A stretch of 64,000 nt of DNA from Alphaproteobacteria bacterium (GTDB taxonomy: Bacteria; Pseudomonadota; Alphaproteobacteria; Sphingomonadales; Sphingomonadaceae): positions 77,512-141,511 of the forward strand of contig JAFANP010000035.1 in NCBI GenBank assembly GCA_019232625.1. The letters run 5' to 3'. Position 1 is the stretch's first letter. Each line of letters starts with the position of its first letter. Both the position numbers and the translations under genes were made by a program. Positions 1 through 64,000 of the stretch are shown here, in pieces. The notes beneath the pieces are model-generated. The model made no database searches, was not told the DNA's origin, and saw only the letters and a list, made by a program, of their open reading frames with translations.

Positions 1-127
1 AATAAGCGAGGGACAGCGGGTCCGGCTCGGCCGGCCGCGGCGCGGGGCCGAGCCAGGCGCCGATCGCCCCGCCGAGAAACAGGGCGGCGAGCAACGCGGC
101 GGCGCGCTTCAGCCGGCCGCGATCCAC
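1..127 (-). CDS. Hypothetical membrane-anchored protein, N-terminal part only (runs off window; GTG start)
   Basis: Reverse strand reads VDRGRLKRAAALLAALFLGGAIGAWLGPAPRPAEPDPLSLAY without stop to the window edge. Confidence 0.4.
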   Translation of the reverse strand, partial: MDRGRLKRAAALLAALFLGGAIGAWLGPAPRPAEPDPLSLAY

Positions 128-975
128 GTCTCCCCCTCCCGCGCGACGAGGCCCCGTTGCTCCAGGTCGAGGAGATGGGCGAGCACCGAGCGCGCCGCCG
201 CCGGGTGAAGCCTCGGATCGACGCCGCGGTACATGGCGCGGACCATTTCGCCGATCCGCCCTTCGCCCGCCTCGACATGGCCGAGTATCTGCTTCTCGCG
301 CATCCGGCGGTGGCCGATCAGCGCCCGGACGTGGCGCCGCGGACGCTCGATCGCCGGGCCGTGCGCCGGGTAGTAGATCCGGTCCTCGCGCGCGAGCAGC
401 TTGTCGAGGCTGGCCATGTAGGCGGCCATGTCGCCGTCCGGCGGCGCGACGACGGTGGTCGACCAGCCCATGACATGGTCTCCGCTGAACAGCGCGCCCT
501 CCTCCGCAAGGGCGAAGCAGAGATGGTTGGAGGTGTGGCCCGGAGTCTCCACCGCCTTCAGCGACCAGCCGGGGCCGTCGATCGCCTCGCCCTCCGCAAG
601 CACCCTGTCGGGCCGGTAGGCGAGATCGAACGCCTCGTCGGCGCGCGGCCCGTCATCCTCCAGCGCAAGCGGGGCGCAGCCGACGACCGGCGCGCGCGTC
701 GCCCCCTTGAGCGGGCGGCTGGCCGGGCTGTGGTCGCGGTGGGTGTGGGTGCAGACGATGGCGGCGACTCGCTCGCCGTCCAAGGCAGCCTCGAGGGCGG
801 CGAGATGCCCGGGAAGATCGGGGCCGGGATCGATCACCGCCACCTCGCCCCGCCCGACGATGTAGGTCTGAGTCCCGGTGTAGGTGAAAGGCGAGGGATT
901 GGGCGCCAGCACGCGTCGCACGAGCGGCCCGAGCTGCTCGACCTTGCCGGTGGGCCCTTCGTCCATCCGCGACAT
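109..975 (-). CDS. MBL-fold metallo-hydrolase
   Basis: HTHRDHSPA motif, ETPGHTSNH, SGDHVMGW, YYPAHGP; full-length ORF. Confidence 0.9.
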   Translation of the reverse strand: MSRMDEGPTGKVEQLGPLVRRVLAPNPSPFTYTGTQTYIVGRGEVAVIDPGPDLPGHLAALEAALDGERVAAIVCTHTHRDHSPASRPLKGATRAPVVGCAPLALEDDGPRADEAFDLAYRPDRVLAEGEAIDGPGWSLKAVETPGHTSNHLCFALAEEGALFSGDHVMGWSTTVVAPPDGDMAAYMASLDKLLAREDRIYYPAHGPAIERPRRHVRALIGHRRMREKQILGHVEAGEGRIGEMVRAMYRGVDPRLHPAAARSVLAHLLDLEQRGLVAREGETWIAAG

Positions 976-1025
976 GTGGCATCGTGCCGGCGCGATTCCA
1001 ACCGCGAAGGGAGGGGACCGTGCCG

Positions 1026-1197
1026 TGAATGGGGACAGTAACTATTTTCCGGGAAGGCGGCGGCGTCGGAAGCGCCGCGGGAGGGAAAAATAGTTACTGT
1101 CCCCATTTCAGAGGAAGCGCCGCGGGAGGGAAAAATAGTTACTGTCCCCATTTCAGAGGAGGCGCCGCAGGGGGAAAAATAGTTACTGTCCCCATTC
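1026..1197. repeat. Cluster of GGGGACAGTAACTATTTTTCCC-type repeats: one forward copy followed by three inverted copies
   Basis: aatggggacagtaactattttcc at ~1026 and ggga(g)ggaaaaatagttactgtccccatt three times at ~1083-1197. Confidence 0.85.
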
Positions 1198-1200
1198 GGA

Positions 1201-1227
1201 AAAAGCGGGGGCCGCAAGGCCCCCGCC
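1201..1227 (-). terminator. Rho-independent terminator for the 1251-1706 gene
   Basis: GCGGGGGCC-TTGC-GGCCCCCGC followed by TTTTT on minus strand. Confidence 0.75.
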
Positions 1228-1250
1228 TTCCCTCCTCCCCGCCGCGTCGC

Positions 1251-1706
1251 TCAGTGGCTGTTGCGCAGCCGGTCGATCGTCTCCCGCATGGCGGCGACGA
1301 CTCGCGCCTTGTGCTCGGCGCTCAGCTCGTCACTCTGCTCGATGCGGCCGATCGCCCGCTCGAGCCTGGCGGCGCGGTCCGCGGCGCTCACCTCGCCGTT
1401 GCCGCAGAGGATGATCTTGGTCTTCTCGCGGCCGTCGCCGCCGTCATTGACCTCGGTCCGGTCGCATCCGGCATGGTCGCCGTCCGCGTCGAGGATGCGG
1501 ATGCGGCGCTGCGGCCCGCCGGCTCCATGGTCGCCGTGGCCGGCCGGGGCGAGGACGATGACGCGCTCCACCTTGGTCCGGCCGTCGCCCTCGCCTTGCT
1601 GGTCCTGAGCGGCGGCGGGCGCCGCGAACGCCAGCCCCGCCGCGAAGGCCAGGCCGGCGGCGCCGACGGCGAGGCGGCGCAGGCTGCGCCCTTCGATTCC
1701 GGTCAT
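1251..1706 (-). CDS. Hypothetical secreted protein (downstream of M56 peptidase)
   Basis: Signal peptide-like N terminus MTGIEGRSLRRLAVGAAGLAFAAGLAFAAPAAAQ. Confidence 0.6.
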   Translation of the reverse strand: MTGIEGRSLRRLAVGAAGLAFAAGLAFAAPAAAQDQQGEGDGRTKVERVIVLAPAGHGDHGAGGPQRRIRILDADGDHAGCDRTEVNDGGDGREKTKIILCGNGEVSAADRAARLERAIGRIEQSDELSAEHKARVVAAMRETIDRLRNSH

Positions 1707-1707
1707 G

Positions 1708-3102
1708 TCACTCTCCCTCCATCTTCGGTTCGTTGACGATCGTCGCGACATAGGCGCCGCCGAGCACGCGCTCGATCCGCTCCAGCCGCACCTTGGTCTC
1801 GCCGTCGTCGCCGCGCGAGATCGCCTCCTCGATCATCACCCGCACGCGGTCGGCCGCCGCCGAATCGTCGGAGGTGCGGATCACGAAGGTGGCGGTGCGC
1901 ACCGTGCCGACGCGGAGCGGAGCGGACCGGGGCTCGGGCGCGAAATAGGCCGCCATCCTGAGGCGCGGCAGGCGCATCGGCTGGAGCGCGAGCGGCTCCA
2001 GCCTCGGCTCGACTCCGGCCAATGCGAGGTCGAGCCGGGGGCGCGAAGGCACGGCGAGGGGGCTCCGGGAGACGGCGCGGGCGAGCTGGCGCCGCGGCGC
2101 CGCGACGGCGGCCGCGACGGGCGCGGCGGCCTGCGCCACCGGTAGCGCCGGAGTGTGCGACGGCCGCGCCGGCGGCGACGCGGGCCGGGCGAGGTAGACG
2201 ACCGGCCGCTCCGGCGACGCCGTCGCCAGCGCGACGCTCAGCCCGCCGGCGGCGAGCAGGGTCAAGGCGGCCAGGCCGCCGGCGTTGCGCGCGCGGCTGG
2301 CGCGGTGCGAACGCATCATGCGCAGGCGCCACTTGAGCGCGCCGGCGGCGTTCATCGAGCAGGCCGCGACGAGTCCCGGCCGCGAGGCCGACTTGACCAG
2401 CGCCAAGGCGTAATCGTGCCGCTCCCGATCGCTCGCCCGAGCGGCGACGGCGGCGTCGCAGGCCAGCTCCTGGTCGGCGCGGAAGGCGCGGAAGGCGATC
2501 CACGCCAGGGGATTGAACCAGTTGAGGGCGAGCACCACGATGGCGGCGACGTTCCACCAAAGGTCGCCGTGGCGGTGATGGGTGCGCTCGTGCGCCATGG
2601 CGAGACGCCGCTCGCCTTCGCTGTAGCGGCGGCTGAAGTCTGCCGGGACGACGATCCGTCGGCGCAGCAGCCCTAGCGCCAGCGGACCGTCGACCGCGTC
2701 GCTGACGAAGGTCGCGACCCCCTGGTAGAAAGGCGGCCTGCCGCGGCGCGAGCGGCCGTCGAGCCGGCGGACGAACGCGCGGTAGGCGAGCCATTGCAGG
2801 ATGAGGAAGATTACCGCGCCCCCGGCCCAAGTTGCGAGCAAGAAGGGCACCCACTGCCCTGGTCCGGCCTCGGCCGGCAGGGGCGCGGTCCCTCCCCCCG
2901 CCGCGGGGATGAAAATCACGACGGGGGGCAGAGTTTCGGCAAGCTGGGGCAGCGGCGGGAGCACCAGCCTCGCCGCGGGTATGGCCCACAGGGCATAGGC
3001 CCAGCCGGCCCCGAACAGCCGCGCCACGGGCCGGCGCAGCAGCAGCACCGCGCCGATCAGCAAGGAGACGGCGACGAAGGTCTCGAGCAGCCAGGCGGTC
3101 AC
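1708..3102 (-). CDS. M56 family (BlaR1-like) membrane metallopeptidase
   Basis: HERTHHRHGDLWWN and ELACDAAV motifs, multiple TMs; GTG start overlaps stop of blaI-like gene by 4 bp. Confidence 0.85.
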   Translation of the reverse strand: MTAWLLETFVAVSLLIGAVLLLRRPVARLFGAGWAYALWAIPAARLVLPPLPQLAETLPPVVIFIPAAGGGTAPLPAEAGPGQWVPFLLATWAGGAVIFLILQWLAYRAFVRRLDGRSRRGRPPFYQGVATFVSDAVDGPLALGLLRRRIVVPADFSRRYSEGERRLAMAHERTHHRHGDLWWNVAAIVVLALNWFNPLAWIAFRAFRADQELACDAAVAARASDRERHDYALALVKSASRPGLVAACSMNAAGALKWRLRMMRSHRASRARNAGGLAALTLLAAGGLSVALATASPERPVVYLARPASPPARPSHTPALPVAQAAAPVAAAVAAPRRQLARAVSRSPLAVPSRPRLDLALAGVEPRLEPLALQPMRLPRLRMAAYFAPEPRSAPLRVGTVRTATFVIRTSDDSAAADRVRVMIEEAISRGDDGETKVRLERIERVLGGAYVATIVNEPKMEGE

Positions 3103-3464
3103 GACTTGAGCGCCTTCAGCAACGCCTCGATCTCCTCGATGTCGGCCGGGGTAAGGCGGTCGCGCGCGGCGAGCTGGGCGACGAGCGGCGTCAGGCGGCC
3201 GCCGAACATGCGGTCGATCAGCCGGCCCGATTCCTCGGCGACATAATCCTCGCGGGCGAGGGCAGGGCGGTAGAGGTAGCGGCGGCCGTCCTCCTCGTGG
3301 CGGAGGACGCCCTTGGCGAGCAGCCGGGAGAGCATCGTCTTGACGGTGGCGAGGCTCCAGCCACGCTCCGCCGGCACCCGCTCCGCCACCTCGGCGGCGG
3401 TGAGCGGCGACTCCTCCCAAAGCACTTCCATGACGGCGTATTCGCCCTCGGCGATTCGCTCCAT
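3099..3464 (-). CDS. BlaI/MecI/CopY family transcriptional regulator
   Basis: VMEVLWEESPLTAAEVAERV, LATVKTMLSRLLAKGVL winged-helix signature. Confidence 0.9.
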   Translation of the reverse strand: MERIAEGEYAVMEVLWEESPLTAAEVAERVPAERGWSLATVKTMLSRLLAKGVLRHEEDGRRYLYRPALAREDYVAEESGRLIDRMFGGRLTPLVAQLAARDRLTPADIEEIEALLKALKS

Positions 3465-3934
3465 GGCCGTCCTCCCCTTCGTTGACTACAGGTGTAATCA
3501 CTCGGCGGGTGAACGCGAGATGAATGTTTCGGCGGCGTCGCCCGGCCTGTCGGCGGACTTTACAACAAGCAAAGATCGTTAAAACCGGTAAACCATCGAA
3601 AGCCCCGGTTTTCCGCCATCGGCGACGTCTGGCACGAGGCATGTATCTGTTAGGGGGTCCACACGCTTCACCCCACGGGGCGGGCAGGCGCTCTTTCCGG
3701 TCGCGCCGCCCGCCCCTGTCCTTTGGGGGATGGCAAGGCGAGGGACGACCCCCACCTCCAACCGCTGCAGCGCCGGAAGGAAGGTGGACCGAGCCCGCCT
3801 GGAGTCTGTCCTGCCAAAACCGAAACACCGATCCGTCGTGCCGGACTTATCGGCATCCACCTTCCCACCTGCGGCGCAAGGCGGGACTCCGCCCGGAGGC
3901 CGGGGTGAGGATTTCAATCGAGACCGAATGCGCG

Positions 3935-4261
<327 letters not shown>

Positions 4262-4283
4262 TCGTACAATCCTCGCTGCGGGC

Positions 4284-4517
4284 TCATTCCGGCGCCGCGG
4301 TGGTCAGCTGCAGCGCGTGCAGCGCGCCCCCCATCCGCCCGCCCAGCGCCTCGTAGACCCGCTGGTGCTGCCTTATCCGGGGAAGGCCCCGGAAGCTCTC
4401 GGCGACGACTCGGGCGGCATAATGGTCGCCGTCTCCGGCCAGGTCGGTGATCTCCACCCGGGCATCGGGAATTCCGGAGAGGATCAGCGCCTCGATCTCG
4501 TCGGCGGCCATCGCCAT
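4284..4517 (-). CDS. BolA family protein
   Basis: [34 protein letters not shown]; adjacent to glutaredoxin. Confidence 0.9.
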
Positions 4518-4521
4518 CGCA

Positions 4522-4848
4522 TCACCCCTCGGCCTGCATCAGCTGGCGCCGCGCCTCAACCGTCTTGTGCTGGAGCGCCTCGCGGATCTTTCCCTCGTCC
4601 GTCTCGACGCCCGCCGAGGTGAGGTCGCCGAGCAGCTTGCGGACCACGTCCTCGTCGCCCGCTTCCTCGAAGTCGGCCCGGATCACGTCCTTGGCATAGG
4701 CATCCGCCTCGGCCTCGGTGAGCCCCATCAGCCGCGCCGCCCAGGCGCCGAGCAGCCGGTTGCGGCGGGCGGTGATGCGGAATTGCATCTCCTGATCCCG
4801 GGCATATTTGGTCTCGAACGCCCTCTCGCGATCGTCGAACGTGCTCAC
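4522..4848 (-). CDS. DUF1476 / ATPase inhibitor zeta subunit-like protein
   Basis: MSTFDDRERAFETKYARDQEMQFRITARRNRLLGAWAA. Confidence 0.9.
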   Translation of the reverse strand: MSTFDDRERAFETKYARDQEMQFRITARRNRLLGAWAARLMGLTEAEADAYAKDVIRADFEEAGDEDVVRKLLGDLTSAGVETDEGKIREALQHKTVEARRQLMQAEG

Positions 4849-4923
4849 GTGAAGCTCCCTTGCTCTCTTTCGTTGCAGATAGGCGGCGGCGCGGGAGGGA
4901 TCAATGAGGAAGGCCTCGGGGCC

Positions 4924-5919
4924 CTAGATCGTCACGACCAGCTTTCCCACCGCCTGGCGCGCCGCCATGTGGGCGATCGCCTCGCCGGCCTGATCGAGCG
5001 GCCACAGGCGGCTCACCCTCGGGGCGATCCTGCCTTCGCGCCACAGTCGGAAGAGCGTCTCGATATGGGCGGCGTTCGCCTTCGGATCGCGCGCCGCGAA
5101 GGCGCCCCAGAAGACCCCGCAGACGTCGCAGCTCTTGAGCAGGGTGAGGTTGAGCGGGAGCTTCGGGATGCCGGCGGGGAAGCCGACGACGAGATAGCGG
5201 CCCTCCCAGGCGATGGCCCTCAGCGCCGGCTCGGCATAGTCGCCGCCCACCGGATCGTAGACCAGGTCGGCGCCGCCGGGGCCGACGGCGTCCTTGAACT
5301 GCTGCGCCAGCGCCTTCGACCCGTCCCTGTCGAACGGCCCGCGCGGGTAGACCAGCACGGCGTCCGCCCCCGCGCCGAGCGCTGCCTCGGCCTTTTCCTC
5401 CGACGAAACCGCGGCCACGACGCGCGCGCCATAGGCCTTGCCGAGCTCGACCGCGGCGAGGCCGACACCCCCGGCGGCGCCGAGCACGAGCAGCGTCTCG
5501 CCCGCCTTCAGCCGGCCGCGGTCGAGGAGGGCGTGGATCGAGGTCGCGTAGGTGAGGATCAGCGCCGAGCCCTCCTCGAAGCTGCGCTCGGGCGGAAGGC
5601 GCAGCGCGGTGGCGGCGCTCACCGCCACCTTCTCGGCCAGCCCGCCATGGCCCGTCATGGCGACGACGCGGTCGCCTTCGCGCCATCCCGTGACGCCCTC
5701 GCCGACCGCCTCCACCGTCCCCGCCACCTCTCCGCCGGGCGCGAAGGGGCGGGGCGGCTTGAACTGATATTTGTCCTCGATGATCAGCACGTCGGGATAG
5801 TTGATCGCGCAGGCCCTCACCCGGACCAGCAGCTGCCCCGGTCCGGCCTGTGGGTCCGGCAATTCGGTGAGGACCAGGGTCTCCGGCCCGCCGGGCTGGT
5901 GAGAGAGCAAGGCCTTCAT
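4924..5919 (-). CDS. NADPH:quinone oxidoreductase family (MDR) protein
   Basis: GETLLVLGAAGGVGLAAVELGKAYGARVVA, full-length MDR architecture. Confidence 0.9.
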   Translation of the reverse strand: MKALLSHQPGGPETLVLTELPDPQAGPGQLLVRVRACAINYPDVLIIEDKYQFKPPRPFAPGGEVAGTVEAVGEGVTGWREGDRVVAMTGHGGLAEKVAVSAATALRLPPERSFEEGSALILTYATSIHALLDRGRLKAGETLLVLGAAGGVGLAAVELGKAYGARVVAAVSSEEKAEAALGAGADAVLVYPRGPFDRDGSKALAQQFKDAVGPGGADLVYDPVGGDYAEPALRAIAWEGRYLVVGFPAGIPKLPLNLTLLKSCDVCGVFWGAFAARDPKANAAHIETLFRLWREGRIAPRVSRLWPLDQAGEAIAHMAARQAVGKLVVTI

Positions 5920-6338
5920 GATCGGTCTCCTTCGAGCAGCTCCACGCCCGCGGCTTGTGCGGCCCGGACCAGCGCTTCGTCCAATGTGGCCAGGGGCAGT
6001 CCGCGCCGGCCGGCAAGCTCGAGATAGGCGGCGTCGTAGACCGACAGGCGGTGGGCGCGCGCCAGCGGAAGGAGGACGGAATAGACCTCATCCGCCGACA
6101 GTGGATCGATCTCGACGTCCAAGGCGGCCAGGCGCTCGACGAACCTGCTCACGTCCTCGGCGGAGGAGCAGGCCCGGCGCTCGCCGCGGAGGAGCGCGTT
6201 GCCGACGTCCAACGGCCAATGGGGCGGTACCACCGCCAAGTCCGAATAGGATCGTGTCGCAACGGCTTCGGCCAACGGAGACTGCTCGTCACGAAAATGC
6301 CAGGCGAGCACCACTGAGGCGTCAGGGACGAACGGCAT
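5916..6338 (-). CDS. PIN-domain (VapC-like) toxin
   Basis: PDASVVLAWHFRDEQS, SVYDAAYLELAGRRGLPLATLDEALVRAA. Confidence 0.88.
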   Translation of the reverse strand: MPFVPDASVVLAWHFRDEQSPLAEAVATRSYSDLAVVPPHWPLDVGNALLRGERRACSSAEDVSRFVERLAALDVEIDPLSADEVYSVLLPLARAHRLSVYDAAYLELAGRRGLPLATLDEALVRAAQAAGVELLEGDRS

Positions 6339-6340
6339 CG

Positions 6341-6603
6341 CTATGGTCGGCCTTCATCGATGAGCTGCTTGATCGTCAGGTCCGGCCCGAGCGCGATGTT
6401 CCTCTCGTCCCGATACGCCACCCACGCCTCGTGAGCCCGTTTCCGCTCCTCCGGCGTCAGCGGGCGGCTCACCGGGACCAGCCTGGCCACCGGGCGGCCG
6501 TGGCGGCGGATAGTGATCGTCTCGCCGGCTTCGGCCCGGGCGAGCAGCTCCGAAAATGCGCCTTGGCCTGGGCTGCGCCGAATTCGGTCAGACGTGCATC
6601 CAT
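6341..6603 (-). pseudogene. Phd/YefM-type antitoxin with apparent 1-nt frameshift near the N terminus
   Basis: ATG at 6603 reads MDARLTEFGAAQAKAHF then shifts; the alternate frame continues SELLARAEAGETITIRRHGRPVARLVP. Confidence 0.7.
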
Positions 6604-6655
6604 GCGGTCGCTCCAATCTGACCAGAATTTAGGTCACAGCCTGATGAGGGTCGAC

Positions 6656-7468
6656 TTACCGCGCCGCCTGCGGGAAAGGCGGGAGCTTGGCGATGTCGGC
6701 GGCCTCGTGCTGGATGATCACCTTGGCTCGGAGGTTGCGGGCGATCGCCTCGAAACGCGCCATGGACGCCATGGTCTGCGCGCGCGAGGTGTTGAAGCCC
6801 GGCACGCCGCCGGTCGTCCGGTTCTCGGTGAAATGATAGAGGTCGCCGGTCAGCAGCACCGGGCCGGTCCTGGGCAGCCGGACCAGCAGGCTGTGATGCG
6901 CTTCGGTATGGCCGGGCATGTCGAGCATGACGACGCTGCCGTCGCCGAACACGTCGCGATCGCCGGTCACCGGCTCGACCTTGCCGCCGCTTTGGGTCCA
7001 GGGCGCGATCCGGTCGGACTTGCGCTGCTTCAGGGTCTCGAAGTCGCCGGCGCCGATCAGCAAGGTGGCATGGGGGAATTCGGGCAGCTGGCCGGTATGG
7101 TCGTCGTGGCGGTGGCTGATGCCCACATAGGTCACCTGGTCGGGCCTGACGCCGATGCGCGCAAGCTGGTCGGCGAGGCCGATCTTCATGCTCGCGGTGA
7201 ACGGCCCGTCCGTCTCCGACTTTCCGACCAGCTCCTTCGGGAAACCCGTGTCCCATAGCAGGTACCGGCCGCCGTGGCGGACGAGGTAGCAGCTGTCCGT
7301 CAGCGTCTTGGTGCGGCCCCGATAGGCATAGGTGTCCGAGAAGACGTCGAGGTCGCCGATGACGACGGTGCCGCAGTCGAGCCGCCACAGGGCCATGTCC
7401 GCGGGCGGCGGCGGCGCGGCCGCTCCCATCCCGAGCCAGGCCGCCGCAAGCGCCATGAACCTTCTCAT
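6656..7468 (-). CDS. N-acyl homoserine lactonase-like MBL-fold hydrolase with signal peptide
   Basis: ISHRHDDHTGQLPEF, DMPGHTEAHHSLL, LTGDLYHF. Confidence 0.85.
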   Translation of the reverse strand: MRRFMALAAAWLGMGAAAPPPPADMALWRLDCGTVVIGDLDVFSDTYAYRGRTKTLTDSCYLVRHGGRYLLWDTGFPKELVGKSETDGPFTASMKIGLADQLARIGVRPDQVTYVGISHRHDDHTGQLPEFPHATLLIGAGDFETLKQRKSDRIAPWTQSGGKVEPVTGDRDVFGDGSVVMLDMPGHTEAHHSLLVRLPRTGPVLLTGDLYHFTENRTTGGVPGFNTSRAQTMASMARFEAIARNLRAKVIIQHEAADIAKLPPFPQAAR

Positions 7469-7506
7469 CTCGCGCGCCTCCCCTCCATGCCGCCCGGAGC
7501 GGCGGC

Positions 7507-8142
7507 TCAGCCCTCGTAATGCGCCGTCGTCTTCGCTGCCACCTCTTCCGCCGTCACGCCCGGGGCCAGCTCGACCAGCCGGAAGGGGCTGGAATGGTCG
7601 GGCCGCTGGAAGACGGCGAGATCGGTGACGATCATGTCGACCACGTTCCGGCCGGTCAGCGGCAGCGTGCACGACGGGATGAATTTGGGATCGCCGTTCT
7701 TCGAATTGTGCTCCATCACGACGATGATCTTCTTGACCCCGGCGACGAGGTCCATCGCCCCGCCCATGCCTTTCACCATCTTGCCCGGGATCATCCAGTT
7801 GGCGATGTCGCCCCCTTCGGACACCTCCATCGCCCCGAGCACGGTCAGGTCGATATGCCCGCCGCGGATCATCGCGAAGCTCTGCTCGGAGCCGAAATAG
7901 CTCGACGAGGGCAGCGCGCTGATCGTCTGCTTGCCCGCATTGATGAGATCGGGGTCGATCTCGTCCTCATAGGGGAAGGGCCCGATGCCGAGCATGCCGT
8001 TCTCCGACTGCAGCGTCACCTCCATCCCTTCCGGGATGTTGTTGGCGACCAGGGTCGGGATGCCGATGCCGAGGTTGACGTAATAGCCGTCGCGAAGCTC
8101 CCTCGCCGCGCGCGCCGCCATCTGGTTGCGGTCCCAGGGCAT
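7507..8142 (-). CDS. scoB: 3-oxoacid CoA-transferase subunit B
   Basis: [33 protein letters not shown]. Confidence 0.93.
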
Positions 8143-8144
8143 CG

Positions 8145-8363
8145 TTATTTCTCCGGATGGGTTGAGGGAGGAGAGAGGAGGACGGCCTCCGCATTGCATC
8201 GCGCCGCGGCGGCGTTGCCGGGCGCGGAACCGGGGGCGAGCCTGGCCTGCTCGCGGGCCATGCAGGCGCTGAACGCCGGCCAGAGCGGCGAAAGCGCCGC
8301 GTCCGGCGCGTAGGCGGAGCAGGCCGCGAGGAGCGGGACCAGAGCGAGCTCGGCGCGCGGCAT
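8145..8363 (-). CDS. Small hypothetical lipoprotein-like ORF between scoA and scoB
   Basis: [13 protein letters not shown] lipobox-like N terminus; fits intergenic space between scoA and scoB. Confidence 0.45.
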
Positions 8364-8366
8364 CGC

Positions 8367-9074
8367 CTACGCCGCCTCCCGCTCGCGGACGGTGCGGAAC
8401 TCGATCTTCTTGTCGTAGGGCGCGCCGAGGATCATCCGCTTCACGTAGATGGAGGGAAGGTGGATGCAGTCCGGGTCGAGGCTTCCGACGGGGACGATCT
8501 CCTCCACCTCGGCGACGCAGACCCTGCCCGCGGTCGCCATCGGCTGGTTGAAGTTCCTCGCGGTCTTGCGGAAGACGAGGTTGCCCGCCTCGTCCGCCTT
8601 CCAGCCCTTGACGATCGACAGGTCGGCGCGGATGCCGCGCTCGAGGATGTAGGTCTCGCCGTCGAACACCTTCTCCTCCTTGCCTTCGGCGACGATCGTG
8701 CCGACCCCCGTCTTCGTATAGAAGCCGGGAATGCCGGCGCCGCCGGCGCGGCAGCGTTCCGCCAGCGTTCCCTGCGGGCAGAATTCCACCTCCAGCTCGC
8801 CGGACAGATATTGCCGCTCGAACTCCTTGTTCTCACCGACATAGGAGCTGATCATCTTGCGGATCTGGCGCGTGCGGAGCAGCTTGCCGAGGCCTTCATT
8901 GTCGATGCCGGCATTGTTGGAGACGACCGTCAGGCCCTTGACCCCGCTGTCGCGGATCGCGTCGATCAGCCGCTCCGGAATGCCGCAAAGGCCGAAGCCG
9001 CCGGCACAGATGGTGATGCCGTCGACGAGCAGGCCGTCGAGGGCCGAGGCGGCGTCGGGATAGATCTTCTTCAT
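8367..9074 (-). CDS. scoA: 3-oxoacid CoA-transferase subunit A
   Basis: [39 protein letters not shown]. Confidence 0.93.
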
Positions 9075-9228
9075 GGACCGCTCCGCTGTGGACGCCCGGC
9101 GATAGAAGGCGGCGGCGAGTCCGGTCAAGGAAGTTGAACCATGCTTCAGGTGTCGGCCCGCGGCCTTCGCTCCCGATCGGAAGGCTGCGCTGTTTGACCG
9201 CCGGCGCGACACGGCTAGGGAGGCGGCC

Positions 9229-10080
9229 ATGACCTTCCAGCTCGACGGCTTCGTTCTCGACTCCTTCGTTACGGCGACGCTCGCCGAGGATCTCGGCGAG
9301 GCGGGGGACATCACCTCCGCGGCGGTGGTCCCGGCGGCCGCGCGCTTCACGGGGGTGATGGCGACGCGCGAGCCGATCGTCGCGGCCGGGCTGCCGGTGG
9401 CGGAGGCCTTCTTCCGCAGGCTCGATCCCGAGGTTGAGGTGGAGCGCGCCGCCGCGGACGGCGCCGCCGTCGCCGCCGGCGGGGTGCTTCTCCGGCTTCG
9501 GGGCAGCGCGCGCGCCTTGCTGACCGCCGAGCGGTCGGCGCTGAACGTCGTCCAGCATCTGTCGGGCGTCGCCACCCTCACCCGGCGCTACGCCGAGGCG
9601 ATCCGCGGCACCGGCGCGATCCTGCTCGACACGCGCAAGACCCTGCCCGGCCTGCGCCGGCTCGAGAAATATGCGACCCGGCTCGGCGGGGCGCAGAACC
9701 ATCGTCTCGGCCTTTGGGACGCGGCGATGATCAAGGACAATCACGTCGCGGTCGCGGGCGGCGTCGGCGAGGCGGTCCGCCGCGCGGCGGCGGCGGGGAT
9801 CGAGCGGATCATCGTGGAAGTCGACCGGCTCGACCAGATCCCGCCCGCCATCGGGGCCGGCGCCACCCACCTCCTGCTCGACAACATGGACGCCGCGGGC
9901 CTGCGCGAGGCGGTCGCGCTCGTCGCCGGCCGAGTCCCCACCGAGGCAAGCGGCGGAGTCACGCTGGAGACGATCCGCGCGAAGGCGGAAACCGGCGTCA
10001 CCTACGTCTCGGTGGGCCGCATCACCCAATCGGCCCCGGCGGCGGATATCGGGCTGGATTTCGCGCCGCTCCAAGCCTGA
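9229..10080 (+). CDS. nadC: Carboxylating nicotinate-nucleotide diphosphorylase
   Basis: [39 protein letters not shown]. Confidence 0.95.
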
Positions 10081-10134
10081 TTGCTCCCCGCCCGGCGACG
10101 CGCTACCCATCGCGCACGAACAGGGGGAGGGGTG

Positions 10135-10560
10135 ATGCGGCCGACGTCGATCAGGGTTTTCGAAGGGCTGTCGCTTCTTGCCGTGGCGATGGGTGCGGTC
10201 ACGACCTTCCTCACCTGGGACTCCCTCGTCGCCTCGGTGCGCTCGAAGGTGCTGGGGGCGGGGCTGGAGCCGGCGCTGATGGTGCTCAGCCTCATCTATG
10301 TCGGCCTCCTGGTCCTCCTGATCCTCCTCACCGCGCGGCGCGGCAGCATGGTCGCGAAATGGCTGTTCGTGGCGATCATCGCCGCCGAGCTCGTCTTCAC
10401 CGTGCCGCGGCTCGGAGCGATGGCCGGCGCCGGGGCGATCGGCTGGCTGGAAATCGTCCAGCTCCTCATCCAGCTCGTCGCGGTGGGGGCGTTGTTCACC
10501 CCGCCTTCGCGCGCCTGGTTCGCCCAGTGGCGGGCCCCGGGGGCGCGCCCCGCCGTTTAG
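10135..10560 (+). CDS. Hypothetical membrane protein
   Basis: Four predicted TM segments in ORF MRPTSIRVFEGLSLLAVAMG. Confidence 0.6.
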   Translation: MRPTSIRVFEGLSLLAVAMGAVTTFLTWDSLVASVRSKVLGAGLEPALMVLSLIYVGLLVLLILLTARRGSMVAKWLFVAIIAAELVFTVPRLGAMAGAGAIGWLEIVQLLIQLVAVGALFTPPSRAWFAQWRAPGARPAV

Positions 10561-10994
10561 CCGCGCGAGACGATCTGTCCTTCGATCGTGCCGGTCGAGG
10601 GATGGTGCTTGTCGAGGTAGCGCTTGACGATCTTCAAGTTGCGGCTGTTCGAGCGGAAGAAGAAGTCCGGTATCGCCCCGACCCAGGGGATGGCGCCGAG
10701 CAGGAAGTCGATCCCGACATTCCCGCTCATCCTGGCGATATGCCACTTCGACATTCCGAGGTTGCGCGCCTCCCAGACGATCCACGCGCCCATCGCCGTG
10801 CTGACGATGTCGCCGACCACCGGCACCACGTCGAGGAGGACGTCGAGCCCGATCGGGCGGTTCAGGCCCGGCACCGTGAAGAGCCGTTCGAGCAGGACCT
10901 CCATCGCCTCGATGCGGCGTCGGACCGAGGCCGGGTCACGGCCGATGGGCAGGCGGTTGACCGCAGCCTCGAACTGGTCCTCGGTGGTGGGCAT
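10557..10994 (-). CDS. DUF4112 domain protein
   Basis: IGLDVLLDVVPVVGDIVSTAMGAWIVWEARNLGMSKWHIARM. Confidence 0.85.
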   Translation of the reverse strand: MPTTEDQFEAAVNRLPIGRDPASVRRRIEAMEVLLERLFTVPGLNRPIGLDVLLDVVPVVGDIVSTAMGAWIVWEARNLGMSKWHIARMSGNVGIDFLLGAIPWVGAIPDFFFRSNSRNLKIVKRYLDKHHPSTGTIEGQIVSRG

Positions 10995-11014
10995 TCGGGC
11001 TCTCCTTCACCCCT

Positions 11015-12475
11015 TTATGGGGCGCGCAGGATGAGTTCGCCAGCGGGATGGCGGGCGAAGGCGTTGGCGCGGAAGCCGGTGAGACGCGGCGACACGAGCG
11101 ACCAGCGCACGGGCGCGGCGAGGGCGATGAACGGCGAGGCGGCGGCGAGCAGCCCGTCGGCCTGGAGCAGCAGGCTGCGGCGCGCCTCCGCCGTCGGGGC
11201 GAGGCGCGCCGCCTCCATCGCCTCGTCGGCCTTGGGATCGCATACCGGCGCGGCCTCGCAGGCGAAACGGCGGAGATACCAGCTTGCGAGGGTCACCGGA
11301 GCCACCTCGTCGAGCAGGACGAGGTCGGCCGGAGCGCCCGGCGCGACTCGCTCCGAGTCCACGCCGATGGCGGCCCAGTCGCGCCGCAGGTAGGCGAAGA
11401 GCAGGCGCGAGCCCGGGCCGGGCGGGAGGGCGACGCGCAGCTTCGGGCGCTGCGGCCCGGCTGCCGCCGCGACGATGCGGGCGGCGGCGGCGCGCCGGTC
11501 GGCGGTCGGCGCGTTCGCCCAGGACGGGGGCGGCGCGGAGATCCCCTCGATGCCCGCCGGGAGGAGCGTCTGGCGCGGCTGCAGGCCCGGCACGCCGAGC
11601 GCCGCGACGAGCGCCGCGCGGTCGATCGCCATGCTGAGCGCCTCGCGCACCTCGCGCGCGGCGCCCAGGCCCTCGCGGCCGGTGAAGGCGAGGCCGAACA
11701 GGCCGGCCGCCGGATCGAAGACGAGGCTCGCCGCACGCGGGTGCGCGGCCCGGGCGAAGGGCAGGTCCGCCGACGTTCCGCCGAGCACCAGGTCCGCCTC
11801 GCCGAGCGCGAACCGCGCCACCGCGGTCGCGGCGGGGCCGCCGCGAAGGACGAGGGGAGTCGCCGACGCCGCCGGATCCTCGTCCGGCTCCTCCTCGGGA
11901 CGGTGCGGCGGAGTAAGCCGCACGGAACCGTCGGGGCGAGGCTCGGCCACGAACGCGCCGATTCCGCGGCCCGAGCGCAGGATCGTCATCTCGGGCTGGG
12001 CGAGGAGCTGCAGGAAGTTGGGCCGCGGCGACTTGAGGCTCACCTCGAGCACCTCGTCGGTCATCGTGTCGACCTCGTCGATGGCGCCCAGCAGCGGCCT
12101 CAGGGCGTTGCGGCTCGTCGGCGCCGCGGCGGCGCGCAGCCGCGCCACGACCTGCTCCGCGGTCACCCGCGTCCCGTCCGGCCAGCGCAGCCGCCCGAGG
12201 CGGAAGGTGTAGCGCAGTCCGTCGTTGGAGATGATCCAGCTCTGCGCCAGCCCGGGCTCGATGTCGCCGCCGGCGTCGAACCGGACCAGGCCCTGGGCGG
12301 TGCTCTCGACGAGGAAGGCGGACGGCGGATCGAGCGGCTCGCGATTGGGATTGACCATGCGCGGCGGCGCCCCGATCGCGCTCACCTCGATCGGCCCGGT
12401 CTCGCTTTCGCGGCAGCCGCCCAGGACGAGCGGCAGCGCCGCCGCGAGCATCAGGAGAGGCCGCCGAATCGCCAT
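11015..12475 (-). CDS. Peptide ABC transporter substrate-binding protein (SBP family 5)
   Basis: Lipobox LGGCRES; DPPSAFLVESTAQGLVRFD, LAQSWIISNDGLRYTFRL. Confidence 0.85.
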   Translation of the reverse strand: MAIRRPLLMLAAALPLVLGGCRESETGPIEVSAIGAPPRMVNPNREPLDPPSAFLVESTAQGLVRFDAGGDIEPGLAQSWIISNDGLRYTFRLGRLRWPDGTRVTAEQVVARLRAAAAPTSRNALRPLLGAIDEVDTMTDEVLEVSLKSPRPNFLQLLAQPEMTILRSGRGIGAFVAEPRPDGSVRLTPPHRPEEEPDEDPAASATPLVLRGGPAATAVARFALGEADLVLGGTSADLPFARAAHPRAASLVFDPAAGLFGLAFTGREGLGAAREVREALSMAIDRAALVAALGVPGLQPRQTLLPAGIEGISAPPPSWANAPTADRRAAAARIVAAAAGPQRPKLRVALPPGPGSRLLFAYLRRDWAAIGVDSERVAPGAPADLVLLDEVAPVTLASWYLRRFACEAAPVCDPKADEAMEAARLAPTAEARRSLLLQADGLLAAASPFIALAAPVRWSLVSPRLTGFRANAFARHPAGELILRAP

Positions 12476-12592
12476 CGGGGAACAGCGATAGACCAGCGCG
12501 GCGGCGAATTTTAGGCTTTTGGGACCGGCGCTCTTTACGGCTCCTTCACGTTTGGCCGGCTAGCGTGACCCATTGGACGAAGGATCGCCGAG

Positions 12593-12922
12593 TTGAGCTC
12601 CGAGCCCCCCGCCGGCACCTACAAGTCGCGCAATGCGCCGCGCACGCGGGTCAGCGCGCGGGCGCAGCTGCGCCAGCAAAGCTGGTATGCCGTGGAAGTG
12701 CGCGTCTGCGACCTCTCCAGCTCCGGCTTCATGGCCGAATGCCCCCAGGCGGTGAGGATCGGCGGCTACGTGTCGCTGGACGTGCCCGGCATCGGCCCGG
12801 TCAACGCGCAGGTCCGCTGGCAGCTCGGCGGCCGCATGGGCGGCCAGTTCCTCGATCCGATCAGCCTCGCCCGGTGCGAGTGGGTGGCGGTGCCCGCCGC
12901 GCCGCCGAGGGAAGCCGCCTAG
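12593..12922 (+). CDS. PilZ domain protein
   Basis: RVSARAQLR ... VCDLSSSGFMAECPQAVRIGGYVSLDVPGIGPVNAQVRW. Confidence 0.8.
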   Translation: MSSEPPAGTYKSRNAPRTRVSARAQLRQQSWYAVEVRVCDLSSSGFMAECPQAVRIGGYVSLDVPGIGPVNAQVRWQLGGRMGGQFLDPISLARCEWVAVPAAPPREAA

Positions 12923-12982
12923 AATCCGTACCCGATGCCGGCAATGGCCGGGATCGCCCGGTCAAGGCCGCGGCAAGGAGGA

Positions 12983-13041
12983 TGGTGCGGACGGCGGGAC
13001 TCGAACCCGCACGCCCCGAGGGGCAGAAGATTTTAAGTCTC
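12983..13041 (-). pseudogene. 3' half of disrupted host tRNA-Leu(UAA), containing attL core and encoded CCA
   Basis: Minus strand GAGACTTAAAATC-TTCTGCCCCTCGGGGCGTGCGGGTTCGAGTCCCGCCGTCCGCACCA; T-arm and 3' acceptor strand match the 5' half at 40909-40949. Confidence 0.92.
13029..13041. repeat. attL core (13-bp direct repeat)
   Basis: GATTTTAAGTCTC, identical to 40909-40921. Confidence 0.9.
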
Positions 13042-13232
13042 TTTGGGAAAAGCTTAAGGTACTGAAAAGTCAGGCATTTTAGGTTGGCTGCTGCGCTAAT
13101 GTGCTAATCAATGTGCTAATCAGCCGGTCGGGAGGCGCAAAGCGCCTCCGCGATCGCCGATCTGTACCAGCCTGATTCGCGGCTGCAAGGTTTATCTGGA
13201 CGGGCGCGCCGGGCTCGGGACAAAGCTGGCGC

Positions 13233-14573
13233 ATGGAGCTGAATAGCCGAGAGATTGCGATCCTGATCTGGCTCGGGCTGGTGATCGGCTTTACCGCCGT
13301 GAAGAGCCGCGATGTGCGGCGATCCTTCTTCGCGCTGGTGCGCTCCTTCCTCCAGCACAAAATCCTGATCTGCGTTGGCGGGGCGGCGCTCTACAGCGCG
13401 GGTTGCGTCTGGCTGCTGGCTCGGTTCGGCCTGTGGGAGTGGGCGAATCTCCAGACGACCCTGTTGTGGGGCCTCACCTTCGCCTTCGTCACCATGATGG
13501 ATATCGGCAAGCTCGAGACGGAGCCGCGCCCGCTACGCCGCCTCGCCAAGGAGGCAGTGAACGCGACGGCGCTGATCGTGTTCATCGCAGAATTCTACAC
13601 CTTCCCGCTGTGGGGCGAGCTCATCCTCGTGCCGTTCCTGTTCTCGTTGGGCATGATGATTGCGATTGGCGAGTCCGATGCGAAATATGCAACCGTCCTG
13701 CGGCTGCTGAGGGTGCTTCAGATCGGAGCCGGGTGGGGTCTGCTGTTCTACAGCCTGGGCCGCATCGCTCAGGAGTTGCGCGACTTCGCCACCCTAACCA
13801 CGGCGCGCGAGCTGGCGGTGCCGATGCTGCTGTCGCTGATGTTCCTACCTTTCCTGTACCTGCTGATCCTGTGGGTCAGCTATGAAAACGCGACGTTTCG
13901 GCTGCGGGTGACGATGGATGATCAAAAGCTGCGGCGCTTTGCCATCTGGCGCGGGATGGCGGCGTTTCGGACTAACACCGACCTGTTCCGGCGGCTGATG
14001 CGCACTATCCAGCTGGAAGAAATTCAGGATCGGGAAGGCATCCGCCGAGCGATCCGGCAGCTGCGCGAGCTGCGCAGGCGGGAGCGCCATCCCCCGAAAG
14101 TGGAATGGATCAATGGCTGGTCGCCGTACGCGGCCCAATCCTTCTTAGCGGGCCAGGGTCTGACGACGGGCGACTATCACCATGGCTATGACGGCGAATG
14201 GTGGGCGGAGTCGCCGTCCATCGAAATCGGCGGCGATCTGTTCAAGGACCGGCTGATCTACCGCATCGCGGGGACCGAGACGGCGGCCACGCGCCTATCC
14301 CTGGAGATGAACGCCAACCGGCCGGGAACGCCAGAAGCGTCGGATGCCAGGTTTTGGGCGGGGGCTGATGCGCTGGTGCAATGCGCGCTCGGAGATACCC
14401 AGGCAGAACCCAATTTCAGCTTGGCAGGAAGGGATGAAGCGGAAGCGATGTCCGGCGACGTGCGACTGAGGCTGACGCGGGACGATTGGGGCAATGCGGC
14501 GCGCGGCGGCTATACGCGGCGGCTGAGCCTGATCCACCCCGCGCACCGGGAGCTGTATCCGGGGTTGGAGTAA
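13233..14573 (+). CDS. Hypothetical polytopic membrane protein
   Basis: Multiple TM segments in N-terminal half, charged cytoplasmic C-terminal half; no family recognised. Confidence 0.65.
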   Translation: MELNSREIAILIWLGLVIGFTAVKSRDVRRSFFALVRSFLQHKILICVGGAALYSAGCVWLLARFGLWEWANLQTTLLWGLTFAFVTMMDIGKLETEPRPLRRLAKEAVNATALIVFIAEFYTFPLWGELILVPFLFSLGMMIAIGESDAKYATVLRLLRVLQIGAGWGLLFYSLGRIAQELRDFATLTTARELAVPMLLSLMFLPFLYLLILWVSYENATFRLRVTMDDQKLRRFAIWRGMAAFRTNTDLFRRLMRTIQLEEIQDREGIRRAIRQLRELRRRERHPPKVEWINGWSPYAAQSFLAGQGLTTGDYHHGYDGEWWAESPSIEIGGDLFKDRLIYRIAGTETAATRLSLEMNANRPGTPEASDARFWAGADALVQCALGDTQAEPNFSLAGRDEAEAMSGDVRLRLTRDDWGNAARGGYTRRLSLIHPAHRELYPGLE

Positions 14574-14916
14574 GAGGAATTGAAAACAGGGTGCAGGCAT
14601 GCACCCCTGCCTCGTGGCGAACAGCGGGTGTGCAAGCGGAGTGGGCCCTTCGCGGGGAACCGGCTGCAGGAGCGTAGCGACGAAGCTGGGCGGAAGGCGC
14701 CCCGAAGCGCGCCGAGGGCGGAGCCCTAAGCATCTCATAGAGCCGACAAACGAACTGAGGCGAGAGACGCATTTAGCTTCTCCCACTCAAGCATAAGTTG
14801 TATCTTGCTTAGGCTAACAGTCTGGCCTGACTGTAATTTGCAAAATCAATTTCCGGATTTTTTGAAGCCGGGACGCTTGCGCTTACACGCGCATTCTATC
14901 CGACGGGGAGAGAACA

Positions 14917-15593
14917 TGACTGAAGAGGGAAGCGGCTCCTCGCTGCCAGTCACCAATATCGACCGGTGGCGGCGTATCATCTCCGAAGGCGCGCTCGATA
15001 GCGTCCCCATGGAGGAGATCGTCGCGGCGGTGCAGGACCTGGGGCCGTATGCTGACCCCCGGGTCCTGAACCCGCTGATGCTGCATATCACGGATGCCTT
15101 GACCGCACTCCTGCGCAAGCGGGTGTGGCGCACCCACTCCAACGACGGCAACGACATCATCGACCGCGCGCACGCGGCGGTCATCGACGCGGTGCTTCAG
15201 CCCCAGTCGGCGGACGGTAAGGCGCTGCGCGAGTGTTTCGAGGCCCGGGTGGCGCTGCGGCTGAAAGACGCCATCCGCGCGGAGCGGGAGAACGCCCGCC
15301 GCCACCCGAGCGCGGACGAAGACGGCGACAGCCGGCCGCTCCCGACGCCGGAGGCCGGTTACGGCAGCCACGTCGTGATGGAGGAGCACGCCCATGTCGA
15401 GACGCTGCTGGCGATGATCGAAGACCATCGCAAGCGCCTCGCCTGGCGGCTGCACATGGAAGGCGTGCCGATCGAATCGAAGAAAGTGAAAGGAACCATC
15501 GCCAAGGCGACGGGGGTGAGCGGGCGGCAGGTCCAGGACTGGCTGGACGAAGTGAAGGAATTCTTGAAATCGAAGATGGGAGACCGGGCATGA
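14917..15593 (+). CDS. RNA polymerase sigma factor-like / HTH regulator
   Basis: MTEEGSGSSLPVTNIDRWRRII; C-terminal HTH-like KGTIAKATGVSGRQVQDWLDEV; stop overlaps next start. Confidence 0.5.
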
Positions 15594-16204
15594 ACAACGA
15601 GAACATCGCTGCCCGCAGGGATGAGGTACTGTTCGAGTTTCATCGGCAGTGCCAGCGCCCCACCGCGGAGCAGATCGTGGATTGGACGGAGCGCTACCCC
15701 GAATTCGCGGACGAGATCCGCGAACATGCGGCGGCGCGTCTGGATTGGATCGCGATGGAGCGACTTCCAGCGATGGAGCCGGATGAGGCGCTGATCGCAC
15801 GCGGGCGCAGCCGTGCACTCAATGCGATCCATAACGCGCAGGCGGCGGCGCGCGCGCAGTCGGACGAGGGGGCTGCGACCTTCCAAGCATTGATGCAGGG
15901 TGCCGATACATCTGTACCCGGATTGGCGCGCGAGCTCGATATCGACCGGGGCATTGTGGCGGATATGATGGCGGGACGCATGCTGCCGCCGCTCGGCCGC
16001 CGCTTCATGGACGGATTGACAGGAGCCTTACGTACGAGCGTCGCCGCGATCGAAGCCGCCTTGCACAGAGCAAGCCAGGCACCGCGGCTGGGGCATGCCA
16101 AAGCGACACGCGCGCCGAAAATCATCCAACGATCCTACGCCGATATCGTGCGAAGTAGTGGCATGAGTGACGAACGAAAACGCTATTGGCTGGACAAGGA
16201 TTGA
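15590..16204 (+). CDS. Hypothetical regulator with HTH-like segment
   Basis: VPGLARELDIDRGIVADMMAGRMLPPLGRRFMD; translationally coupled (ATGA overlaps) to both neighbours. Confidence 0.5.
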   Translation: MNNENIAARRDEVLFEFHRQCQRPTAEQIVDWTERYPEFADEIREHAAARLDWIAMERLPAMEPDEALIARGRSRALNAIHNAQAAARAQSDEGAATFQALMQGADTSVPGLARELDIDRGIVADMMAGRMLPPLGRRFMDGLTGALRTSVAAIEAALHRASQAPRLGHAKATRAPKIIQRSYADIVRSSGMSDERKRYWLDKD

Positions 16205-19200
16205 TGGACGCGTGGGCTGACATTCGTCTCGTCGCGCGCGAGACCCATACGCAGGCGCTAGAACATTCCGGCGGCGACCGCACTGCCACAGCGCTGATCG
16301 CGGCCGCGCTCGCGCCGTACGATTTGCAAATTCGCTACTTCGACTCGGGCGAGGTCGTTGACGACGTCGTGCTCGGATTCCTGGAGCGGGAGTCGCTTTT
16401 GGTGAATGTGCGGCGCGGTCAGTCTCCCGCCGACGAGGCCGCCGTGGTGGCGCACGAAATCGGGCATTTCCACCTGCATCTCGATCCGCGCAGCGAGGTC
16501 ACGGCGGTAGCGGAAGGGCTCGGCGGTGATCCGGTCGAAAGCGGCGCGGGCCGGGTGGAGGGCTATTCGGCTCGCGAACGCAAAGAGATTCAGGCCGACA
16601 TCTTCGCCGGCGAATTCCTGTGCCCGACGGACTGGCTCAAAGTCGAGCTGGTGGAGCGCAATCGCAAACCATCCGAGATCGCTCAGGAGCTAGGATTGCC
16701 GCCCTCGATGGTACTGCACCAGACGATCCGGGCGCTGCTGCTGCCGCCGCTGCGGCCGCCGGAGCCGGAAGAAGATACGGCCGCTGTGCTGCTCGATTCC
16801 AGCCAGGACGAGGCCGCCAACTGGAACGCCGGGCCCCTGCTGGTGGAGGCAGGACCCGGAACCGGTAAAACCCGAACGCTGGTGCACCGGATCATGGGAC
16901 TCTTGGAAGAGGGTGCCCTTCCCGGCTCCATTCTGGCGCTGACCTTCTCCAAGAAAGCCGCCGAGGAGATGCGCGAGCGGCTGTCCAAGCGCAACCGCGA
17001 TGCTGCCATCGAAATGTGGGTCGGCACGTTTCACGCCTTCGGCCTGGAGATGGTGACGAAATGGCCGAGCCGGGTGCAGCGTACCGAGAAGGTGCGGATA
17101 TTGGATGAAACCGGCTCGCTCGCGTTGCTCGAGCGCAATCTCGAGCGGCTCCCTTTGCGCCATTACCAGAATCTCTACGAACCCGCCTACGAGCTGGTTC
17201 ATGTCGTCAAGGCGATAGCGCGCTGCAAGGACGAGCTGATCGGCTGGGAGGAGTATTTGACCGAGGCGAAGGCCACGCTAGCGGCGGCGTCGGACGAGGA
17301 GCGGGAGAATGCCGAGAAAGCGGTCGAGATCGGTGAAATCTATCGTATCTATGAGGAAGCGCTTGTCGCCGAGGATGCCGTCGATTTCGGCGATTTGATA
17401 CGCCTCCCGATCCAGCTGCTCGCCGACGAGGAAATTCGCGAAGCCTATCAAAGCCGATTTGAGCATATCCTGGTCGATGAGTACCAAGATGTGAATTATG
17501 CCAGCGCGCAGCTTCTGCGTGCCCTCGCCGGAAGCTGCGAGGATGTCTGGGTCGTCTGCGATCAGCGCCAGTCGATTTACCGGTTCCGAGGCGCCAAGCC
17601 GGAGAACGTCGCGCGTTTCGAGAAGGAGTTCGGCGGCACTCGCCGCTCGCTAGGCCATAATTACCGCTCGGGAGGACCGGTGGTTCGAGCCTTTGCCGAG
17701 TTCTCCCGTCACATGGGCGGCTCGAACGGTGGCGGCACCTGGGATGCCCACCGCGGCGAGGTGGGCGAGATTTCGCTTTCGATCTCGTCAACCGTCGCGG
17801 GAGAGGCCGGGGTCATTCGCGACACGATTGAGGCGTTGCGCACCAAGGGCGTCGCCTATCGCGACCAATGTATCTTGGCGCGCAGCCACCTGACGCTTGC
17901 CCGCATTACCGATACGCTGGAGCGGCTCGGCATACCGTTGCTCTATATGGGCGATCTGTTCGAGCGCGACGAGATCCGCGACCTGCTTTCGCTCGTGGCG
18001 CTCGATGCCGAATTCGGGGGTATCGGGCTGGTGCGGCTGGCGCAGCTGCCGGAATACGGCGCATCGCGGCAGGATGCGGTCGCGCTGCTGGTTTGGGCGC
18101 AGGAACAAAAGCTGACGGTCTTCAACGCGCTTACCCGCACCGACGAAGTCGAAGGACTCTCGCCGGCGGGCCGCGCAGGATTAGCGCGATTGGGCGAACA
18201 GCTGGCGGGGATGGAGCCGGAAACCACGCCCTGGAATTTGCTGACAACCTGGCTTTTCGAGCGCAGCGACTATCTGCGCCCCCTGGTGCTCGCCAACGAC
18301 GCCAAATCCCAGCAACGGCTGATTGCCATCTACCAGCTGCTAAAAGTCTGCGGCGAGCATCTGGCGATGGGCGATACCAGCCGCCGTCGTTTCGTGGAAC
18401 GTGTGCGCAGGATCGAAGCCCTTAACCATGACACCGCCTATCGCGCCGTCGCCTCCGAGGCGAGCGACTTCGACGCAGTGCGGGTGATGACGATCCACGG
18501 CAGCAAGGGGCTGGAGTTCCGCGCAGTGCACCTTCCGGGGCTGGCGACGACCTATATGCCGGCAAACCGACAGTGGGTTCGCTGTCCCCCTCCGCCCGCG
18601 CTAGCCCAGCTCGCTTTGCGGAAGGAAGACCATGACGCCGAGGAAGAATGCCTCTTCTTCGTCGCCATGTCGCGCGCTCGCGACTACCTCTGCCTGAGCC
18701 GCGCCGAGCGTTATACCCAGAAGCGCAATTCCAGCGAGTCGCGCTTTCTCGCCATTGTCGCCCCCCGCTTGCAGCCCAAGCGCAGCGACGGCGAGCTTCC
18801 CCTGCCTGTCACCGAGCCGGTGATGCGGCCGCCCGCGCCTCGTGATTCCTACTCGGAGCGGGAGCTCGACATCTACCTGCGCTGTCCGGCCCGATACGAT
18901 TATGAGGTAATCCACGGGCTGCGCGGGGGCGGCGATGCCTCTGCCTATCTGCGTTTCCATCGCTGCGTGTACCGCACGCTCGGCTGGCTTGAGGCAAGGG
19001 CAACCGAAGGTCGGCCGGCCGACCTTACCGCGGCGCAGGCGGAACTCGCCCGCCAATGGGAAGAGGCGGGTCCGGTCGATCACGGGTTCGAGGCCTATTA
19101 TCGCGCCATAGCCGGGGAGATGGTTGGAGCCATCGCTACGCTTATCCTTGGAGAGCGGGGACGCTATGATCGGTCGGAATGGTCGGTGGAACTTGATGGC

Positions 19201-19545
19201 AAGCACATTACCTTCACACCCGACCGCGTAATCTTGGAAGCGGATGGAACTGTCCGCGTGCAACGGGTCCGAACGGGGCGCAAAACAAAGTCCGAGCACG
19301 AGAATGGCATCTATGCCTTGATTCGGCGAGGCGCCGAGCAGCGCTATCCTGGACGTCCGCTCGTCGTCGAGACTTTCTACCCGGCGACGGGTGAAGCCGT
19401 TCCCGTTTCGCCAGCTAAGAATGACGAGAAGCTGCTCCAGGAATATCGCGACGCGATCGCCGGGATCGAGCGGGGCGCGTTCGCCCCGGAGCCGGACCCC
19501 CGAAAATGTCCCAACTGCCAATGCTACTTCGTCTGCGGCGCGTGA
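16204..19545 (+). CDS. ImmA/IrrE metallopeptidase - UvrD/REP SF1 helicase - Cas4/AddB-like (PD-(D/E)XK fold, Fe-S) fusion
   Basis: HEIGHFHLH (ImmA), EAGPGTGKTRTL Walker A, ILVDEYQDVNYAS Walker B, C-terminal YSERELDIYLRCPARYDYE and CPNCQCYFVC. Confidence 0.88.
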   Translation: MDAWADIRLVARETHTQALEHSGGDRTATALIAAALAPYDLQIRYFDSGEVVDDVVLGFLERESLLVNVRRGQSPADEAAVVAHEIGHFHLHLDPRSEVTAVAEGLGGDPVESGAGRVEGYSARERKEIQADIFAGEFLCPTDWLKVELVERNRKPSEIAQELGLPPSMVLHQTIRALLLPPLRPPEPEEDTAAVLLDSSQDEAANWNAGPLLVEAGPGTGKTRTLVHRIMGLLEEGALPGSILALTFSKKAAEEMRERLSKRNRDAAIEMWVGTFHAFGLEMVTKWPSRVQRTEKVRILDETGSLALLERNLERLPLRHYQNLYEPAYELVHVVKAIARCKDELIGWEEYLTEAKATLAAASDEERENAEKAVEIGEIYRIYEEALVAEDAVDFGDLIRLPIQLLADEEIREAYQSRFEHILVDEYQDVNYASAQLLRALAGSCEDVWVVCDQRQSIYRFRGAKPENVARFEKEFGGTRRSLGHNYRSGGPVVRAFAEFSRHMGGSNGGGTWDAHRGEVGEISLSISSTVAGEAGVIRDTIEALRTKGVAYRDQCILARSHLTLARITDTLERLGIPLLYMGDLFERDEIRDLLSLVALDAEFGGIGLVRLAQLPEYGASRQDAVALLVWAQEQKLTVFNALTRTDEVEGLSPAGRAGLARLGEQLAGMEPETTPWNLLTTWLFERSDYLRPLVLANDAKSQQRLIAIYQLLKVCGEHLAMGDTSRRRFVERVRRIEALNHDTAYRAVASEASDFDAVRVMTIHGSKGLEFRAVHLPGLATTYMPANRQWVRCPPPPALAQLALRKEDHDAEEECLFFVAMSRARDYLCLSRAERYTQKRNSSESRFLAIVAPRLQPKRSDGELPLPVTEPVMRPPAPRDSYSERELDIYLRCPARYDYEVIHGLRGGGDASAYLRFHRCVYRTLGWLEARATEGRPADLTAAQAELARQWEEAGPVDHGFEAYYRAIAGEMVGAIATLILGERGRYDRSEWSVELDGKHITFTPDRVILEADGTVRVQRVRTGRKTKSEHENGIYALIRRGAEQRYPGRPLVVETFYPATGEAVPVSPAKNDEKLLQEYRDAIAGIERGAFAPEPDPRKCPNCQCYFVCGA

Positions 19546-19640
19546 GGCTGGCCCGGCCTCGGTAAAAAGGGCCGCTTCCGGTTTTTTCGTCCAGCCTCCG
19601 CTTCCCTTCCAAGGCCACCAATACGGCCGGGAAGGAGCAG

Positions 19641-20132
19641 ATGATGACCAAGGTTTCCGTGTTTCTCCAGCAGGACGGCAGCGAACAGCTGATCGAGACC
19701 GAACTGCCCGCAACGCTCACCGGAGCTCAGCTCTACGACGCGGTCGCCAAGGCCGGTGCCGAGACGGACGACGCGACGTTCGTCTTCCTCGGCGAGGCGG
19801 ACGAGCCGGTGAAGCGCAAGGGCAAGGACTCGCTGACGCTCGCCGCGGGGGCGCTGGTGCATGTCACCCGCTGCCGCAAGGTGAAGGTGACGGTGCATTT
19901 CCTCAACCGCACCATCGAAGAGCAGTTCGCCCCGGGCGCGCGGGTGCGCAGCGTCAAGGCCTGGGCGGTCGGCAAGATCCCGCTTGAGCCCCAGGACGCC
20001 GCCGAGCACGTGCTGGAGATCTGCGACACGAAGACGCGGCCGGTGACCGACGCGAGCCTCCAGCAGCTGACCGACGGCAAGCGCTGTTCCGTCCGCTTCA
20101 ACCTCGTCCCCGACACGCGGGTCGAGGGGTGA
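19641..20132 (+). CDS. Tandem ubiquitin-like (multiubiquitin-type) protein
   Basis: Two successive Ubl-like units ([10 protein letters not shown]... and [21 protein letters not shown]...), C-terminal Gly (RVEG); next to E2/JAB/E1 genes. Confidence 0.75.
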
Positions 20133-20136
20133 GCCG

Positions 20137-20619
20137 ATGAACGCTCCTTCTCCTCCCGGCAAGCTGCTGCTGGAGCAGGACCTCGCCGCGCCGGAGTTCC
20201 GGCTCGGCGAGGCCGAAGGACGGTGGCGGCGGATTGGATTGAACTGGCCTTACCTGACGATGGCGGTTCGGGCCGCCGAGCGTTCGAACGGGCCGGAAGA
20301 ATTCGGCTTCCGCTTCGAATGTTCCGGCTACCGGCAGTCCCCGGCAACGGCGCGTCCTTGGGACCTAAGCAGCGACGCTCCCCTGCCCGCTTCGCAATGG
20401 CCGGCCGGCAGGAGCATCGTCAAATCGGTGTTCCGGCCGGATTGGAAGTCGGGGACGCTCTACATCCCCTGCGACCGGGTGTCCCTCGAGGGTCACCCGG
20501 ATTGGTACCACCAGCATCCCCACCGGCTCTGGCAGCCGAAGCGCGGGATCATCTGCTACCTGGAACAGATTTATGAGCTTCTCAATCAAAGCGATTATAC
20601 GGGCATTCGCGGCGCCTGA
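20137..20619 (+). CDS. Prokaryotic E2-like protein
   Basis: [36 protein letters not shown]; position between Ubl and JAB genes. Confidence 0.65.
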
Positions 20620-21094
20620 GCATCGGCTCAGCTGCAGCCGCCGCCGCTGGAATCACATCATGGGCGAACTCGCCCGGCGCGGCGAGGGCCGTCACGAGGC
20701 CGGGGTGTTCCTCCTCGGGCATGTCCGGGGCGAGCGGCGGGAAGTGACGTCGGAAATCTATTACGACGAGCTCGATCCGAACGCCTATGCCAGTGGTGTC
20801 TGCATCCTGCACGCGGCGGCCTTCTCGAAGCTGTGGACGATCTGTCGCGAATGGGGGCTGACGGTGGTCGCCGACATTCACACGCATCCGAGCGGGGCCG
20901 GGCAGAGCGAAGCGGATCGCACCAATCCCATGGTGGCGGTCTCGGGGCATATCGGAATCATCGTTCCGAATTATGCGTCCGTCCCGGTGCAGCAGGCGAC
21001 GCTCGGCATCTACGAATACCGTGGCGGCCATCGCTGGTTCGACCGCTCGCCCCGCAACGCGCCGGGCTATCTCTATGTCGGGATGTGGGGCTGA
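20573..21094 (+). CDS. JAB/MPN (JAMM) isopeptidase-like protein
   Basis: EAGVFLLG ... [37 protein letters not shown]. Confidence 0.85.
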
Positions 21095-21097
21095 GCC

Positions 21098-22480
21098 ATG
21101 CGCGCGATCGATCACACGACCCTGCACCGCACCGCGAAATATTTCATGGATAGCGGACGCGCCGAGAGTCCTGAGGAAGCGCTGCGCCTGCTCCAGTCCT
21201 TCGGGCTGGCGATCATGGTGAGCGCCGCGGCGGCGGCAAGCTATGAGGGGCAGGTCGCCCTCCTCACGCTCGTCAACTTGGCGCGGCGCACCTTCCTAGC
21301 CGGTGTCGAAGTGGTGAACCTGCCCGACGTGGCGAGAATCGCGCCGCTCGCCGATGCAGCTACCCTCCAGGGGGCCGTCATCGAGCTGGGCGGCCAGGTC
21401 ACGCAATCACGGCATGGGCAGTGGCCGCTGGCGGTCATCGGTGACGATTCGGCTTTCCCGGCCACCGGGACCGGCTGGCGCCTGGTCTGGGAGGGCTGGC
21501 GCGCCGGGGTGGTGCCGTTGCGCGAGAAGCCCCTCCCCTTTATGTCGCCTGCGATGGAGTTGGCACCCGCCATGGCGGCCGCCGTCTGCGCGGCGGAGCT
21601 GTTCGCCTTTCATGCCGGCAATCATCCCTTGGCCGGTAAGCGCCGTGCCGGGCTCTCGCTTTGGCAGCCGGGCGCCGATTGGACGACGGCGGCTGCGGAC
21701 GAGCCCGCACTGGCCTATCTTCCTTCGCGCCTCTGGCTGATCGGGCTGGGGAACCTCGGACAAGCCTACAGCTGGCTGCTGGCCTGCCTGCGTTACGAGG
21801 ATCCGAGTCAGGTCGAGCTAGTGCTTCAGGACTTCGATCGCCTGGCGGAATCGAACGACAGCACATCCATGCTCGCCTGCCTTGATGCTATCGGTAAAAT
21901 GAAGACTCGCTGGGTCGCCGAATGGCTGGAGCGGCGCGGCTTCCACACGGCACTCGAAGAGCGGCGGTTCGGTCTCTGGACGCAGCGGCAGGAATGGGAG
22001 CCGCCCGTCGCACTATGCGGCGTCGATAACGGCCTCGCCCGCGCCTCGCTTGAGAAGGCCGGGTTCGAGCTCGTGGTCGAATCGGGCCTCGGGGCCGGGC
22101 CGCAAGGGTTCCGCAATTTCTCCCTCCACAGCTTTCCGAGCTCGCGGCGCGCCGAGCAGATTTGGTCGGGAACGCAGGGCACGCACGCGCCCGACGTATC
22201 GAGCATGCCCGCCTACGCGGGGCTTCGAAAGCGCGGTATGGACCAGTGCGGCTTGGCGCAGCTGGCGTCCCGCACGGTGGGGGTCCCGTTCGTCGGCCTG
22301 ATCGCGGGCGGCTTCGTTATTGCGGAGCTTCTACGCCGGCTCCATGGCGGCCAGGCATACGGAGTGATTGCAGGGTCTGCTGCGTCCCTCAGCGACATCG
22401 AGGCGTCGGCCATCGAAGTAGAGCCGTACGGATATGGCTATGCGACCGCCGAGAGCCTGGACCAAGGAGAAAAAGGATGA
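21098..22480 (+). CDS. ThiF/E1-like adenylyltransferase
   Basis: LWLIGLGNLGQAYSWLL nucleotide-binding motif, VLQDFDRLAESNDSTSML, Cys in GMDQCGLAQLASRTVGVPFVG. Confidence 0.8.
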   Translation: MRAIDHTTLHRTAKYFMDSGRAESPEEALRLLQSFGLAIMVSAAAAASYEGQVALLTLVNLARRTFLAGVEVVNLPDVARIAPLADAATLQGAVIELGGQVTQSRHGQWPLAVIGDDSAFPATGTGWRLVWEGWRAGVVPLREKPLPFMSPAMELAPAMAAAVCAAELFAFHAGNHPLAGKRRAGLSLWQPGADWTTAAADEPALAYLPSRLWLIGLGNLGQAYSWLLACLRYEDPSQVELVLQDFDRLAESNDSTSMLACLDAIGKMKTRWVAEWLERRGFHTALEERRFGLWTQRQEWEPPVALCGVDNGLARASLEKAGFELVVESGLGAGPQGFRNFSLHSFPSSRRAEQIWSGTQGTHAPDVSSMPAYAGLRKRGMDQCGLAQLASRTVGVPFVGLIAGGFVIAELLRRLHGGQAYGVIAGSAASLSDIEASAIEVEPYGYGYATAESLDQGEKG

Positions 22481-23496
22481 GCGAGGTATTGGAGGATGCT
22501 GGTTTCGACGACTGGCCTGAGCCGACGATGCCGCAGGACATTAGCGTCGGCCTTCGCGGGTTCGCCTCGGAAGACGGCGCCCGCGAATTCGGTCATGCGG
22601 TGCTGGGGGCTGTGCGCACCATCAGCGGCCTGATCGATCTCGAGCGGCTGGACGGCATCACCATCGGCTTCGACTACGACGAGGCGCTGGCCTCGGTCGA
22701 CCGCGGCAAGGAAGGGCTGCGGCCGCTGTCGCGATCGGACGGCGAAGTGATCGGCATTGCCATGTCGCCGGCCGTGCTGCGCGACGGGGTGGTGAAGGTG
22801 CATCTCGTATTCTCGGCCGATTACATCGCGGGGATCCTCGATGGAGAGGCAACCGACGCTTTCCGATTTGCGCTCGCCGTGATCGCGCATGAATGCGCCC
22901 ATGTCGAAGTGACGAAACAGCGTGACATCGCCTTTCCGGATACGGTGCTCCAAGCGCATTACGAAGGATACGAAGCGGAGCTGTTCGGCCAAATTGCCGA
23001 CATCTGCTGGGAGGAATATGCGGCGTGCCGCATCGCGGCACCCTTCTCGTCCGGCAAGAGCGACGATTACACGGCCGGTTTGGAGAGCGTGCTCGCCGTG
23101 GCGGAGGATCGCGCCAACGAAGCGATCCGCGCCTACCGATCGCATGGAAACATTGATCGCGTGGTCAATGAAGCCGGAACCTCCTTGTGCCAGCCGTTGA
23201 AGATCGCCTCCTACCTGCTCGGCCACATGGATGGCGTCGGGATTGATTGGTCCGAGTTGGCCGCCATGCGGGAGCTTGTGGTTAGCTCCGGCTATGCTGA
23301 GCTGATCGATGACCTGCGCGATGAGCTGAGGCTGTTGTGGGAAGGTCGCGACTCCTGGGAGACTCTCGCAGAATTCGACATGCTCCGCGACGTGGTGCGG
23401 GACTGTTTCGAGTCCGGCGGCCTCTTCTTCAGCGGGCGGCCGGACGGGACGGCGCATGTCGCGATCCCCTTCACGGCGGAGACGATGCCGGTTTGA
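22477..23496 (+). CDS. Putative zinc metallopeptidase (HECAH motif) linked to Ubl operon
   Basis: ALAVIAHECAHVEVTKQRD; start overlaps upstream stop. Confidence 0.6.
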   Translation: MSEVLEDAGFDDWPEPTMPQDISVGLRGFASEDGAREFGHAVLGAVRTISGLIDLERLDGITIGFDYDEALASVDRGKEGLRPLSRSDGEVIGIAMSPAVLRDGVVKVHLVFSADYIAGILDGEATDAFRFALAVIAHECAHVEVTKQRDIAFPDTVLQAHYEGYEAELFGQIADICWEEYAACRIAAPFSSGKSDDYTAGLESVLAVAEDRANEAIRAYRSHGNIDRVVNEAGTSLCQPLKIASYLLGHMDGVGIDWSELAAMRELVVSSGYAELIDDLRDELRLLWEGRDSWETLAEFDMLRDVVRDCFESGGLFFSGRPDGTAHVAIPFTAETMPV

Positions 23497-23505
23497 TGGA
23501 CGCAG

Positions 23506-24051
23506 CTAAGTGCCTCGGAACTTTAAGCAGGCGAGCAGCTCGCGACCGGCCGTGTCGGTGCCGTTCTCCATCTCAATGGTGATAACGTCAGCGGGCAGGG
23601 CTCGGAAGTTGGCAGCGATGGTCCGCACCAGCTCGGCGTCGCGATGCGCGACCGAATGACGAGCCATCCGCCGATCTTCTTCTACGCGGACAATCGCGGT
23701 CTCGACCGAGATTGCGCAGTAGATCGGGATAAAAATGGCACCGCTGTCTATCGTAATGGCTCTCAGCTCCTCCAATGGACCTACGTCAAAGAAGCACATG
23801 CCGTCCGCCACGGCGGAGTTGCCTCGTTCGATCACGGTACGAATCGCTGACGTGGTTGCGTCAAAAGCCGCTTCTTCCTCTGCGGTGGTATAGAAGCAGG
23901 GGTCGAACATCGCGGCCCTGATCACGTCTCGCGACACGATCTGCAGCTTATCGATCCAGTCGGCCAGCCAACGTGCCAGGGTGGACTTCCCAGCTCCCGG
24001 ATAACCCATGAGTGCGAGCACTGTGGGACGCTCAAAGGCTAGCCGCGGCAT
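23506..24051 (-). CDS. P-loop kinase / AAA-type ATP-binding protein
   Basis: LALMGYPGAGKSTLARWLADWIDKLQIVSRDVIRAAMF. Confidence 0.8.
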   Translation of the reverse strand: MPRLAFERPTVLALMGYPGAGKSTLARWLADWIDKLQIVSRDVIRAAMFDPCFYTTAEEEAAFDATTSAIRTVIERGNSAVADGMCFFDVGPLEELRAITIDSGAIFIPIYCAISVETAIVRVEEDRRMARHSVAHRDAELVRTIAANFRALPADVITIEMENGTDTAGRELLACLKFRGT

Positions 24052-24141
24052 TGGCGCGGCCCCGCTTCCGAGAATATAGCGTCCGTTGCGCCCAGGTGCG
24101 GCCGAAGGCCTGCCATGTGACGGATAACTCCCGATTATGAC

Positions 24142-24705
24142 ATGCCTTCGCGCATAACGTGGTTCTGGGCCGTCCAATGCCTCACCTTAGGGCGCGTTCT
24201 GCTAGCGTTCCTGTTCGTGGTGCTCAGCCCATTTCCCGAACTCCGTTACTTCGTGGCCTCAATTTATATCGCGGCCTGGTCGACGGATTTCATCGATGGG
24301 CGGCTTGCTCGGGCTCGGCAGGTGACATCGCGATTCGGAGGGGCAATGGACATTTTCGGCGATCGGTACATCACCGTCTTGTCTCTCCTGTACGTAGGGC
24401 ATCGCGGCGTGAGCCTGCCTATCCTGGCTGTTATCCTTCTAAGGGAACTCTATTCAGTCGCCATGCGCATGGTCCACGTCGAAGGCCGAGGGATCATGGT
24501 CTCACACCGAATTATTGGAGGGTTCGTACACCTCACCATAGGATTGGGTACCCTTAACCTGATTTGTCGACCTGAGGCGACGGTGGGGACCCTAGACCAA
24601 GCCCCATTCGTTATCGTTTCCGGGTTTTATTTGCTATACTTTCCCTGGACAATAATTAAATCCTTCCCAAGGATTATAGCCGCGATAAGGAATGACCTCC
24701 GATAA
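24142..24705 (+). CDS. CDP-alcohol phosphatidyltransferase family protein
   Basis: Matches DG-x2-AR-x8-G-x3-D-x3-D: DGRLARARQVTSRFGGAMDIFGD. Confidence 0.9.
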   Translation: MPSRITWFWAVQCLTLGRVLLAFLFVVLSPFPELRYFVASIYIAAWSTDFIDGRLARARQVTSRFGGAMDIFGDRYITVLSLLYVGHRGVSLPILAVILLRELYSVAMRMVHVEGRGIMVSHRIIGGFVHLTIGLGTLNLICRPEATVGTLDQAPFVIVSGFYLLYFPWTIIKSFPRIIAAIRNDLR

Positions 24706-25834
24706 GTTCCGTAGCCTTCGATAAGAGATTGAGGCTAGAAATAGCCAGCGCAGGAGTGAGGGTGACTCCAAATGTGCTGGACACCTGGTATAGGTGCGGC
24801 CACTTTGGTATCTTTTCCACTTTTCTTACAACTTCGTCGAAATATGTGGTGTAAGCGTGTGCATCACGCAGAGCCTGACCTTTAAGGCGCCCTTCACTTA
24901 TATCTGCATAATAGAAGCGCTGCCGCTCCTTGATATGCGCAATCTCGAAGGACTTGAGACGAGCAATTCCGCCGTGCAACAGGGCAGTGGGTATGCCGTA
25001 GAAAATTGCTAGAACGAATACCTGTACAGATACGCCTATTAGCATCGAGGTATCCAGCTGCCTATGGGTATATACAACTCCAAAGAATGCCAAAGACGAC
25101 AGAACGAGAGCTGTAATCGTAGGTGACAAAATCAGGTTAGACAGAAAGGCAATTCCGCCGCATTGGTCGGAGCTGAAGGGCAATATCCGTATGGATCTGT
25201 TGTCCACCAGCCGTTTGAGAAAGGAAGCTTGAAACCAGACGATCCCGGAGAAAATGTGTAAAATGCTAGGGAGAAGCAGCGCATGCATATAGAATTTGTA
25301 CAGAGCGTCTCCGAGGTACCCTCGCCTAAAAGTGCTAGAATCCCAGAAATCGAGCGGTGCTAAGCGGCCCGGCCAAAAGTTTTGGTATGTGGTCCACGCA
25401 AAAGCGGCGATTCCAACAGTGAACAAAGCAGAATATAACGCTCGGCTCCGATCGGACTCTAAAGCGACGAATCTTAACAGTGGCATTAGAAGCTTATCGT
25501 GGAACGCCAGCTTAGCTGGGTCTTGGGAAAGGGCAGCATAACTGCGCCGAGTTCTCACTGCCCTTTTCAGTGTCGCATAAATGGTAGGCGGTAGGGTTAG
25601 CTGGATGAGAAACCATCCCCAAATTCCCGGATGCTCAAGAAACCCGTACCCTTTTTGTCCTAAGAATAGGGATCCGTCTGCAAATGAGCATAAGGCAAGA
25701 GAAGCTACCGCGAACGCTACGAGAACCGCGTTTCTTTCGCTGAATCCCTTTATACCCACCCCACGCAAAAGTCGGTGTGGCACAAAGGCTGGGTGTCTGT
25801 AGAATGCAGTGGATAGGGCTCGGGTCGCGCTCAT
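24674..25834 (-). CDS. Hypothetical polytopic membrane protein
   Basis: Long ORF with multiple TMs, noticeably lower GC than surroundings. Confidence 0.7.
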   Translation of the reverse strand: MSATRALSTAFYRHPAFVPHRLLRGVGIKGFSERNAVLVAFAVASLALCSFADGSLFLGQKGYGFLEHPGIWGWFLIQLTLPPTIYATLKRAVRTRRSYAALSQDPAKLAFHDKLLMPLLRFVALESDRSRALYSALFTVGIAAFAWTTYQNFWPGRLAPLDFWDSSTFRRGYLGDALYKFYMHALLLPSILHIFSGIVWFQASFLKRLVDNRSIRILPFSSDQCGGIAFLSNLILSPTITALVLSSLAFFGVVYTHRQLDTSMLIGVSVQVFVLAIFYGIPTALLHGGIARLKSFEIAHIKERQRFYYADISEGRLKGQALRDAHAYTTYFDEVVRKVEKIPKWPHLYQVSSTFGVTLTPALAISSLNLLSKATELIGGHSLSRL

Positions 25835-26032
25835 AATCGGGAGTTATCCCTCGCGGAGTTGGCGCATTCGTAGCCGCTGAATTGCTGAAGCGAAAGCACC
25901 TCCGCTGAAGATGCTGGCGCAGGCGAAGGCGACAAGATCGGGTACGCACCTCCCTACATTCGCCTGAGAGCCCCGCAGCGTGCGTTGCTCGCATTCGTCA
26001 GGTTGAGGCGATCTGATCGATAACCCCGATTT

Positions 26033-26881
26033 ATGATCGCCTTCAGTGAGGGGCTCGATCTAGCGATTCAGCTTCAGGACCTGGAGCTGGTGGAGGCGCC
26101 GCGTTCACCGGTTCAGGAGATACGCCTGCTGCGGCATCCACAGCTCGGGCTGGTACTGACGATCAATGGCGAACTGCAACATGTGCAGGCTTGGCAGGCC
26201 CTTTATCACGAGCCGGTGGTCCACATTCCCGCGAGCTTCATTGGCGAGCTGCGCGATGTGTTGATCCTCGGAGGGGGTTCGCTCTTTGCCGCAGCCGAGG
26301 CGCTCAAATACCCCACCATCCGCCGATGCGTGCTGGTCGACCATGACCGCAGCGTGCTCGACCTGATGGCTCGGCATTACGAGCACGCAAGCCGAGTGCT
26401 CGAGGATGATCGTCTCGCCTATTTTGCCGGCGACGCCCTTGCCTTTGTCCGCCAATGTTCCGACCGTTTCGATTTGATCGTGAACGACTGCCTCGATCTC
26501 TTGGCGGCCGTGCGAGGGGTGCGCTCGCCATTCCGCATGCTTGCGGATCTGCTAAGCGAAGAGGGCGTCTGTGGAGATCTAATTTACCGCCACCTATTCG
26601 AGCGAACACATTTTCAGGCGACCCGCGAGCTTCTGACTGAATTCGCCAACCAGGCTGTGTCCATGGTGACGGTGCCCGAATACCCCGGCGTGCTGCATGG
26701 GCTCGTAATGTGGGGCACGGCGCCCGTCACGCAGGAGATGCGCCAGCCGATCAATCGTGTGCAAGCGGCATGGGCATTGAGCGGCGACCACCCGTGCGAA
26801 TTCTATGATCCCCGTTTCCTTGCCTTCCACCTCTATCTCTCGCCCTTTCTCGCCCACGCCTGGCGCGGCGAGGCTAGCTGA
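26033..26881 (+). CDS. Spermidine synthase-like methyltransferase-fold protein
   Basis: LLRHPQLGLVLTINGELQHVQAWQALYHEPVVHIP, VLILGGGSLFAAAEALKYPTIRRCVLVDHDRSVLDLM. Confidence 0.82.
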   Translation: MIAFSEGLDLAIQLQDLELVEAPRSPVQEIRLLRHPQLGLVLTINGELQHVQAWQALYHEPVVHIPASFIGELRDVLILGGGSLFAAAEALKYPTIRRCVLVDHDRSVLDLMARHYEHASRVLEDDRLAYFAGDALAFVRQCSDRFDLIVNDCLDLLAAVRGVRSPFRMLADLLSEEGVCGDLIYRHLFERTHFQATRELLTEFANQAVSMVTVPEYPGVLHGLVMWGTAPVTQEMRQPINRVQAAWALSGDHPCEFYDPRFLAFHLYLSPFLAHAWRGEAS

Positions 26882-27743
26882 TGAAGGCGCGACGAAAACT
26901 CAAATCCGGGGAAGGGCTGCTGATCTCGTCGTAAAAAATCCGAGCTTTTTTCCAAGCGCGGGAATCGAGAATGCGGGCGTTGCACTGCCTCAGTTCCGCC
27001 GGTTCGCTCATGTAGCCGTATTGCACGAGGTATTGTTCTGCTTCCTTGTCGGTAACTGCCCAGGCAGAGCCGAGAAGCGAGCTCACCCGGTCCTGCGCCC
27101 GCCGCGCCGGAGAGACGCGATTGATCTGTAGGTAGGGAATGTTCTTGTAGTGCGAGATGTCGATCTCGATGCCCGATTTTCTGGCTATGCCCTGGGCGAC
27201 GAAACCATGCTGCGCGGGGCAGCGGGCTAAGCGGCCGCGAACGCGCGCGCGAACGCCGAAGAAGCTCGGATGGAAGAAATGAGGAATTGCCCGAAGAAGC
27301 AGCTTAGTCGGCACCACCCCGACCAAGCCCTCTCCTACAAATCCGTAGCGGGCATACAGGCCGACTAGCGTTTCCCCGTTTAAGCTGCCGATCCTGAGGG
27401 CCGCGTCTGAACCGGCGAAAAATTCTATCGCTTGGTACTCCTCGTTCGAGATTTTGCCCTCGAACTGATAAAGTTGGTTCCAGCGGGTTGCGTTCTCCAT
27501 CGGGTCGCTTGGAAAAAGCTGAGCGTATGGCGAGATCAGCCCGTCGAAAACGATTTGATCGCCGTCGCCGACGACGTTCTCGTGGAGCCCCCGCCGCCAA
27601 AGATCCATCGCACCGTCGAACGAGTTTTGCCGGGTGACCCTCTGCAGCGCCTCCGAGAACGCATAGCCGCCGATGGCGCCGACAATCGTCTGCGCTGCCG
27701 CCTCGAGCAGCGGTTTCCACAGCAGTTCGACGCCCATAGTCAT
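26874..27743 (-). CDS. Hypothetical protein
   Basis: Full ORF MTMGVELLWKPLLEAAAQTIVGAIGGYAFSEALQ. Confidence 0.65.
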   Translation of the reverse strand: MTMGVELLWKPLLEAAAQTIVGAIGGYAFSEALQRVTRQNSFDGAMDLWRRGLHENVVGDGDQIVFDGLISPYAQLFPSDPMENATRWNQLYQFEGKISNEEYQAIEFFAGSDAALRIGSLNGETLVGLYARYGFVGEGLVGVVPTKLLLRAIPHFFHPSFFGVRARVRGRLARCPAQHGFVAQGIARKSGIEIDISHYKNIPYLQINRVSPARRAQDRVSSLLGSAWAVTDKEAEQYLVQYGYMSEPAELRQCNARILDSRAWKKARIFYDEISSPSPDLSFRRAFIS

Positions 27744-27889
27744 AAATCGGGGTTATCCCTCGCATCGGCGGTATAGCCGACGGTAGCGATAGCAGGAAGG
27801 CGGCAAGGCTTCGGAAAACAATGTCCGTTACGGACGCAATCTCTCGCCGTCGGGGCACGGCAGCCGCGCCCGTGGTGGGGGATTGAATT

Positions 27890-28819
27890 TTGATCGTAAC
27901 CGAGGCCGCGGCGGCTTATGTGAGCCGCTTTACATCGACGCGTGACCCATCCGAGCACACAGTCCGGGCATATCGATCCGATCTCCGAAACTACTCGGAT
28001 TTTGTGGCAGCCCGCGGACTTTGCCCCCAACGAGAGGATACCGTGCTGGCGTACGCGCGCTATCTGACCGCTGACCGGGCCGCCGCTCCTCGTACGCTGC
28101 GCCGTCGAATGGCCTGCCTGCGGGGGTTCTACAAGGATCTGGTCCGCACGGGCGTGATTGAGCGCTCACCATTTGCGCAGTTGGAGATGCAGCTGCCGCG
28201 CGCGCGGTCGCTGCCTCGCGGGATTACTCGGACGGATGCGGCGCGGCTGGCGGACCGCGCCTGGGCTGTCTGCTCGACCCGCGCGAGCCGAGAATCGCAG
28301 CGATTTGCCATCGCGGTACTGGTGTTGCTGGCGACCGGCATTCGCGTCGGCGAGCTCGTCCAACTGCGGCCCTGCGACTATGACGCAGACAGCGGTGCGC
28401 TGCTCGTCCGTGGCAAGGGTCGTAAGGAACGGCGCGTCTTCATCGTCGACGATCGGCTGCGCCGGCTGCTGGCCCGGCTTGCTGACCTGGCTGGCGCCGC
28501 AACGCTGCTCGGACCCGGCGGCGGTCCCTGGTCCACCCAGGCCGTCCGGCGCAGCCTGCGCAGCTTCGCGACCGGGATAGGACTCTCAACGCCGGTCACG
28601 CCGCACATGCTACGGCATACTTGCGCCACGCTGTTGCTCGAAGATGGCGTGGACTTACGATTTCTGCAGCGGCTCCTTGGCCACGAGAACATCGCGACCA
28701 CTGCGATTTACGCGCATGTCGGCGATATGGGCCTCAAGCGCGCATTGGAAGAAGCGCGGCTGCTGGCGACCTTGACGCTCGCCACGACGAGAAATCAGTC
28801 GGCGGCTAAGAGGCGGTGA
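27890..28819 (+). CDS. XerC/D-like tyrosine recombinase
   Basis: ATGIRVGELVQL, TPHMLRHTCATLLLEDGVDLRFLQRLLGHENIATTAIYAHV. Confidence 0.92.
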   Translation: MIVTEAAAAYVSRFTSTRDPSEHTVRAYRSDLRNYSDFVAARGLCPQREDTVLAYARYLTADRAAAPRTLRRRMACLRGFYKDLVRTGVIERSPFAQLEMQLPRARSLPRGITRTDAARLADRAWAVCSTRASRESQRFAIAVLVLLATGIRVGELVQLRPCDYDADSGALLVRGKGRKERRVFIVDDRLRRLLARLADLAGAATLLGPGGGPWSTQAVRRSLRSFATGIGLSTPVTPHMLRHTCATLLLEDGVDLRFLQRLLGHENIATTAIYAHVGDMGLKRALEEARLLATLTLATTRNQSAAKRR

Positions 28820-29139
28820 AGCTGATCGGCCGACAGGCCGTTCCCCGGGCCGCCTCCCGCGCGGCGTTCTTCTTCGAAGGCGGCAAGCATGCGGCCATAG
28901 CGCGGGAGCATCGGCATGTGGCTGTTGAGGTCGCGGCCGGCGAACTCCTGAAACAGATCGAGCTTCGCGACCAGGAAATTGGCAACGCTGTAATGGTCGG
29001 CCTCCTCGTTGCCGTCGAAGCCGTGGAAGCGGGCGTAATAGGATTCGGCGAACTGCTCGGCCTGGCCAGGCGGAAGCGCGGCGAGCGAATCCTCAATGCC
29101 GCGATACATGTTCATGATCGCACTGACTTCCTCGACCAC
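28795..29139 (-). CDS. YfbU-like protein, probably truncated
   Basis: ARFHGFDGNEEADHYSVANFLV ... LNSHMPMLPRYGRML. Confidence 0.55.
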   Translation of the reverse strand: MVEEVSAIMNMYRGIEDSLAALPPGQAEQFAESYYARFHGFDGNEEADHYSVANFLVAKLDLFQEFAGRDLNSHMPMLPRYGRMLAAFEEERRAGGGPGNGLSADQLHRLLAAD

Positions 29140-29635
29140 GCCCTACCTGCTGGGGAATTTCGCCACCAAGATCTGGCACAGCAACGCTTGCGCCGAGACT
29201 AACCGTTGGGCGGCCGACACGCTCGGCCAAGTGGTGAAGCAGCGGGCGAGCTACAGCGAAGGCGAAGGCTCGAGCCAGAATTGGGGCATGAATATGGGCG
29301 AAGGGAGGAGTTCGGGCAGCAGCACGAATTACGGCGGCAGCCAAAGCTACGGGCGCGGTATCAATAGCGGCGGCGGCAGTTCGACCTGGGGGTCGGGCAA
29401 CTCGCAGAACGACAGCGATAATTGGGGCCGCAACCGGGGCGGCAGTACCAGCAGCAATGTCAGCCACGGCTATTCGGAACAGGTCGGTTACCTGATCGAG
29501 CCGGGCGAGTTCGGGCGGATGTTGAAGACGGGCGGACCCGCCAACGGCAACCGCGTCTCGGCGATCTGGTATCAGGCCGGACGGCGCTTTGCCGCCTCCA
29601 GCGGCAACGCATTGCTGGCGGAATTCCAGCAATGA
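29096..29635 (+). pseudogene. C-terminal remnant of TraG/VirD4-type coupling protein
   Basis: LLGNFATKIWHSNACAETNRWAADTLGQ ... LIEPGEFGRMLKTGGPANGNRVSAIWYQAGRRFA; ATPase part absent. Confidence 0.6.
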
Positions 29636-30192
29636 AACGGCCGGAAGGGCTCACGGGCTTCATCGGACAGCCGGTGGTGACGCTGGTGCTGGTCGCTGCC
29701 GGGGCGTTCGCGCTGTATCAGGTGGCGGTCTCGGGCGCGTGGGTGCTGGCGCTGGTGGTGCTGGTGGCGCTGGGCGGGGTGGCCAAGGCCAACCGCGAAG
29801 TGACGGCCTACCGGCAATGGAAGCAGGAATGGGATGCGATGGCGCCGAGCCCGGAGGCGGCACCGCGCGAAGCGGGCGGCAAGGCCGGACGCGTCGCGCT
29901 GCTGCTGATCGTGATCGGGCTGATGGCGCTCTATCTGGCGGCGAATCTGGATCAGCCCGGCTTCGGGTTTGCGCTGGCCTGGCTGGTGGGCGGCGGGGTG
30001 GTGGTGCTGGCCGTCGCCCTCGTGCGCAGGGGCCGAAGCGCGGGGGCGGAAGCGCGGGCGAGTTCGCCCTCTGCGGTGGCGCCGGTGACGATCTGCGTGC
30101 AACGGCCGTTATTGCCGGTGCCGGATTTGACGCGGGCTTACGGGGCGCTGCCCGATCATTGCTGCAAGCTGCTGGGGATCGGTCAGCCTTAG
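29632..30192 (+). CDS. Hypothetical membrane protein (conjugation-associated context)
   Basis: Overlaps the TraG-like stop (ATGA); TM segments. Confidence 0.6.
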   Translation: MKRPEGLTGFIGQPVVTLVLVAAGAFALYQVAVSGAWVLALVVLVALGGVAKANREVTAYRQWKQEWDAMAPSPEAAPREAGGKAGRVALLLIVIGLMALYLAANLDQPGFGFALAWLVGGGVVVLAVALVRRGRSAGAEARASSPSAVAPVTICVQRPLLPVPDLTRAYGALPDHCCKLLGIGQP

Positions 30193-31130
30193 TTGCCGTC
30201 AGGCCAGATCGAAACCAAAATCTCCGCCAAGCGAACGCCGGCCTTGGCGATCTGCTCATGCTGCGCCTGGTGCATGTGTTTGTCGTAGCAGCGGCGAGGA
30301 TCCTGTTCGACCGGATCGTGGCACTCGCCGACGCTCACCACCCACAGCGACCCGCTATGGGGAATGTCATGCCGAGTGGAGAAGCGCAGCGGCCTCAGCG
30401 CTTGGCCCGCGAGAGCGAGGCTCTCGGTCGCCCAGCTCGCGGCCCAGGTCCGTGGTATCCCCGGCGTGGCGGATACGCTCGCTAGCTCCGCGTCGCTGTA
30501 GCTCTGGGGGCTGGTTTCGTCCCAATGGCCGTGCAGCTCTCCTGAGTCCGGGGTCCTCGGTGAAATGGAGGGAGTTCGCGCCGTGGGTGCTGGTCTGTCG
30601 TTCCCGGGCACGCTCGGCAGCGGAGGAATCCGGATCAACCACCCGACCCTCCCCGTCGAGATAGACGCCGCCGACATGCATCGGCTGGTGCAGATCGCCG
30701 ACGAAATGGACCAGCATCATCAGCGCCTGGGCGCAGGTGAAACGGAAGCCGGGCTGGTTCGGCCGGAAATGCGTCGCGTTGGGAACCAGCGCGGTGGAAG
30801 GACTGGGGCCGCGGCAGGCGGGTTTCGCGAGGGTTGTGGCGGCGGTATTGATGCCGTGAACCAAGTTCCAGAGGTGGGTGCCGACCGGTCCTTCCTCGTA
30901 GCGCGAACGCTGCACCGCGAGGTCGACGAAATGGTATTGGGTGTGGCAGCCTTTCCCGGTGTGCGGGCATTGGCTCCAATTATTGCGGACGTAATCCTCC
31001 ATCTGGCCGCGCAAGGCGGCGTCATCGGCGAAGGCGCGGCAGACGCTGTCGCGACGCGGATTGCCGTTGTAGCGAAAATTGCGATTCGGCCCGCCGTTTG
31101 GACGCACGCAATCGCCCCACGGACCGGCTG
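30189..31130 (-). pseudogene. S1/P1-type nuclease, N-terminally truncated and frameshifted
   Basis: Frame 1: HTQYHFVDLAVQRSRYEEG, LMMLVHFVGDLHQPMHVGGVYLDGEG; frame 2: ELHGHWDETSPQSYSDAELAS ... AGVRLAEILVSIW; upstream reads WGDCVRPNGG with no start. Confidence 0.7.
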
Positions 31131-31934
31131 ATCCTGGTGCCGGCGGATGCCCCTGCCTGGTGCCATGGCCTGACCCGGCAGATTCTCTGGAACCGGGTCG
31201 AGGCGCATGAGAGGCGCAAGGATGCGCAGACGGCGCGGGAGCTTCGGATCATCATTCCGCGCGAGGTTCCGGCGCAGGCGCGGGCGCAGTTGATCCGCGA
31301 ATATGTGCAAACGAGCTTCGTGGCGAAGGGCATGATTGCCGACGTGGCCTGGCACAATAAGACGGCCTCGGACGGGAAGGAACAGCCGCACGCGCATGTG
31401 ATGCTGACGATGCGTCCCCTCACCGCTGATGGGTTCGGGCTCAAGTCGCGGCATGATTGGGTGCCGGACCCGACGGGGCGGACACATCCGGACGGGCGTC
31501 CGGTCTTGGTCGCCAGCAACGCGGATAGCTGGAACTGCCCGGACTATTTCGAGCGGTGCCGCGAGGATTGGCAGAACATCGCCAACGACGCATTGGCGGA
31601 GGCGGGCTCCGAGGCGCGGATCGATCGGCGTAGCTTGCTGGCCCGCGGCCTGTCGCGCCTGCCGGAGCCCGCCCTGCGGCTCGCCTATTATTTGCGCGAC
31701 CTCTATGGCTGCATGAAAGAGCGGTTCGGCCAGTTCCAGATGGCGCAGCATTACCGCCAGGTGGAACAGGCGGCGCAGGCGGCCTATCGCCGCGCCGACC
31801 CGCTGGCGCTCGGCGGCGCCGAAGCTTCCAACAAAATGCAGCGGTTCTATGGGTGGTTCGAGCGGCAGCTCGGGCGGCTCGAGACGGAGCCGCCGTCGCA
31901 TTCCCACGATTTCAACCTCGGACCGGAACGGTAG
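31098..31934 (+). pseudogene. MobA/MobL-type relaxase, N-terminally truncated
   Basis: LWNRVEAHERRKDAQTARELRIIIPREVP, QPHAHVMLTMRPL; N-terminal segment missing. Confidence 0.65.
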
Positions 31935-31936
31935 CT

Positions 31937-32398
31937 ATGGGCACAAACTGGCGCGATATGTTCGATGAGCGGGGGCCGCTGGCGCGCGGCACCGATCCCG
32001 CGCCGGCGACGGCGGATGACGGGGCGGCGCTGAGCTCGGCCGAGTACCGGCCGTGGATCGTCCAGCGCGGGCGTACGCAACCGGCGCTGCTGCTGAACCA
32101 GCGGCGCTACGACCCGCGTTCGGGGCTGCTGCTCGGCTGGCAGGCCAGCTACCCGTACCTCGTCGCGGCCGATTATGTGGGCGAGCGAATGATCTCGCTC
32201 GATTTCGGGACGCGGCATTTCGTGATCAAGGGGCATGGGCTGGGCGAGCTGCTACGCCATTTGCAGCAAGGGACGGTGCTCGCCATCCAGGAATATTGCG
32301 CGCAGGTCTGGCCGCAGCTTCCCGAGGGGCCGGTGGTCACCGCGATCAAGAAGGTGGAGCCGCGCTACCGCGAAACCTCGCGGGAGTATGACGGCTAA
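31937..32398 (+). CDS. Hypothetical protein
   Basis: ORF MGTNWRDMFDERGPLARG immediately downstream of MobL-like gene. Confidence 0.55.
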   Translation: MGTNWRDMFDERGPLARGTDPAPATADDGAALSSAEYRPWIVQRGRTQPALLLNQRRYDPRSGLLLGWQASYPYLVAADYVGERMISLDFGTRHFVIKGHGLGELLRHLQQGTVLAIQEYCAQVWPQLPEGPVVTAIKKVEPRYRETSREYDG

Positions 32399-32495
32399 AC
32401 GGGGATTGAGGCGCCTTGCCTTTGCGCCTGTCCCAAGGCGGCAGGTTCGGGTAGGATGGCTGCAATTCCCCTGATGGGCTGCGGGAGGAACTAGC

Positions 32496-32933
32496 ATGAC
32501 CGATATTCTCTGGGTGGCTGGCCGGTATCAACTCGGCAACGATCCGGGCTTGTTTCAAGATGCCGCCTATGTCGGCCAGACGCTGGCCTTGCCCTTCAAA
32601 AAGACGTGGCTCGATCCGAACGCCACGGCGGTGAAGCTCATCATCTATACGACGGACGTGGAAACCTGGGGCAGCTGGTCCGGCCACGCCGTTTTCATCA
32701 ACAGTACGGAAGTGGGCCGCTTGAAGGATCCGACCGACACGATGGGACCGCTTGAGCGATTTGAGCTGTCGATCCCGGTCTGGACCTTGAATAGCGCTCT
32801 CGGCGGCAAGGACGAGTTCACCCTGCGCGTCGAGCTCGAAGTGCAAGCGGCGCAGCCGGGCCTGAGCGACGATTTCGTGCTCACGCGCATCGCCAGCGAC
32901 GAGACGATCGCGGCGAAGCTAGGCTGGAAATAG
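32496..32933 (+). CDS. Hypothetical protein
   Basis: ORF MTDILWVAGRYQLGNDPGLFQDAAYVGQTL. Confidence 0.55.
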   Translation: MTDILWVAGRYQLGNDPGLFQDAAYVGQTLALPFKKTWLDPNATAVKLIIYTTDVETWGSWSGHAVFINSTEVGRLKDPTDTMGPLERFELSIPVWTLNSALGGKDEFTLRVELEVQAAQPGLSDDFVLTRIASDETIAAKLGWK

Positions 32934-32951
32934 GTCAGACCGAACCCTGAT

Positions 32952-33197
32952 CTAGTGCTTCCTGTCCTTCGAGCTCGCCGGATCGTTGCCGGGAGCGACG
33001 GTATCGGAATCGCGAAAGCGATGGTCGCGGCCCTGGATGCGGACCTCGCCGCCGCCGGCATTGCCGACGATCTGCTTGGCGCGCTTCTCGGCGGCGGCCT
33101 GGGTATCGGTGATTGCGCTGGCGCGCTTCGCGTGCGGCGCAACCACCGCCCATTTATCGCCGCGTCGGGTCACAAATCGGTCGTTCTTACTCATCAT
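32952..33197 (-). CDS. DUF2188 domain protein
   Basis: FVTRRGDKWAVVAPHAKRASAITDTQAAAEKRAKQIVGNAGGGEVRIQGRDHRFRDSDTV. Confidence 0.85.
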   Translation of the reverse strand: MMSKNDRFVTRRGDKWAVVAPHAKRASAITDTQAAAEKRAKQIVGNAGGGEVRIQGRDHRFRDSDTVAPGNDPASSKDRKH

Positions 33198-33297
33198 CCA
33201 CTCCCTGATGTGGGTGAGGAATATGGGAGTTCGAGACGAAAATTGAAGGCGCGTCAGGATGGCGCGGGGAGTATCACTCCCAGCGGCGACTCATGCG

Positions 33298-33642
33298 ATG
33301 GAGGGTGCCATGCAGGAAAATGTGCAGTGCGTCACCAATTCCGCTCCGCTTCAACTGCAAATTAAGCACGCTAATGGGAACATCTATAATATTGCCGTGG
33401 GCGCGCGCCGAGCGCTGATCGATCCACAAGGCGTCATACGCTTCTTTTCCGTAGACTATGACGATGGAGATACCCAAGCCTACAAGCTGCACCCGCGCCA
33501 TTCTAAGACGGCCGAGCGGTTCGGGTGGGTGCTCGATTTTTTAGCGGGCTACGGGCTCAGCCGCCTCGGCGGTAAGCTTGTAAAGCCGCGGCCAGGGCTC
33601 CCGACACATCAAGCAGAAGCGATTGCGACCAGCTTGGGCTGA
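33298..33642 (+). CDS. Hypothetical protein
   Basis: ORF MEGAMQENVQCVTNSAPLQLQIKHANGNIYNIAVG. Confidence 0.5.
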   Translation: MEGAMQENVQCVTNSAPLQLQIKHANGNIYNIAVGARRALIDPQGVIRFFSVDYDDGDTQAYKLHPRHSKTAERFGWVLDFLAGYGLSRLGGKLVKPRPGLPTHQAEAIATSLG

Positions 33643-33651
33643 GCTGACGGC

Positions 33652-34440
33652 TCAGCCGCGCCCGGTCGATTTGGCCGGGCCACTCGCGGCGGCAGAGGCG
33701 CTTGGCGAGCCGATCTCGGCCACCGCCAATGTCGGGGTGGCTCCGGCAGCGCGTAAGGCGGCGATGGCGTCCTCAAGCTCGCTCGATGCGGTGCTCGTCT
33801 CGGGCGCGTTAGGAGCCGTCGCCTGAACGGTCCGCCGCGCTTCCATTTCGCGAGCGAGAAGCCGCAGCGGATCGCCACTGTCGGCCAACGTAGCCGCTTC
33901 CTCCGCTGAACCGCTCCGCCGGCGTAAGAGCGCGGCGGCTTCGGCTTTCACCCGTGCATCGGCTTCGTCGGTGGAGAGGCCGTCGCGCCGCATGCTGTCG
34001 CGCAGCCGGGCGTGGGTGGCGGCAAGCTCGTCGAAGCGATGCTGGAACTCGGGGTTGGAATCGGCGCCGTGGGCAGCGGCGTCCGCCATCTGGCCGAGGG
34101 CAACGGCCGAGGCATTCAGCTCGCCTTGCGACGTGCCCTTCGCCTGCTCGCGCTCGACATCGGCGCGGCGCTCGGCCTCGCGGCGGCGGTATTCGGCTTC
34201 TTCCTCCGGCGAGGCGAATTGCAGGTAGGGATCGAAGCGATGCAAGTCGCGCATGATTGCTTGGACCTGTTGGCGGCTGGCGGCGCTTGCGACGGCGAGC
34301 TCGGCGGTGGGCGCCGATGCTTCGCCACGGGCTTGCTGGGCCATGCCCGTAGCCATGGTGGCGGCAGCAGCGATCTCGGCGCGCAGGGCGGCAAGGTCCG
34401 CCGTGCTGCCCCGCGCGATGGCGCGTTGCAAATGGGTCAA
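33652..34440 (-). CDS. Hypothetical Ala/Glu-rich coiled-coil protein
   Basis: Long ORF with heptad-like Ala/Glu/Arg composition. Confidence 0.5.
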   Translation of the reverse strand: MTHLQRAIARGSTADLAALRAEIAAAATMATGMAQQARGEASAPTAELAVASAASRQQVQAIMRDLHRFDPYLQFASPEEEAEYRRREAERRADVEREQAKGTSQGELNASAVALGQMADAAAHGADSNPEFQHRFDELAATHARLRDSMRRDGLSTDEADARVKAEAAALLRRRSGSAEEAATLADSGDPLRLLAREMEARRTVQATAPNAPETSTASSELEDAIAALRAAGATPTLAVAEIGSPSASAAASGPAKSTGRG

Positions 34441-35038
34441 ACGGGCGCGCTGCGCCTCGGCGTCGGCGCGGGCGGAGCCTGCTTGCGGAAGCTGGGCGAG
34501 CGCTTTCTCGAGGTCGGTTTCGGCGGTGAGAATGCGGGCCAGAAGCTCGGCGCGATCGGCGGCGATGGCGGGTGAGGCTTGGGCTGTCGGGTCGGCTGCT
34601 ATGCGGCGCTCGTGCGAGGGGGTGAATCTACCTCCGATTGTAGCCCGAACATTGCTAAGAAATCGTTAATGCGCGGTTCGCGCGCTCGACTGGACCAGCC
34701 GGATCGGTTCGCGGTGGATGATTCCCCTTCTGCCCTTGCGGCAAGGCTCCGGGTCTTCGGCGGTTCTAGCCGACCGATGCTCCCGGCAAAGGCGATTTGC
34801 TTCCTTCGTGCAGCTTCATCCCGCCTGCGGCGGTTTGCGGCCTTGTCCGGTGCGCCAAGCGGTCGACGGTTTTCGCCTTGTCCGTCGCACATTGCCGTGC
34901 GGGACAGAAAGGGAGGAACCATGAGCTACGACGATATCCTGCTTATCCAGGCGCTGGCGAGCCTCGTCGCTGCCGTTGCGCAGCTGATCGGGGCGATGCG
35001 GGGGCCGCCGTAGGGCGGCCCTCATCGCGGGGCTGGCG

Positions 35039-35404
35039 CTACTGCGCCACCCAAGCCGACAGGCTGAGATCCGACCAGCCGCCGGCCGGTCGCGGCGGCC
35101 GGGCCGGGCGCGGCGGTCGGGCGGGTCTTGCCGGACGGGGCGGCCGAGGGGCGCGAGGCGCCCGGGCCGGTCGCGCGGGCCTGTTGCTGCCGGTCACTTG
35201 GCCGTTGGGATTCCAGGCCACCACCCGGCCGCTATGGTCCAGGCAGTTCAAGCCGAGGACCGGGCCGAGCCAGTTGCCCGAGTCGGCCGACCAAGAGTGC
35301 CCGCCCGACAGGTAAGCCACCCAATTCAAATCGGTATCCCAGATATGCTGCCCCGGCTCGCACCAGCCGACCAGGGCACAGTCTTTGTCGAACAACGGGA
35401 GCAT
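35039..35404 (-). CDS. 4-fold beta flower-type protein with Pro/Arg/Ala repeat linker
   Basis: MLPLFDKDCALVGWCEPGQHIWDTDLNWVAYLSGGHSWSADSGNWLGPV ... PARPARAPRAPRPPRPARP ... GGWSDLSLSAW. Confidence 0.75.
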   Translation of the reverse strand: MLPLFDKDCALVGWCEPGQHIWDTDLNWVAYLSGGHSWSADSGNWLGPVLGLNCLDHSGRVVAWNPNGQVTGSNRPARPARAPRAPRPPRPARPARPPRPARPPRPAGGWSDLSLSAWVAQ

Positions 35405-35487
35405 CGTTCCCCTTTCATTGCGGTGCGGTCAGGGAAGTTGATCTAGGTTGGGGCGGCGGGGCTTCAAGGCATCGCCGCCCCAGCCAT

Positions 35488-35880
35488 TCAAAACAGGCTC
35501 AGCTGCCGCCAACGGGCGCGTACGATGCGCCATTGCGGCTGCCTCGCGGCTTCCTCGAGCCAGCGTCGCACATAGGCGACGAGGCCACCCGCCTCGTCGA
35601 TCTCGCCCGGCCGCAGGAAGTGCGAGCGATAGCCGTTGTCGGTGATCGGCAGCGGCGCGTTGCGCTCGGGGGCGATGACCTGGATCTCCAGATGGTCGTA
35701 GCCGGGGAAATATTCGGGCTGGTAGCGGATGGTCATGGTGATGCCGTCCCAAGTCAGCTTAGCGCGGCGCGGCCGCGGCTTCGTCCGCTTCGTCGGCTTC
35801 TGGCGGCTTGCCCGCGCCTTCTTGGCGGCGGGCTTGCCGCCGGGGCGGCACTTGGCCGCCCCGGGGCGAGCGGAGGTGAC
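35488..35880 (-). CDS. Hypothetical protein (C-terminal domain; true start unclear)
   Basis: Coherent sequence LTWDGITMTIRYQPEYFPGYDHLEIQVIAPERNAPLPITDNGYRSHFLRPGEID. Confidence 0.45.
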   Translation of the reverse strand, partial: VTSARPGAAKCRPGGKPAAKKARASRQKPTKRTKPRPRRAKLTWDGITMTIRYQPEYFPGYDHLEIQVIAPERNAPLPITDNGYRSHFLRPGEIDEAGGLVAYVRRWLEEAARQPQWRIVRARWRQLSLF

Positions 35881-36103
35881 TGCTGGCCTCCGTCCTGCTC
35901 GGCTTCGCCATCGGCGGCCGGCTTGATCTCGCGCATCACGAGGCGGCCCGCGAGCGGGAGGGCGGTGCATTCGAGGCTGAACCCCCGCCATCCTTGTTCG
36001 GCCAGGCGGCGCCGATTTCGCGCCAGCTGGCTTTCTTGCCGTGGCCGATGACCTGATAGAGGCGGTGTGTCGGGCGGCGGTTCTGGGTGTAGAGGTCGGA
36101 CAT
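35754..36103 (-). pseudogene. Hypothetical protein with apparent 1-nt frameshift
   Basis: MSDLYTQNRRPTHRLYQVIGHGKKASWREIGAAWPNKDGGG then frame jump to FSLECTALPLAGRLVMREI. Confidence 0.5.
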
Positions 36104-36462
36104 TTGCTTCTCCTTCGTTGCAGCGCGGACCATTCCGCGGCTGATGGGGAGAGCACGGCGACGGCCATGGAGGCGGCGGTCACACCCCGCTTGCGCCCGA
36201 AGGGGGCGGAGCTGCACACGCGCAGCACGGAAGCGAGCCGGGTTGATCGGCGCCGGGCCGGGGCCAGCAATCGACCTTCAAAGCCGTGGATGGTTCGGGT
36301 GTTGGGGGGGAAGTATTCGAGCGCGCACCCGGAACCCGGCCTCTTAGCGCAACTCAGGTTCGGGCCCGGTGAGCTTGCTGGTGTGAAATTTTCGCGCCCC
36401 TGGCAGCTCGAAAAGGGCGGTGCGGGTTCCCATATGCCTCGGTCTAACCAAGGGAGGATCGA

Positions 36463-37071
36463 GTGGCGGTCTTGGGTGAGTTGCTGTTCTATTCCGGCTT
36501 CCGCCGGGCGACGCTGTCGGACGCGCTTCAGAATAATCTCGCGCACAACGTGCAGGCCGAAGTTGACAAGCTCCGCGACTCGGAATTTGCTGCGAAGTCG
36601 GACGAGGAGCTCGTCGCGCTGATGGTCGAGCGCTGCAAGTCAACGCCGCTGGAGCTGAAGCTTGATCAGTCGCAAGGCGGCGCCGATCCGATCCGCCTCA
36701 ATGTCCAGGACGTGTTCGGCGATCGCGCGATGGTCGATGGATTCCGCATCACGAAGGCGATTCCGTTCGACGGCGATGCCGTGCTGTTCGAGTTGCAGCC
36801 GAATCAGTTCGATCTGAGTCCCCCGCGCGGTGAAGTGCGGGGCGACCGGGTGATCGTTGGTATGGAGGTGCGTGCGAGCGCTGCGGCGGAGGCCGAGCGC
36901 TATATCAACGAGCAGGTGGCGGATATTCAGAAATATATCGGCTGGCAGGCCGACGCCATCGCCCAGCATAACGCGGCGTTGCCTGGCGCGGCGATGATGG
37001 CGATCCAGCGGCGTCGGGCGAACTCCGACAAGGCGTCGGAAATCGCGCGGAGGTTAAGCGGGGGCGGTTAG
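36463..37071 (+). CDS. Hypothetical protein
   Basis: ORF (GTG start) VAVLGELLFYSGFRRATLSDALQNNLAHNVQAEVDKL. Confidence 0.6.
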   Translation: MAVLGELLFYSGFRRATLSDALQNNLAHNVQAEVDKLRDSEFAAKSDEELVALMVERCKSTPLELKLDQSQGGADPIRLNVQDVFGDRAMVDGFRITKAIPFDGDAVLFELQPNQFDLSPPRGEVRGDRVIVGMEVRASAAAEAERYINEQVADIQKYIGWQADAIAQHNAALPGAAMMAIQRRRANSDKASEIARRLSGGG

Positions 37072-37782
37072 TGGCGCTTCCACTCCCGCCTGGAACTCAT
37101 CCTCTCCCCCTTCCGCTCTCGGGCGGTAGGTGCCGAAGATGTGATCCCAATACGGAAAGACCATTCCGAAATTTGTGTTTGCGTCGACCGGTCGTACGGA
37201 GTGATGGATACGATGCATATCGGGCGTCACGATGAACCGGCGAGCGAACGAGTCGATCATCGCCGGCAAGCAGACGTTGCTGTGTGAGACGACGCTTTGA
37301 ACAGTCGCAACGAGGGCATATGCAGCGGCTCCCTCCGCTGGGACGCCGGCGACTAAAATAAGTGCGAACTGGACCGGCGCGTTCGCTAGCGGCTCAAGCG
37401 GATGATGGCGGACGCCGGTGGAGGCATCGACGGCGGAGTCGGAATGGTGAAGCCGATGAAGCGTCCAGAGCCATGGCACGGCATGTAGGAGACGATGCGT
37501 CCAGTACTGGAACAGATCCAGCAATAGCAGCGACAGAGCCACGCCTAATGCCAGTGGCAAGAACGCCCAGGTCGAGTCGGCAATGAGCTTCGGCGTATGC
37601 TCGGTGACGAGCGGGTAAATCCACGGCCATAAAAGGCGCAGCAGTGCGACCCAGACGATGGCCAAGATGAGGTTGGCCGACCAACGCCGAAGTTTTTCTC
37701 CGCCTCTCGCTTTTGGCGAGAGAGTTTCGAGCACCGCCGCCGCTGCAAGGAGCGCAGCAAAGATCAAGAGGTCTCGAAGCAC
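37054..37782 (-). CDS. Sterol desaturase / fatty acid hydroxylase family protein
   Basis: His motifs HRLLH, HRLHHSD, HRIHHS. Confidence 0.9.
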   Translation of the reverse strand: MLRDLLIFAALLAAAAVLETLSPKARGGEKLRRWSANLILAIVWVALLRLLWPWIYPLVTEHTPKLIADSTWAFLPLALGVALSLLLLDLFQYWTHRLLHAVPWLWTLHRLHHSDSAVDASTGVRHHPLEPLANAPVQFALILVAGVPAEGAAAYALVATVQSVVSHSNVCLPAMIDSFARRFIVTPDMHRIHHSVRPVDANTNFGMVFPYWDHIFGTYRPRAEGGEDEFQAGVEAPLTAPA

Positions 37783-37805
37783 AGCAAGCAGCTTTCAAAC
37801 CTGGC

Positions 37806-38432
37806 CTAAGGCGGTGGTGGCGGCAACGGCGGCGGTGCCATAGGTGGCGGGGTCATCGGCGGTGGCGGCGGAGGGATGATCGCTACCTCGAACTCGATAT
37901 CGGAGTCGGGCGCGCGGGTTCTCATGGCAAGCGCGAATATGCCGCTGATATTCATGAAGCGTGTCTTGATGCAGCCGCGCCGCTCGGGAGTGAGCTTGCG
38001 GCTGGCAACTGGTCCTCCGTCGAGCGATGTCCCGGTGACGTCCAGAAGGTCGGGCGCGCACATATTGAAGGTGAAGTCGATTGGCTCGGGTATTCGGTAG
38101 ACGATCTCCCGGACAAACGTGCCATCGCGCATGCGTTTGGGCGGGTTGGGTTCGCCTCGCCGGGGCCGAATTACGACCATATCTTTTGGTGATTCCGTGC
38201 AAGTCAAAGCCTGCGAGCCGTAATTCACCCCGCCAACGAAGCTGCACACATTGATGACTTGCGGCGCGCGCGGTGGTGCTGGCGGTGCCGGAGGTCGCGG
38301 CGGCCGAGGGGGCGACGACGGCTGAAGCGCAAATCCGCTCAGCGCGAGGCCACCCAAAGTTAGAAGTAGGGCGAGACGAAGACTACTCTTGCGAGGTTTT
38401 GGGTTCTCGGATGCAGGTGAGGTTTTGGTCAC
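37806..38432 (-). CDS. Hypothetical secreted/anchored protein with Pro-rich tail
   Basis: VTKTSPASENPKPRKSSLRLALLLTLGGLALSGFALQPSSPPRPP ... PPPPPPMTPPPMAPPPLPPPPP. Confidence 0.6.
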   Translation of the reverse strand: MTKTSPASENPKPRKSSLRLALLLTLGGLALSGFALQPSSPPRPPRPPAPPAPPRAPQVINVCSFVGGVNYGSQALTCTESPKDMVVIRPRRGEPNPPKRMRDGTFVREIVYRIPEPIDFTFNMCAPDLLDVTGTSLDGGPVASRKLTPERRGCIKTRFMNISGIFALAMRTRAPDSDIEFEVAIIPPPPPPMTPPPMAPPPLPPPPP

Positions 38433-38952
38433 CGAAGTTTGTTCCACCCGTAAACGAACAAATATTTTGCACGTTCTGCGGCGGAGATTCAACTGACTCT
38501 TGGACGGGAACAGCGACAATGGCGCGCTCTCGTTCGGACGGACGGCTGGGAGGCCGAGATGCCGTACGACTGACCGTCTTAGGCTTGGCGTTCCTCGACG
38601 GTTCAACCTGCGGAACAGGCTGCGGCGGCACGGCAGCGCCCAACGATTCGGTCAAATTAGCCGTAGTGGTTTCGTCCGGCGCCGTTACCGTCGTCGAATT
38701 CTGAGCCTCAACGGTTGCCAAGTTGTCCGCGTTTGCATTCGTCTCAGTTGAATCAGAATCCCGGAAGGCGTCTCTAACAATGAGGCCGGCGGACAGGGTG
38801 AGGAACACCGCGCCCAACAGGATAAAGAAGGTTCTCTGGCGTTGAGTGAGAGCAGTGGGCACGCTCAGTAGCCAGCTCTGAAATCCGCCTCCGAGCATGC
38901 CGATGATCAGCATCGCTGCTCCGATCAATGCGAGGGCGGTCACATTCGTCAT
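38383..38952 (-). CDS. Hypothetical membrane protein, C-terminus similar to neighbour
   Basis: QNVQNICSFTGGTNFGDQNLTCIREPK resembles QVINVCSFVGGVNYGSQALTCTESPK. Confidence 0.55.
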   Translation of the reverse strand: MTNVTALALIGAAMLIIGMLGGGFQSWLLSVPTALTQRQRTFFILLGAVFLTLSAGLIVRDAFRDSDSTETNANADNLATVEAQNSTTVTAPDETTTANLTESLGAAVPPQPVPQVEPSRNAKPKTVSRTASRPPSRPSERERAIVAVPVQESVESPPQNVQNICSFTGGTNFGDQNLTCIREPKTSQE

Positions 38953-39234
38953 CGAGCCTACTGCCCATCAAGTGTGCATGAAAACTGTGGTCTCTTTTAG
39001 ATGGTGTATTGAAAGTGGTTTCGCAACGCACTCATGACCGCGATTAAGCCGGCGCCGCCATTACAGCCGAGCGCTGGATAGCACGATCAGACGTAAGAAA
39101 ATGCGATGGCTAGCTGCCGTTCGGCAGACGTGGGCCAACGGTCCAGCCGTGCGGCAGTGCCTTCGCTATCGGCGGAGCCGGTGCCGGCTCTCATCGCCGG
39201 TAGGCATTGCCGTTAGGCGTAGCTTAGAAGAAGG

Positions 39235-39546
39235 TGGTGCGGGCGGGGGGACTCGAACCCCCACAGGCCTTTCGGCCCTACGGATTTTCGTACCAGCTAC
39301 GGCTTTCGCCGCCGCCCGGCGAGCCGGGCGTTTGTGGTCTGGACTATCCCTTCACCATGCCCCGAGGGAAAGCCGGGGGTTAGGTGCTGCCCGTCTAGTC
39401 TCTACACCTTCCCGTCGCCGGGCTTGGCTCGGGATTCCCATCTGACAGGGTTCCCCGAATTTGAGCAGTTCTGCATCCCCGGTTTCCCGGGGAGCACTCA
39501 AGGCCTGGCCTAAGTCCGTTGCGTCTACCAATTTCGCCACGCCCGC
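39235..39546 (-). tRNA. tRNA-Leu(UAA), intron-containing, CCA encoded (exons 39512-39546 and 39235-39288)
   Basis: Exons join to GCGGGCGTGGCGAAATTGGTAGACGCAACGGACTT+AAAATCCGTAGGGCCGAAAGGCCTGTGGGGGTTCGAGTCCCCCCGCCCGCACCA; 7-bp acceptor, 5-bp anticodon stem, anticodon TAA. Confidence 0.95.
39289..39511 (-). ncRNA. Group I intron (tRNA-Leu(UAA) type, 223 nt) between anticodon U34 and A35
   Basis: Conserved core blocks CTCAAATTCGGGGAACCC, AATCCCGAGCCAAG, GTAGAGACTAGACGGGCAG, AAGGGATAGTCCAGACC; terminal omega-G; U at 5' splice site with candidate P1 ACUU/GAGU. Confidence 0.93.
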
Positions 39547-39558
39547 ATGCCGTGGCGA

Positions 39559-39587
39559 TTTATAGAGGCGGCGCGATTCGCCGCCAA
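39559..39587 (-). promoter_or_regulatory. Candidate promoter for the intron-containing tRNA-Leu
   Basis: Minus strand TTGGCG - 17 nt - TATAAA, ending 12 nt upstream of tRNA position 1. Confidence 0.55.
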
Positions 39588-39624
39588 GCGAAGAAACGGA
39601 AACGCCCCCAATGGGCCTTTGACC

Positions 39625-40797
39625 CTATTGCAGGCTTGGCTGCGTACGGCGGCCGGGGCGAGCCTTCCGCACATTGATCGCGGCCGCGTCCAGCGTGTTC
39701 TTGATGTGCGAGGCGTAATAGGTCTCGATCATCTCGACGCTGGTGCGGCAGTTTTTGGCGATCTGGTAGATGTCGGCCCCTTCCATCAGGCGGAAGCAGA
39801 TATAGGTGTGGCGCAGGCTGTAGAAGGTGCGCGGCTGGCCCTCGCGGTCTTTCTTCAAGCCGAGCTCGGTGAGCACGTCGTTGAACAGCTCGCGCTGAAG
39901 GTTTGGGAAGAGCCGATTGGTCGGCTGACCCTTGTTGCGTTCGCGCAGGCGGCGGAAGGGCATCACGGCGCCGGGCATGCTCTTGCAGTAGCCGACGCCG
40001 CGCTTGCCGCGGACCTCGATGACTAAGATGCGTTCGCGCGTCGCTGCATCGGTTTCGATGGCGACGTCTCGGTATTCGAGGCGCAGGGCCTCGTCGGGCC
40101 GAAGGCCGGTGTTCACCATGAACAGGATGAAGTCGTGCAGGTTTTCGCACGCCGTGCGCCAGCGCTCCTTCTTCGGGTGCTTGGCGCGTTCCCGAGTCGC
40201 CTCGTACAGTTTTTTGTACTCGGCCGGGGAGAACCAGGCGCGGTGCGAGATTTTGCCGTTGCTCTTATAGGGGGTCGAAAGGTCCGGCAGGCTGGGCAGC
40301 CAGCCATGCCGATTCGCGGTCTTGAGGATCTGGCGTAGGCAGACGATTTCCTGATGGAGCGTGCTGCGGGCGGGCGGCTCTCCGCGACGGCCGTTCTTCA
40401 TCGGGTGGATGCGGTAATCCTGGATCAAGCCGGGGGTGATATCCGACAACACGGTATCGCCGAAGAAGGGGTTGAGGTGGCTCGTCACCCGCCTGCGGTG
40501 GCCGGTAACGTAGATCGGGCTGCGCTGGCCTTGGGTAATGACCTCGAACTCGTCCAGGAAGCGCTCGGCTGCCTCCTTGAAGCGCTTGCCCTCCTTGAGG
40601 GCGCCGGAGCGGTATTTGCCGAGAAGCCCGAGATACCAGTCCGTCGCCACGTCCTTGGCGCGGGCCAGGCTCTCCTCCCGCGTGGTCGTCCGATGCTGCT
40701 TGCCGCCAAACGTGCAAGAGCACTGCCCGTGCGGCGTGCTGGGCCGTTTGTAGAGTTGGACCTTGCCGTCCAACAGTTTGTGCCGGGTGCTGTCCAC
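39625..40797 (-). CDS. Tyrosine recombinase (phage-type integrase) of the element
   Basis: NTGLRPDEALRLEYRD, YSLRHTYICFRLMEGADIYQIAKNCRTSVEMIETYYASHI; immediately inside right att. Confidence 0.95.
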   Translation of the reverse strand: MDSTRHKLLDGKVQLYKRPSTPHGQCSCTFGGKQHRTTTREESLARAKDVATDWYLGLLGKYRSGALKEGKRFKEAAERFLDEFEVITQGQRSPIYVTGHRRRVTSHLNPFFGDTVLSDITPGLIQDYRIHPMKNGRRGEPPARSTLHQEIVCLRQILKTANRHGWLPSLPDLSTPYKSNGKISHRAWFSPAEYKKLYEATRERAKHPKKERWRTACENLHDFILFMVNTGLRPDEALRLEYRDVAIETDAATRERILVIEVRGKRGVGYCKSMPGAVMPFRRLRERNKGQPTNRLFPNLQRELFNDVLTELGLKKDREGQPRTFYSLRHTYICFRLMEGADIYQIAKNCRTSVEMIETYYASHIKNTLDAAAINVRKARPGRRTQPSLQ

Positions 40798-40908
40798 GGT
40801 GCCACCAACGCAAAATGTGCTAACAATGTGCTAGCGATTTACCTTGCCGATAGTAGCGGAATGGACTGAAATTGCAAGGTTTTTAGTTGTTGTTGGTTGT
40901 TTTTATTG

Positions 40909-40921
40909 GATTTTAAGTCTC
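40909..40921. repeat. attR core (13-bp direct repeat)
   Basis: GATTTTAAGTCTC identical to 13029-13041. Confidence 0.9.
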
Positions 40922-40949
40922 CGGCGTCTACCGGTTTCGCCACGTCCGC
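40909..40949 (-). pseudogene. 5' half of disrupted host tRNA-Leu(UAA)
   Basis: Minus strand GCGGACGTGGCGAAACCGGTAGACGCCGGAGACTTAAAATC; acceptor GCGGACG pairs with CGTCCGC of the left fragment. Confidence 0.92.
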
Positions 40950-41002
40950 ACGGTTGAGCGATAGCCGCTAAGCGGCGGGGCGCGAAGCGGCGATTGGAGG
41001 CC

Positions 41003-41305
41003 TCAGGCCTCGGCGGCGCCGCCGTCCTGCAGGTTCAGCCGCTCGCGCATTTCCTTGCCGGGCTTGAAATAGGGCACGCGCTTGGCCGAGACGTCGACCG
41101 TGTCGCCGGTGCGCGGGTTGCGGCCCTTGCGGGCGTCGCGGTCGCGCGTCGAGAAGGCGCCGAAGCCGCGAAGCTCGACGCGGCCGCCGCGCTGAAGCTG
41201 GCCGATGATCGATTCGAAGAAAGCGGAAACGACCCGCTCGATCTCCTTGCCCGTCAGATCGGGATGATCGTCGCACAGCTTCTGCACCAGCTCGGAACGG
41301 ATCAC
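41003..41305 (-). CDS. ihfB: Integration host factor subunit beta
   Basis: [58 protein letters not shown]. Confidence 0.95.
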
Positions 41306-41455
41306 TTCTCCCCCCTCTCCTTTGGCGATCGGGACACGGCACCGAACGGCGCCGGAACCCCCTTCCGCGCCGTTGATCCAGGTTAAACGTCTTTTTCGGT
41401 CGAAACGCAATATCAGAGATTGGTAAGCGGCGAGAAAATTTCACTTTTCCCAATG

Positions 41456-41490
41456 AAGAAGGGGCGGCCGCCGAGACGGCCGCCCCTTGA
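41456..41490 (-). terminator. Stem-loop downstream of rpsA
   Basis: GGGGCGGCCG-tctcgg-CGGCCGCCCC. Confidence 0.6.
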
Positions 41491-41510
41491 CACTCATTTC
41501 GGCAAAGTAA

Positions 41511-43220
41511 TTATTTTTCCTGCTTGGCCTTGAGAGCTTCGCCGAGAATGTCGCCGAGGCTGGCGCCGCTGTCGGACGAGCCGTACTGCGCGACCGCCTG
41601 CTTCTCCTCGGCGATCTGAAGCGCCTTGACGGAGAAGTTCGGCTTCTTCGACCGGTCGAAGCCGATCACCATCGCGTCGAACTTCTGCCCGACCTGGAAC
41701 CGCTCCGGCCGCTGCTCGTCGCGGTCGCGGCCGAGGTCGGTGCGCTTGATGAAGCCGGTCGCCCCGTCGTCGCCGACCTGCACCTCGAGCCCGCCGTCGC
41801 GCACCTCGAGCACGGTGACGGTGACGATCTCGTTCTTGCCGACGCCGCCGCCCGCGCCCGCGCCGCCCTTGGCGACGCCGCCGCGCTCCAGCTGCTTCAT
41901 GCCGAGCGAGATGCGCTCCTTCTCGACGTCGACGTCGAGCACCACCGCCTTCACCGTCTCGCCCTTGCGATGCAGGTTCAGCGCCTCCTCGCCGGTCACG
42001 CCCCAGGCGATGTCGGACATGTGGACCATGCCGTCGACGTCGCCGTCGAGGCCGATGAACAGGCCGAACTCGGTGGCGTTCTTGACCTCGCCCTCGACCT
42101 CGGTGCCGACCGGATGGGCCTCGCCGAAGGCATGCCACGGATTGGCCTGGGCCTGCTTGAGGCCGAGCGAGATGCGCCGCTTGTCCTCATCGACCTCGAG
42201 CACCGCCACGTCCACCTCCTGCGAGGTGGAGACGATCTTGCCGGGATGGACGTTCTTCTTGGTCCAGCTCATCTCGGAGACGTGGACCAGGCCCTCGATG
42301 CCCGGCTCGAGCTCGACGAAGGCGCCATATTCGGTGATGTTGGTGACCCGGCCGCGGAACACGCCGCCGATCGGGTATTTGGCGCCCGCGCCTTCCCAAG
42401 GATCGGCCTCGAGCTGCTTCATGCCGAGCGAGATGCGCTGCGTCTCGCGGTTGATGCGGATGATCTGGACGCGCACCGTGTCGCCGATGTTGATCACCTC
42501 GCTCGGGTGGTTGACCCTCTTGTAGGAGATGTCGGTGACGTGGAGCAGGCCGTCTATGCCGCCGAGATCGACGAAGGCGCCGTAGTCGGTGATGTTCTTG
42601 ACGATGCCGTCGACCACCTGGCCCTCGTGGAGCGACTGGATGAGGCCGGAGCGCTGCTCGGCCCTGGTCTCCTCGAGGATGGCGCGGCGCGAGACGACGA
42701 TGTTGCCGCGGCGCCGGTCCATCTTCAGGATCTGGAACGGCGAGGGGATGTCCATCAGCGGAGTCACGTCGCGGACCGGGCGGATATCGACCTGGCTGCC
42801 GGGGAGGAAGGCGACGGCGCCGCCGAGGTCGACGGTGAAGCCGCCCTTCACCCGCCCGAAGATCACGCCCTCGACTCGGTTGCCGGCGGTGAACTCGGTC
42901 TCGAGCTTGTCCCAGGCCGCCTCGCGGCGGGCGCGGTCTCGCGACAGCATCGCCTCGCCATTGTGGTTCTCGACCCGGTCGACATAGACGTCGACGACGT
43001 CGCCGACCTGGATCTCCGCCTTCTGGCCCGGCGCGGCGAACTCGCGCAGCGCGACCCGGCCCTCGCTCTTCAGGCCGACGTCGATGACGGCCATGTCGTT
43101 CTCGATACCGGTGACGGTACCCTTGACGACCTTGCCCTCGAACCCTTCATTCTCGCCGCCGAGGGTCTCGTTCAGAAGCTTCGCGAAATCGTCGCGCGTC
43201 GGCATCGCCGTGGTGGCCAT
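41511..43220 (-). CDS. rpsA: 30S ribosomal protein S1
   Basis: Repeated S1 domains (VDVYVDRVENHNGEAMLSRDRA, GAFVDLGGIDGLLHVTDISYKRVNHPSE...). Confidence 0.97.
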   Translation of the reverse strand: MATTAMPTRDDFAKLLNETLGGENEGFEGKVVKGTVTGIENDMAVIDVGLKSEGRVALREFAAPGQKAEIQVGDVVDVYVDRVENHNGEAMLSRDRARREAAWDKLETEFTAGNRVEGVIFGRVKGGFTVDLGGAVAFLPGSQVDIRPVRDVTPLMDIPSPFQILKMDRRRGNIVVSRRAILEETRAEQRSGLIQSLHEGQVVDGIVKNITDYGAFVDLGGIDGLLHVTDISYKRVNHPSEVINIGDTVRVQIIRINRETQRISLGMKQLEADPWEGAGAKYPIGGVFRGRVTNITEYGAFVELEPGIEGLVHVSEMSWTKKNVHPGKIVSTSQEVDVAVLEVDEDKRRISLGLKQAQANPWHAFGEAHPVGTEVEGEVKNATEFGLFIGLDGDVDGMVHMSDIAWGVTGEEALNLHRKGETVKAVVLDVDVEKERISLGMKQLERGGVAKGGAGAGGGVGKNEIVTVTVLEVRDGGLEVQVGDDGATGFIKRTDLGRDRDEQRPERFQVGQKFDAMVIGFDRSKKPNFSVKALQIAEEKQAVAQYGSSDSGASLGDILGEALKAKQEK

Positions 43221-43585
43221 AAAATCCCGTGTCCTTCTTCGTGTCGTATTCCGGCCGCCGGTTGTCTCCGACGGTCTTGGAACATTGCCGCCCCCGCCGC
43301 CTCTTGCGATCGGAAGCATCCTGCGGGCCCGAAGGCCGAGCGGAGCGGAGCTGAAAGCAAAAAAAGCGCTTCGAGGGTGGGCCTGTTCGCCTCTTCCCCT
43401 CGCGCGCGAGCCTAAGCTTAAGCCCCCGCAGGCGTTTTTCGCGCCCGCCGGACGGTGAGCCATATAGGCAAGAGTGGGCGCGGGAGCAAGCACCGGCGAC
43501 GCCTCCGGACGCGGCGGCGGGGCAGGGGAGGTTGAGGGCGGACGACGACCGCCCTAATCCTTCGGGAAAGCTGGGGGGCTTTGCC

Positions 43586-44749
43586 ATGACGGCCGACCTT
43601 TTCGACCTGATCGACGGCCTGTTCCGGGGCGTCGTCTATTTCTTCTACAATCTCGCCGAGACGGCGTACATGGCGATCGCCTTCCCCTTCCGCGGGCCAC
43701 GCTATCTCTACCGCCTCCACAAGACCGCCGACCGGCGTCAGATGGGCTCGGTCACCTTCGTCTTCCTCTCCATCTTCCTCCTCTATCCCCTCTCGCTGTG
43801 GCTCTTCGGGGATATCGGCGACCTCGTCTCGAAGGCCGGCGACGCCCTCGCCTCCTATCCCAGCTTCGGCGGACGGGCCTGGTGGAGCCTCATCGCGGCC
43901 TCGCTCACCGCCACCACCCTTTTCGATGCCGCGCTGCGGATCGTCCTGCGCCTCGGCCGAGCCGGACGCCACGCCCGCGAGAGGACCCGCTCCCTCGTCG
44001 AATATGCCTGCTTCCTGCCGCTCGCCGCGATGATCCCCGTCGAGGGCGCGCTGCTGGTCGAGTGGATCGGCAGGAGCATCTTCGGGGGCAGCCTCGGCCA
44101 TCTCTACGCCGTCGGCGCGCTCGGCCTCGCCGGCGCGGCCCTGCTCGCCATCCCCGCCGGCGCGCACCTGGCGGGCGAAGCGGCCTGCCTGCCGCCGCCG
44201 CCGGCCTACGTCTTCCCGCCGCCCGGCCCCGCCGCCTCGCCCGGCGAGCGGCTGGCGGCGCGTCTTCGCCATCACCGCGCCACCTTCGCCACCCTGTTGC
44301 TGGTCCTGCTCCTCGCCGCCGCGACCGGCGCGGGCGGCTGGGTCGGCATCCGCCTCTACAGCGACTATTTCTATTCGGGCGAGGCGCTCAACGTCGACCT
44401 GCTGCGCTGCACCGCCCAGGGCCAGGCGCTGAGCGTCGACGCGGTGGTCCGCAACGACACCGGCGGGCCGCTCCTCGTCGAGCCCGGCGACTTCGAGGCG
44501 AGCGTGGGGAAGATCGAGCGCAACTGGCTTCTCGGGTGGATCGGCGGCGTCGAGAATTCAGCCGCGCTGCAGAGCCTCGACCCGAAGGCGGAGCCGGTGC
44601 TGGTGAAGCACGGCGAAAGCGAGAGGATCCGCGGCCGCGCGACGCTGCCGAGCGTGCCCGCCGAGGCGGCGCAGTGCCAGCTCAGCGCCGAGGCCTTCAA
44701 GGTCTGGGGTCGTCCGGCGGCGGTGACGATCGCTCCGCCGGCGCACTGA
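43586..44749 (+). CDS. Hypothetical polytopic membrane protein
   Basis: ORF MTADLFDLIDGLFRGVVYFFYNLAETAYM with TM segments. Confidence 0.7.
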   Translation: MTADLFDLIDGLFRGVVYFFYNLAETAYMAIAFPFRGPRYLYRLHKTADRRQMGSVTFVFLSIFLLYPLSLWLFGDIGDLVSKAGDALASYPSFGGRAWWSLIAASLTATTLFDAALRIVLRLGRAGRHARERTRSLVEYACFLPLAAMIPVEGALLVEWIGRSIFGGSLGHLYAVGALGLAGAALLAIPAGAHLAGEAACLPPPPAYVFPPPGPAASPGERLAARLRHHRATFATLLLVLLLAAATGAGGWVGIRLYSDYFYSGEALNVDLLRCTAQGQALSVDAVVRNDTGGPLLVEPGDFEASVGKIERNWLLGWIGGVENSAALQSLDPKAEPVLVKHGESERIRGRATLPSVPAEAAQCQLSAEAFKVWGRPAAVTIAPPAH

Positions 44750-45356
44750 GCGTGCGCTTAATACGGCGGTTCTGAACCGCCGCTGAAATTGAAACTGAGG
44801 AACTACCAACTTGCGGCGAGGGGGGGAGGCTGGCCGGTGAAGTTATGGGCCTTTTCCCAGTTATCTGCTCATGCTAAAGTGGTCCAGATTCGACCCCCCA
44901 AGAGCCGTGAGGGGGAGGAAGTGAGCGCCTTGGCGGTACCCTTGGGGTGCTGTGGGGATTGGGACCTCACCGAGTCGAGAGAGGACCGATTTATCGGTCG
45001 TTTTTCGTGCGGTGATGTCATGGCTCAGGTCTTACCGATTTTTCTCGCTGTCGCTGGCGCGTTCGCCGGCACAGGCTATGCCGTCTCCGCTTGCATGCGG
45101 GAGTGGTTCCATGGGCAAGCCTTGCTGCTGCGCGCCAAGCGCGGTGACCCCGATCCTCCCACGATCATTCAGATCACCGATCGGACGATGGGACAGCGGT
45201 GATACCATTGGCTCCGGGACAAAAGCGGCGCACGTCGATCTCCGCCGCGGCCTCCGGTGCCGATCGCTGGCCCGGCCTGACGCGTTGCCGCGATGGCGCC
45301 GCCTCGACGCCCCTGCTAGGGTGGCGCCGCCGTCCGAAGCCCTGGGAGCGAAGGTG

Positions 45357-45647
45357 ATGAAGATCCTCGTCAAATCCGCCGCCGCCGCCGCGCTGCTGCT
45401 CGCCGCCGGCTGCCAGGTGAACGTCGACAACCAGAGCCGCGCCAATCTCGACAAGGCCGCCGACAGCCTCGGCAATGCCGCCGACGCCGCCGCGGACCGG
45501 ATCGAGAACGCCGCCGACGCCGCCGGCAACGCGGCCGATGCCGCCGCGGGCAAGATCGACGACGTCGTCGGCGCGGCCGGCAACCGCATCGACGTCAACG
45601 TGGACCTGCACGGCGGCGGCAACAGCGCCGAGACCAATCGCCACTGA
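45357..45647 (+). CDS. Small Ala-rich lipoprotein
   Basis: MKILVKSAAAAALLLAAGCQVNVDNQ lipobox; NAADAA repeats. Confidence 0.65.
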   Translation: MKILVKSAAAAALLLAAGCQVNVDNQSRANLDKAADSLGNAADAAADRIENAADAAGNAADAAAGKIDDVVGAAGNRIDVNVDLHGGGNSAETNRH

Positions 45648-45662
45648 CGACGCGGCTTCGCT

Positions 45663-48023
45663 CTAGACGAAGTTCGCCGTGCCGAGGGTGCCGAGGCCGC
45701 CCGTGAACTCGATCAGATAGTCCGCCCCGGCCGCGTAGGCGCCGTCGCCGTCGGCGTCGACGACCAGGAAGACGTGGCCGGCAAGATCGCCGGCGTCGGG
45801 CCTGAACAGCAGCGCGCCGTGCGCCTCGAGCGTGCCGTCCACCGCCGCGGCGAGGCCCGCGTCGAGGCTCGCGGCGTCGAGCGCGCCGCCGACGACGACG
45901 CCGTTCCAGGCGGCGACCGTCCCCGGCAGGTCGATGCGGTCCGCGCCCGCCTCGAAGGCGGCGATGACGTCGTGCGCGGCCCCGGTCGAATCGCCGGGGC
46001 CATCATAGGCGAAGACGTCGAGCCCGTAGCCGCCGTTCATCGTGTCGGCCCCGGCGCCGCCGGTGAGGACGTCGTTGCCGCCGCCGCCGTAGAGCGTGTC
46101 GTCGCCCGCCCCGCCGGAGACTCGGTCGTCGCCGTTCAGCGCGTAGATCTGGTCGTTGCCGGCGCCGCCGGAGACGACGTCGTTCCGGATGCCGGTGACG
46201 AGCAGGTCGTCGCCCGCGCCCGAGCGTATGTCGAACGCGCCGTCGGTTTCGAAATAGCCGAGGAAGGTCAGCGCCTCGTTGGCGACGAGGGAGGTGGCGA
46301 CCACCGCCAGGACCTGCCCGGCGGCCACGTTGGCGTCGGCCAGGGTAAGGTTGTAGCCGTGCGGGTTGAAGCGGTCGCCGCCGAGCAGCACCAGGGTTTC
46401 GACATGGGTCAGCGACGCGGCCTCGAGGCTGATCCCGAAGTCGTAATTGCCGTTCAGCGCCAGCGTGTCCGCCCCGGCGCCGCCGTCGACCCGATCGTTG
46501 AAGCGGAAGGTAGAGCCGAAATAGATATAGTCGTTGCCGCCGCCGCCGCTCGCCGTGTCGATGCCGCCATGGTCCATGACGATGAGGTCGTTGCCCGGGC
46601 CCATCGTCACGACATTGTCTAGCGAATTGTCGCGGACCGCCTGGTCGCCGCTCGCGAGCCCGGTCAGGTTCTCGATATTGGCCGGGATCGAGTAGAGCAG
46701 CATGTCGCGGCGGCTGCCGAGCGTCGTTCGCACCTCGTCGGTGCCGAAGCCGATCCCCTCGATCGCCTGATCGCCCCAGTCGTCGACATAATAGACGTCG
46801 TTGCCGAGGCCCCCGGTCATCACGTCGGCGCCGCCGCGCCCGTCGATCAGGTCGTTGCCCGCGCCCCCGTCGAGGACGTTGACCCCATCATTGCCCTTGA
46901 GGATGTCGTTGCCGATCGAGCCGATCACCGCCTCGAAGCCGGTGATCGTGTCGAAGCCGCCGGCGAGCGTGTCCTGGACGGTGGTGAGGGCGAGATCGAT
47001 CGCCACCCCCGCCACGCCGACCGAATAGCCGCGCGCCGCGAAGGTGAGCGTGTCGTAGCCGTCGCCGCCGTCGACGATGTCGTCGCCGAGGCCCGGGTCG
47101 ACCAGGTCGTCGCCGCCGCCGGCGTGGATGACGTCGTTGCCGCCCAGGCTGCGGATGGTGTCGCCGCCGTCGCCGCCGGTGATCGTGTCGGCGGCATTGC
47201 CGGTGCTGACGACGAGCGTCTCGAAGCCGGTATAGTCGATCCGCGAGGCGCCCTGCGCGAACCATCCGGGGCCGCTCGTCACCGGCACGGCCGCGCCGTA
47301 ATTGACCACGAGCGTGTCGGTGCCGCGGCCGCCGTCGGCCGTGTCGACGCCTGCGTAGGTCGTGAACAGGTCGTTGCCGTCGCCGAGCCAGACGTGGTCG
47401 GAGGCGAATACCCAGGTGGTGATGATCGTGTCGTTGCCCGAGCCGGTGCGGAAGTCCGCCAGCGCCTCGAAGTCGACGAAGCGGGTGCCGGGGCCGAGAT
47501 TGGTATAGTCGTTCTGGAGGTTGACGCCGATCCCGTAGGTGCGGTCGGAAAGGTCGGCGGCGATCGAGTCGAGCCCGTCGCCGCCATAAGCGTAGAAGGC
47601 GCCCTTGCCGACGTCGACATAATCGTCCCCGCCTCCCGTCGTGACGAAATCATATTCGTCGCCGAGCACGATCCGGTCGGCGCCGTCGCCGGTGTTGATG
47701 GTGAACGCCTCCACCCCGTCGAACGAGACGCTGCGGTCGGCGGCGGAGAACCGCCCGTCGGCGGCGACGGCGGTGACGTCGCCCGCGTCCGTCCAATCGA
47801 CCCGCAGCGTGTCGTGCCCGTCGCCGCCGTGGACGAAGGCGTCGCCCGCCGCCGCCGCGACCAGCAGGTCGTCGCCTGCTCCGCCGTCGAGCGTGTCGCC
47901 CGCCCCGGCCGTCAGCGTGTCGTCGCCGCCCAAGCCGGAGATCAGCTCGGGGTCGACGGTGCCGGAGAGCGTGTCGGCGCCGTCGCCGCCGGTGATGGTC
48001 AGCGCATATTGGGGATCGCTCAT
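45663..48023 (-). CDS. RTX / hemolysin-type calcium-binding repeat protein
   Basis: Many GGxGxDxLx repeats (LDGGAGNDLIDGRGGADVMTGGLGNDVYYVDD). Confidence 0.92.
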   Translation of the reverse strand: MSDPQYALTITGGDGADTLSGTVDPELISGLGGDDTLTAGAGDTLDGGAGDDLLVAAAAGDAFVHGGDGHDTLRVDWTDAGDVTAVAADGRFSAADRSVSFDGVEAFTINTGDGADRIVLGDEYDFVTTGGGDDYVDVGKGAFYAYGGDGLDSIAADLSDRTYGIGVNLQNDYTNLGPGTRFVDFEALADFRTGSGNDTIITTWVFASDHVWLGDGNDLFTTYAGVDTADGGRGTDTLVVNYGAAVPVTSGPGWFAQGASRIDYTGFETLVVSTGNAADTITGGDGGDTIRSLGGNDVIHAGGGDDLVDPGLGDDIVDGGDGYDTLTFAARGYSVGVAGVAIDLALTTVQDTLAGGFDTITGFEAVIGSIGNDILKGNDGVNVLDGGAGNDLIDGRGGADVMTGGLGNDVYYVDDWGDQAIEGIGFGTDEVRTTLGSRRDMLLYSIPANIENLTGLASGDQAVRDNSLDNVVTMGPGNDLIVMDHGGIDTASGGGGNDYIYFGSTFRFNDRVDGGAGADTLALNGNYDFGISLEAASLTHVETLVLLGGDRFNPHGYNLTLADANVAAGQVLAVVATSLVANEALTFLGYFETDGAFDIRSGAGDDLLVTGIRNDVVSGGAGNDQIYALNGDDRVSGGAGDDTLYGGGGNDVLTGGAGADTMNGGYGLDVFAYDGPGDSTGAAHDVIAAFEAGADRIDLPGTVAAWNGVVVGGALDAASLDAGLAAAVDGTLEAHGALLFRPDAGDLAGHVFLVVDADGDGAYAAGADYLIEFTGGLGTLGTANFV

Positions 48024-48387
48024 CGGCCGGCTCCCGCCAGGGGGCCCTCCCGCGAAGGGGAGGGAAGGGAGCCTCGCCCGCCGCCTTCCCGGGCGGCACG
48101 CGGGCCCGTCGCATCGCCGTCGACCACGCGCCGGCCAACCGATGCGAACGCCCCGCCCGGTCTTCGGTTCCCCCCGCGCCCCCGCATCGGCAGGCCGTCC
48201 GCTAGAGCCGCCGCACCCGCGGCTTCACCGGCTCGGAGGTCGCCCGGACCATCGCCGCGGGTGCGGCGCGCGCCATTCCTTCACGAGCGCCGCGCCTTCC
48301 GTCCCACCCCGGCGCATCGCAAAAGGACGGCTGGACGCGGCCGGCCCGGTCCGCTTTGCCTCGCAAATCGTTAGCGGGACATTCACC

Positions 48388-48603
48388 ATGACCAACGCCG
48401 CCGCGCTCCGCGAGCAAGCCGCCCACTGCCGCCTCCTGGCGCGGGAATATGATCCGATCGTCGGCCGCCCCCTCCTCGAAAAGGCGCGGGATCTCGACTG
48501 CAAGGCCGCCGAGATCGCGCGCCACGGACGCGAGCGGCGCCGCCCCGCCCGCTTCGGCACCGGAGGTCCCCCGGCGAGGCTTTTCGGCCGCCGCAAGGCC
48601 TGA
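48388..48603 (+). CDS. Small hypothetical protein
   Basis: MTNAAALREQAAHCRLLAREYDPIVGRPLLEKARDLDCKAAEI. Confidence 0.5.
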   Translation: MTNAAALREQAAHCRLLAREYDPIVGRPLLEKARDLDCKAAEIARHGRERRRPARFGTGGPPARLFGRRKA

Positions 48604-48620
48604 GGGCGGGCCCGGCAAGC

Positions 48621-50120
48621 TCAGCCGGTGATCCTGCTTCCCAGCGGCTTGGTGGCGGGGCCGTGGATGACCTCGCCGGAGAGCTCGAAGCGGGAGCCGT
48701 GGCAGGGGCAGTCCCAGGTCCGGTCGGTGGCGTTCCAGCCGACCAGGCAGCCCATGTGGGTGCAGACGGCGGAGACGGCGTGGACGCGGCCGTCTTCGTC
48801 CTTGAAGGCGGCGACGTTGTCGCCGTCGATCTTCATGATCGCGGCGTCTCCGGGGGCGAGCTCGTCGTAGCTCTTGGGCTTGCGCGAGAGGTAGCCGGAG
48901 ACGAGGTGGGCGGCGACCTCGGCATTCTCCTTGACGAACTCGCCGGCGCCGGCGACCGGCTTGATCCGGGCGGCGTCGAAGATGGCGCTCCAGCCATTCT
49001 CCTTGCCGGTGGCGAGATCGGCGATGATCATCGCCGCCGCCGTGCCGTTGGAGATGCCCCAGGCGGCGAAGCCGGTGGCGACGAGATAGCCGTTGCCGCC
49101 ATGGCTGGACCAGCCGATGAACGGCGCGGAATCCATCGCGCTGTAATCCTCGTTGATCCAGCGATATTCCACCGGGCCCGCGTCGAAATGCGCGGCCAGC
49201 CAGCGCTCGATGTCGGCCATGTACCTGAGCTCGTCGTCCGGGTGGCCGGGCTTGTAGTGGCTGCCGGCGACGATAGCGTAGACCTGGTCGCCCCTACGGT
49301 GGGTGCGTATCGAATGGCCCGGCTGCTCGGCATTCTTGTACATGCCCGGCGGCACCCGGCGGATCGGCGCGGCGATGACCGGCTCCGCCATCGGATAGGC
49401 CAGGGAATAATAGAGTCCGACCTGGCCGAGGGGGAGGTGGGTCGCCATCACCACCGCGCCGGCGCGCACGCTGCCGGCGTCGGTGACGACGCGGTTCGGG
49501 TCGTAGTCGACGACGCGGCTGCGCTCGAAGACATGGCAGCCCTCGCCCGGAAGGGTGGCGGCGAGCCCCGCGACGTAGCGGGTCGGATGGAACTGCGCCT
49601 GGTTCTCCCAGCGCATCGCCTGGAGCACTTCGAAGGGAAGGCCGGTGTCGCGCGTCAGGCTGGCGGGCAGGCCGAGACGCCGGGCGACCTCCACCTCCTT
49701 CTCGATCTGCTCCACATAGCTCTCGTCGTTGGTGTAGACGAAGGCGGGCGTCGGCTCGATGTCGGCGTCGACGCCATATTGCCGCGCCAGGCGCGCGATT
49801 TCGCGGATGCCGGCCTCCTGCGCCTCGGCGTAGAGGCGCGCCTTGTCCTGCCCGAACTTGCGCTCCAGCGTCTGGTAGAGGATGCCGTGCTGCGAGCTGA
49901 TCTTGGCGGTGGACTTGCCGGTGACCTGGCGGCCGACGCGCCGCGCCTCGACCAGGGCGACGCGCTGGCCGCGATCCTTGAGGAGCCGCGCGGCGGTGAC
50001 GCCGACGATGCCGCCGCCGACGATCGCCACGTCCACCTCGAGATCGCCGGCGAGCGCCGGGAAGGCCGGCCCCTCGCCGGCGGTGGCGTTCCAATAGCTG
50101 CGGTCCTCGGTCCGGGTCAC
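48621..50120 (-). CDS. FAD-dependent oxidoreductase with C-terminal Rieske domain
   Basis: VDVAIVGGGIVGVTAARLLKDRGQRVALVEA; CTHMGCLVGWN ... WDCPCHGSRFELSGEVIHGPA. Confidence 0.93.
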   Translation of the reverse strand: MTRTEDRSYWNATAGEGPAFPALAGDLEVDVAIVGGGIVGVTAARLLKDRGQRVALVEARRVGRQVTGKSTAKISSQHGILYQTLERKFGQDKARLYAEAQEAGIREIARLARQYGVDADIEPTPAFVYTNDESYVEQIEKEVEVARRLGLPASLTRDTGLPFEVLQAMRWENQAQFHPTRYVAGLAATLPGEGCHVFERSRVVDYDPNRVVTDAGSVRAGAVVMATHLPLGQVGLYYSLAYPMAEPVIAAPIRRVPPGMYKNAEQPGHSIRTHRRGDQVYAIVAGSHYKPGHPDDELRYMADIERWLAAHFDAGPVEYRWINEDYSAMDSAPFIGWSSHGGNGYLVATGFAAWGISNGTAAAMIIADLATGKENGWSAIFDAARIKPVAGAGEFVKENAEVAAHLVSGYLSRKPKSYDELAPGDAAIMKIDGDNVAAFKDEDGRVHAVSAVCTHMGCLVGWNATDRTWDCPCHGSRFELSGEVIHGPATKPLGSRITG

Positions 50121-50224
50121 ATTGGCCTCCTCGCCTGCGGGTGCGAGGCTTGAAACCGCCCGTTGCGAAGCCTGTTCCGCCCCCCTATCGGCGGAGCCTT
50201 CGTCATTCAGCCAGGGACCGCCCG

Positions 50225-52381
50225 ATGCGCAAAGCCGCCGCCTTCCTCCTCCTGCCGCTCGCCGGCTGCGCGACGAACGCCGCACCGCACGGGGCCGCGC
50301 CCGCGCACCGCGCCTCCATCGTCTACCCGGCGGCGGAGCGCGGGCCGGTGGTCGAGGAGCAGTTCGGCGTGAAGGTGGCCGATCCCTATCGCTGGCTCGA
50401 GGACGACGTGCGCGAGAGCCAGCGGGTGCGGCAGTGGGTCGCCGAGCAGAACGCGCTGACCCAGTCCTTCCTGGCGACCCTGCCGTCGCGCTCCGCCTTC
50501 CAGCAGCGCATGCGCGAGCTCTTCTCCTACGAGCGATTCACGGCGCCGGAGAAGAAGGGCGGCCGCTATTTCTACACCCGCAACACCGGCCTTCAGAACC
50601 AGAACGTGCTCTACGTGCGCGACCGGCTCGAAGGCGCGCCGCGGCTCTTGATCGACCCGAACGGCTGGTCGGCCGACGGCGCGACGGCGCTCGCGGAATG
50701 GTCGCCCTCGGAGGACGGCAGGAAGCTCCTCTACTCGGTCCAGGAGGGCGGCACCGACTGGCGCATCGTCCGCGTGCTCGACGTCGACACCGGCAGGCTG
50801 CTGCCGGACGAGGTCAAGTGGGTCAAATATTCCAATCTCGACTGGGCGAAGGACGGCTCGGGCTTCTATTATTCGCGCTTCGCCGCGCCCAAGGCGGGGC
50901 AGGAATATCAGTCGACGACCACCGGCCAGCAGGTCTGGTTCCACCGCCTCGGCACCGGCCAGGCCCAGGACAGGCTGGTCTTCGAGCAGCCGGACCGGCC
51001 GACGCTCGGCAACACGGCGGAGGTGTCGGACGACGGCCGCTGGCTGATCGTCAGCTCGTCCGAAGGGACGGACGCGCGCTACGAGGTGACGTTGATCGAC
51101 CTCGCTTCCCCCGGGTCGGCGCCGCGGCGCTTCATCACCGGCGTCGACAACGACTGGCGTTATCTCGGCAACGAGGGCACCACCTTCTACTGGGTGACCG
51201 ACCGCGGCGCTCCGCGCCTGCGCGTCGTCGCCACCGACATCGACCGGCCGGTGGCGGAAGCGCGGGAGATCGTCGCCGAGGACGCCGCGACGCTGGACGA
51301 CGCCTCGATCGTCGGCGGCAAGCTGGTGGTCAGCTACCTGGTCGACGCCAAGACCGAGGTCAGGACCTACGGGCTCGACGGCAGGCCGGTGGGGAAGGTG
51401 ACTCTCCCCGGCATCGGTTCGGCGGCAGGCTTCAAGGGGGATCGCGGGGATCCGGAGACCTTCTTCACCTTCACGAGCTTCAACTACCCGACGACCGTCT
51501 ACCGCTACGACGCCGCGACGGGCCAGGCGACGCCCTGGGCGCAGCCGCGAGTCGCCTTCAGCCCAGCCGACTTCAAGGTCGAGCAGCGTTTCTACCGCTC
51601 GAAGGACGGGACCCGGATCCCGCTGTTCCTGGTCTATCGCAAGGACCTCGACCTTCGCCGCCGCCACCCGACCCTGCTCTACGGCTACGGCGGCTTCAAC
51701 GCGGCGATGACTCCGTCCTTCTCCTCGACCAACCTCGCCTGGATCGAGCGCGGCGGGGTCTATGCAATGGCGAACCTGCGCGGCGGCAGCGAATATGGCT
51801 CCGCCTGGCACGATTCCGGGCGGCTGGCGAAGAAGCAGAACGTGTTCGACGACTTCATCGCGGCGGGCGAGTATCTGATCGGCCAGGGGATCACGTCGAA
51901 GAAGCAGCTCGCCATCTACGGCCGCTCCAACGGCGGCCTGCTGATCGGCGCGGTCGTCAACCAGCGGCCGGACCTGTTCGCGGCGGCGCTGCCGGCCGTC
52001 GGCGTCATGGACATGCTGCGCTTCAACCGCTTCACCGCCGGGCGCTACTGGGTCGACGATTACGGCTATCCGGACCGCGAGGCGGACTTCCGCACGCTGC
52101 TCGCCTACTCGCCCTACCACAACATCCGCGCCGGCGTGCACTACCCGCCGACGCTCGCGACCACGGCCGACACCGACGACCGGGTCGTTCCGGGGCACAG
52201 CTTCAAATATACCGCCGCCCTCCAGAATGCCGACCCGAACGGCGCGCCGCACCTCATCCGGATCGAGACTCGCGCCGGCCACGGATCGGGCAAGCCGACC
52301 GAGAAGATCATCGAGGAATATGCCGACATGTGGGCGTTCATCGCCCACTATACCGGCCTGGAGGCGTCGGGAGGCCGCTGA
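50225..52381 (+). CDS. Prolyl oligopeptidase family (S9) serine peptidase, lipoprotein signal
   Basis: LPLAGCATN lipobox; IYGRSNGGLLIGAVVNQRPDLF nucleophile motif. Confidence 0.93.
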   Translation: MRKAAAFLLLPLAGCATNAAPHGAAPAHRASIVYPAAERGPVVEEQFGVKVADPYRWLEDDVRESQRVRQWVAEQNALTQSFLATLPSRSAFQQRMRELFSYERFTAPEKKGGRYFYTRNTGLQNQNVLYVRDRLEGAPRLLIDPNGWSADGATALAEWSPSEDGRKLLYSVQEGGTDWRIVRVLDVDTGRLLPDEVKWVKYSNLDWAKDGSGFYYSRFAAPKAGQEYQSTTTGQQVWFHRLGTGQAQDRLVFEQPDRPTLGNTAEVSDDGRWLIVSSSEGTDARYEVTLIDLASPGSAPRRFITGVDNDWRYLGNEGTTFYWVTDRGAPRLRVVATDIDRPVAEAREIVAEDAATLDDASIVGGKLVVSYLVDAKTEVRTYGLDGRPVGKVTLPGIGSAAGFKGDRGDPETFFTFTSFNYPTTVYRYDAATGQATPWAQPRVAFSPADFKVEQRFYRSKDGTRIPLFLVYRKDLDLRRRHPTLLYGYGGFNAAMTPSFSSTNLAWIERGGVYAMANLRGGSEYGSAWHDSGRLAKKQNVFDDFIAAGEYLIGQGITSKKQLAIYGRSNGGLLIGAVVNQRPDLFAAALPAVGVMDMLRFNRFTAGRYWVDDYGYPDREADFRTLLAYSPYHNIRAGVHYPPTLATTADTDDRVVPGHSFKYTAALQNADPNGAPHLIRIETRAGHGSGKPTEKIIEEYADMWAFIAHYTGLEASGGR

Positions 52382-52485
52382 CCGCCCCGCCTTGACGGGC
52401 CACCCGCCCCCTCTAGGCTGACGCCGGCCTTGGGGGAGGCGCGCATTCGAGTCGCTCGGCTCCCCAGTCCAGCAGGGGAAACGAC

Positions 52486-54711
52486 ATGGCGATCATCAAC
52501 GGCACTCCCGGCGACGACTTCCTGAGCGGGACGCCGAGCGCGGACACGATCAACGGGCTGGGCGGCAACGACCTCGTCAATGCCGGCGCGGGCGACGACT
52601 CCGTCGACGGCGGCGACGGCCACGACAATCTGCGCGGCGAGGACGGCAATGACAGCCTGTCGGGCGGCAATGGCGACGATTACCTGCGCGGCGGCCTCGG
52701 CAACGACCTGCTCGACGGCGGCGCCGGCTGGGACCGCGCCGCCTTCTTCACCGCGCCGGGCGGCATCGCCGTCGACCTGCGCATCCAGGGCGTCGCCCAG
52801 AATACCGGCATGGGCATGGATACGCTGGTCGGCATCGAGCATGCGTCCGGCACGGAGTTCGCCGACGTCATCACCGGCGACGACGGCCCCAACTGGCTGT
52901 GGGGCGAGAATGGCGACGACACGATCAGCGCCAATGGCGGAGACGACCTCGTAGAGGTCGGCCCCGGCAACGTCGTCGCCGACGGCGGCGCCGGCAACGA
53001 CGGCTTCTCGGTGTGGGCGAACGGGGCGGCGCTGGCCGGCGTCAGCGTGTCGCTGCTGCTCCAGGGCGGCGCCCAGGCGACCGGCATCGGCACGATGACG
53101 ATCAGCGGCTTCGAGAACCTCTCCGGGTCGCTCGGCAACGACACGCTCACCGGCGACGGCGCGGCCAACCTCCTCGCCGGCGACCAGGGCAACGACCATC
53201 TGAGCGGCGGCGCCGGCAACGACATACTCTACGGCGACGGCCGGATCATCGTCGACACGCACGGCACCGGCCTCTCCGGTCCGATCGCCACCTATGCGGA
53301 CGTCACGGCGATCGACCCGGCGCTGGCGGACGGCGACGACGTGCTCGAGGGCGGCGACGGCGACGACCTTCTGAACGGGGGCGGGGGCTCGGACACGGCG
53401 AGCTATGCGACGGCGTCGGGCGCCGTGCAGGTCTTCCTCGGCGCCGGCGGCGGCAGCGCCAGCGGCGCGGCCGGCGAGGACACGTTGATCAGCATCGAGA
53501 ACGTCACCGGCTCCGGCTATGACGACCTCATCCGCGGCGACGCCAATGCCAACGTCCTCGACGGCGGCGCGGGGCACGACTTCATGCGCGGCCTGGGCGG
53601 CAACGACGTGATCACCGGCGGGACCGGCGACGACTATCTCGACGGCGGCCTCGGCGACGACCTTCTCGACGGCGGCGCCGGCTGGGACCGCGCCTCCTAC
53701 GCCGTGAGCGCGACGGGCGGCGTGACCGTCAACCTTGCCCTCTCGGGCCCGCAGGCGACGGGGCAAGGCACCGACACGCTGGTCGGAATCGAGCATGTCT
53801 CCGGGACGATCTTCAACGACGTGCTCACCGGCGACGGCGGCGACAACTGGATCTGGGGCGGCTCCAACGGCTCGGGCGTGACCGGCAACGACACCCTCTC
53901 GGGCGGAGGCGGCAACGACCTCGTCGAGGTCGGGCCCGGCACCCACCTCCTCTCGGGCGGCGCCGGCACCGACACGCTGTCGCTGTGGGGCAACGACGTC
54001 GACATCTCGGCCGCCGGAGTCACCGTCTCGCTCGCCCTCCAGGGGGCGCCGCAGGACACCGAGCAGGGCATGATGAACCTGTCCGGCTTCGAGAATCTCT
54101 CCGGCTCCAAATATGCCGACGTGCTGACCGGCGATTCCGGGGCCAATCTGCTCGCCGGCGACCAGGGCAACGACCTGCTCAGCGGCGGCGACGGCGACGA
54201 CGTCCTCTACGGCGACGGCCGGGTCACGGCGGACACCCACGACACGGGCGGGTCGGGGCCGATCGTCACCTATGCGGACGTGACCCTCGTCGATCCGACG
54301 CTGGTCGCCGGCAACGACACGTTGGTGGGCGGCAAGGGCAACGACACGCTCAACGGCGGCGGCGGCGACGACCTGCTCACCGGCAGCCAGGGGGAGGACC
54401 GGTTCGTCTTCGGCCCCGCTTCCGGCCACGACCACGTCACCGACTTCGCCAAGAAGGACACGATCGCCATCCTCGGAGTCGCGGGGGTGGACGACTTCTC
54501 CGACCTCACCATCGTCAGCGTCGGCGGCAGCGCGGTGATCAGCTGGGGGACGGGCGACACGGTGACTCTCGACGGCTACAAGGCGAGCAAGCTCTCCGCG
54601 GCGGACTTCAGCTTTGGACCGGCGCCGGCGGCGGCGCACTCGGCCTTCGCCTTCGAGGGCCACGGCGCCGATGCTCATGCGGCGGCGCAGGCGATGACGT
54701 GGAACCCCTGA
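52486..54711 (+). CDS. RTX / hemolysin-type calcium-binding repeat protein
   Basis: Multiple GGxGNDxLxGG repeats, terminal RTX-like FVFGPASGHDHVTDFAKKDTIAILG. Confidence 0.92.
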   Translation: MAIINGTPGDDFLSGTPSADTINGLGGNDLVNAGAGDDSVDGGDGHDNLRGEDGNDSLSGGNGDDYLRGGLGNDLLDGGAGWDRAAFFTAPGGIAVDLRIQGVAQNTGMGMDTLVGIEHASGTEFADVITGDDGPNWLWGENGDDTISANGGDDLVEVGPGNVVADGGAGNDGFSVWANGAALAGVSVSLLLQGGAQATGIGTMTISGFENLSGSLGNDTLTGDGAANLLAGDQGNDHLSGGAGNDILYGDGRIIVDTHGTGLSGPIATYADVTAIDPALADGDDVLEGGDGDDLLNGGGGSDTASYATASGAVQVFLGAGGGSASGAAGEDTLISIENVTGSGYDDLIRGDANANVLDGGAGHDFMRGLGGNDVITGGTGDDYLDGGLGDDLLDGGAGWDRASYAVSATGGVTVNLALSGPQATGQGTDTLVGIEHVSGTIFNDVLTGDGGDNWIWGGSNGSGVTGNDTLSGGGGNDLVEVGPGTHLLSGGAGTDTLSLWGNDVDISAAGVTVSLALQGAPQDTEQGMMNLSGFENLSGSKYADVLTGDSGANLLAGDQGNDLLSGGDGDDVLYGDGRVTADTHDTGGSGPIVTYADVTLVDPTLVAGNDTLVGGKGNDTLNGGGGDDLLTGSQGEDRFVFGPASGHDHVTDFAKKDTIAILGVAGVDDFSDLTIVSVGGSAVISWGTGDTVTLDGYKASKLSAADFSFGPAPAAAHSAFAFEGHGADAHAAAQAMTWNP

Positions 54712-54798
54712 ATCCTGAACGACAGCCTAAGAGCCAGTTCAGTCCGGCGACAGCTTCGGCTGCGTAACGACCTCCGGGCGACACGAGGGAGGTCTTCA

Positions 54799-55185
54799 AT
54801 GCGCAGGTTCATCGCCGCCGCCGCCGGGGCGGCGCTCATCGGTTCCGTCTTCGCCGCGCCCGCCGAGGCGCGGGGGCGCTGGCACCGCCACCACGACGAC
54901 GTCGACGCGGGCGACGTGGTCGCCGGCGCGGTGGTGATCGGCGGGATCGCCGCCCTCGCCTCGGCGATCGGCGAGGGCAACCGCCAGAAGCAGGACGCCG
55001 CGGTCGACAGCTGCTCGCGGGAGGCGGAATCGCGGCTGGACGGGCGAGTCACCGACATTGCCGGGGTCACCAAGCGCAAGGGCTATTACACCGTCGAGGG
55101 GAATGTCGAAGGCGGCGTCGGCTTCAGCTGCACGATCCGCAACGGCAGCGTCTACAGCTTCCGAAGCGCCGCCGACGGCGCCTAG
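54799..55185 (+). CDS. Hypothetical secreted protein
   Basis: MRRFIAAAAGAALIGSVFAAPAEARGRW signal peptide. Confidence 0.65.
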   Translation: MRRFIAAAAGAALIGSVFAAPAEARGRWHRHHDDVDAGDVVAGAVVIGGIAALASAIGEGNRQKQDAAVDSCSREAESRLDGRVTDIAGVTKRKGYYTVEGNVEGGVGFSCTIRNGSVYSFRSAADGA

Positions 55186-55207
55186 GGCAGGCTGGGTTTA
55201 GGTTGAT

Positions 55208-55347
55208 CCGCTCATCCTGAGTAGGGACTGAGCTTGGCGAAGCCTGTCCTGAGCGACGCCGCAGGCGGCGTCGAAGGGGATCGTATCGAAGGACCGTCCT
55301 TCGAGACGCCGCTTCGACTTCGCTCAGCGGCTCCTCAGGATGAGCGG
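55208..55347. repeat. Palindromic intergenic repeat (MITE/REP-like), ~140 bp
   Basis: 14-bp perfect terminal inverted repeats CCGCTCATCCTGAG / CTCAGGATGAGCGG with internal TCGAAGG/CCTTCGA pairs. Confidence 0.7.
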
Positions 55348-55378
55348 AAGCAGTGCGTCAACCTAATTCCTCAATGCT

Positions 55379-55870
55379 CTAGCCGGCCCGGGGGCGGTCC
55401 TTCAGCGCCGCCGCCACCTCGCCGAGCTGGTCGGCGGCCGTGCCCCAGCCGTCCTTGAAGCCCATCGTCTCGTGCCGTCCGGCGGCGGCGGCGTCGGGGT
55501 GCATGGCGACGACCCGGTAACGGGTCCTCCCCTCGCCGGCGTCGGCGAGTGTGACGACGGCGGTGAAGACGAAGCCGGCGGGATCGGCGGCGTTGGGCCG
55601 CCAGCCTTCGCCCAGGGCCGAGGTCCAGACGATCCGCTCCCCCTCCACCACCTCAAGGAAGCAGCCGGTGCCGGCGAAGCCCTCGCCGTTCGGCCCTTCC
55701 ATGCGCGTGAAGAACTTGCCGCCGGGCCGCACGTCCATCTCGCATTCCGGCGTGGACCAAGGCTTCGGGCACCACCATTTCTTCAAATGCTCGGGGTTCG
55801 TATACGCTTCCCAGACGAGCTCCCGCGGGGCGTCGAGCACGCGCTCGACCACCAGATCGGTCTCACTCAC
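55379..55870 (-). CDS. SRPBCC / AHSA1-like protein
   Basis: VVERVLDAPRELVWEAYTNPEHLKKWWCPKPW ... MGFKDGWGTAADQL. Confidence 0.88.
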   Translation of the reverse strand: MSETDLVVERVLDAPRELVWEAYTNPEHLKKWWCPKPWSTPECEMDVRPGGKFFTRMEGPNGEGFAGTGCFLEVVEGERIVWTSALGEGWRPNAADPAGFVFTAVVTLADAGEGRTRYRVVAMHPDAAAAGRHETMGFKDGWGTAADQLGEVAAALKDRPRAG

Positions 55871-56210
55871 TGTCGCTCTCCTTGGCCTTGAGGGTTTCGA
55901 GATAGTCTTCGAGCCGGTCCAGCCGCCCCTCCCAGAGGCGGCGCTGCGCCGCGATCCAGGTCTCGGCGGCCGACAAAGCGGCGGGCTCGATCCGGCAGGT
56001 GCGGACCCGGCCCGCCTTTTCGGAACGGACCAGCCCGCTGCTCTCCAGCGCCTGGAGATGCTGGAGGACGGCGGGGAGGCTGATCGGCAGCGGCCGGGCC
56101 AGTTCCGACACGCTCGCCGGACCCTGCGAGAGCCGCGCCAGCATCGCCCGGCGCGAGGGATCGGCGAGGGCGTGGAAGGCAAGGTCGAGCCGGGCGGATT
56201 GGTTAAGCAC
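55863..56210 (-). CDS. ArsR-family transcriptional regulator
   Basis: ALADPSRRAMLARLSQGPASVSELARPLPISLPAVLQHLQALESSGLV. Confidence 0.88.
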   Translation of the reverse strand: MLNQSARLDLAFHALADPSRRAMLARLSQGPASVSELARPLPISLPAVLQHLQALESSGLVRSEKAGRVRTCRIEPAALSAAETWIAAQRRLWEGRLDRLEDYLETLKAKESDSE

Positions 56211-56270
56211 ATGGTTAAGTAACGTGGCCCGGCACGGCTGGCAAGGGCGCTCGGCCGCGCAGCTTGGCCC

Positions 56271-58436
56271 GTGACGAACGGCTTCCGGCGCGATAGACAT
56301 GCACGCATGGGGGTTGGGTCGCGGATCGGAAAAGGCGCGCGGGCGGCGCTGGCGATGACGGCGCTTGCGGTGGGCGTCACCGCCTTCGCCTGCGCCGATC
56401 CGGGCGTCACCCCGACCTGGGAGCTCGCCAAGGATTATTACGATCTCGGCGGAAACGGCGCGATGCTGACGCCCGGGAACGACACCCGGGTGAACCTGCT
56501 GCTCCTTCTCGCCGACCGGCACGGCACGCCGGTGCGCGACCCGGCGGCGACTCAGAAGGGGCCGCCCCTGGTGCTGTTTCCGTGGACGGTGATGTCGGAG
56601 GCGGCCGCGCCCCCCGCGCCGGCGCCGACGGACGGCGACTATAGGGAGCCCTCGCGCTGCCAGACCCAGGCTTCGGGCGCGGCCGCCTTCCTCGCCGCCC
56701 TGAAGGCCGATCCGCAGCTCCCGCAGGAGGAGAGGCAGGCGCTGGCGGCGGCACGGAGCGCCTACGTTCCCGATTGCGCGGCGGCGGGATCGCCGCCGGC
56801 CGCCCCGGCCGTGTCCTCGCCGGCCGGCAAGGCCTTCGCGGCCTACCTGACCGGTGCCGGTCAATTTTACGGCGGCCGCTTTCCGGAGGCGCGCGGCACC
56901 TTCGCCGCCCTGAACGCCGCGCCGGACCCGTGGGTTCGGGAAACGGCGCTCTACATGGCGGCGCGGACCGAGCTCAACCGGGCGCAGCAGGCGTCGTTCG
57001 ACGAATATGGCTCGCTCGCCGAGCCCGAGCACCGGGACATGGCGGCGATCGCTGCGGCGGGTGCCGCGTTCGACGCCTATCTCAAGGCCTATCCGAACGG
57101 GCGATATGCCGCTTCAGCGCGCGGGCTGACGCGGCGGGTCGCCTGGCTCGGCGGCAAGCGGGAGGCGCTGGCCGCCGCCCTGGAGCGGCAGCTCGCCGGC
57201 CCCGCGGCATCCGGCGCCGCGGCGGGCGTGGCCCTCGCCGACGAGATCGACGTGACGCTGCTGGAGCCGGGCGGGGGCGCCGCCGCCCGCGATCCGCTGC
57301 TCGTCGCGGTCGTCGACCTCCAGCGCATGCGCTGCACCCAGACGTCCGACACGCCGGGCGAGGCGTGCGGGCCGCGCCTCGCCGCGGGCGAGCTGGAGCG
57401 GCAGGCGCCGCTCTTCGCCAGGGAGCCGGCCCTGTACGGCTACCTTCGCGCCGCCCAGGCCTATTTCGTCCGCCACCAGCCGCGCGAGGTGCTCTCGCTG
57501 ATCCCGGACTCGGCCCGGCAGCGCCGCTTCAGCTATGTCGAGTTCAGCCGCCAGGTGCTGCGCGGCATGGCGCTCGACGCCGTCCACGACCGGAACGCCC
57601 GCGCCTTCTGGCTGAGCCTGTTCGACGGCGCGGTTCAGCCCTACCAGCGCGAGGCGCTGGAGCTGGCCCTGGCGCTGCACGAGGAGCGGAGCGGCGGCCT
57701 CGCCCGCATCTTCGCACCGGATTCCAAGGTGCGGCATCCCGTCATGCGCCAGCTGCTGCTCGAGAACGTCGCCGGACCCGACCTGCTTCGCCAGCAGGCG
57801 AGGGACTCGCGCGCGCCGAAGCAGGAGCGGGAGGTCGCGACCTACATGCTGCTGGCAAAGGAGCTTCGCGGCGGTTTCTACCGCGAATTCCTCGACGACA
57901 TCCGGCTGGCCCCGGCCGAGGCTCAGGAGACCGGCTATTACGAAGGCGCGGCGGATTACGACGCGCGCTATTCCGACGAGCTCCCGCCGCCCCCGCTGGG
58001 CCGCTTCGGGGCCAAGGCGCCGCTCGGCGACGCCGGTTGCCCGGCGCTGACCGCCACCGTCCGCCAGCTCGCCGACGCGCCCAAGGCCGTCCGGCCGCGC
58101 CTGTGCCTCGCCGAATATTTCCGGAGCAACGGCTTCGACGGGTTCGAGGCGGACGGCCAGGTCGAGGGCAAGGGCCTGGGAACCTCCAAGCCGCAATTCC
58201 CGGGCGGCCGCTACGAGCGGCTGGAAGTCTACAAGTCGGTGATCGCCGACCCGGCGGCGAGCGACGACGACCGTGCGCTGGCGCTCAACCGCGCCGTCCG
58301 CTGCTACGCCCCGAGCGGCTACAATAGCTGCGGCGGCACCGAGGTCCCGGTCGAGCAGCGGCGCGCCTGGTTCAACCGCCTGAAGCACGATTACCCCAGG
58401 TCGCGCTGGGCGCAGTCGCTGAAATTCTACTGGTAG
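56271..58436 (+). CDS. Hypothetical secreted TPR-like protein
   Basis: Long ORF; CADPGVTPTWELAKDYYDLGGNGAMLTPGNDTRVNLLLLLAD. Confidence 0.7.
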   Translation: MTNGFRRDRHARMGVGSRIGKGARAALAMTALAVGVTAFACADPGVTPTWELAKDYYDLGGNGAMLTPGNDTRVNLLLLLADRHGTPVRDPAATQKGPPLVLFPWTVMSEAAAPPAPAPTDGDYREPSRCQTQASGAAAFLAALKADPQLPQEERQALAAARSAYVPDCAAAGSPPAAPAVSSPAGKAFAAYLTGAGQFYGGRFPEARGTFAALNAAPDPWVRETALYMAARTELNRAQQASFDEYGSLAEPEHRDMAAIAAAGAAFDAYLKAYPNGRYAASARGLTRRVAWLGGKREALAAALERQLAGPAASGAAAGVALADEIDVTLLEPGGGAAARDPLLVAVVDLQRMRCTQTSDTPGEACGPRLAAGELERQAPLFAREPALYGYLRAAQAYFVRHQPREVLSLIPDSARQRRFSYVEFSRQVLRGMALDAVHDRNARAFWLSLFDGAVQPYQREALELALALHEERSGGLARIFAPDSKVRHPVMRQLLLENVAGPDLLRQQARDSRAPKQEREVATYMLLAKELRGGFYREFLDDIRLAPAEAQETGYYEGAADYDARYSDELPPPPLGRFGAKAPLGDAGCPALTATVRQLADAPKAVRPRLCLAEYFRSNGFDGFEADGQVEGKGLGTSKPQFPGGRYERLEVYKSVIADPAASDDDRALALNRAVRCYAPSGYNSCGGTEVPVEQRRAWFNRLKHDYPRSRWAQSLKFYW

Positions 58437-58519
58437 GCGGCGCCGTCCGCCGGCCGTGGGGGGCGGCGCTGGCGGCGGCGCTCGCGCTCGCCGCCTGCTC
58501 TCCGGCCCAGCCGGACCGG

Positions 58520-59182
58520 GTGGCGGCGAGCGACTACGATTCCTTCTGGCTCTGGGCCGGAGTCAAGGCCGGGCCGGCCTTGTCCAGGGCGCGGACGCTC
58601 TATCTGCTCGACGGCGAGATACGCGCGCGGGCGCCGGGCCGCTACCTGGCGCTGCGGCCGGGCGTGCCGCGGCTGCCGGCGCCGGAGACCTGGCTGGTGG
58701 TCCGCACCGACACGCTCGACTGGGGAGGAGAAGAGGTCGCCCGCCTAAAGGCGCGGCTCGAGGCGTGGAGGGCGGCGGGCAACAGGGTGCAGGGCCTGCA
58801 GGTGGATTTCGACGCCCGGACGCGCGGGCTCGGCCGCTACGCCGCCTTCCTCGCGGCGCTTCGCCGGGCGCTCCCGCCGCGCTACCGTCTGTCCATCACC
58901 GGGCTCATGGACTGGAGCGCGAACGGCGATCCGGCCGCGCTCGCGGCGCTGGACGGCATCGTCGACGAAATCGTGATCCAGACCTATCGCGGACGCGACA
59001 CCATCCCCGGCTACGAGGCGTGGCTTCGGAGATTGCGGGGCTTTCGCCTTCCCTTCAAGATCGGGCTCGTCGAAGGCGGGCAGTGGCGCGCGCCGGCCGA
59101 GCTGGCGGCCGAACCGCGCTTCCGCGGCTATGTCGTCTTCCTCGTCAACCCACCGCCCCAGCCGGGCGCCCGGCGCCGCTAG
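58520..59182 (+). CDS. DUF3142-like protein (true start probably slightly upstream)
   Basis: [45 protein letters not shown]; upstream in-frame AACSPAQP lipobox-like. Confidence 0.7.
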
Positions 59183-59240
59183 CGGGCACAGGGCGAGGCC
59201 GGCCTTTACTCCCGGGGACGCGGTGCCTTATCGCCCGGCC

Positions 59241-60797
59241 ATGACGACCCAGCCCGACTCCATCCTCATCGTCGATTTCGGCAGCCAGGTGACCCAGCTC
59301 ATCGCGCGGCGGGTACGGGAGGCGGGGGTGTATAGCGAGATCGCGCCGTTCACCCGCGCCGGCGAGGCGCTGGAGCGGCTGCGGCCGAAGGGGATCATCC
59401 TTTCGGGCGGGCCGGCCTCGGTGACGCTGCGCGACAGCCCCCGCGCCGACCCCGCCCTGTTCGAGGCGGGGGTGCCGCTGCTCGGCATCTGCTACGGCCA
59501 GCAGCTCATGGCCGAGCAATTGGGCGGGCGGGTCGTGACCGGCGACCATAGCGAGTTCGGCCGCGCCTTCATCGCCATCAAGGACGAATGCGCGCTGTTC
59601 GACGGCTTGTGGGCGCCGGGCGAGAGGCACCAGGTGTGGATGAGCCACGGCGACAAGGTGGAGGCGATCCCGCCCGGCTTCCGGATCGTCGCCCAGTCGG
59701 ACGGCGCGCCGTTCGCGGCCACGGCCGACGATGCGCGGCGGATGTACGGCGTCCAGTTCCATCCGGAAGTGGTCCACACGCCGGACGGCGCCCGGCTCAT
59801 CGCCAATTTCGTCCGCCACGTCTGCGGCCTCGCCGGCGACTGGACCATGGCCGAGTTCCGGGCCGCCAAGATCGCCGAGATCCGCGCCCAGGTGGGCGAC
59901 GGGCGGGTCATCTGCGGCCTTTCCGGGGGAGTCGACAGCGCGGTCGCTGCAGTGCTGATCCACGAGGCGATCGGCCACAGGCTGACCTGCGTGTTCGTCG
60001 ACCACGGGCTGATGCGCCAGGGGGAGGCGGAGCAGGTCGTGTCGCTGTTCCGCGGCCATTACAACATCCCGCTCGTCCACGTCGACGCGGAGGCGCTGTT
60101 CCTCTCCGGCCTCGCCGGAGTCGACGACCCGGAAGCCAAGCGCAAGTTCATCGGCAAGACCTTCATCGACATATTCGAGGCGGAGGCGAAGAAGATCGGC
60201 GGCGCCGACTTCCTCGCCCAGGGGACGCTCTATCCGGACGTCATCGAGAGCGTCAGCTTCACCGGCGGACCGTCCGTCACCATCAAGAGCCACCACAATG
60301 TCGGCGGACTTCCCGAGCGGATGGACATGAAGCTGGTCGAGCCGCTGCGCGAGCTGTTCAAGGACGAGGTGCGCGAGCTCGGCCGGGAGCTGGGCCTCCC
60401 CGAGGCCTTCGTCGGCCGCCATCCCTTCCCCGGTCCCGGGCTCGCCATCCGCATCCCGGGAGAAGTGACGAAGGCGCGCTGCGACATCCTGCGCAAGGCG
60501 GACTCCATCTATCTCGAGGAGATACGCGCCGCGGGGCTGTACGACGCGATCTGGCAGGCCTTCGCGGTGCTCCTGCCCGTGCGCACGGTGGGCGTGATGG
60601 GAGACGCGCGGACCTACGATTATGTCTGCGGCCTTCGCGCCGTGACGTCGACCGACGGAATGACCGCCGAGGCCTATCCGTTCGATGCCGCCTTCCTCGG
60701 CCGGGTGGCGACCCGCATCGTCAACGAGGTGCGCGGGATCAACCGCGTCGTCTACGACTGCACTTCGAAGCCGCCCGGCACCATTGAGTGGGAATAG
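59241..60797 (+). CDS. guaA: GMP synthase (glutamine-hydrolysing)
   Basis: [63 protein letters not shown]. Confidence 0.98.
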
Positions 60798-61046
60798 AAT
60801 TGTTCTAGATCCATGGCTTAGCGGCGGCGCGGGAACATTTCTCCGCCAATGCCGGAGGCGTAGAGCCGCAATGGACTCAGTTCATATTTAGATATAGGCT
60901 CCGGTCCCAGGGGGGTCACCGGCCACGATTATTTCCTGCTGGCGAGTTGCGGGTGTTGCCGCGCTGTGCACCGGTCCTTCTTTTTGTGCGCTTCAAGACG
61001 CGAGGAAGACACGACACCGATCTCACAACAAGTCAGGGGGAGACTT

Positions 61047-62270
61047 ATGAGGAAAGCGACAGCCTTTGGCGGCGCGGCAACGGCCGCCCTGCTGGCCGCG
61101 AGCGCGGCGACCTATGCCTTTGCGCAGGGTGGGCCCCTGCCTTGGGGCCAGTCGGCCGACCAGCTCGCCTGGGAGACCTTCGTTCAGGTGGTGGCGCCTT
61201 CGGGCCAGTTCATCGCCAACCCGAACGCCCCGGGGCCGGCCAGGGTGGAGTTCGAGACCTGGGCGTCCGACCAAGACATCTACACGGCGACTCCGCACTG
61301 GCCCGCGATCGGCTCGCCCAAGCGGCTCCAGCAGACCCTCCTCGGCACCGCCGGATTGCGGCACGGCTCCACGATCGAGGCGCCCGAGCCGGAATCGTGC
61401 AATCCCCCGAACGGCCAGCAGGCGGCCAAGGACGCCCGCTTCCCCGCCGGCGCCTGCATCGGCGAGGAGGTCCGCCGCAACTGGGCCTCCTATCAATATA
61501 TCGTGTCCAACGGGCTCTACACCCAGGCCGGTTTCGCGAAGGCCTATGCCAACAACCTTGTGGTCGACCTTCCGGCCGACGCGATCGAGTTCAAGGGCGA
61601 CTGGGTGAAGGTCAAGGACCTCGCGAAGTGGGTGAGCCTCACCCCCCAGCAGATCCACAATCTCTATTACGTCAACACGGCTACGAGCGGCGGCGAGACC
61701 ACGGAATTCGCGCTCGTCTCCTTCCACTTCAGCACCAAGCAGCAGAAGAACTGGGTGTGGGCGGATTTCGAGCATGAGAAGAATCCGGGCCGCTGCGACG
61801 TGATCGGCTGTCACGACAGCTACGGAGCGACGGTGCAGAACGTCCAGCCGCGGTCGACGAACTGGCAGCAATATGGCAGCTGCCAGAAGAGCCCGGCGGT
61901 CCTTTCGATGTTCGCCAATGGCGGCCTCGGCACGGTCTGGAGCCACTATTGCCTCAAGGGCTCCCAAATCTCCTTCACGACGCCTCGCTGGATCACCAAG
62001 AAGGTGAAGGTCGACGTGCCGACCCTGCTCGGCAACAGCGTGATCGAGGCGATCAACGCGGACGTGCCGATCAAGCAATCGTCCTGCATCAGCTGCCACG
62101 CTTATGCGTCTTTCAATTCCCAAGGCCAGTTCAACGGCCCGGCCTTGGGCAAGAGCCCCATCGGCAAGGTCAACCCCCAGTGGATGTCCGGCTTCCGCGC
62201 CAACGACTTCATCTGGGGCATCGTCGCGGCGTCGCCGCCGGCCCCGCCGCCCGCCGCGCCGACTCACTGA
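61047..62270 (+). CDS. Secreted cytochrome c-type protein (single CXXCH)
   Basis: Signal peptide; SSCISCHAYASF. Confidence 0.65.
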   Translation: MRKATAFGGAATAALLAASAATYAFAQGGPLPWGQSADQLAWETFVQVVAPSGQFIANPNAPGPARVEFETWASDQDIYTATPHWPAIGSPKRLQQTLLGTAGLRHGSTIEAPEPESCNPPNGQQAAKDARFPAGACIGEEVRRNWASYQYIVSNGLYTQAGFAKAYANNLVVDLPADAIEFKGDWVKVKDLAKWVSLTPQQIHNLYYVNTATSGGETTEFALVSFHFSTKQQKNWVWADFEHEKNPGRCDVIGCHDSYGATVQNVQPRSTNWQQYGSCQKSPAVLSMFANGGLGTVWSHYCLKGSQISFTTPRWITKKVKVDVPTLLGNSVIEAINADVPIKQSSCISCHAYASFNSQGQFNGPALGKSPIGKVNPQWMSGFRANDFIWGIVAASPPAPPPAAPTH

Positions 62271-62291
62271 GGGCGGCGCCGACGCACTGGA

Positions 62292-62324
62292 GAACCCCGG
62301 GGCGCTCCCCGGGGTTCTTTTTTT
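62292..62324 (+). terminator. Rho-independent terminator
   Basis: GAACCCCGGGG-CGCT-CCCCGGGGTTC-TTTTTTT. Confidence 0.9.
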
Positions 62325-62353
62325 GCGCGGCGTGCTTTGCACGGCATGGGGCG

Positions 62354-62383
62354 CAAGAAAAAGGGGCGCCGGAGCGCCCCTTT
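62354..62383 (-). terminator. Rho-independent terminator for 62404-63393
   Basis: Minus strand AAAGGGGCGC-TCCG-GCGCCCCTTTTT. Confidence 0.8.
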
Positions 62384-62403
62384 CCCGGTAGGTCGCCGCC
62401 CCC

Positions 62404-63393
62404 TTACTTCTTGGGGATGGAAGGCGAGGTGAAGGCGCCGTCGACCTGGTTCCCGTCGAGACGGTTGTCGAGATAGGTCTGGATCTTGGCGAGGTTGGTG
62501 ATGAGCACCGCCTGCGATCCGAGGAAGCTGTTGCCGGTGATGGTGGTGTTGCCCACCCGCACGGTCGCCCCGGAGCCGTCGGCGCTGATGCCTTGCGCGC
62601 TGTTGTTGGCGATCAGCGAGTTCGTCACCTGGCCGCCGATCCCCGCCGAGCCGGCCGGCGCGATGAAGATGAGGCCGCCGCCCTGGGTGCCGCTGACCTC
62701 GCTGTTCTCGACGACGATCCCGACCCCGGCGCTCCCCAGGCCGGTCGTGTTGACGGTGATGCCCGAATTGGCGTTGCCGCGAATGAGGCTGTTGTTGATG
62801 ATGACCCGGCCCACGCCGGCGCCGGTGGGCTGGACGTTGATGCCGCCACCCGTCGCGCCGTTGCCGTTCTGGCTGATGGTGGTGTTGGAGATGAACAGGC
62901 TGGTCGTCGTCGTCGGCTGGAACGACACGCCGAAGCTGTTGGCCGAGTTGAAGCGGCGGATCACGCAATCCTCGATGTGGACCGCGCCCGCGGCGACGAT
63001 CCGCACGCCGTGGGTCGGCGGGCTGACGCCGAAGATGTCGAGGCCGCGGAGGGTGACCACGTCGGTCGAAAGCGCGTTGACGACGATGCCGTTGCCGCCG
63101 GCGAGGGCGCCGCCTTCGGTGTAGTGGCAGTCGATCGTCAGCGACTTGGTGATGGTGACCGCGCCGTAGCCGGCCGGATCGAGGCAGTTGATCTCGCCGC
63201 CCGCGGCGGTCTTCGAGATCGCGCCGGCGAAGGTCTTGCACGGCGCGGTGCGGCTGCACGGATTGACGTCGTCGCCGACGCCGGACACCCAGGTGCGGGT
63301 GGCCTGCGCGGACGCGGGCGCGGCGAAGCTCACCGCCGCGACGAACGCGGTCGCGGCATAAAACGCGGTCAATTTTCTCGATGTCATGATCAT
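62404..63393 (-). CDS. Secreted right-handed parallel beta-helix protein
   Basis: Signal peptide; TWVSGVGDDVNPCSRTAPCKTFAGAISKTAAGGEINCLDPAGYG and N/G/V-rich helical repeats. Confidence 0.85.
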   Translation of the reverse strand: MIMTSRKLTAFYAATAFVAAVSFAAPASAQATRTWVSGVGDDVNPCSRTAPCKTFAGAISKTAAGGEINCLDPAGYGAVTITKSLTIDCHYTEGGALAGGNGIVVNALSTDVVTLRGLDIFGVSPPTHGVRIVAAGAVHIEDCVIRRFNSANSFGVSFQPTTTTSLFISNTTISQNGNGATGGGINVQPTGAGVGRVIINNSLIRGNANSGITVNTTGLGSAGVGIVVENSEVSGTQGGGLIFIAPAGSAGIGGQVTNSLIANNSAQGISADGSGATVRVGNTTITGNSFLGSQAVLITNLAKIQTYLDNRLDGNQVDGAFTSPSIPKK

Positions 63394-63605
63394 CTCCCCC
63401 TGGAGCGTGAGGCGGGAAAGTATAGCCGAGCCGCCCGGGATGAGAACCTTGATTTGGACTCGGGGGCGCGGAAACTAATCATAACCGCGCAACAATAAGC
63501 GAGCCGCTGCTAAGCTATGGAAATTGTTCGAACATTATTTGTTCCTGCGCCGCGCCGACTCTCGCGGCTTTGCTGAAACGCATTCGCGGCGATGAGCGGG
63601 GGACA

Positions 63606-63646
63606 TGAAAAAGGCCCCGAAAGCCGAAGCTTTCGAGGCCTTCTCC
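63606..63646 (-). terminator. Stem-loop terminator for downstream beta-helix gene
   Basis: GGCCTCGAAAGC-ttcg-GCTTTCGGGGCC followed by TTTTTC on minus strand. Confidence 0.7.
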
Positions 63647-63661
63647 CGATCAGGTTGGGAC

Positions 63662-64000
63662 TTACTGGGTGCCGAGCACCGCGCCGGTCGGCGTCTCGTT
63701 GCCGGCATTCCCGCGGATCGCATTGTTTCCATAGGAGAAGATGCTGCCGCTGGTAATATTGAGCCCGTCGGTCGCGCTGCCGGTGATCACCGTCCCGTAG
63801 ATGCGCGTCGTCGGCGAGCCGCCATTGCCGCTGAACACGCCGAACTGGTTGTTGGCGAAGAAGCTGTTGCTGATGTGGGTGGTGACGCTGGTCAGCTCCG
63901 CCGCGACCGCCGCCCCGGGATTGTGGCCGGTGATGGAAGCGTCGTTGATGAAGGCCAAGGTGTTGGCGCGCAGCTGGATCGCCGTCGTGCCGCCGCGGGC
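63662..64000 (-). CDS. Second beta-helix protein, C-terminal part (runs off window)
   Basis: SNSFFANNQFGVFSGNGGSPTTRIYGTVITGSATDGLNITSGSIFSYGNNAIRGN. Confidence 0.75.
   Translation of the reverse strand, partial: ARGGTTAIQLRANTLAFINDASITGHNPGAAVAAELTSVTTHISNSFFANNQFGVFSGNGGSPTTRIYGTVITGSATDGLNITSGSIFSYGNNAIRGNAGNETPTGAVLGTQ

What the first reader, a model, noticed from the sequence alone, without database searches (positions are those of the whole stretch)
39235..39546. The element carries a compensating tRNA-Leu(UAA) interrupted by a group I intron
Seen directly: next to the integrase lies a second, different-bodied tRNA-Leu(UAA) with encoded CCA, interrupted between U34 and A35 by 223 nt carrying canonical group I core blocks and a terminal omega-G. 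Established: this intron position is the classic cyanobacterial/plastid tRNA-Leu(UAA) site, and such introns are uncommon in proteobacteria. Inference: the element destroys the host tRNA-Leu(UAA) and supplies the replacement, making itself indispensable. If the host has no other tRNA-Leu(UAA), losing the island by deletion rather than precise excision would be lethal (addiction without a toxin).
Basis: partly seen in the sequence, partly recalled or inferred. Interest (0 to 1): 0.95.

Follow-up and report, generated by a model that had tools for sequence, protein, structure and literature searches.

The report
Intron-shielded spare tRNA on mobile island
A mobile DNA island cuts a bacterium's only gene for one essential leucine tRNA in two and brings its own replacement, which contains a self-splicing-type intron; comparison with about 160 relatives suggests the intron stays because it hides the replacement gene from the island's own DNA-cutting enzyme.

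Summary
Minus strand 39546-39235 is a tRNA-Leu(UAA) with encoded CCA, interrupted between U34 and A35 by a 223-nt group I intron. A ~27.9-kb island (att cores 13029-13041 and 40909-40921) splits the chromosomal tRNA-Leu(UAA) in its anticodon loop and rebuilds it at neither end. The genome's other leucine tRNAs are CAG, CAA, UAG and GAG, so the intron gene is its only intact tRNA-Leu(UAA). Same-genus genomes show the intact empty site. Replacement of a disrupted tRNA is known from mycobacteriophages ("tRNA-dependent lysogeny", PMC10865867). I found the same layout beside most of ~160 relatives of this integrase. New here: intron carriers keep the att core in their exons (71/72), split by the intron. 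Intronless carriers have lost it (50/55 differ at tRNA positions 30-32), although natural tRNA-Leu(CAA) genes keep it in 118/150. Two reported mycobacteriophage cases also carry core-altered tRNAs. Best explanation: a replacement tRNA must not itself be an attB site; base changes achieve this, or a group I intron does. Replacement is close to certain; the shield role is inferred and needs a recombination assay. "Addiction" is only partly right, because precise excision restores the host gene.

The parts
39512..39546 (-). Exon 1 (35 nt, ends at U34) of the carried tRNA-Leu(UAA)
   Evidence: ARAGORN with introns
39289..39511 (-). Group I intron, 223 nt, between U34 and A35, ends in G (omega-G, 39289)
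39235..39288 (-). Exon 2 of the carried tRNA-Leu(UAA), with encoded CCA
39387..39468 (-). Intron core helix P3 (39468-39463 with 39392-39387), enclosing P4-P6
   Evidence: 100% of cells paired, 4 of 6 pairs with double changes
39342..39400 (-). Intron helix P7 (39400-39396 with 39346-39342), guanosine-site helix; P8 lies inside (39386-39383 with 39356-39353)
39625..40797 (-). Tyrosine integrase of the island (390 aa)
   Evidence: PF00589 E 8.6e-7; 318 tblastn relatives
40909..40949 (-). 5' half of the disrupted chromosomal tRNA-Leu(UAA), including the att core
12983..13041 (-). 3' half of the disrupted chromosomal tRNA-Leu(UAA), with CCA, including the att core
40909..40921 (-). att core GAGACTTAAAATC at the integrase end
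13029..13041 (-). att core GAGACTTAAAATC at the far end
13029..40921 (.). The island, core to core (~27.9 kb), lower G+C than its flanks
40814..40834 (-). Pair of arm-type repeats TTAGCACATT / CTAGCACATT beside the integrase end
   Evidence: 0 of 100 shuffles as many
13098..13119 (-). Pair of arm-type repeats TTAGCACATT at the far end
19641..20132 (+). Cargo: BilA homologue
   Evidence: E 2.6e-45
20137..20619 (+). Cargo: BilB homologue
   Evidence: E 4.1e-62
20573..21094 (+). Cargo: BilC homologue (JAB-like)
   Evidence: E 4e-65
21098..22480 (+). Cargo: BilD homologue
   Evidence: E 6.2e-168
16186..19545 (+). Cargo: UvrD-type helicase with IrrE-like and PD-(D/E)XK domains

Best explanation
This is an integrative island whose tyrosine integrase recombines within the anticodon loop of tRNA-Leu(UAA) (shown by junctions and empty sites). 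It destroys that gene and carries a cognate tRNA-Leu(UAA) to replace it (shown by sequence; function inferred). A replacement tRNA has nearly the same anticodon stem-loop as the att site, so it would itself be an attB. Recombination between it and the island's own att site, only ~1.4 kb away in the same orientation, would cut out the integrase, or a related element could destroy the only tRNA-Leu(UAA) (inferred). The group I intron sits inside the core and splits it in the DNA, yet is removed from the RNA, so the gene is invisible to the integrase while the tRNA is normal (inferred). Relatives without the intron reach the same end through base changes at tRNA positions 30-32.
For: Disruption, empty site and sole replacement. 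124 of 127 integrase relatives with both sides readable carry a tRNA of the disrupted isotype (one of the other 3 is a misread host side), and the carried tRNA lies a median of 103 nt after the integrase. Core test: intron carriers keep the core in their exons 71/72; intronless carriers 5/55 (Fisher p 2e-28). Not only an anticodon effect: the 2 CAA carriers with an intron keep the core, against 5/53 intronless CAA (p 0.014), and the 2 intronless UAA carriers with a known host side have lost it. Null pools: natural alphaproteobacterial tRNA-Leu(CAA) has GACTC in 118/150, carried intronless copies in 5/55 (p 3.5e-20). Natural UAA has GACTT in 104/106, so few natural variants exist to recruit. 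On the integrase tree the intron state changes 16 times; 9 independent pairs on supported branches, 6-8 in the predicted direction and none against, median p 0.016. In this island attP shares 13 bp with attB; the carried exons would share 12 bp if contiguous, but only 6 and 7 bp across the intron. Phages Fionnbharth and LeBron, reported users of tRNA-dependent lysogeny, carry tRNA-Lys(UUU) differing from the attP core at position 31.
Against: No recombination or splicing assay. Five intronless CAA carriers (L072, L084, L085, L089, L164) and the one tRNA-Tyr carrier (L050) keep the core, so avoidance is not absolute; L175 (UAA, intronless, core kept) and L147 have no readable host side. Intron and UAA anticodon are nearly confounded, and the tree test rests on about 9 independent contrasts on a FastTree tree. 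The 2x2 counts treat related loci as separate. For CAA alone, the number of matches between carried and host cores is about what random pairing within the set would give (my estimate from the counts); the signal lies in the shift away from the natural pool. Introns of the same family sit in chromosomal tRNAs with no integrase nearby.
Confidence: 0.66

Rival explanations
1. Replacement without shield: the island uses tRNA-dependent integration and happens to have captured an intron-bearing tRNA-Leu(UAA); the intron is a neutral, self-splicing passenger.
For: Introns of this family occur in several tRNAs of 41/401 alphaproteobacterial genomes, mostly without this integrase, so capture is easy. 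Nearly all intron carriers are UAA carriers.
Against: Does not predict that intronless carriers lose the core (50/55) against 118/150 natural genes keeping it, nor core-intact CAA carriers with an intron, nor repeated coupled changes on the integrase tree.
Confidence: 0.25
2. The intron mainly protects the tRNA precursor or tunes its expression (for example against anticodon nucleases, or with splicing as a switch).
For: The intron interrupts the anticodon loop; the island carries defence genes, so conflict with nucleases is conceivable.
Against: The mature tRNA has a normal anticodon loop; the pattern tracks the att core rather than mature-tRNA features.
Confidence: 0.05
3. The element rebuilds a functional host tRNA elsewhere, or the host has another tRNA-Leu(UAA), so the carried gene is dispensable.
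For: The assembly is in 66 contigs, so a gene in a gap cannot be wholly excluded.
Against: 43 tRNAs found; the other Leu genes are CAG, CAA, UAG, GAG only; neither att end rebuilds the gene. G016, with the same arrangement, also shows only the disrupted 5' half.
Confidence: 0.02

Closest known systems
tRNA-dependent lysogeny of mycobacteriophages (Fionnbharth, LeBron, Gaia; Guerrero-Bustamante and Hatfull 2024, PMC10865867)
   Same: Tyrosine integrase, attB in an essential tRNA gene, short common core (8-17 bp there, 13 bp here), tRNA not rebuilt, cognate tRNA carried and (there, shown) required.
   Different: There: phages of Actinobacteria with intronless tRNAs. Here: an island without recognised phage structural genes, mostly in Alphaproteobacteria, cutting tRNA-Leu(UAA), replacement tRNA beside the integrase and split by a group I intron. 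The sections I read do not discuss core avoidance by the carried tRNA.
Group I introns of tRNA-Leu(UAA) (cyanobacteria and plastids; PMC4476775)
   Same: Insertion between U34 and A35 of tRNA-Leu(UAA) (site in cyanobacteria from general knowledge), small intron, group I core.
   Different: Carried by a mobile element in Alphaproteobacteria and placed within that element's own att core; no cyanobacterial sequence was available for a direct comparison.
Sinorhizobium meliloti prophages in tRNA-Leu(UAG) (PMC11476347)
   Same: Alphaproteobacterial elements that inactivate a leucine tRNA and carry a foreign cognate tRNA.
   Different: No intron mentioned in that paper; a phage; the integrase relation was not tested here.
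Acidithiobacillus ICEs recognising the anticodon stem-loop (Castillo et al. 2018; known from its citation in PMC11476347 and general knowledge, paper not held)
   Same: Integrase target is the anticodon stem-loop of a tRNA gene.
   Different: No intron-bearing replacement tRNA that I know of.

Membership tests
tRNA-dependent lysogeny / tRNA-dependent integration | Tyrosine integrase and attB overlapping a tRNA gene, short common core | tested here: met
   PF00589; 13-bp core within the anticodon stem-loop, empty sites in relatives
tRNA-dependent lysogeny / tRNA-dependent integration | Functional tRNA not reconstructed at either junction | tested here: met
tRNA-dependent lysogeny / tRNA-dependent integration | Element encodes a tRNA of the disrupted isotype and the host has no other | tested here: met
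tRNA-dependent lysogeny / tRNA-dependent integration | Carried tRNA required for viable integration | not testable with these tools
   needs a plasmid or strain experiment
tRNA-dependent lysogeny / tRNA-dependent integration | Element is a temperate phage | tested here: not met
   No phage structural families among the larger ORFs scanned; best integrase match in 50,697 phage records about 29% identity. So: same integration logic, but an island
Group I introns | P3-P4-P6-P7-P8 core with the P3/P7 pseudoknot, supported by covariation | tested here: met
   RF00028 37.3 bits, below the curated cut-off
Group I introns | U.G pair at the 5' splice site and terminal G | tested here: met
   U35.G48 in 55/55; the window's intron ends in G
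Group I introns | Self-splicing with GTP | not testable with these tools
   needs in vitro transcription
Cyanobacterial-type tRNA-Leu(UAA) intron lineage | Common descent with cyanobacterial introns | not tested
   No cyanobacterial sequence obtained; the insertion position agrees, from general knowledge only

The most novel reading that the evidence does not exclude
Mobile elements have recruited a selfish ribozyme as a DNA-level disguise: a group I intron placed in the att core makes a vital tRNA gene immune to the element's own integrase and to related elements, while self-splicing keeps the tRNA functional. It is one of two recurrent solutions (intron or base change) to a general self-targeting problem of elements that replace the gene they destroy, also visible in mycobacteriophages.
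Probability: 0.6. Interest if true: 0.92.

Novelty: new variant of a known kind. Interest (0 to 1): 0.86.

Why it matters
It would give bacterial tRNA group I introns, usually seen as neutral passengers, a selected role; it extends tRNA-replacing integration from actinobacterial phages to a large family of islands in Alphaproteobacteria and, by record titles, other phyla; and it predicts a rule, testable in a simple integrase assay, for any element that replaces the tRNA it destroys. Default tRNA finders miss these genes, so some reported losses of tRNA-Leu(UAA) may be such islands; the paper on Caulobacter K31 states that K31 lacks the TAA leucine tRNA of NA1000 (PMC4221894; a lead not tested).

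Tried and rejected
Rfam at gathering thresholds found nothing. 'Chance resemblance to a group I intron' was rejected by covariation on 55 homologues. 'The host has a spare tRNA-Leu(UAA)' was rejected. 'Prophage' was not supported. 'Intron simply follows the UAA anticodon' does not explain the CAA carriers with introns or the intronless UAA carriers. 'Carried CAA tRNAs are just ordinary tRNAs' was rejected against 150 natural genes. ARAGORN labels such as Ser(gga) or Phe(gaa) with introns were misplaced splice points of tRNA-Leu(UAA). The host core read for L091 by my script was wrong (real core GACTTAAAATC); either reading leaves it as 'core differs'. Accession KJ567044, tried as phage Gaia, was another phage (EmpTee) and was not used.

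Full report
What is there. On the minus strand 39546-39235 lies a tRNA-Leu(UAA) gene with encoded CCA whose anticodon loop is interrupted between U34 and A35 by 223 nt. Default ARAGORN and Rfam at curated cut-offs miss it; RF00028 matches at 37.3 bits, E 2.4e-7. I aligned 55 homologous genes, less than about 90% identical to one another, and counted pairs for a group I structure written down by hand, with P1 (U.G at the 5' splice site in 55/55), P2, P3, P4, P5, P6, P6a, P7, P8, P8a, P9 and the tRNA stems. 94.4% of cells pair against 84.0% in shuffles and 32-46% in slid controls; 44 pairs show changes on both sides (shuffled 23.6). The structure was derived from the window's sequence, which favours it somewhat on cells paired, but the double changes are clear. 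Self-splicing is inferred, not shown.

The island. The chromosomal tRNA-Leu(UAA) is cut in two: its 5' half is 40949-40909, its 3' half 13041-12983, and both carry GAGACTTAAAATC, which covers the anticodon loop. Joined, they form an 87-nt tRNA-Leu(UAA), 86/87 identical to the intact gene at the same place in a same-genus genome; most same-genus genomes recovered have an intact gene there, beside an IHF/HU-like gene and rpsA (identity of these two by eye). So about 27.9 kb is inserted in the anticodon loop and neither junction rebuilds the tRNA. Pairs of TTAGCACATT repeats lie just inside both ends, as arm-type integrase sites do. The integrase gene (39625-40797, PF00589) lies between the att core and the intron tRNA. 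The cargo includes a complete BilABCD set and a UvrD-type helicase protein; no phage structural families were found among the larger ORFs scanned.

Is the replacement the only one? The assembly (3.6 Mb, 66 contigs, 99.99% complete) has 43 tRNAs; its other leucine tRNAs read CAG, CAA, UAG and GAG. The only remaining UAA genes are the split one and the intron-bearing one. UUA codons occur in several ORFs of the window, including the integrase itself.

Relatives. The integrase has 318 tblastn relatives in one genome collection, of which 80 were kept; with 80 from metagenomes, one viral contig, one same-genus genome and the window there are 163 loci. The layout recurs: host tRNA 5' half just upstream of the integrase, and a complete tRNA just downstream (138 found, 127 of them within 250 nt, median gap 103 nt). 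Where both sides can be read for Leu(UAA) or Leu(CAA) carriers, 124 of 127 carried tRNAs have the isotype of the disrupted gene; one of the three others is a misread. Most UAA carriers have an intron; most CAA carriers do not. One carrier is tRNA-Tyr, and four UAG carriers have the core in the opposite orientation.

The core test. Compare tRNA positions 30-38 of the carried gene (exons joined) with the same positions at the host junction. With an intron 71 of 72 are identical; without an intron 5 of 55 are (Fisher p 2e-28). Two CAA carriers with an intron keep the core; both intronless UAA carriers with a readable host side have lost it (for L091 the host core is the one seen). Natural alphaproteobacterial tRNA-Leu(CAA) genes read GACTC in 118 of 150, but carried intronless ones in only 5 of 55, with GTCTC, GGCTC and CACTC, which are almost absent in the natural sample. 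Natural tRNA-Leu(UAA) genes read GACTT in 104 of 106, so for UAA there is hardly any natural variant to recruit, which may be why UAA carriers use an intron. On an integrase tree of 159 sequences the intron state changes 16 times and the core state 15; of nine independent contrasts on supported branches about seven go the predicted way and none the other way (median p 0.016). Fionnbharth and LeBron, reported as tRNA-dependent mycobacteriophages, carry tRNA-Lys(UUU) with G or C at position 31 where their attP core has A. This is an independent hint that replacement tRNAs in general must not be att sites.

Mechanism. Shown: disruption, sole replacement, intron in the core, coupling of intron and core identity. 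Inferred: that an intronless, core-intact replacement would be recombined by the island's own integrase (in the same orientation, about 1.4 kb from its att site, cutting out the integrase gene) or by relatives; that the intron prevents this at the DNA level; and that splicing yields a working tRNA. In this island attP shares 13 bp with attB and would share 12 bp with the joined exons, but only 6 and 7 bp with the two exon ends as they stand in the DNA.

Dependence. Precise excision restores the host gene, so the dependence acts against deletion or decay. In G019 a disrupted 5' half is followed after about 230 bp by an intron tRNA with no integrase; G209 is similar; G013 has only an intron tRNA at the site; none of G019, G013 or G016 shows an intact intronless gene by pattern search. 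Intron-bearing tRNA-Leu(UAA) also occurs on chromosomes with no such integrase within 1.5 kb (8 of 11 examined), so islands may have taken the gene from, or left it in, chromosomes.

Prior work. Replacement of a disrupted tRNA was described in 2024 for mycobacteriophages, with the requirement shown (PMC10865867), and noted in S. meliloti prophages (PMC11476347). Group I introns in bacterial tRNAs are known (PMC8450103; PMC4476775). Searches of the held papers found nothing linking the two or proposing an att shield; subscription papers are mostly not held, so novelty is judged only against that library and general knowledge.

Limits. Many loci are metagenome-assembled, so their stated phyla are uncertain. 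The 2x2 counts treat related loci as separate; the tree test is the guard. Intron and anticodon are nearly confounded. Exceptions (L072, L084, L085, L089, L164, L050, perhaps L175 and L147) show that avoidance is not absolute.

Noticed in passing
window 19641-22480: Complete BilABCD (ISG15-like conjugation defence) cassette on the island.
   Followed up: partly
window 27890-28819: A second, XerC/D-like tyrosine recombinase inside the island, near a CDP-alcohol phosphatidyltransferase and a spermidine synthase homologue; possibly a nested element.
   Followed up: no
L051, L056, L144, L178: Relatives carrying tRNA-Leu(UAG) have the att core in reversed orientation (CCTAAA) relative to the integrase.
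   Followed up: partly
L109: A relative with an intact tRNA-Met upstream of the integrase, instead of a tRNA downstream.
   Followed up: no
L047: Carried tRNA is Leu(CAA) but the host junction reads CTTAAAA; possibly an overlap mismatch or a switch of target.
   Followed up: no
L082: Exon 1 of the carried intron tRNA is identical to the host 5' half, as if the carried gene had exchanged sequence with the host gene.
   Followed up: no
L228-L257: Group I introns of this family in other alphaproteobacterial tRNAs: Arg(CCU), Leu(CAA), and by eye tRNA-Lys-like and Thr-like genes.
   Followed up: partly
L222 (G019), L258/L261 (G209), L223 (G013): Apparent decayed islands that kept the intron tRNA but lost the integrase.
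   Followed up: partly
PMC4221894: The paper reports that Caulobacter K31 lacks the tRNA-Leu(TAA) of NA1000; an intron-bearing gene missed by annotation is a possible cause.
   Followed up: no
window 45663-48023 and 52348-54711: Long runs of 27-nt repeats coding glycine/aspartate-rich (RTX-like) proteins, by eye.
   Followed up: no
window 1068-1201: Three tandem copies of a 45-bp repeat.
   Followed up: no
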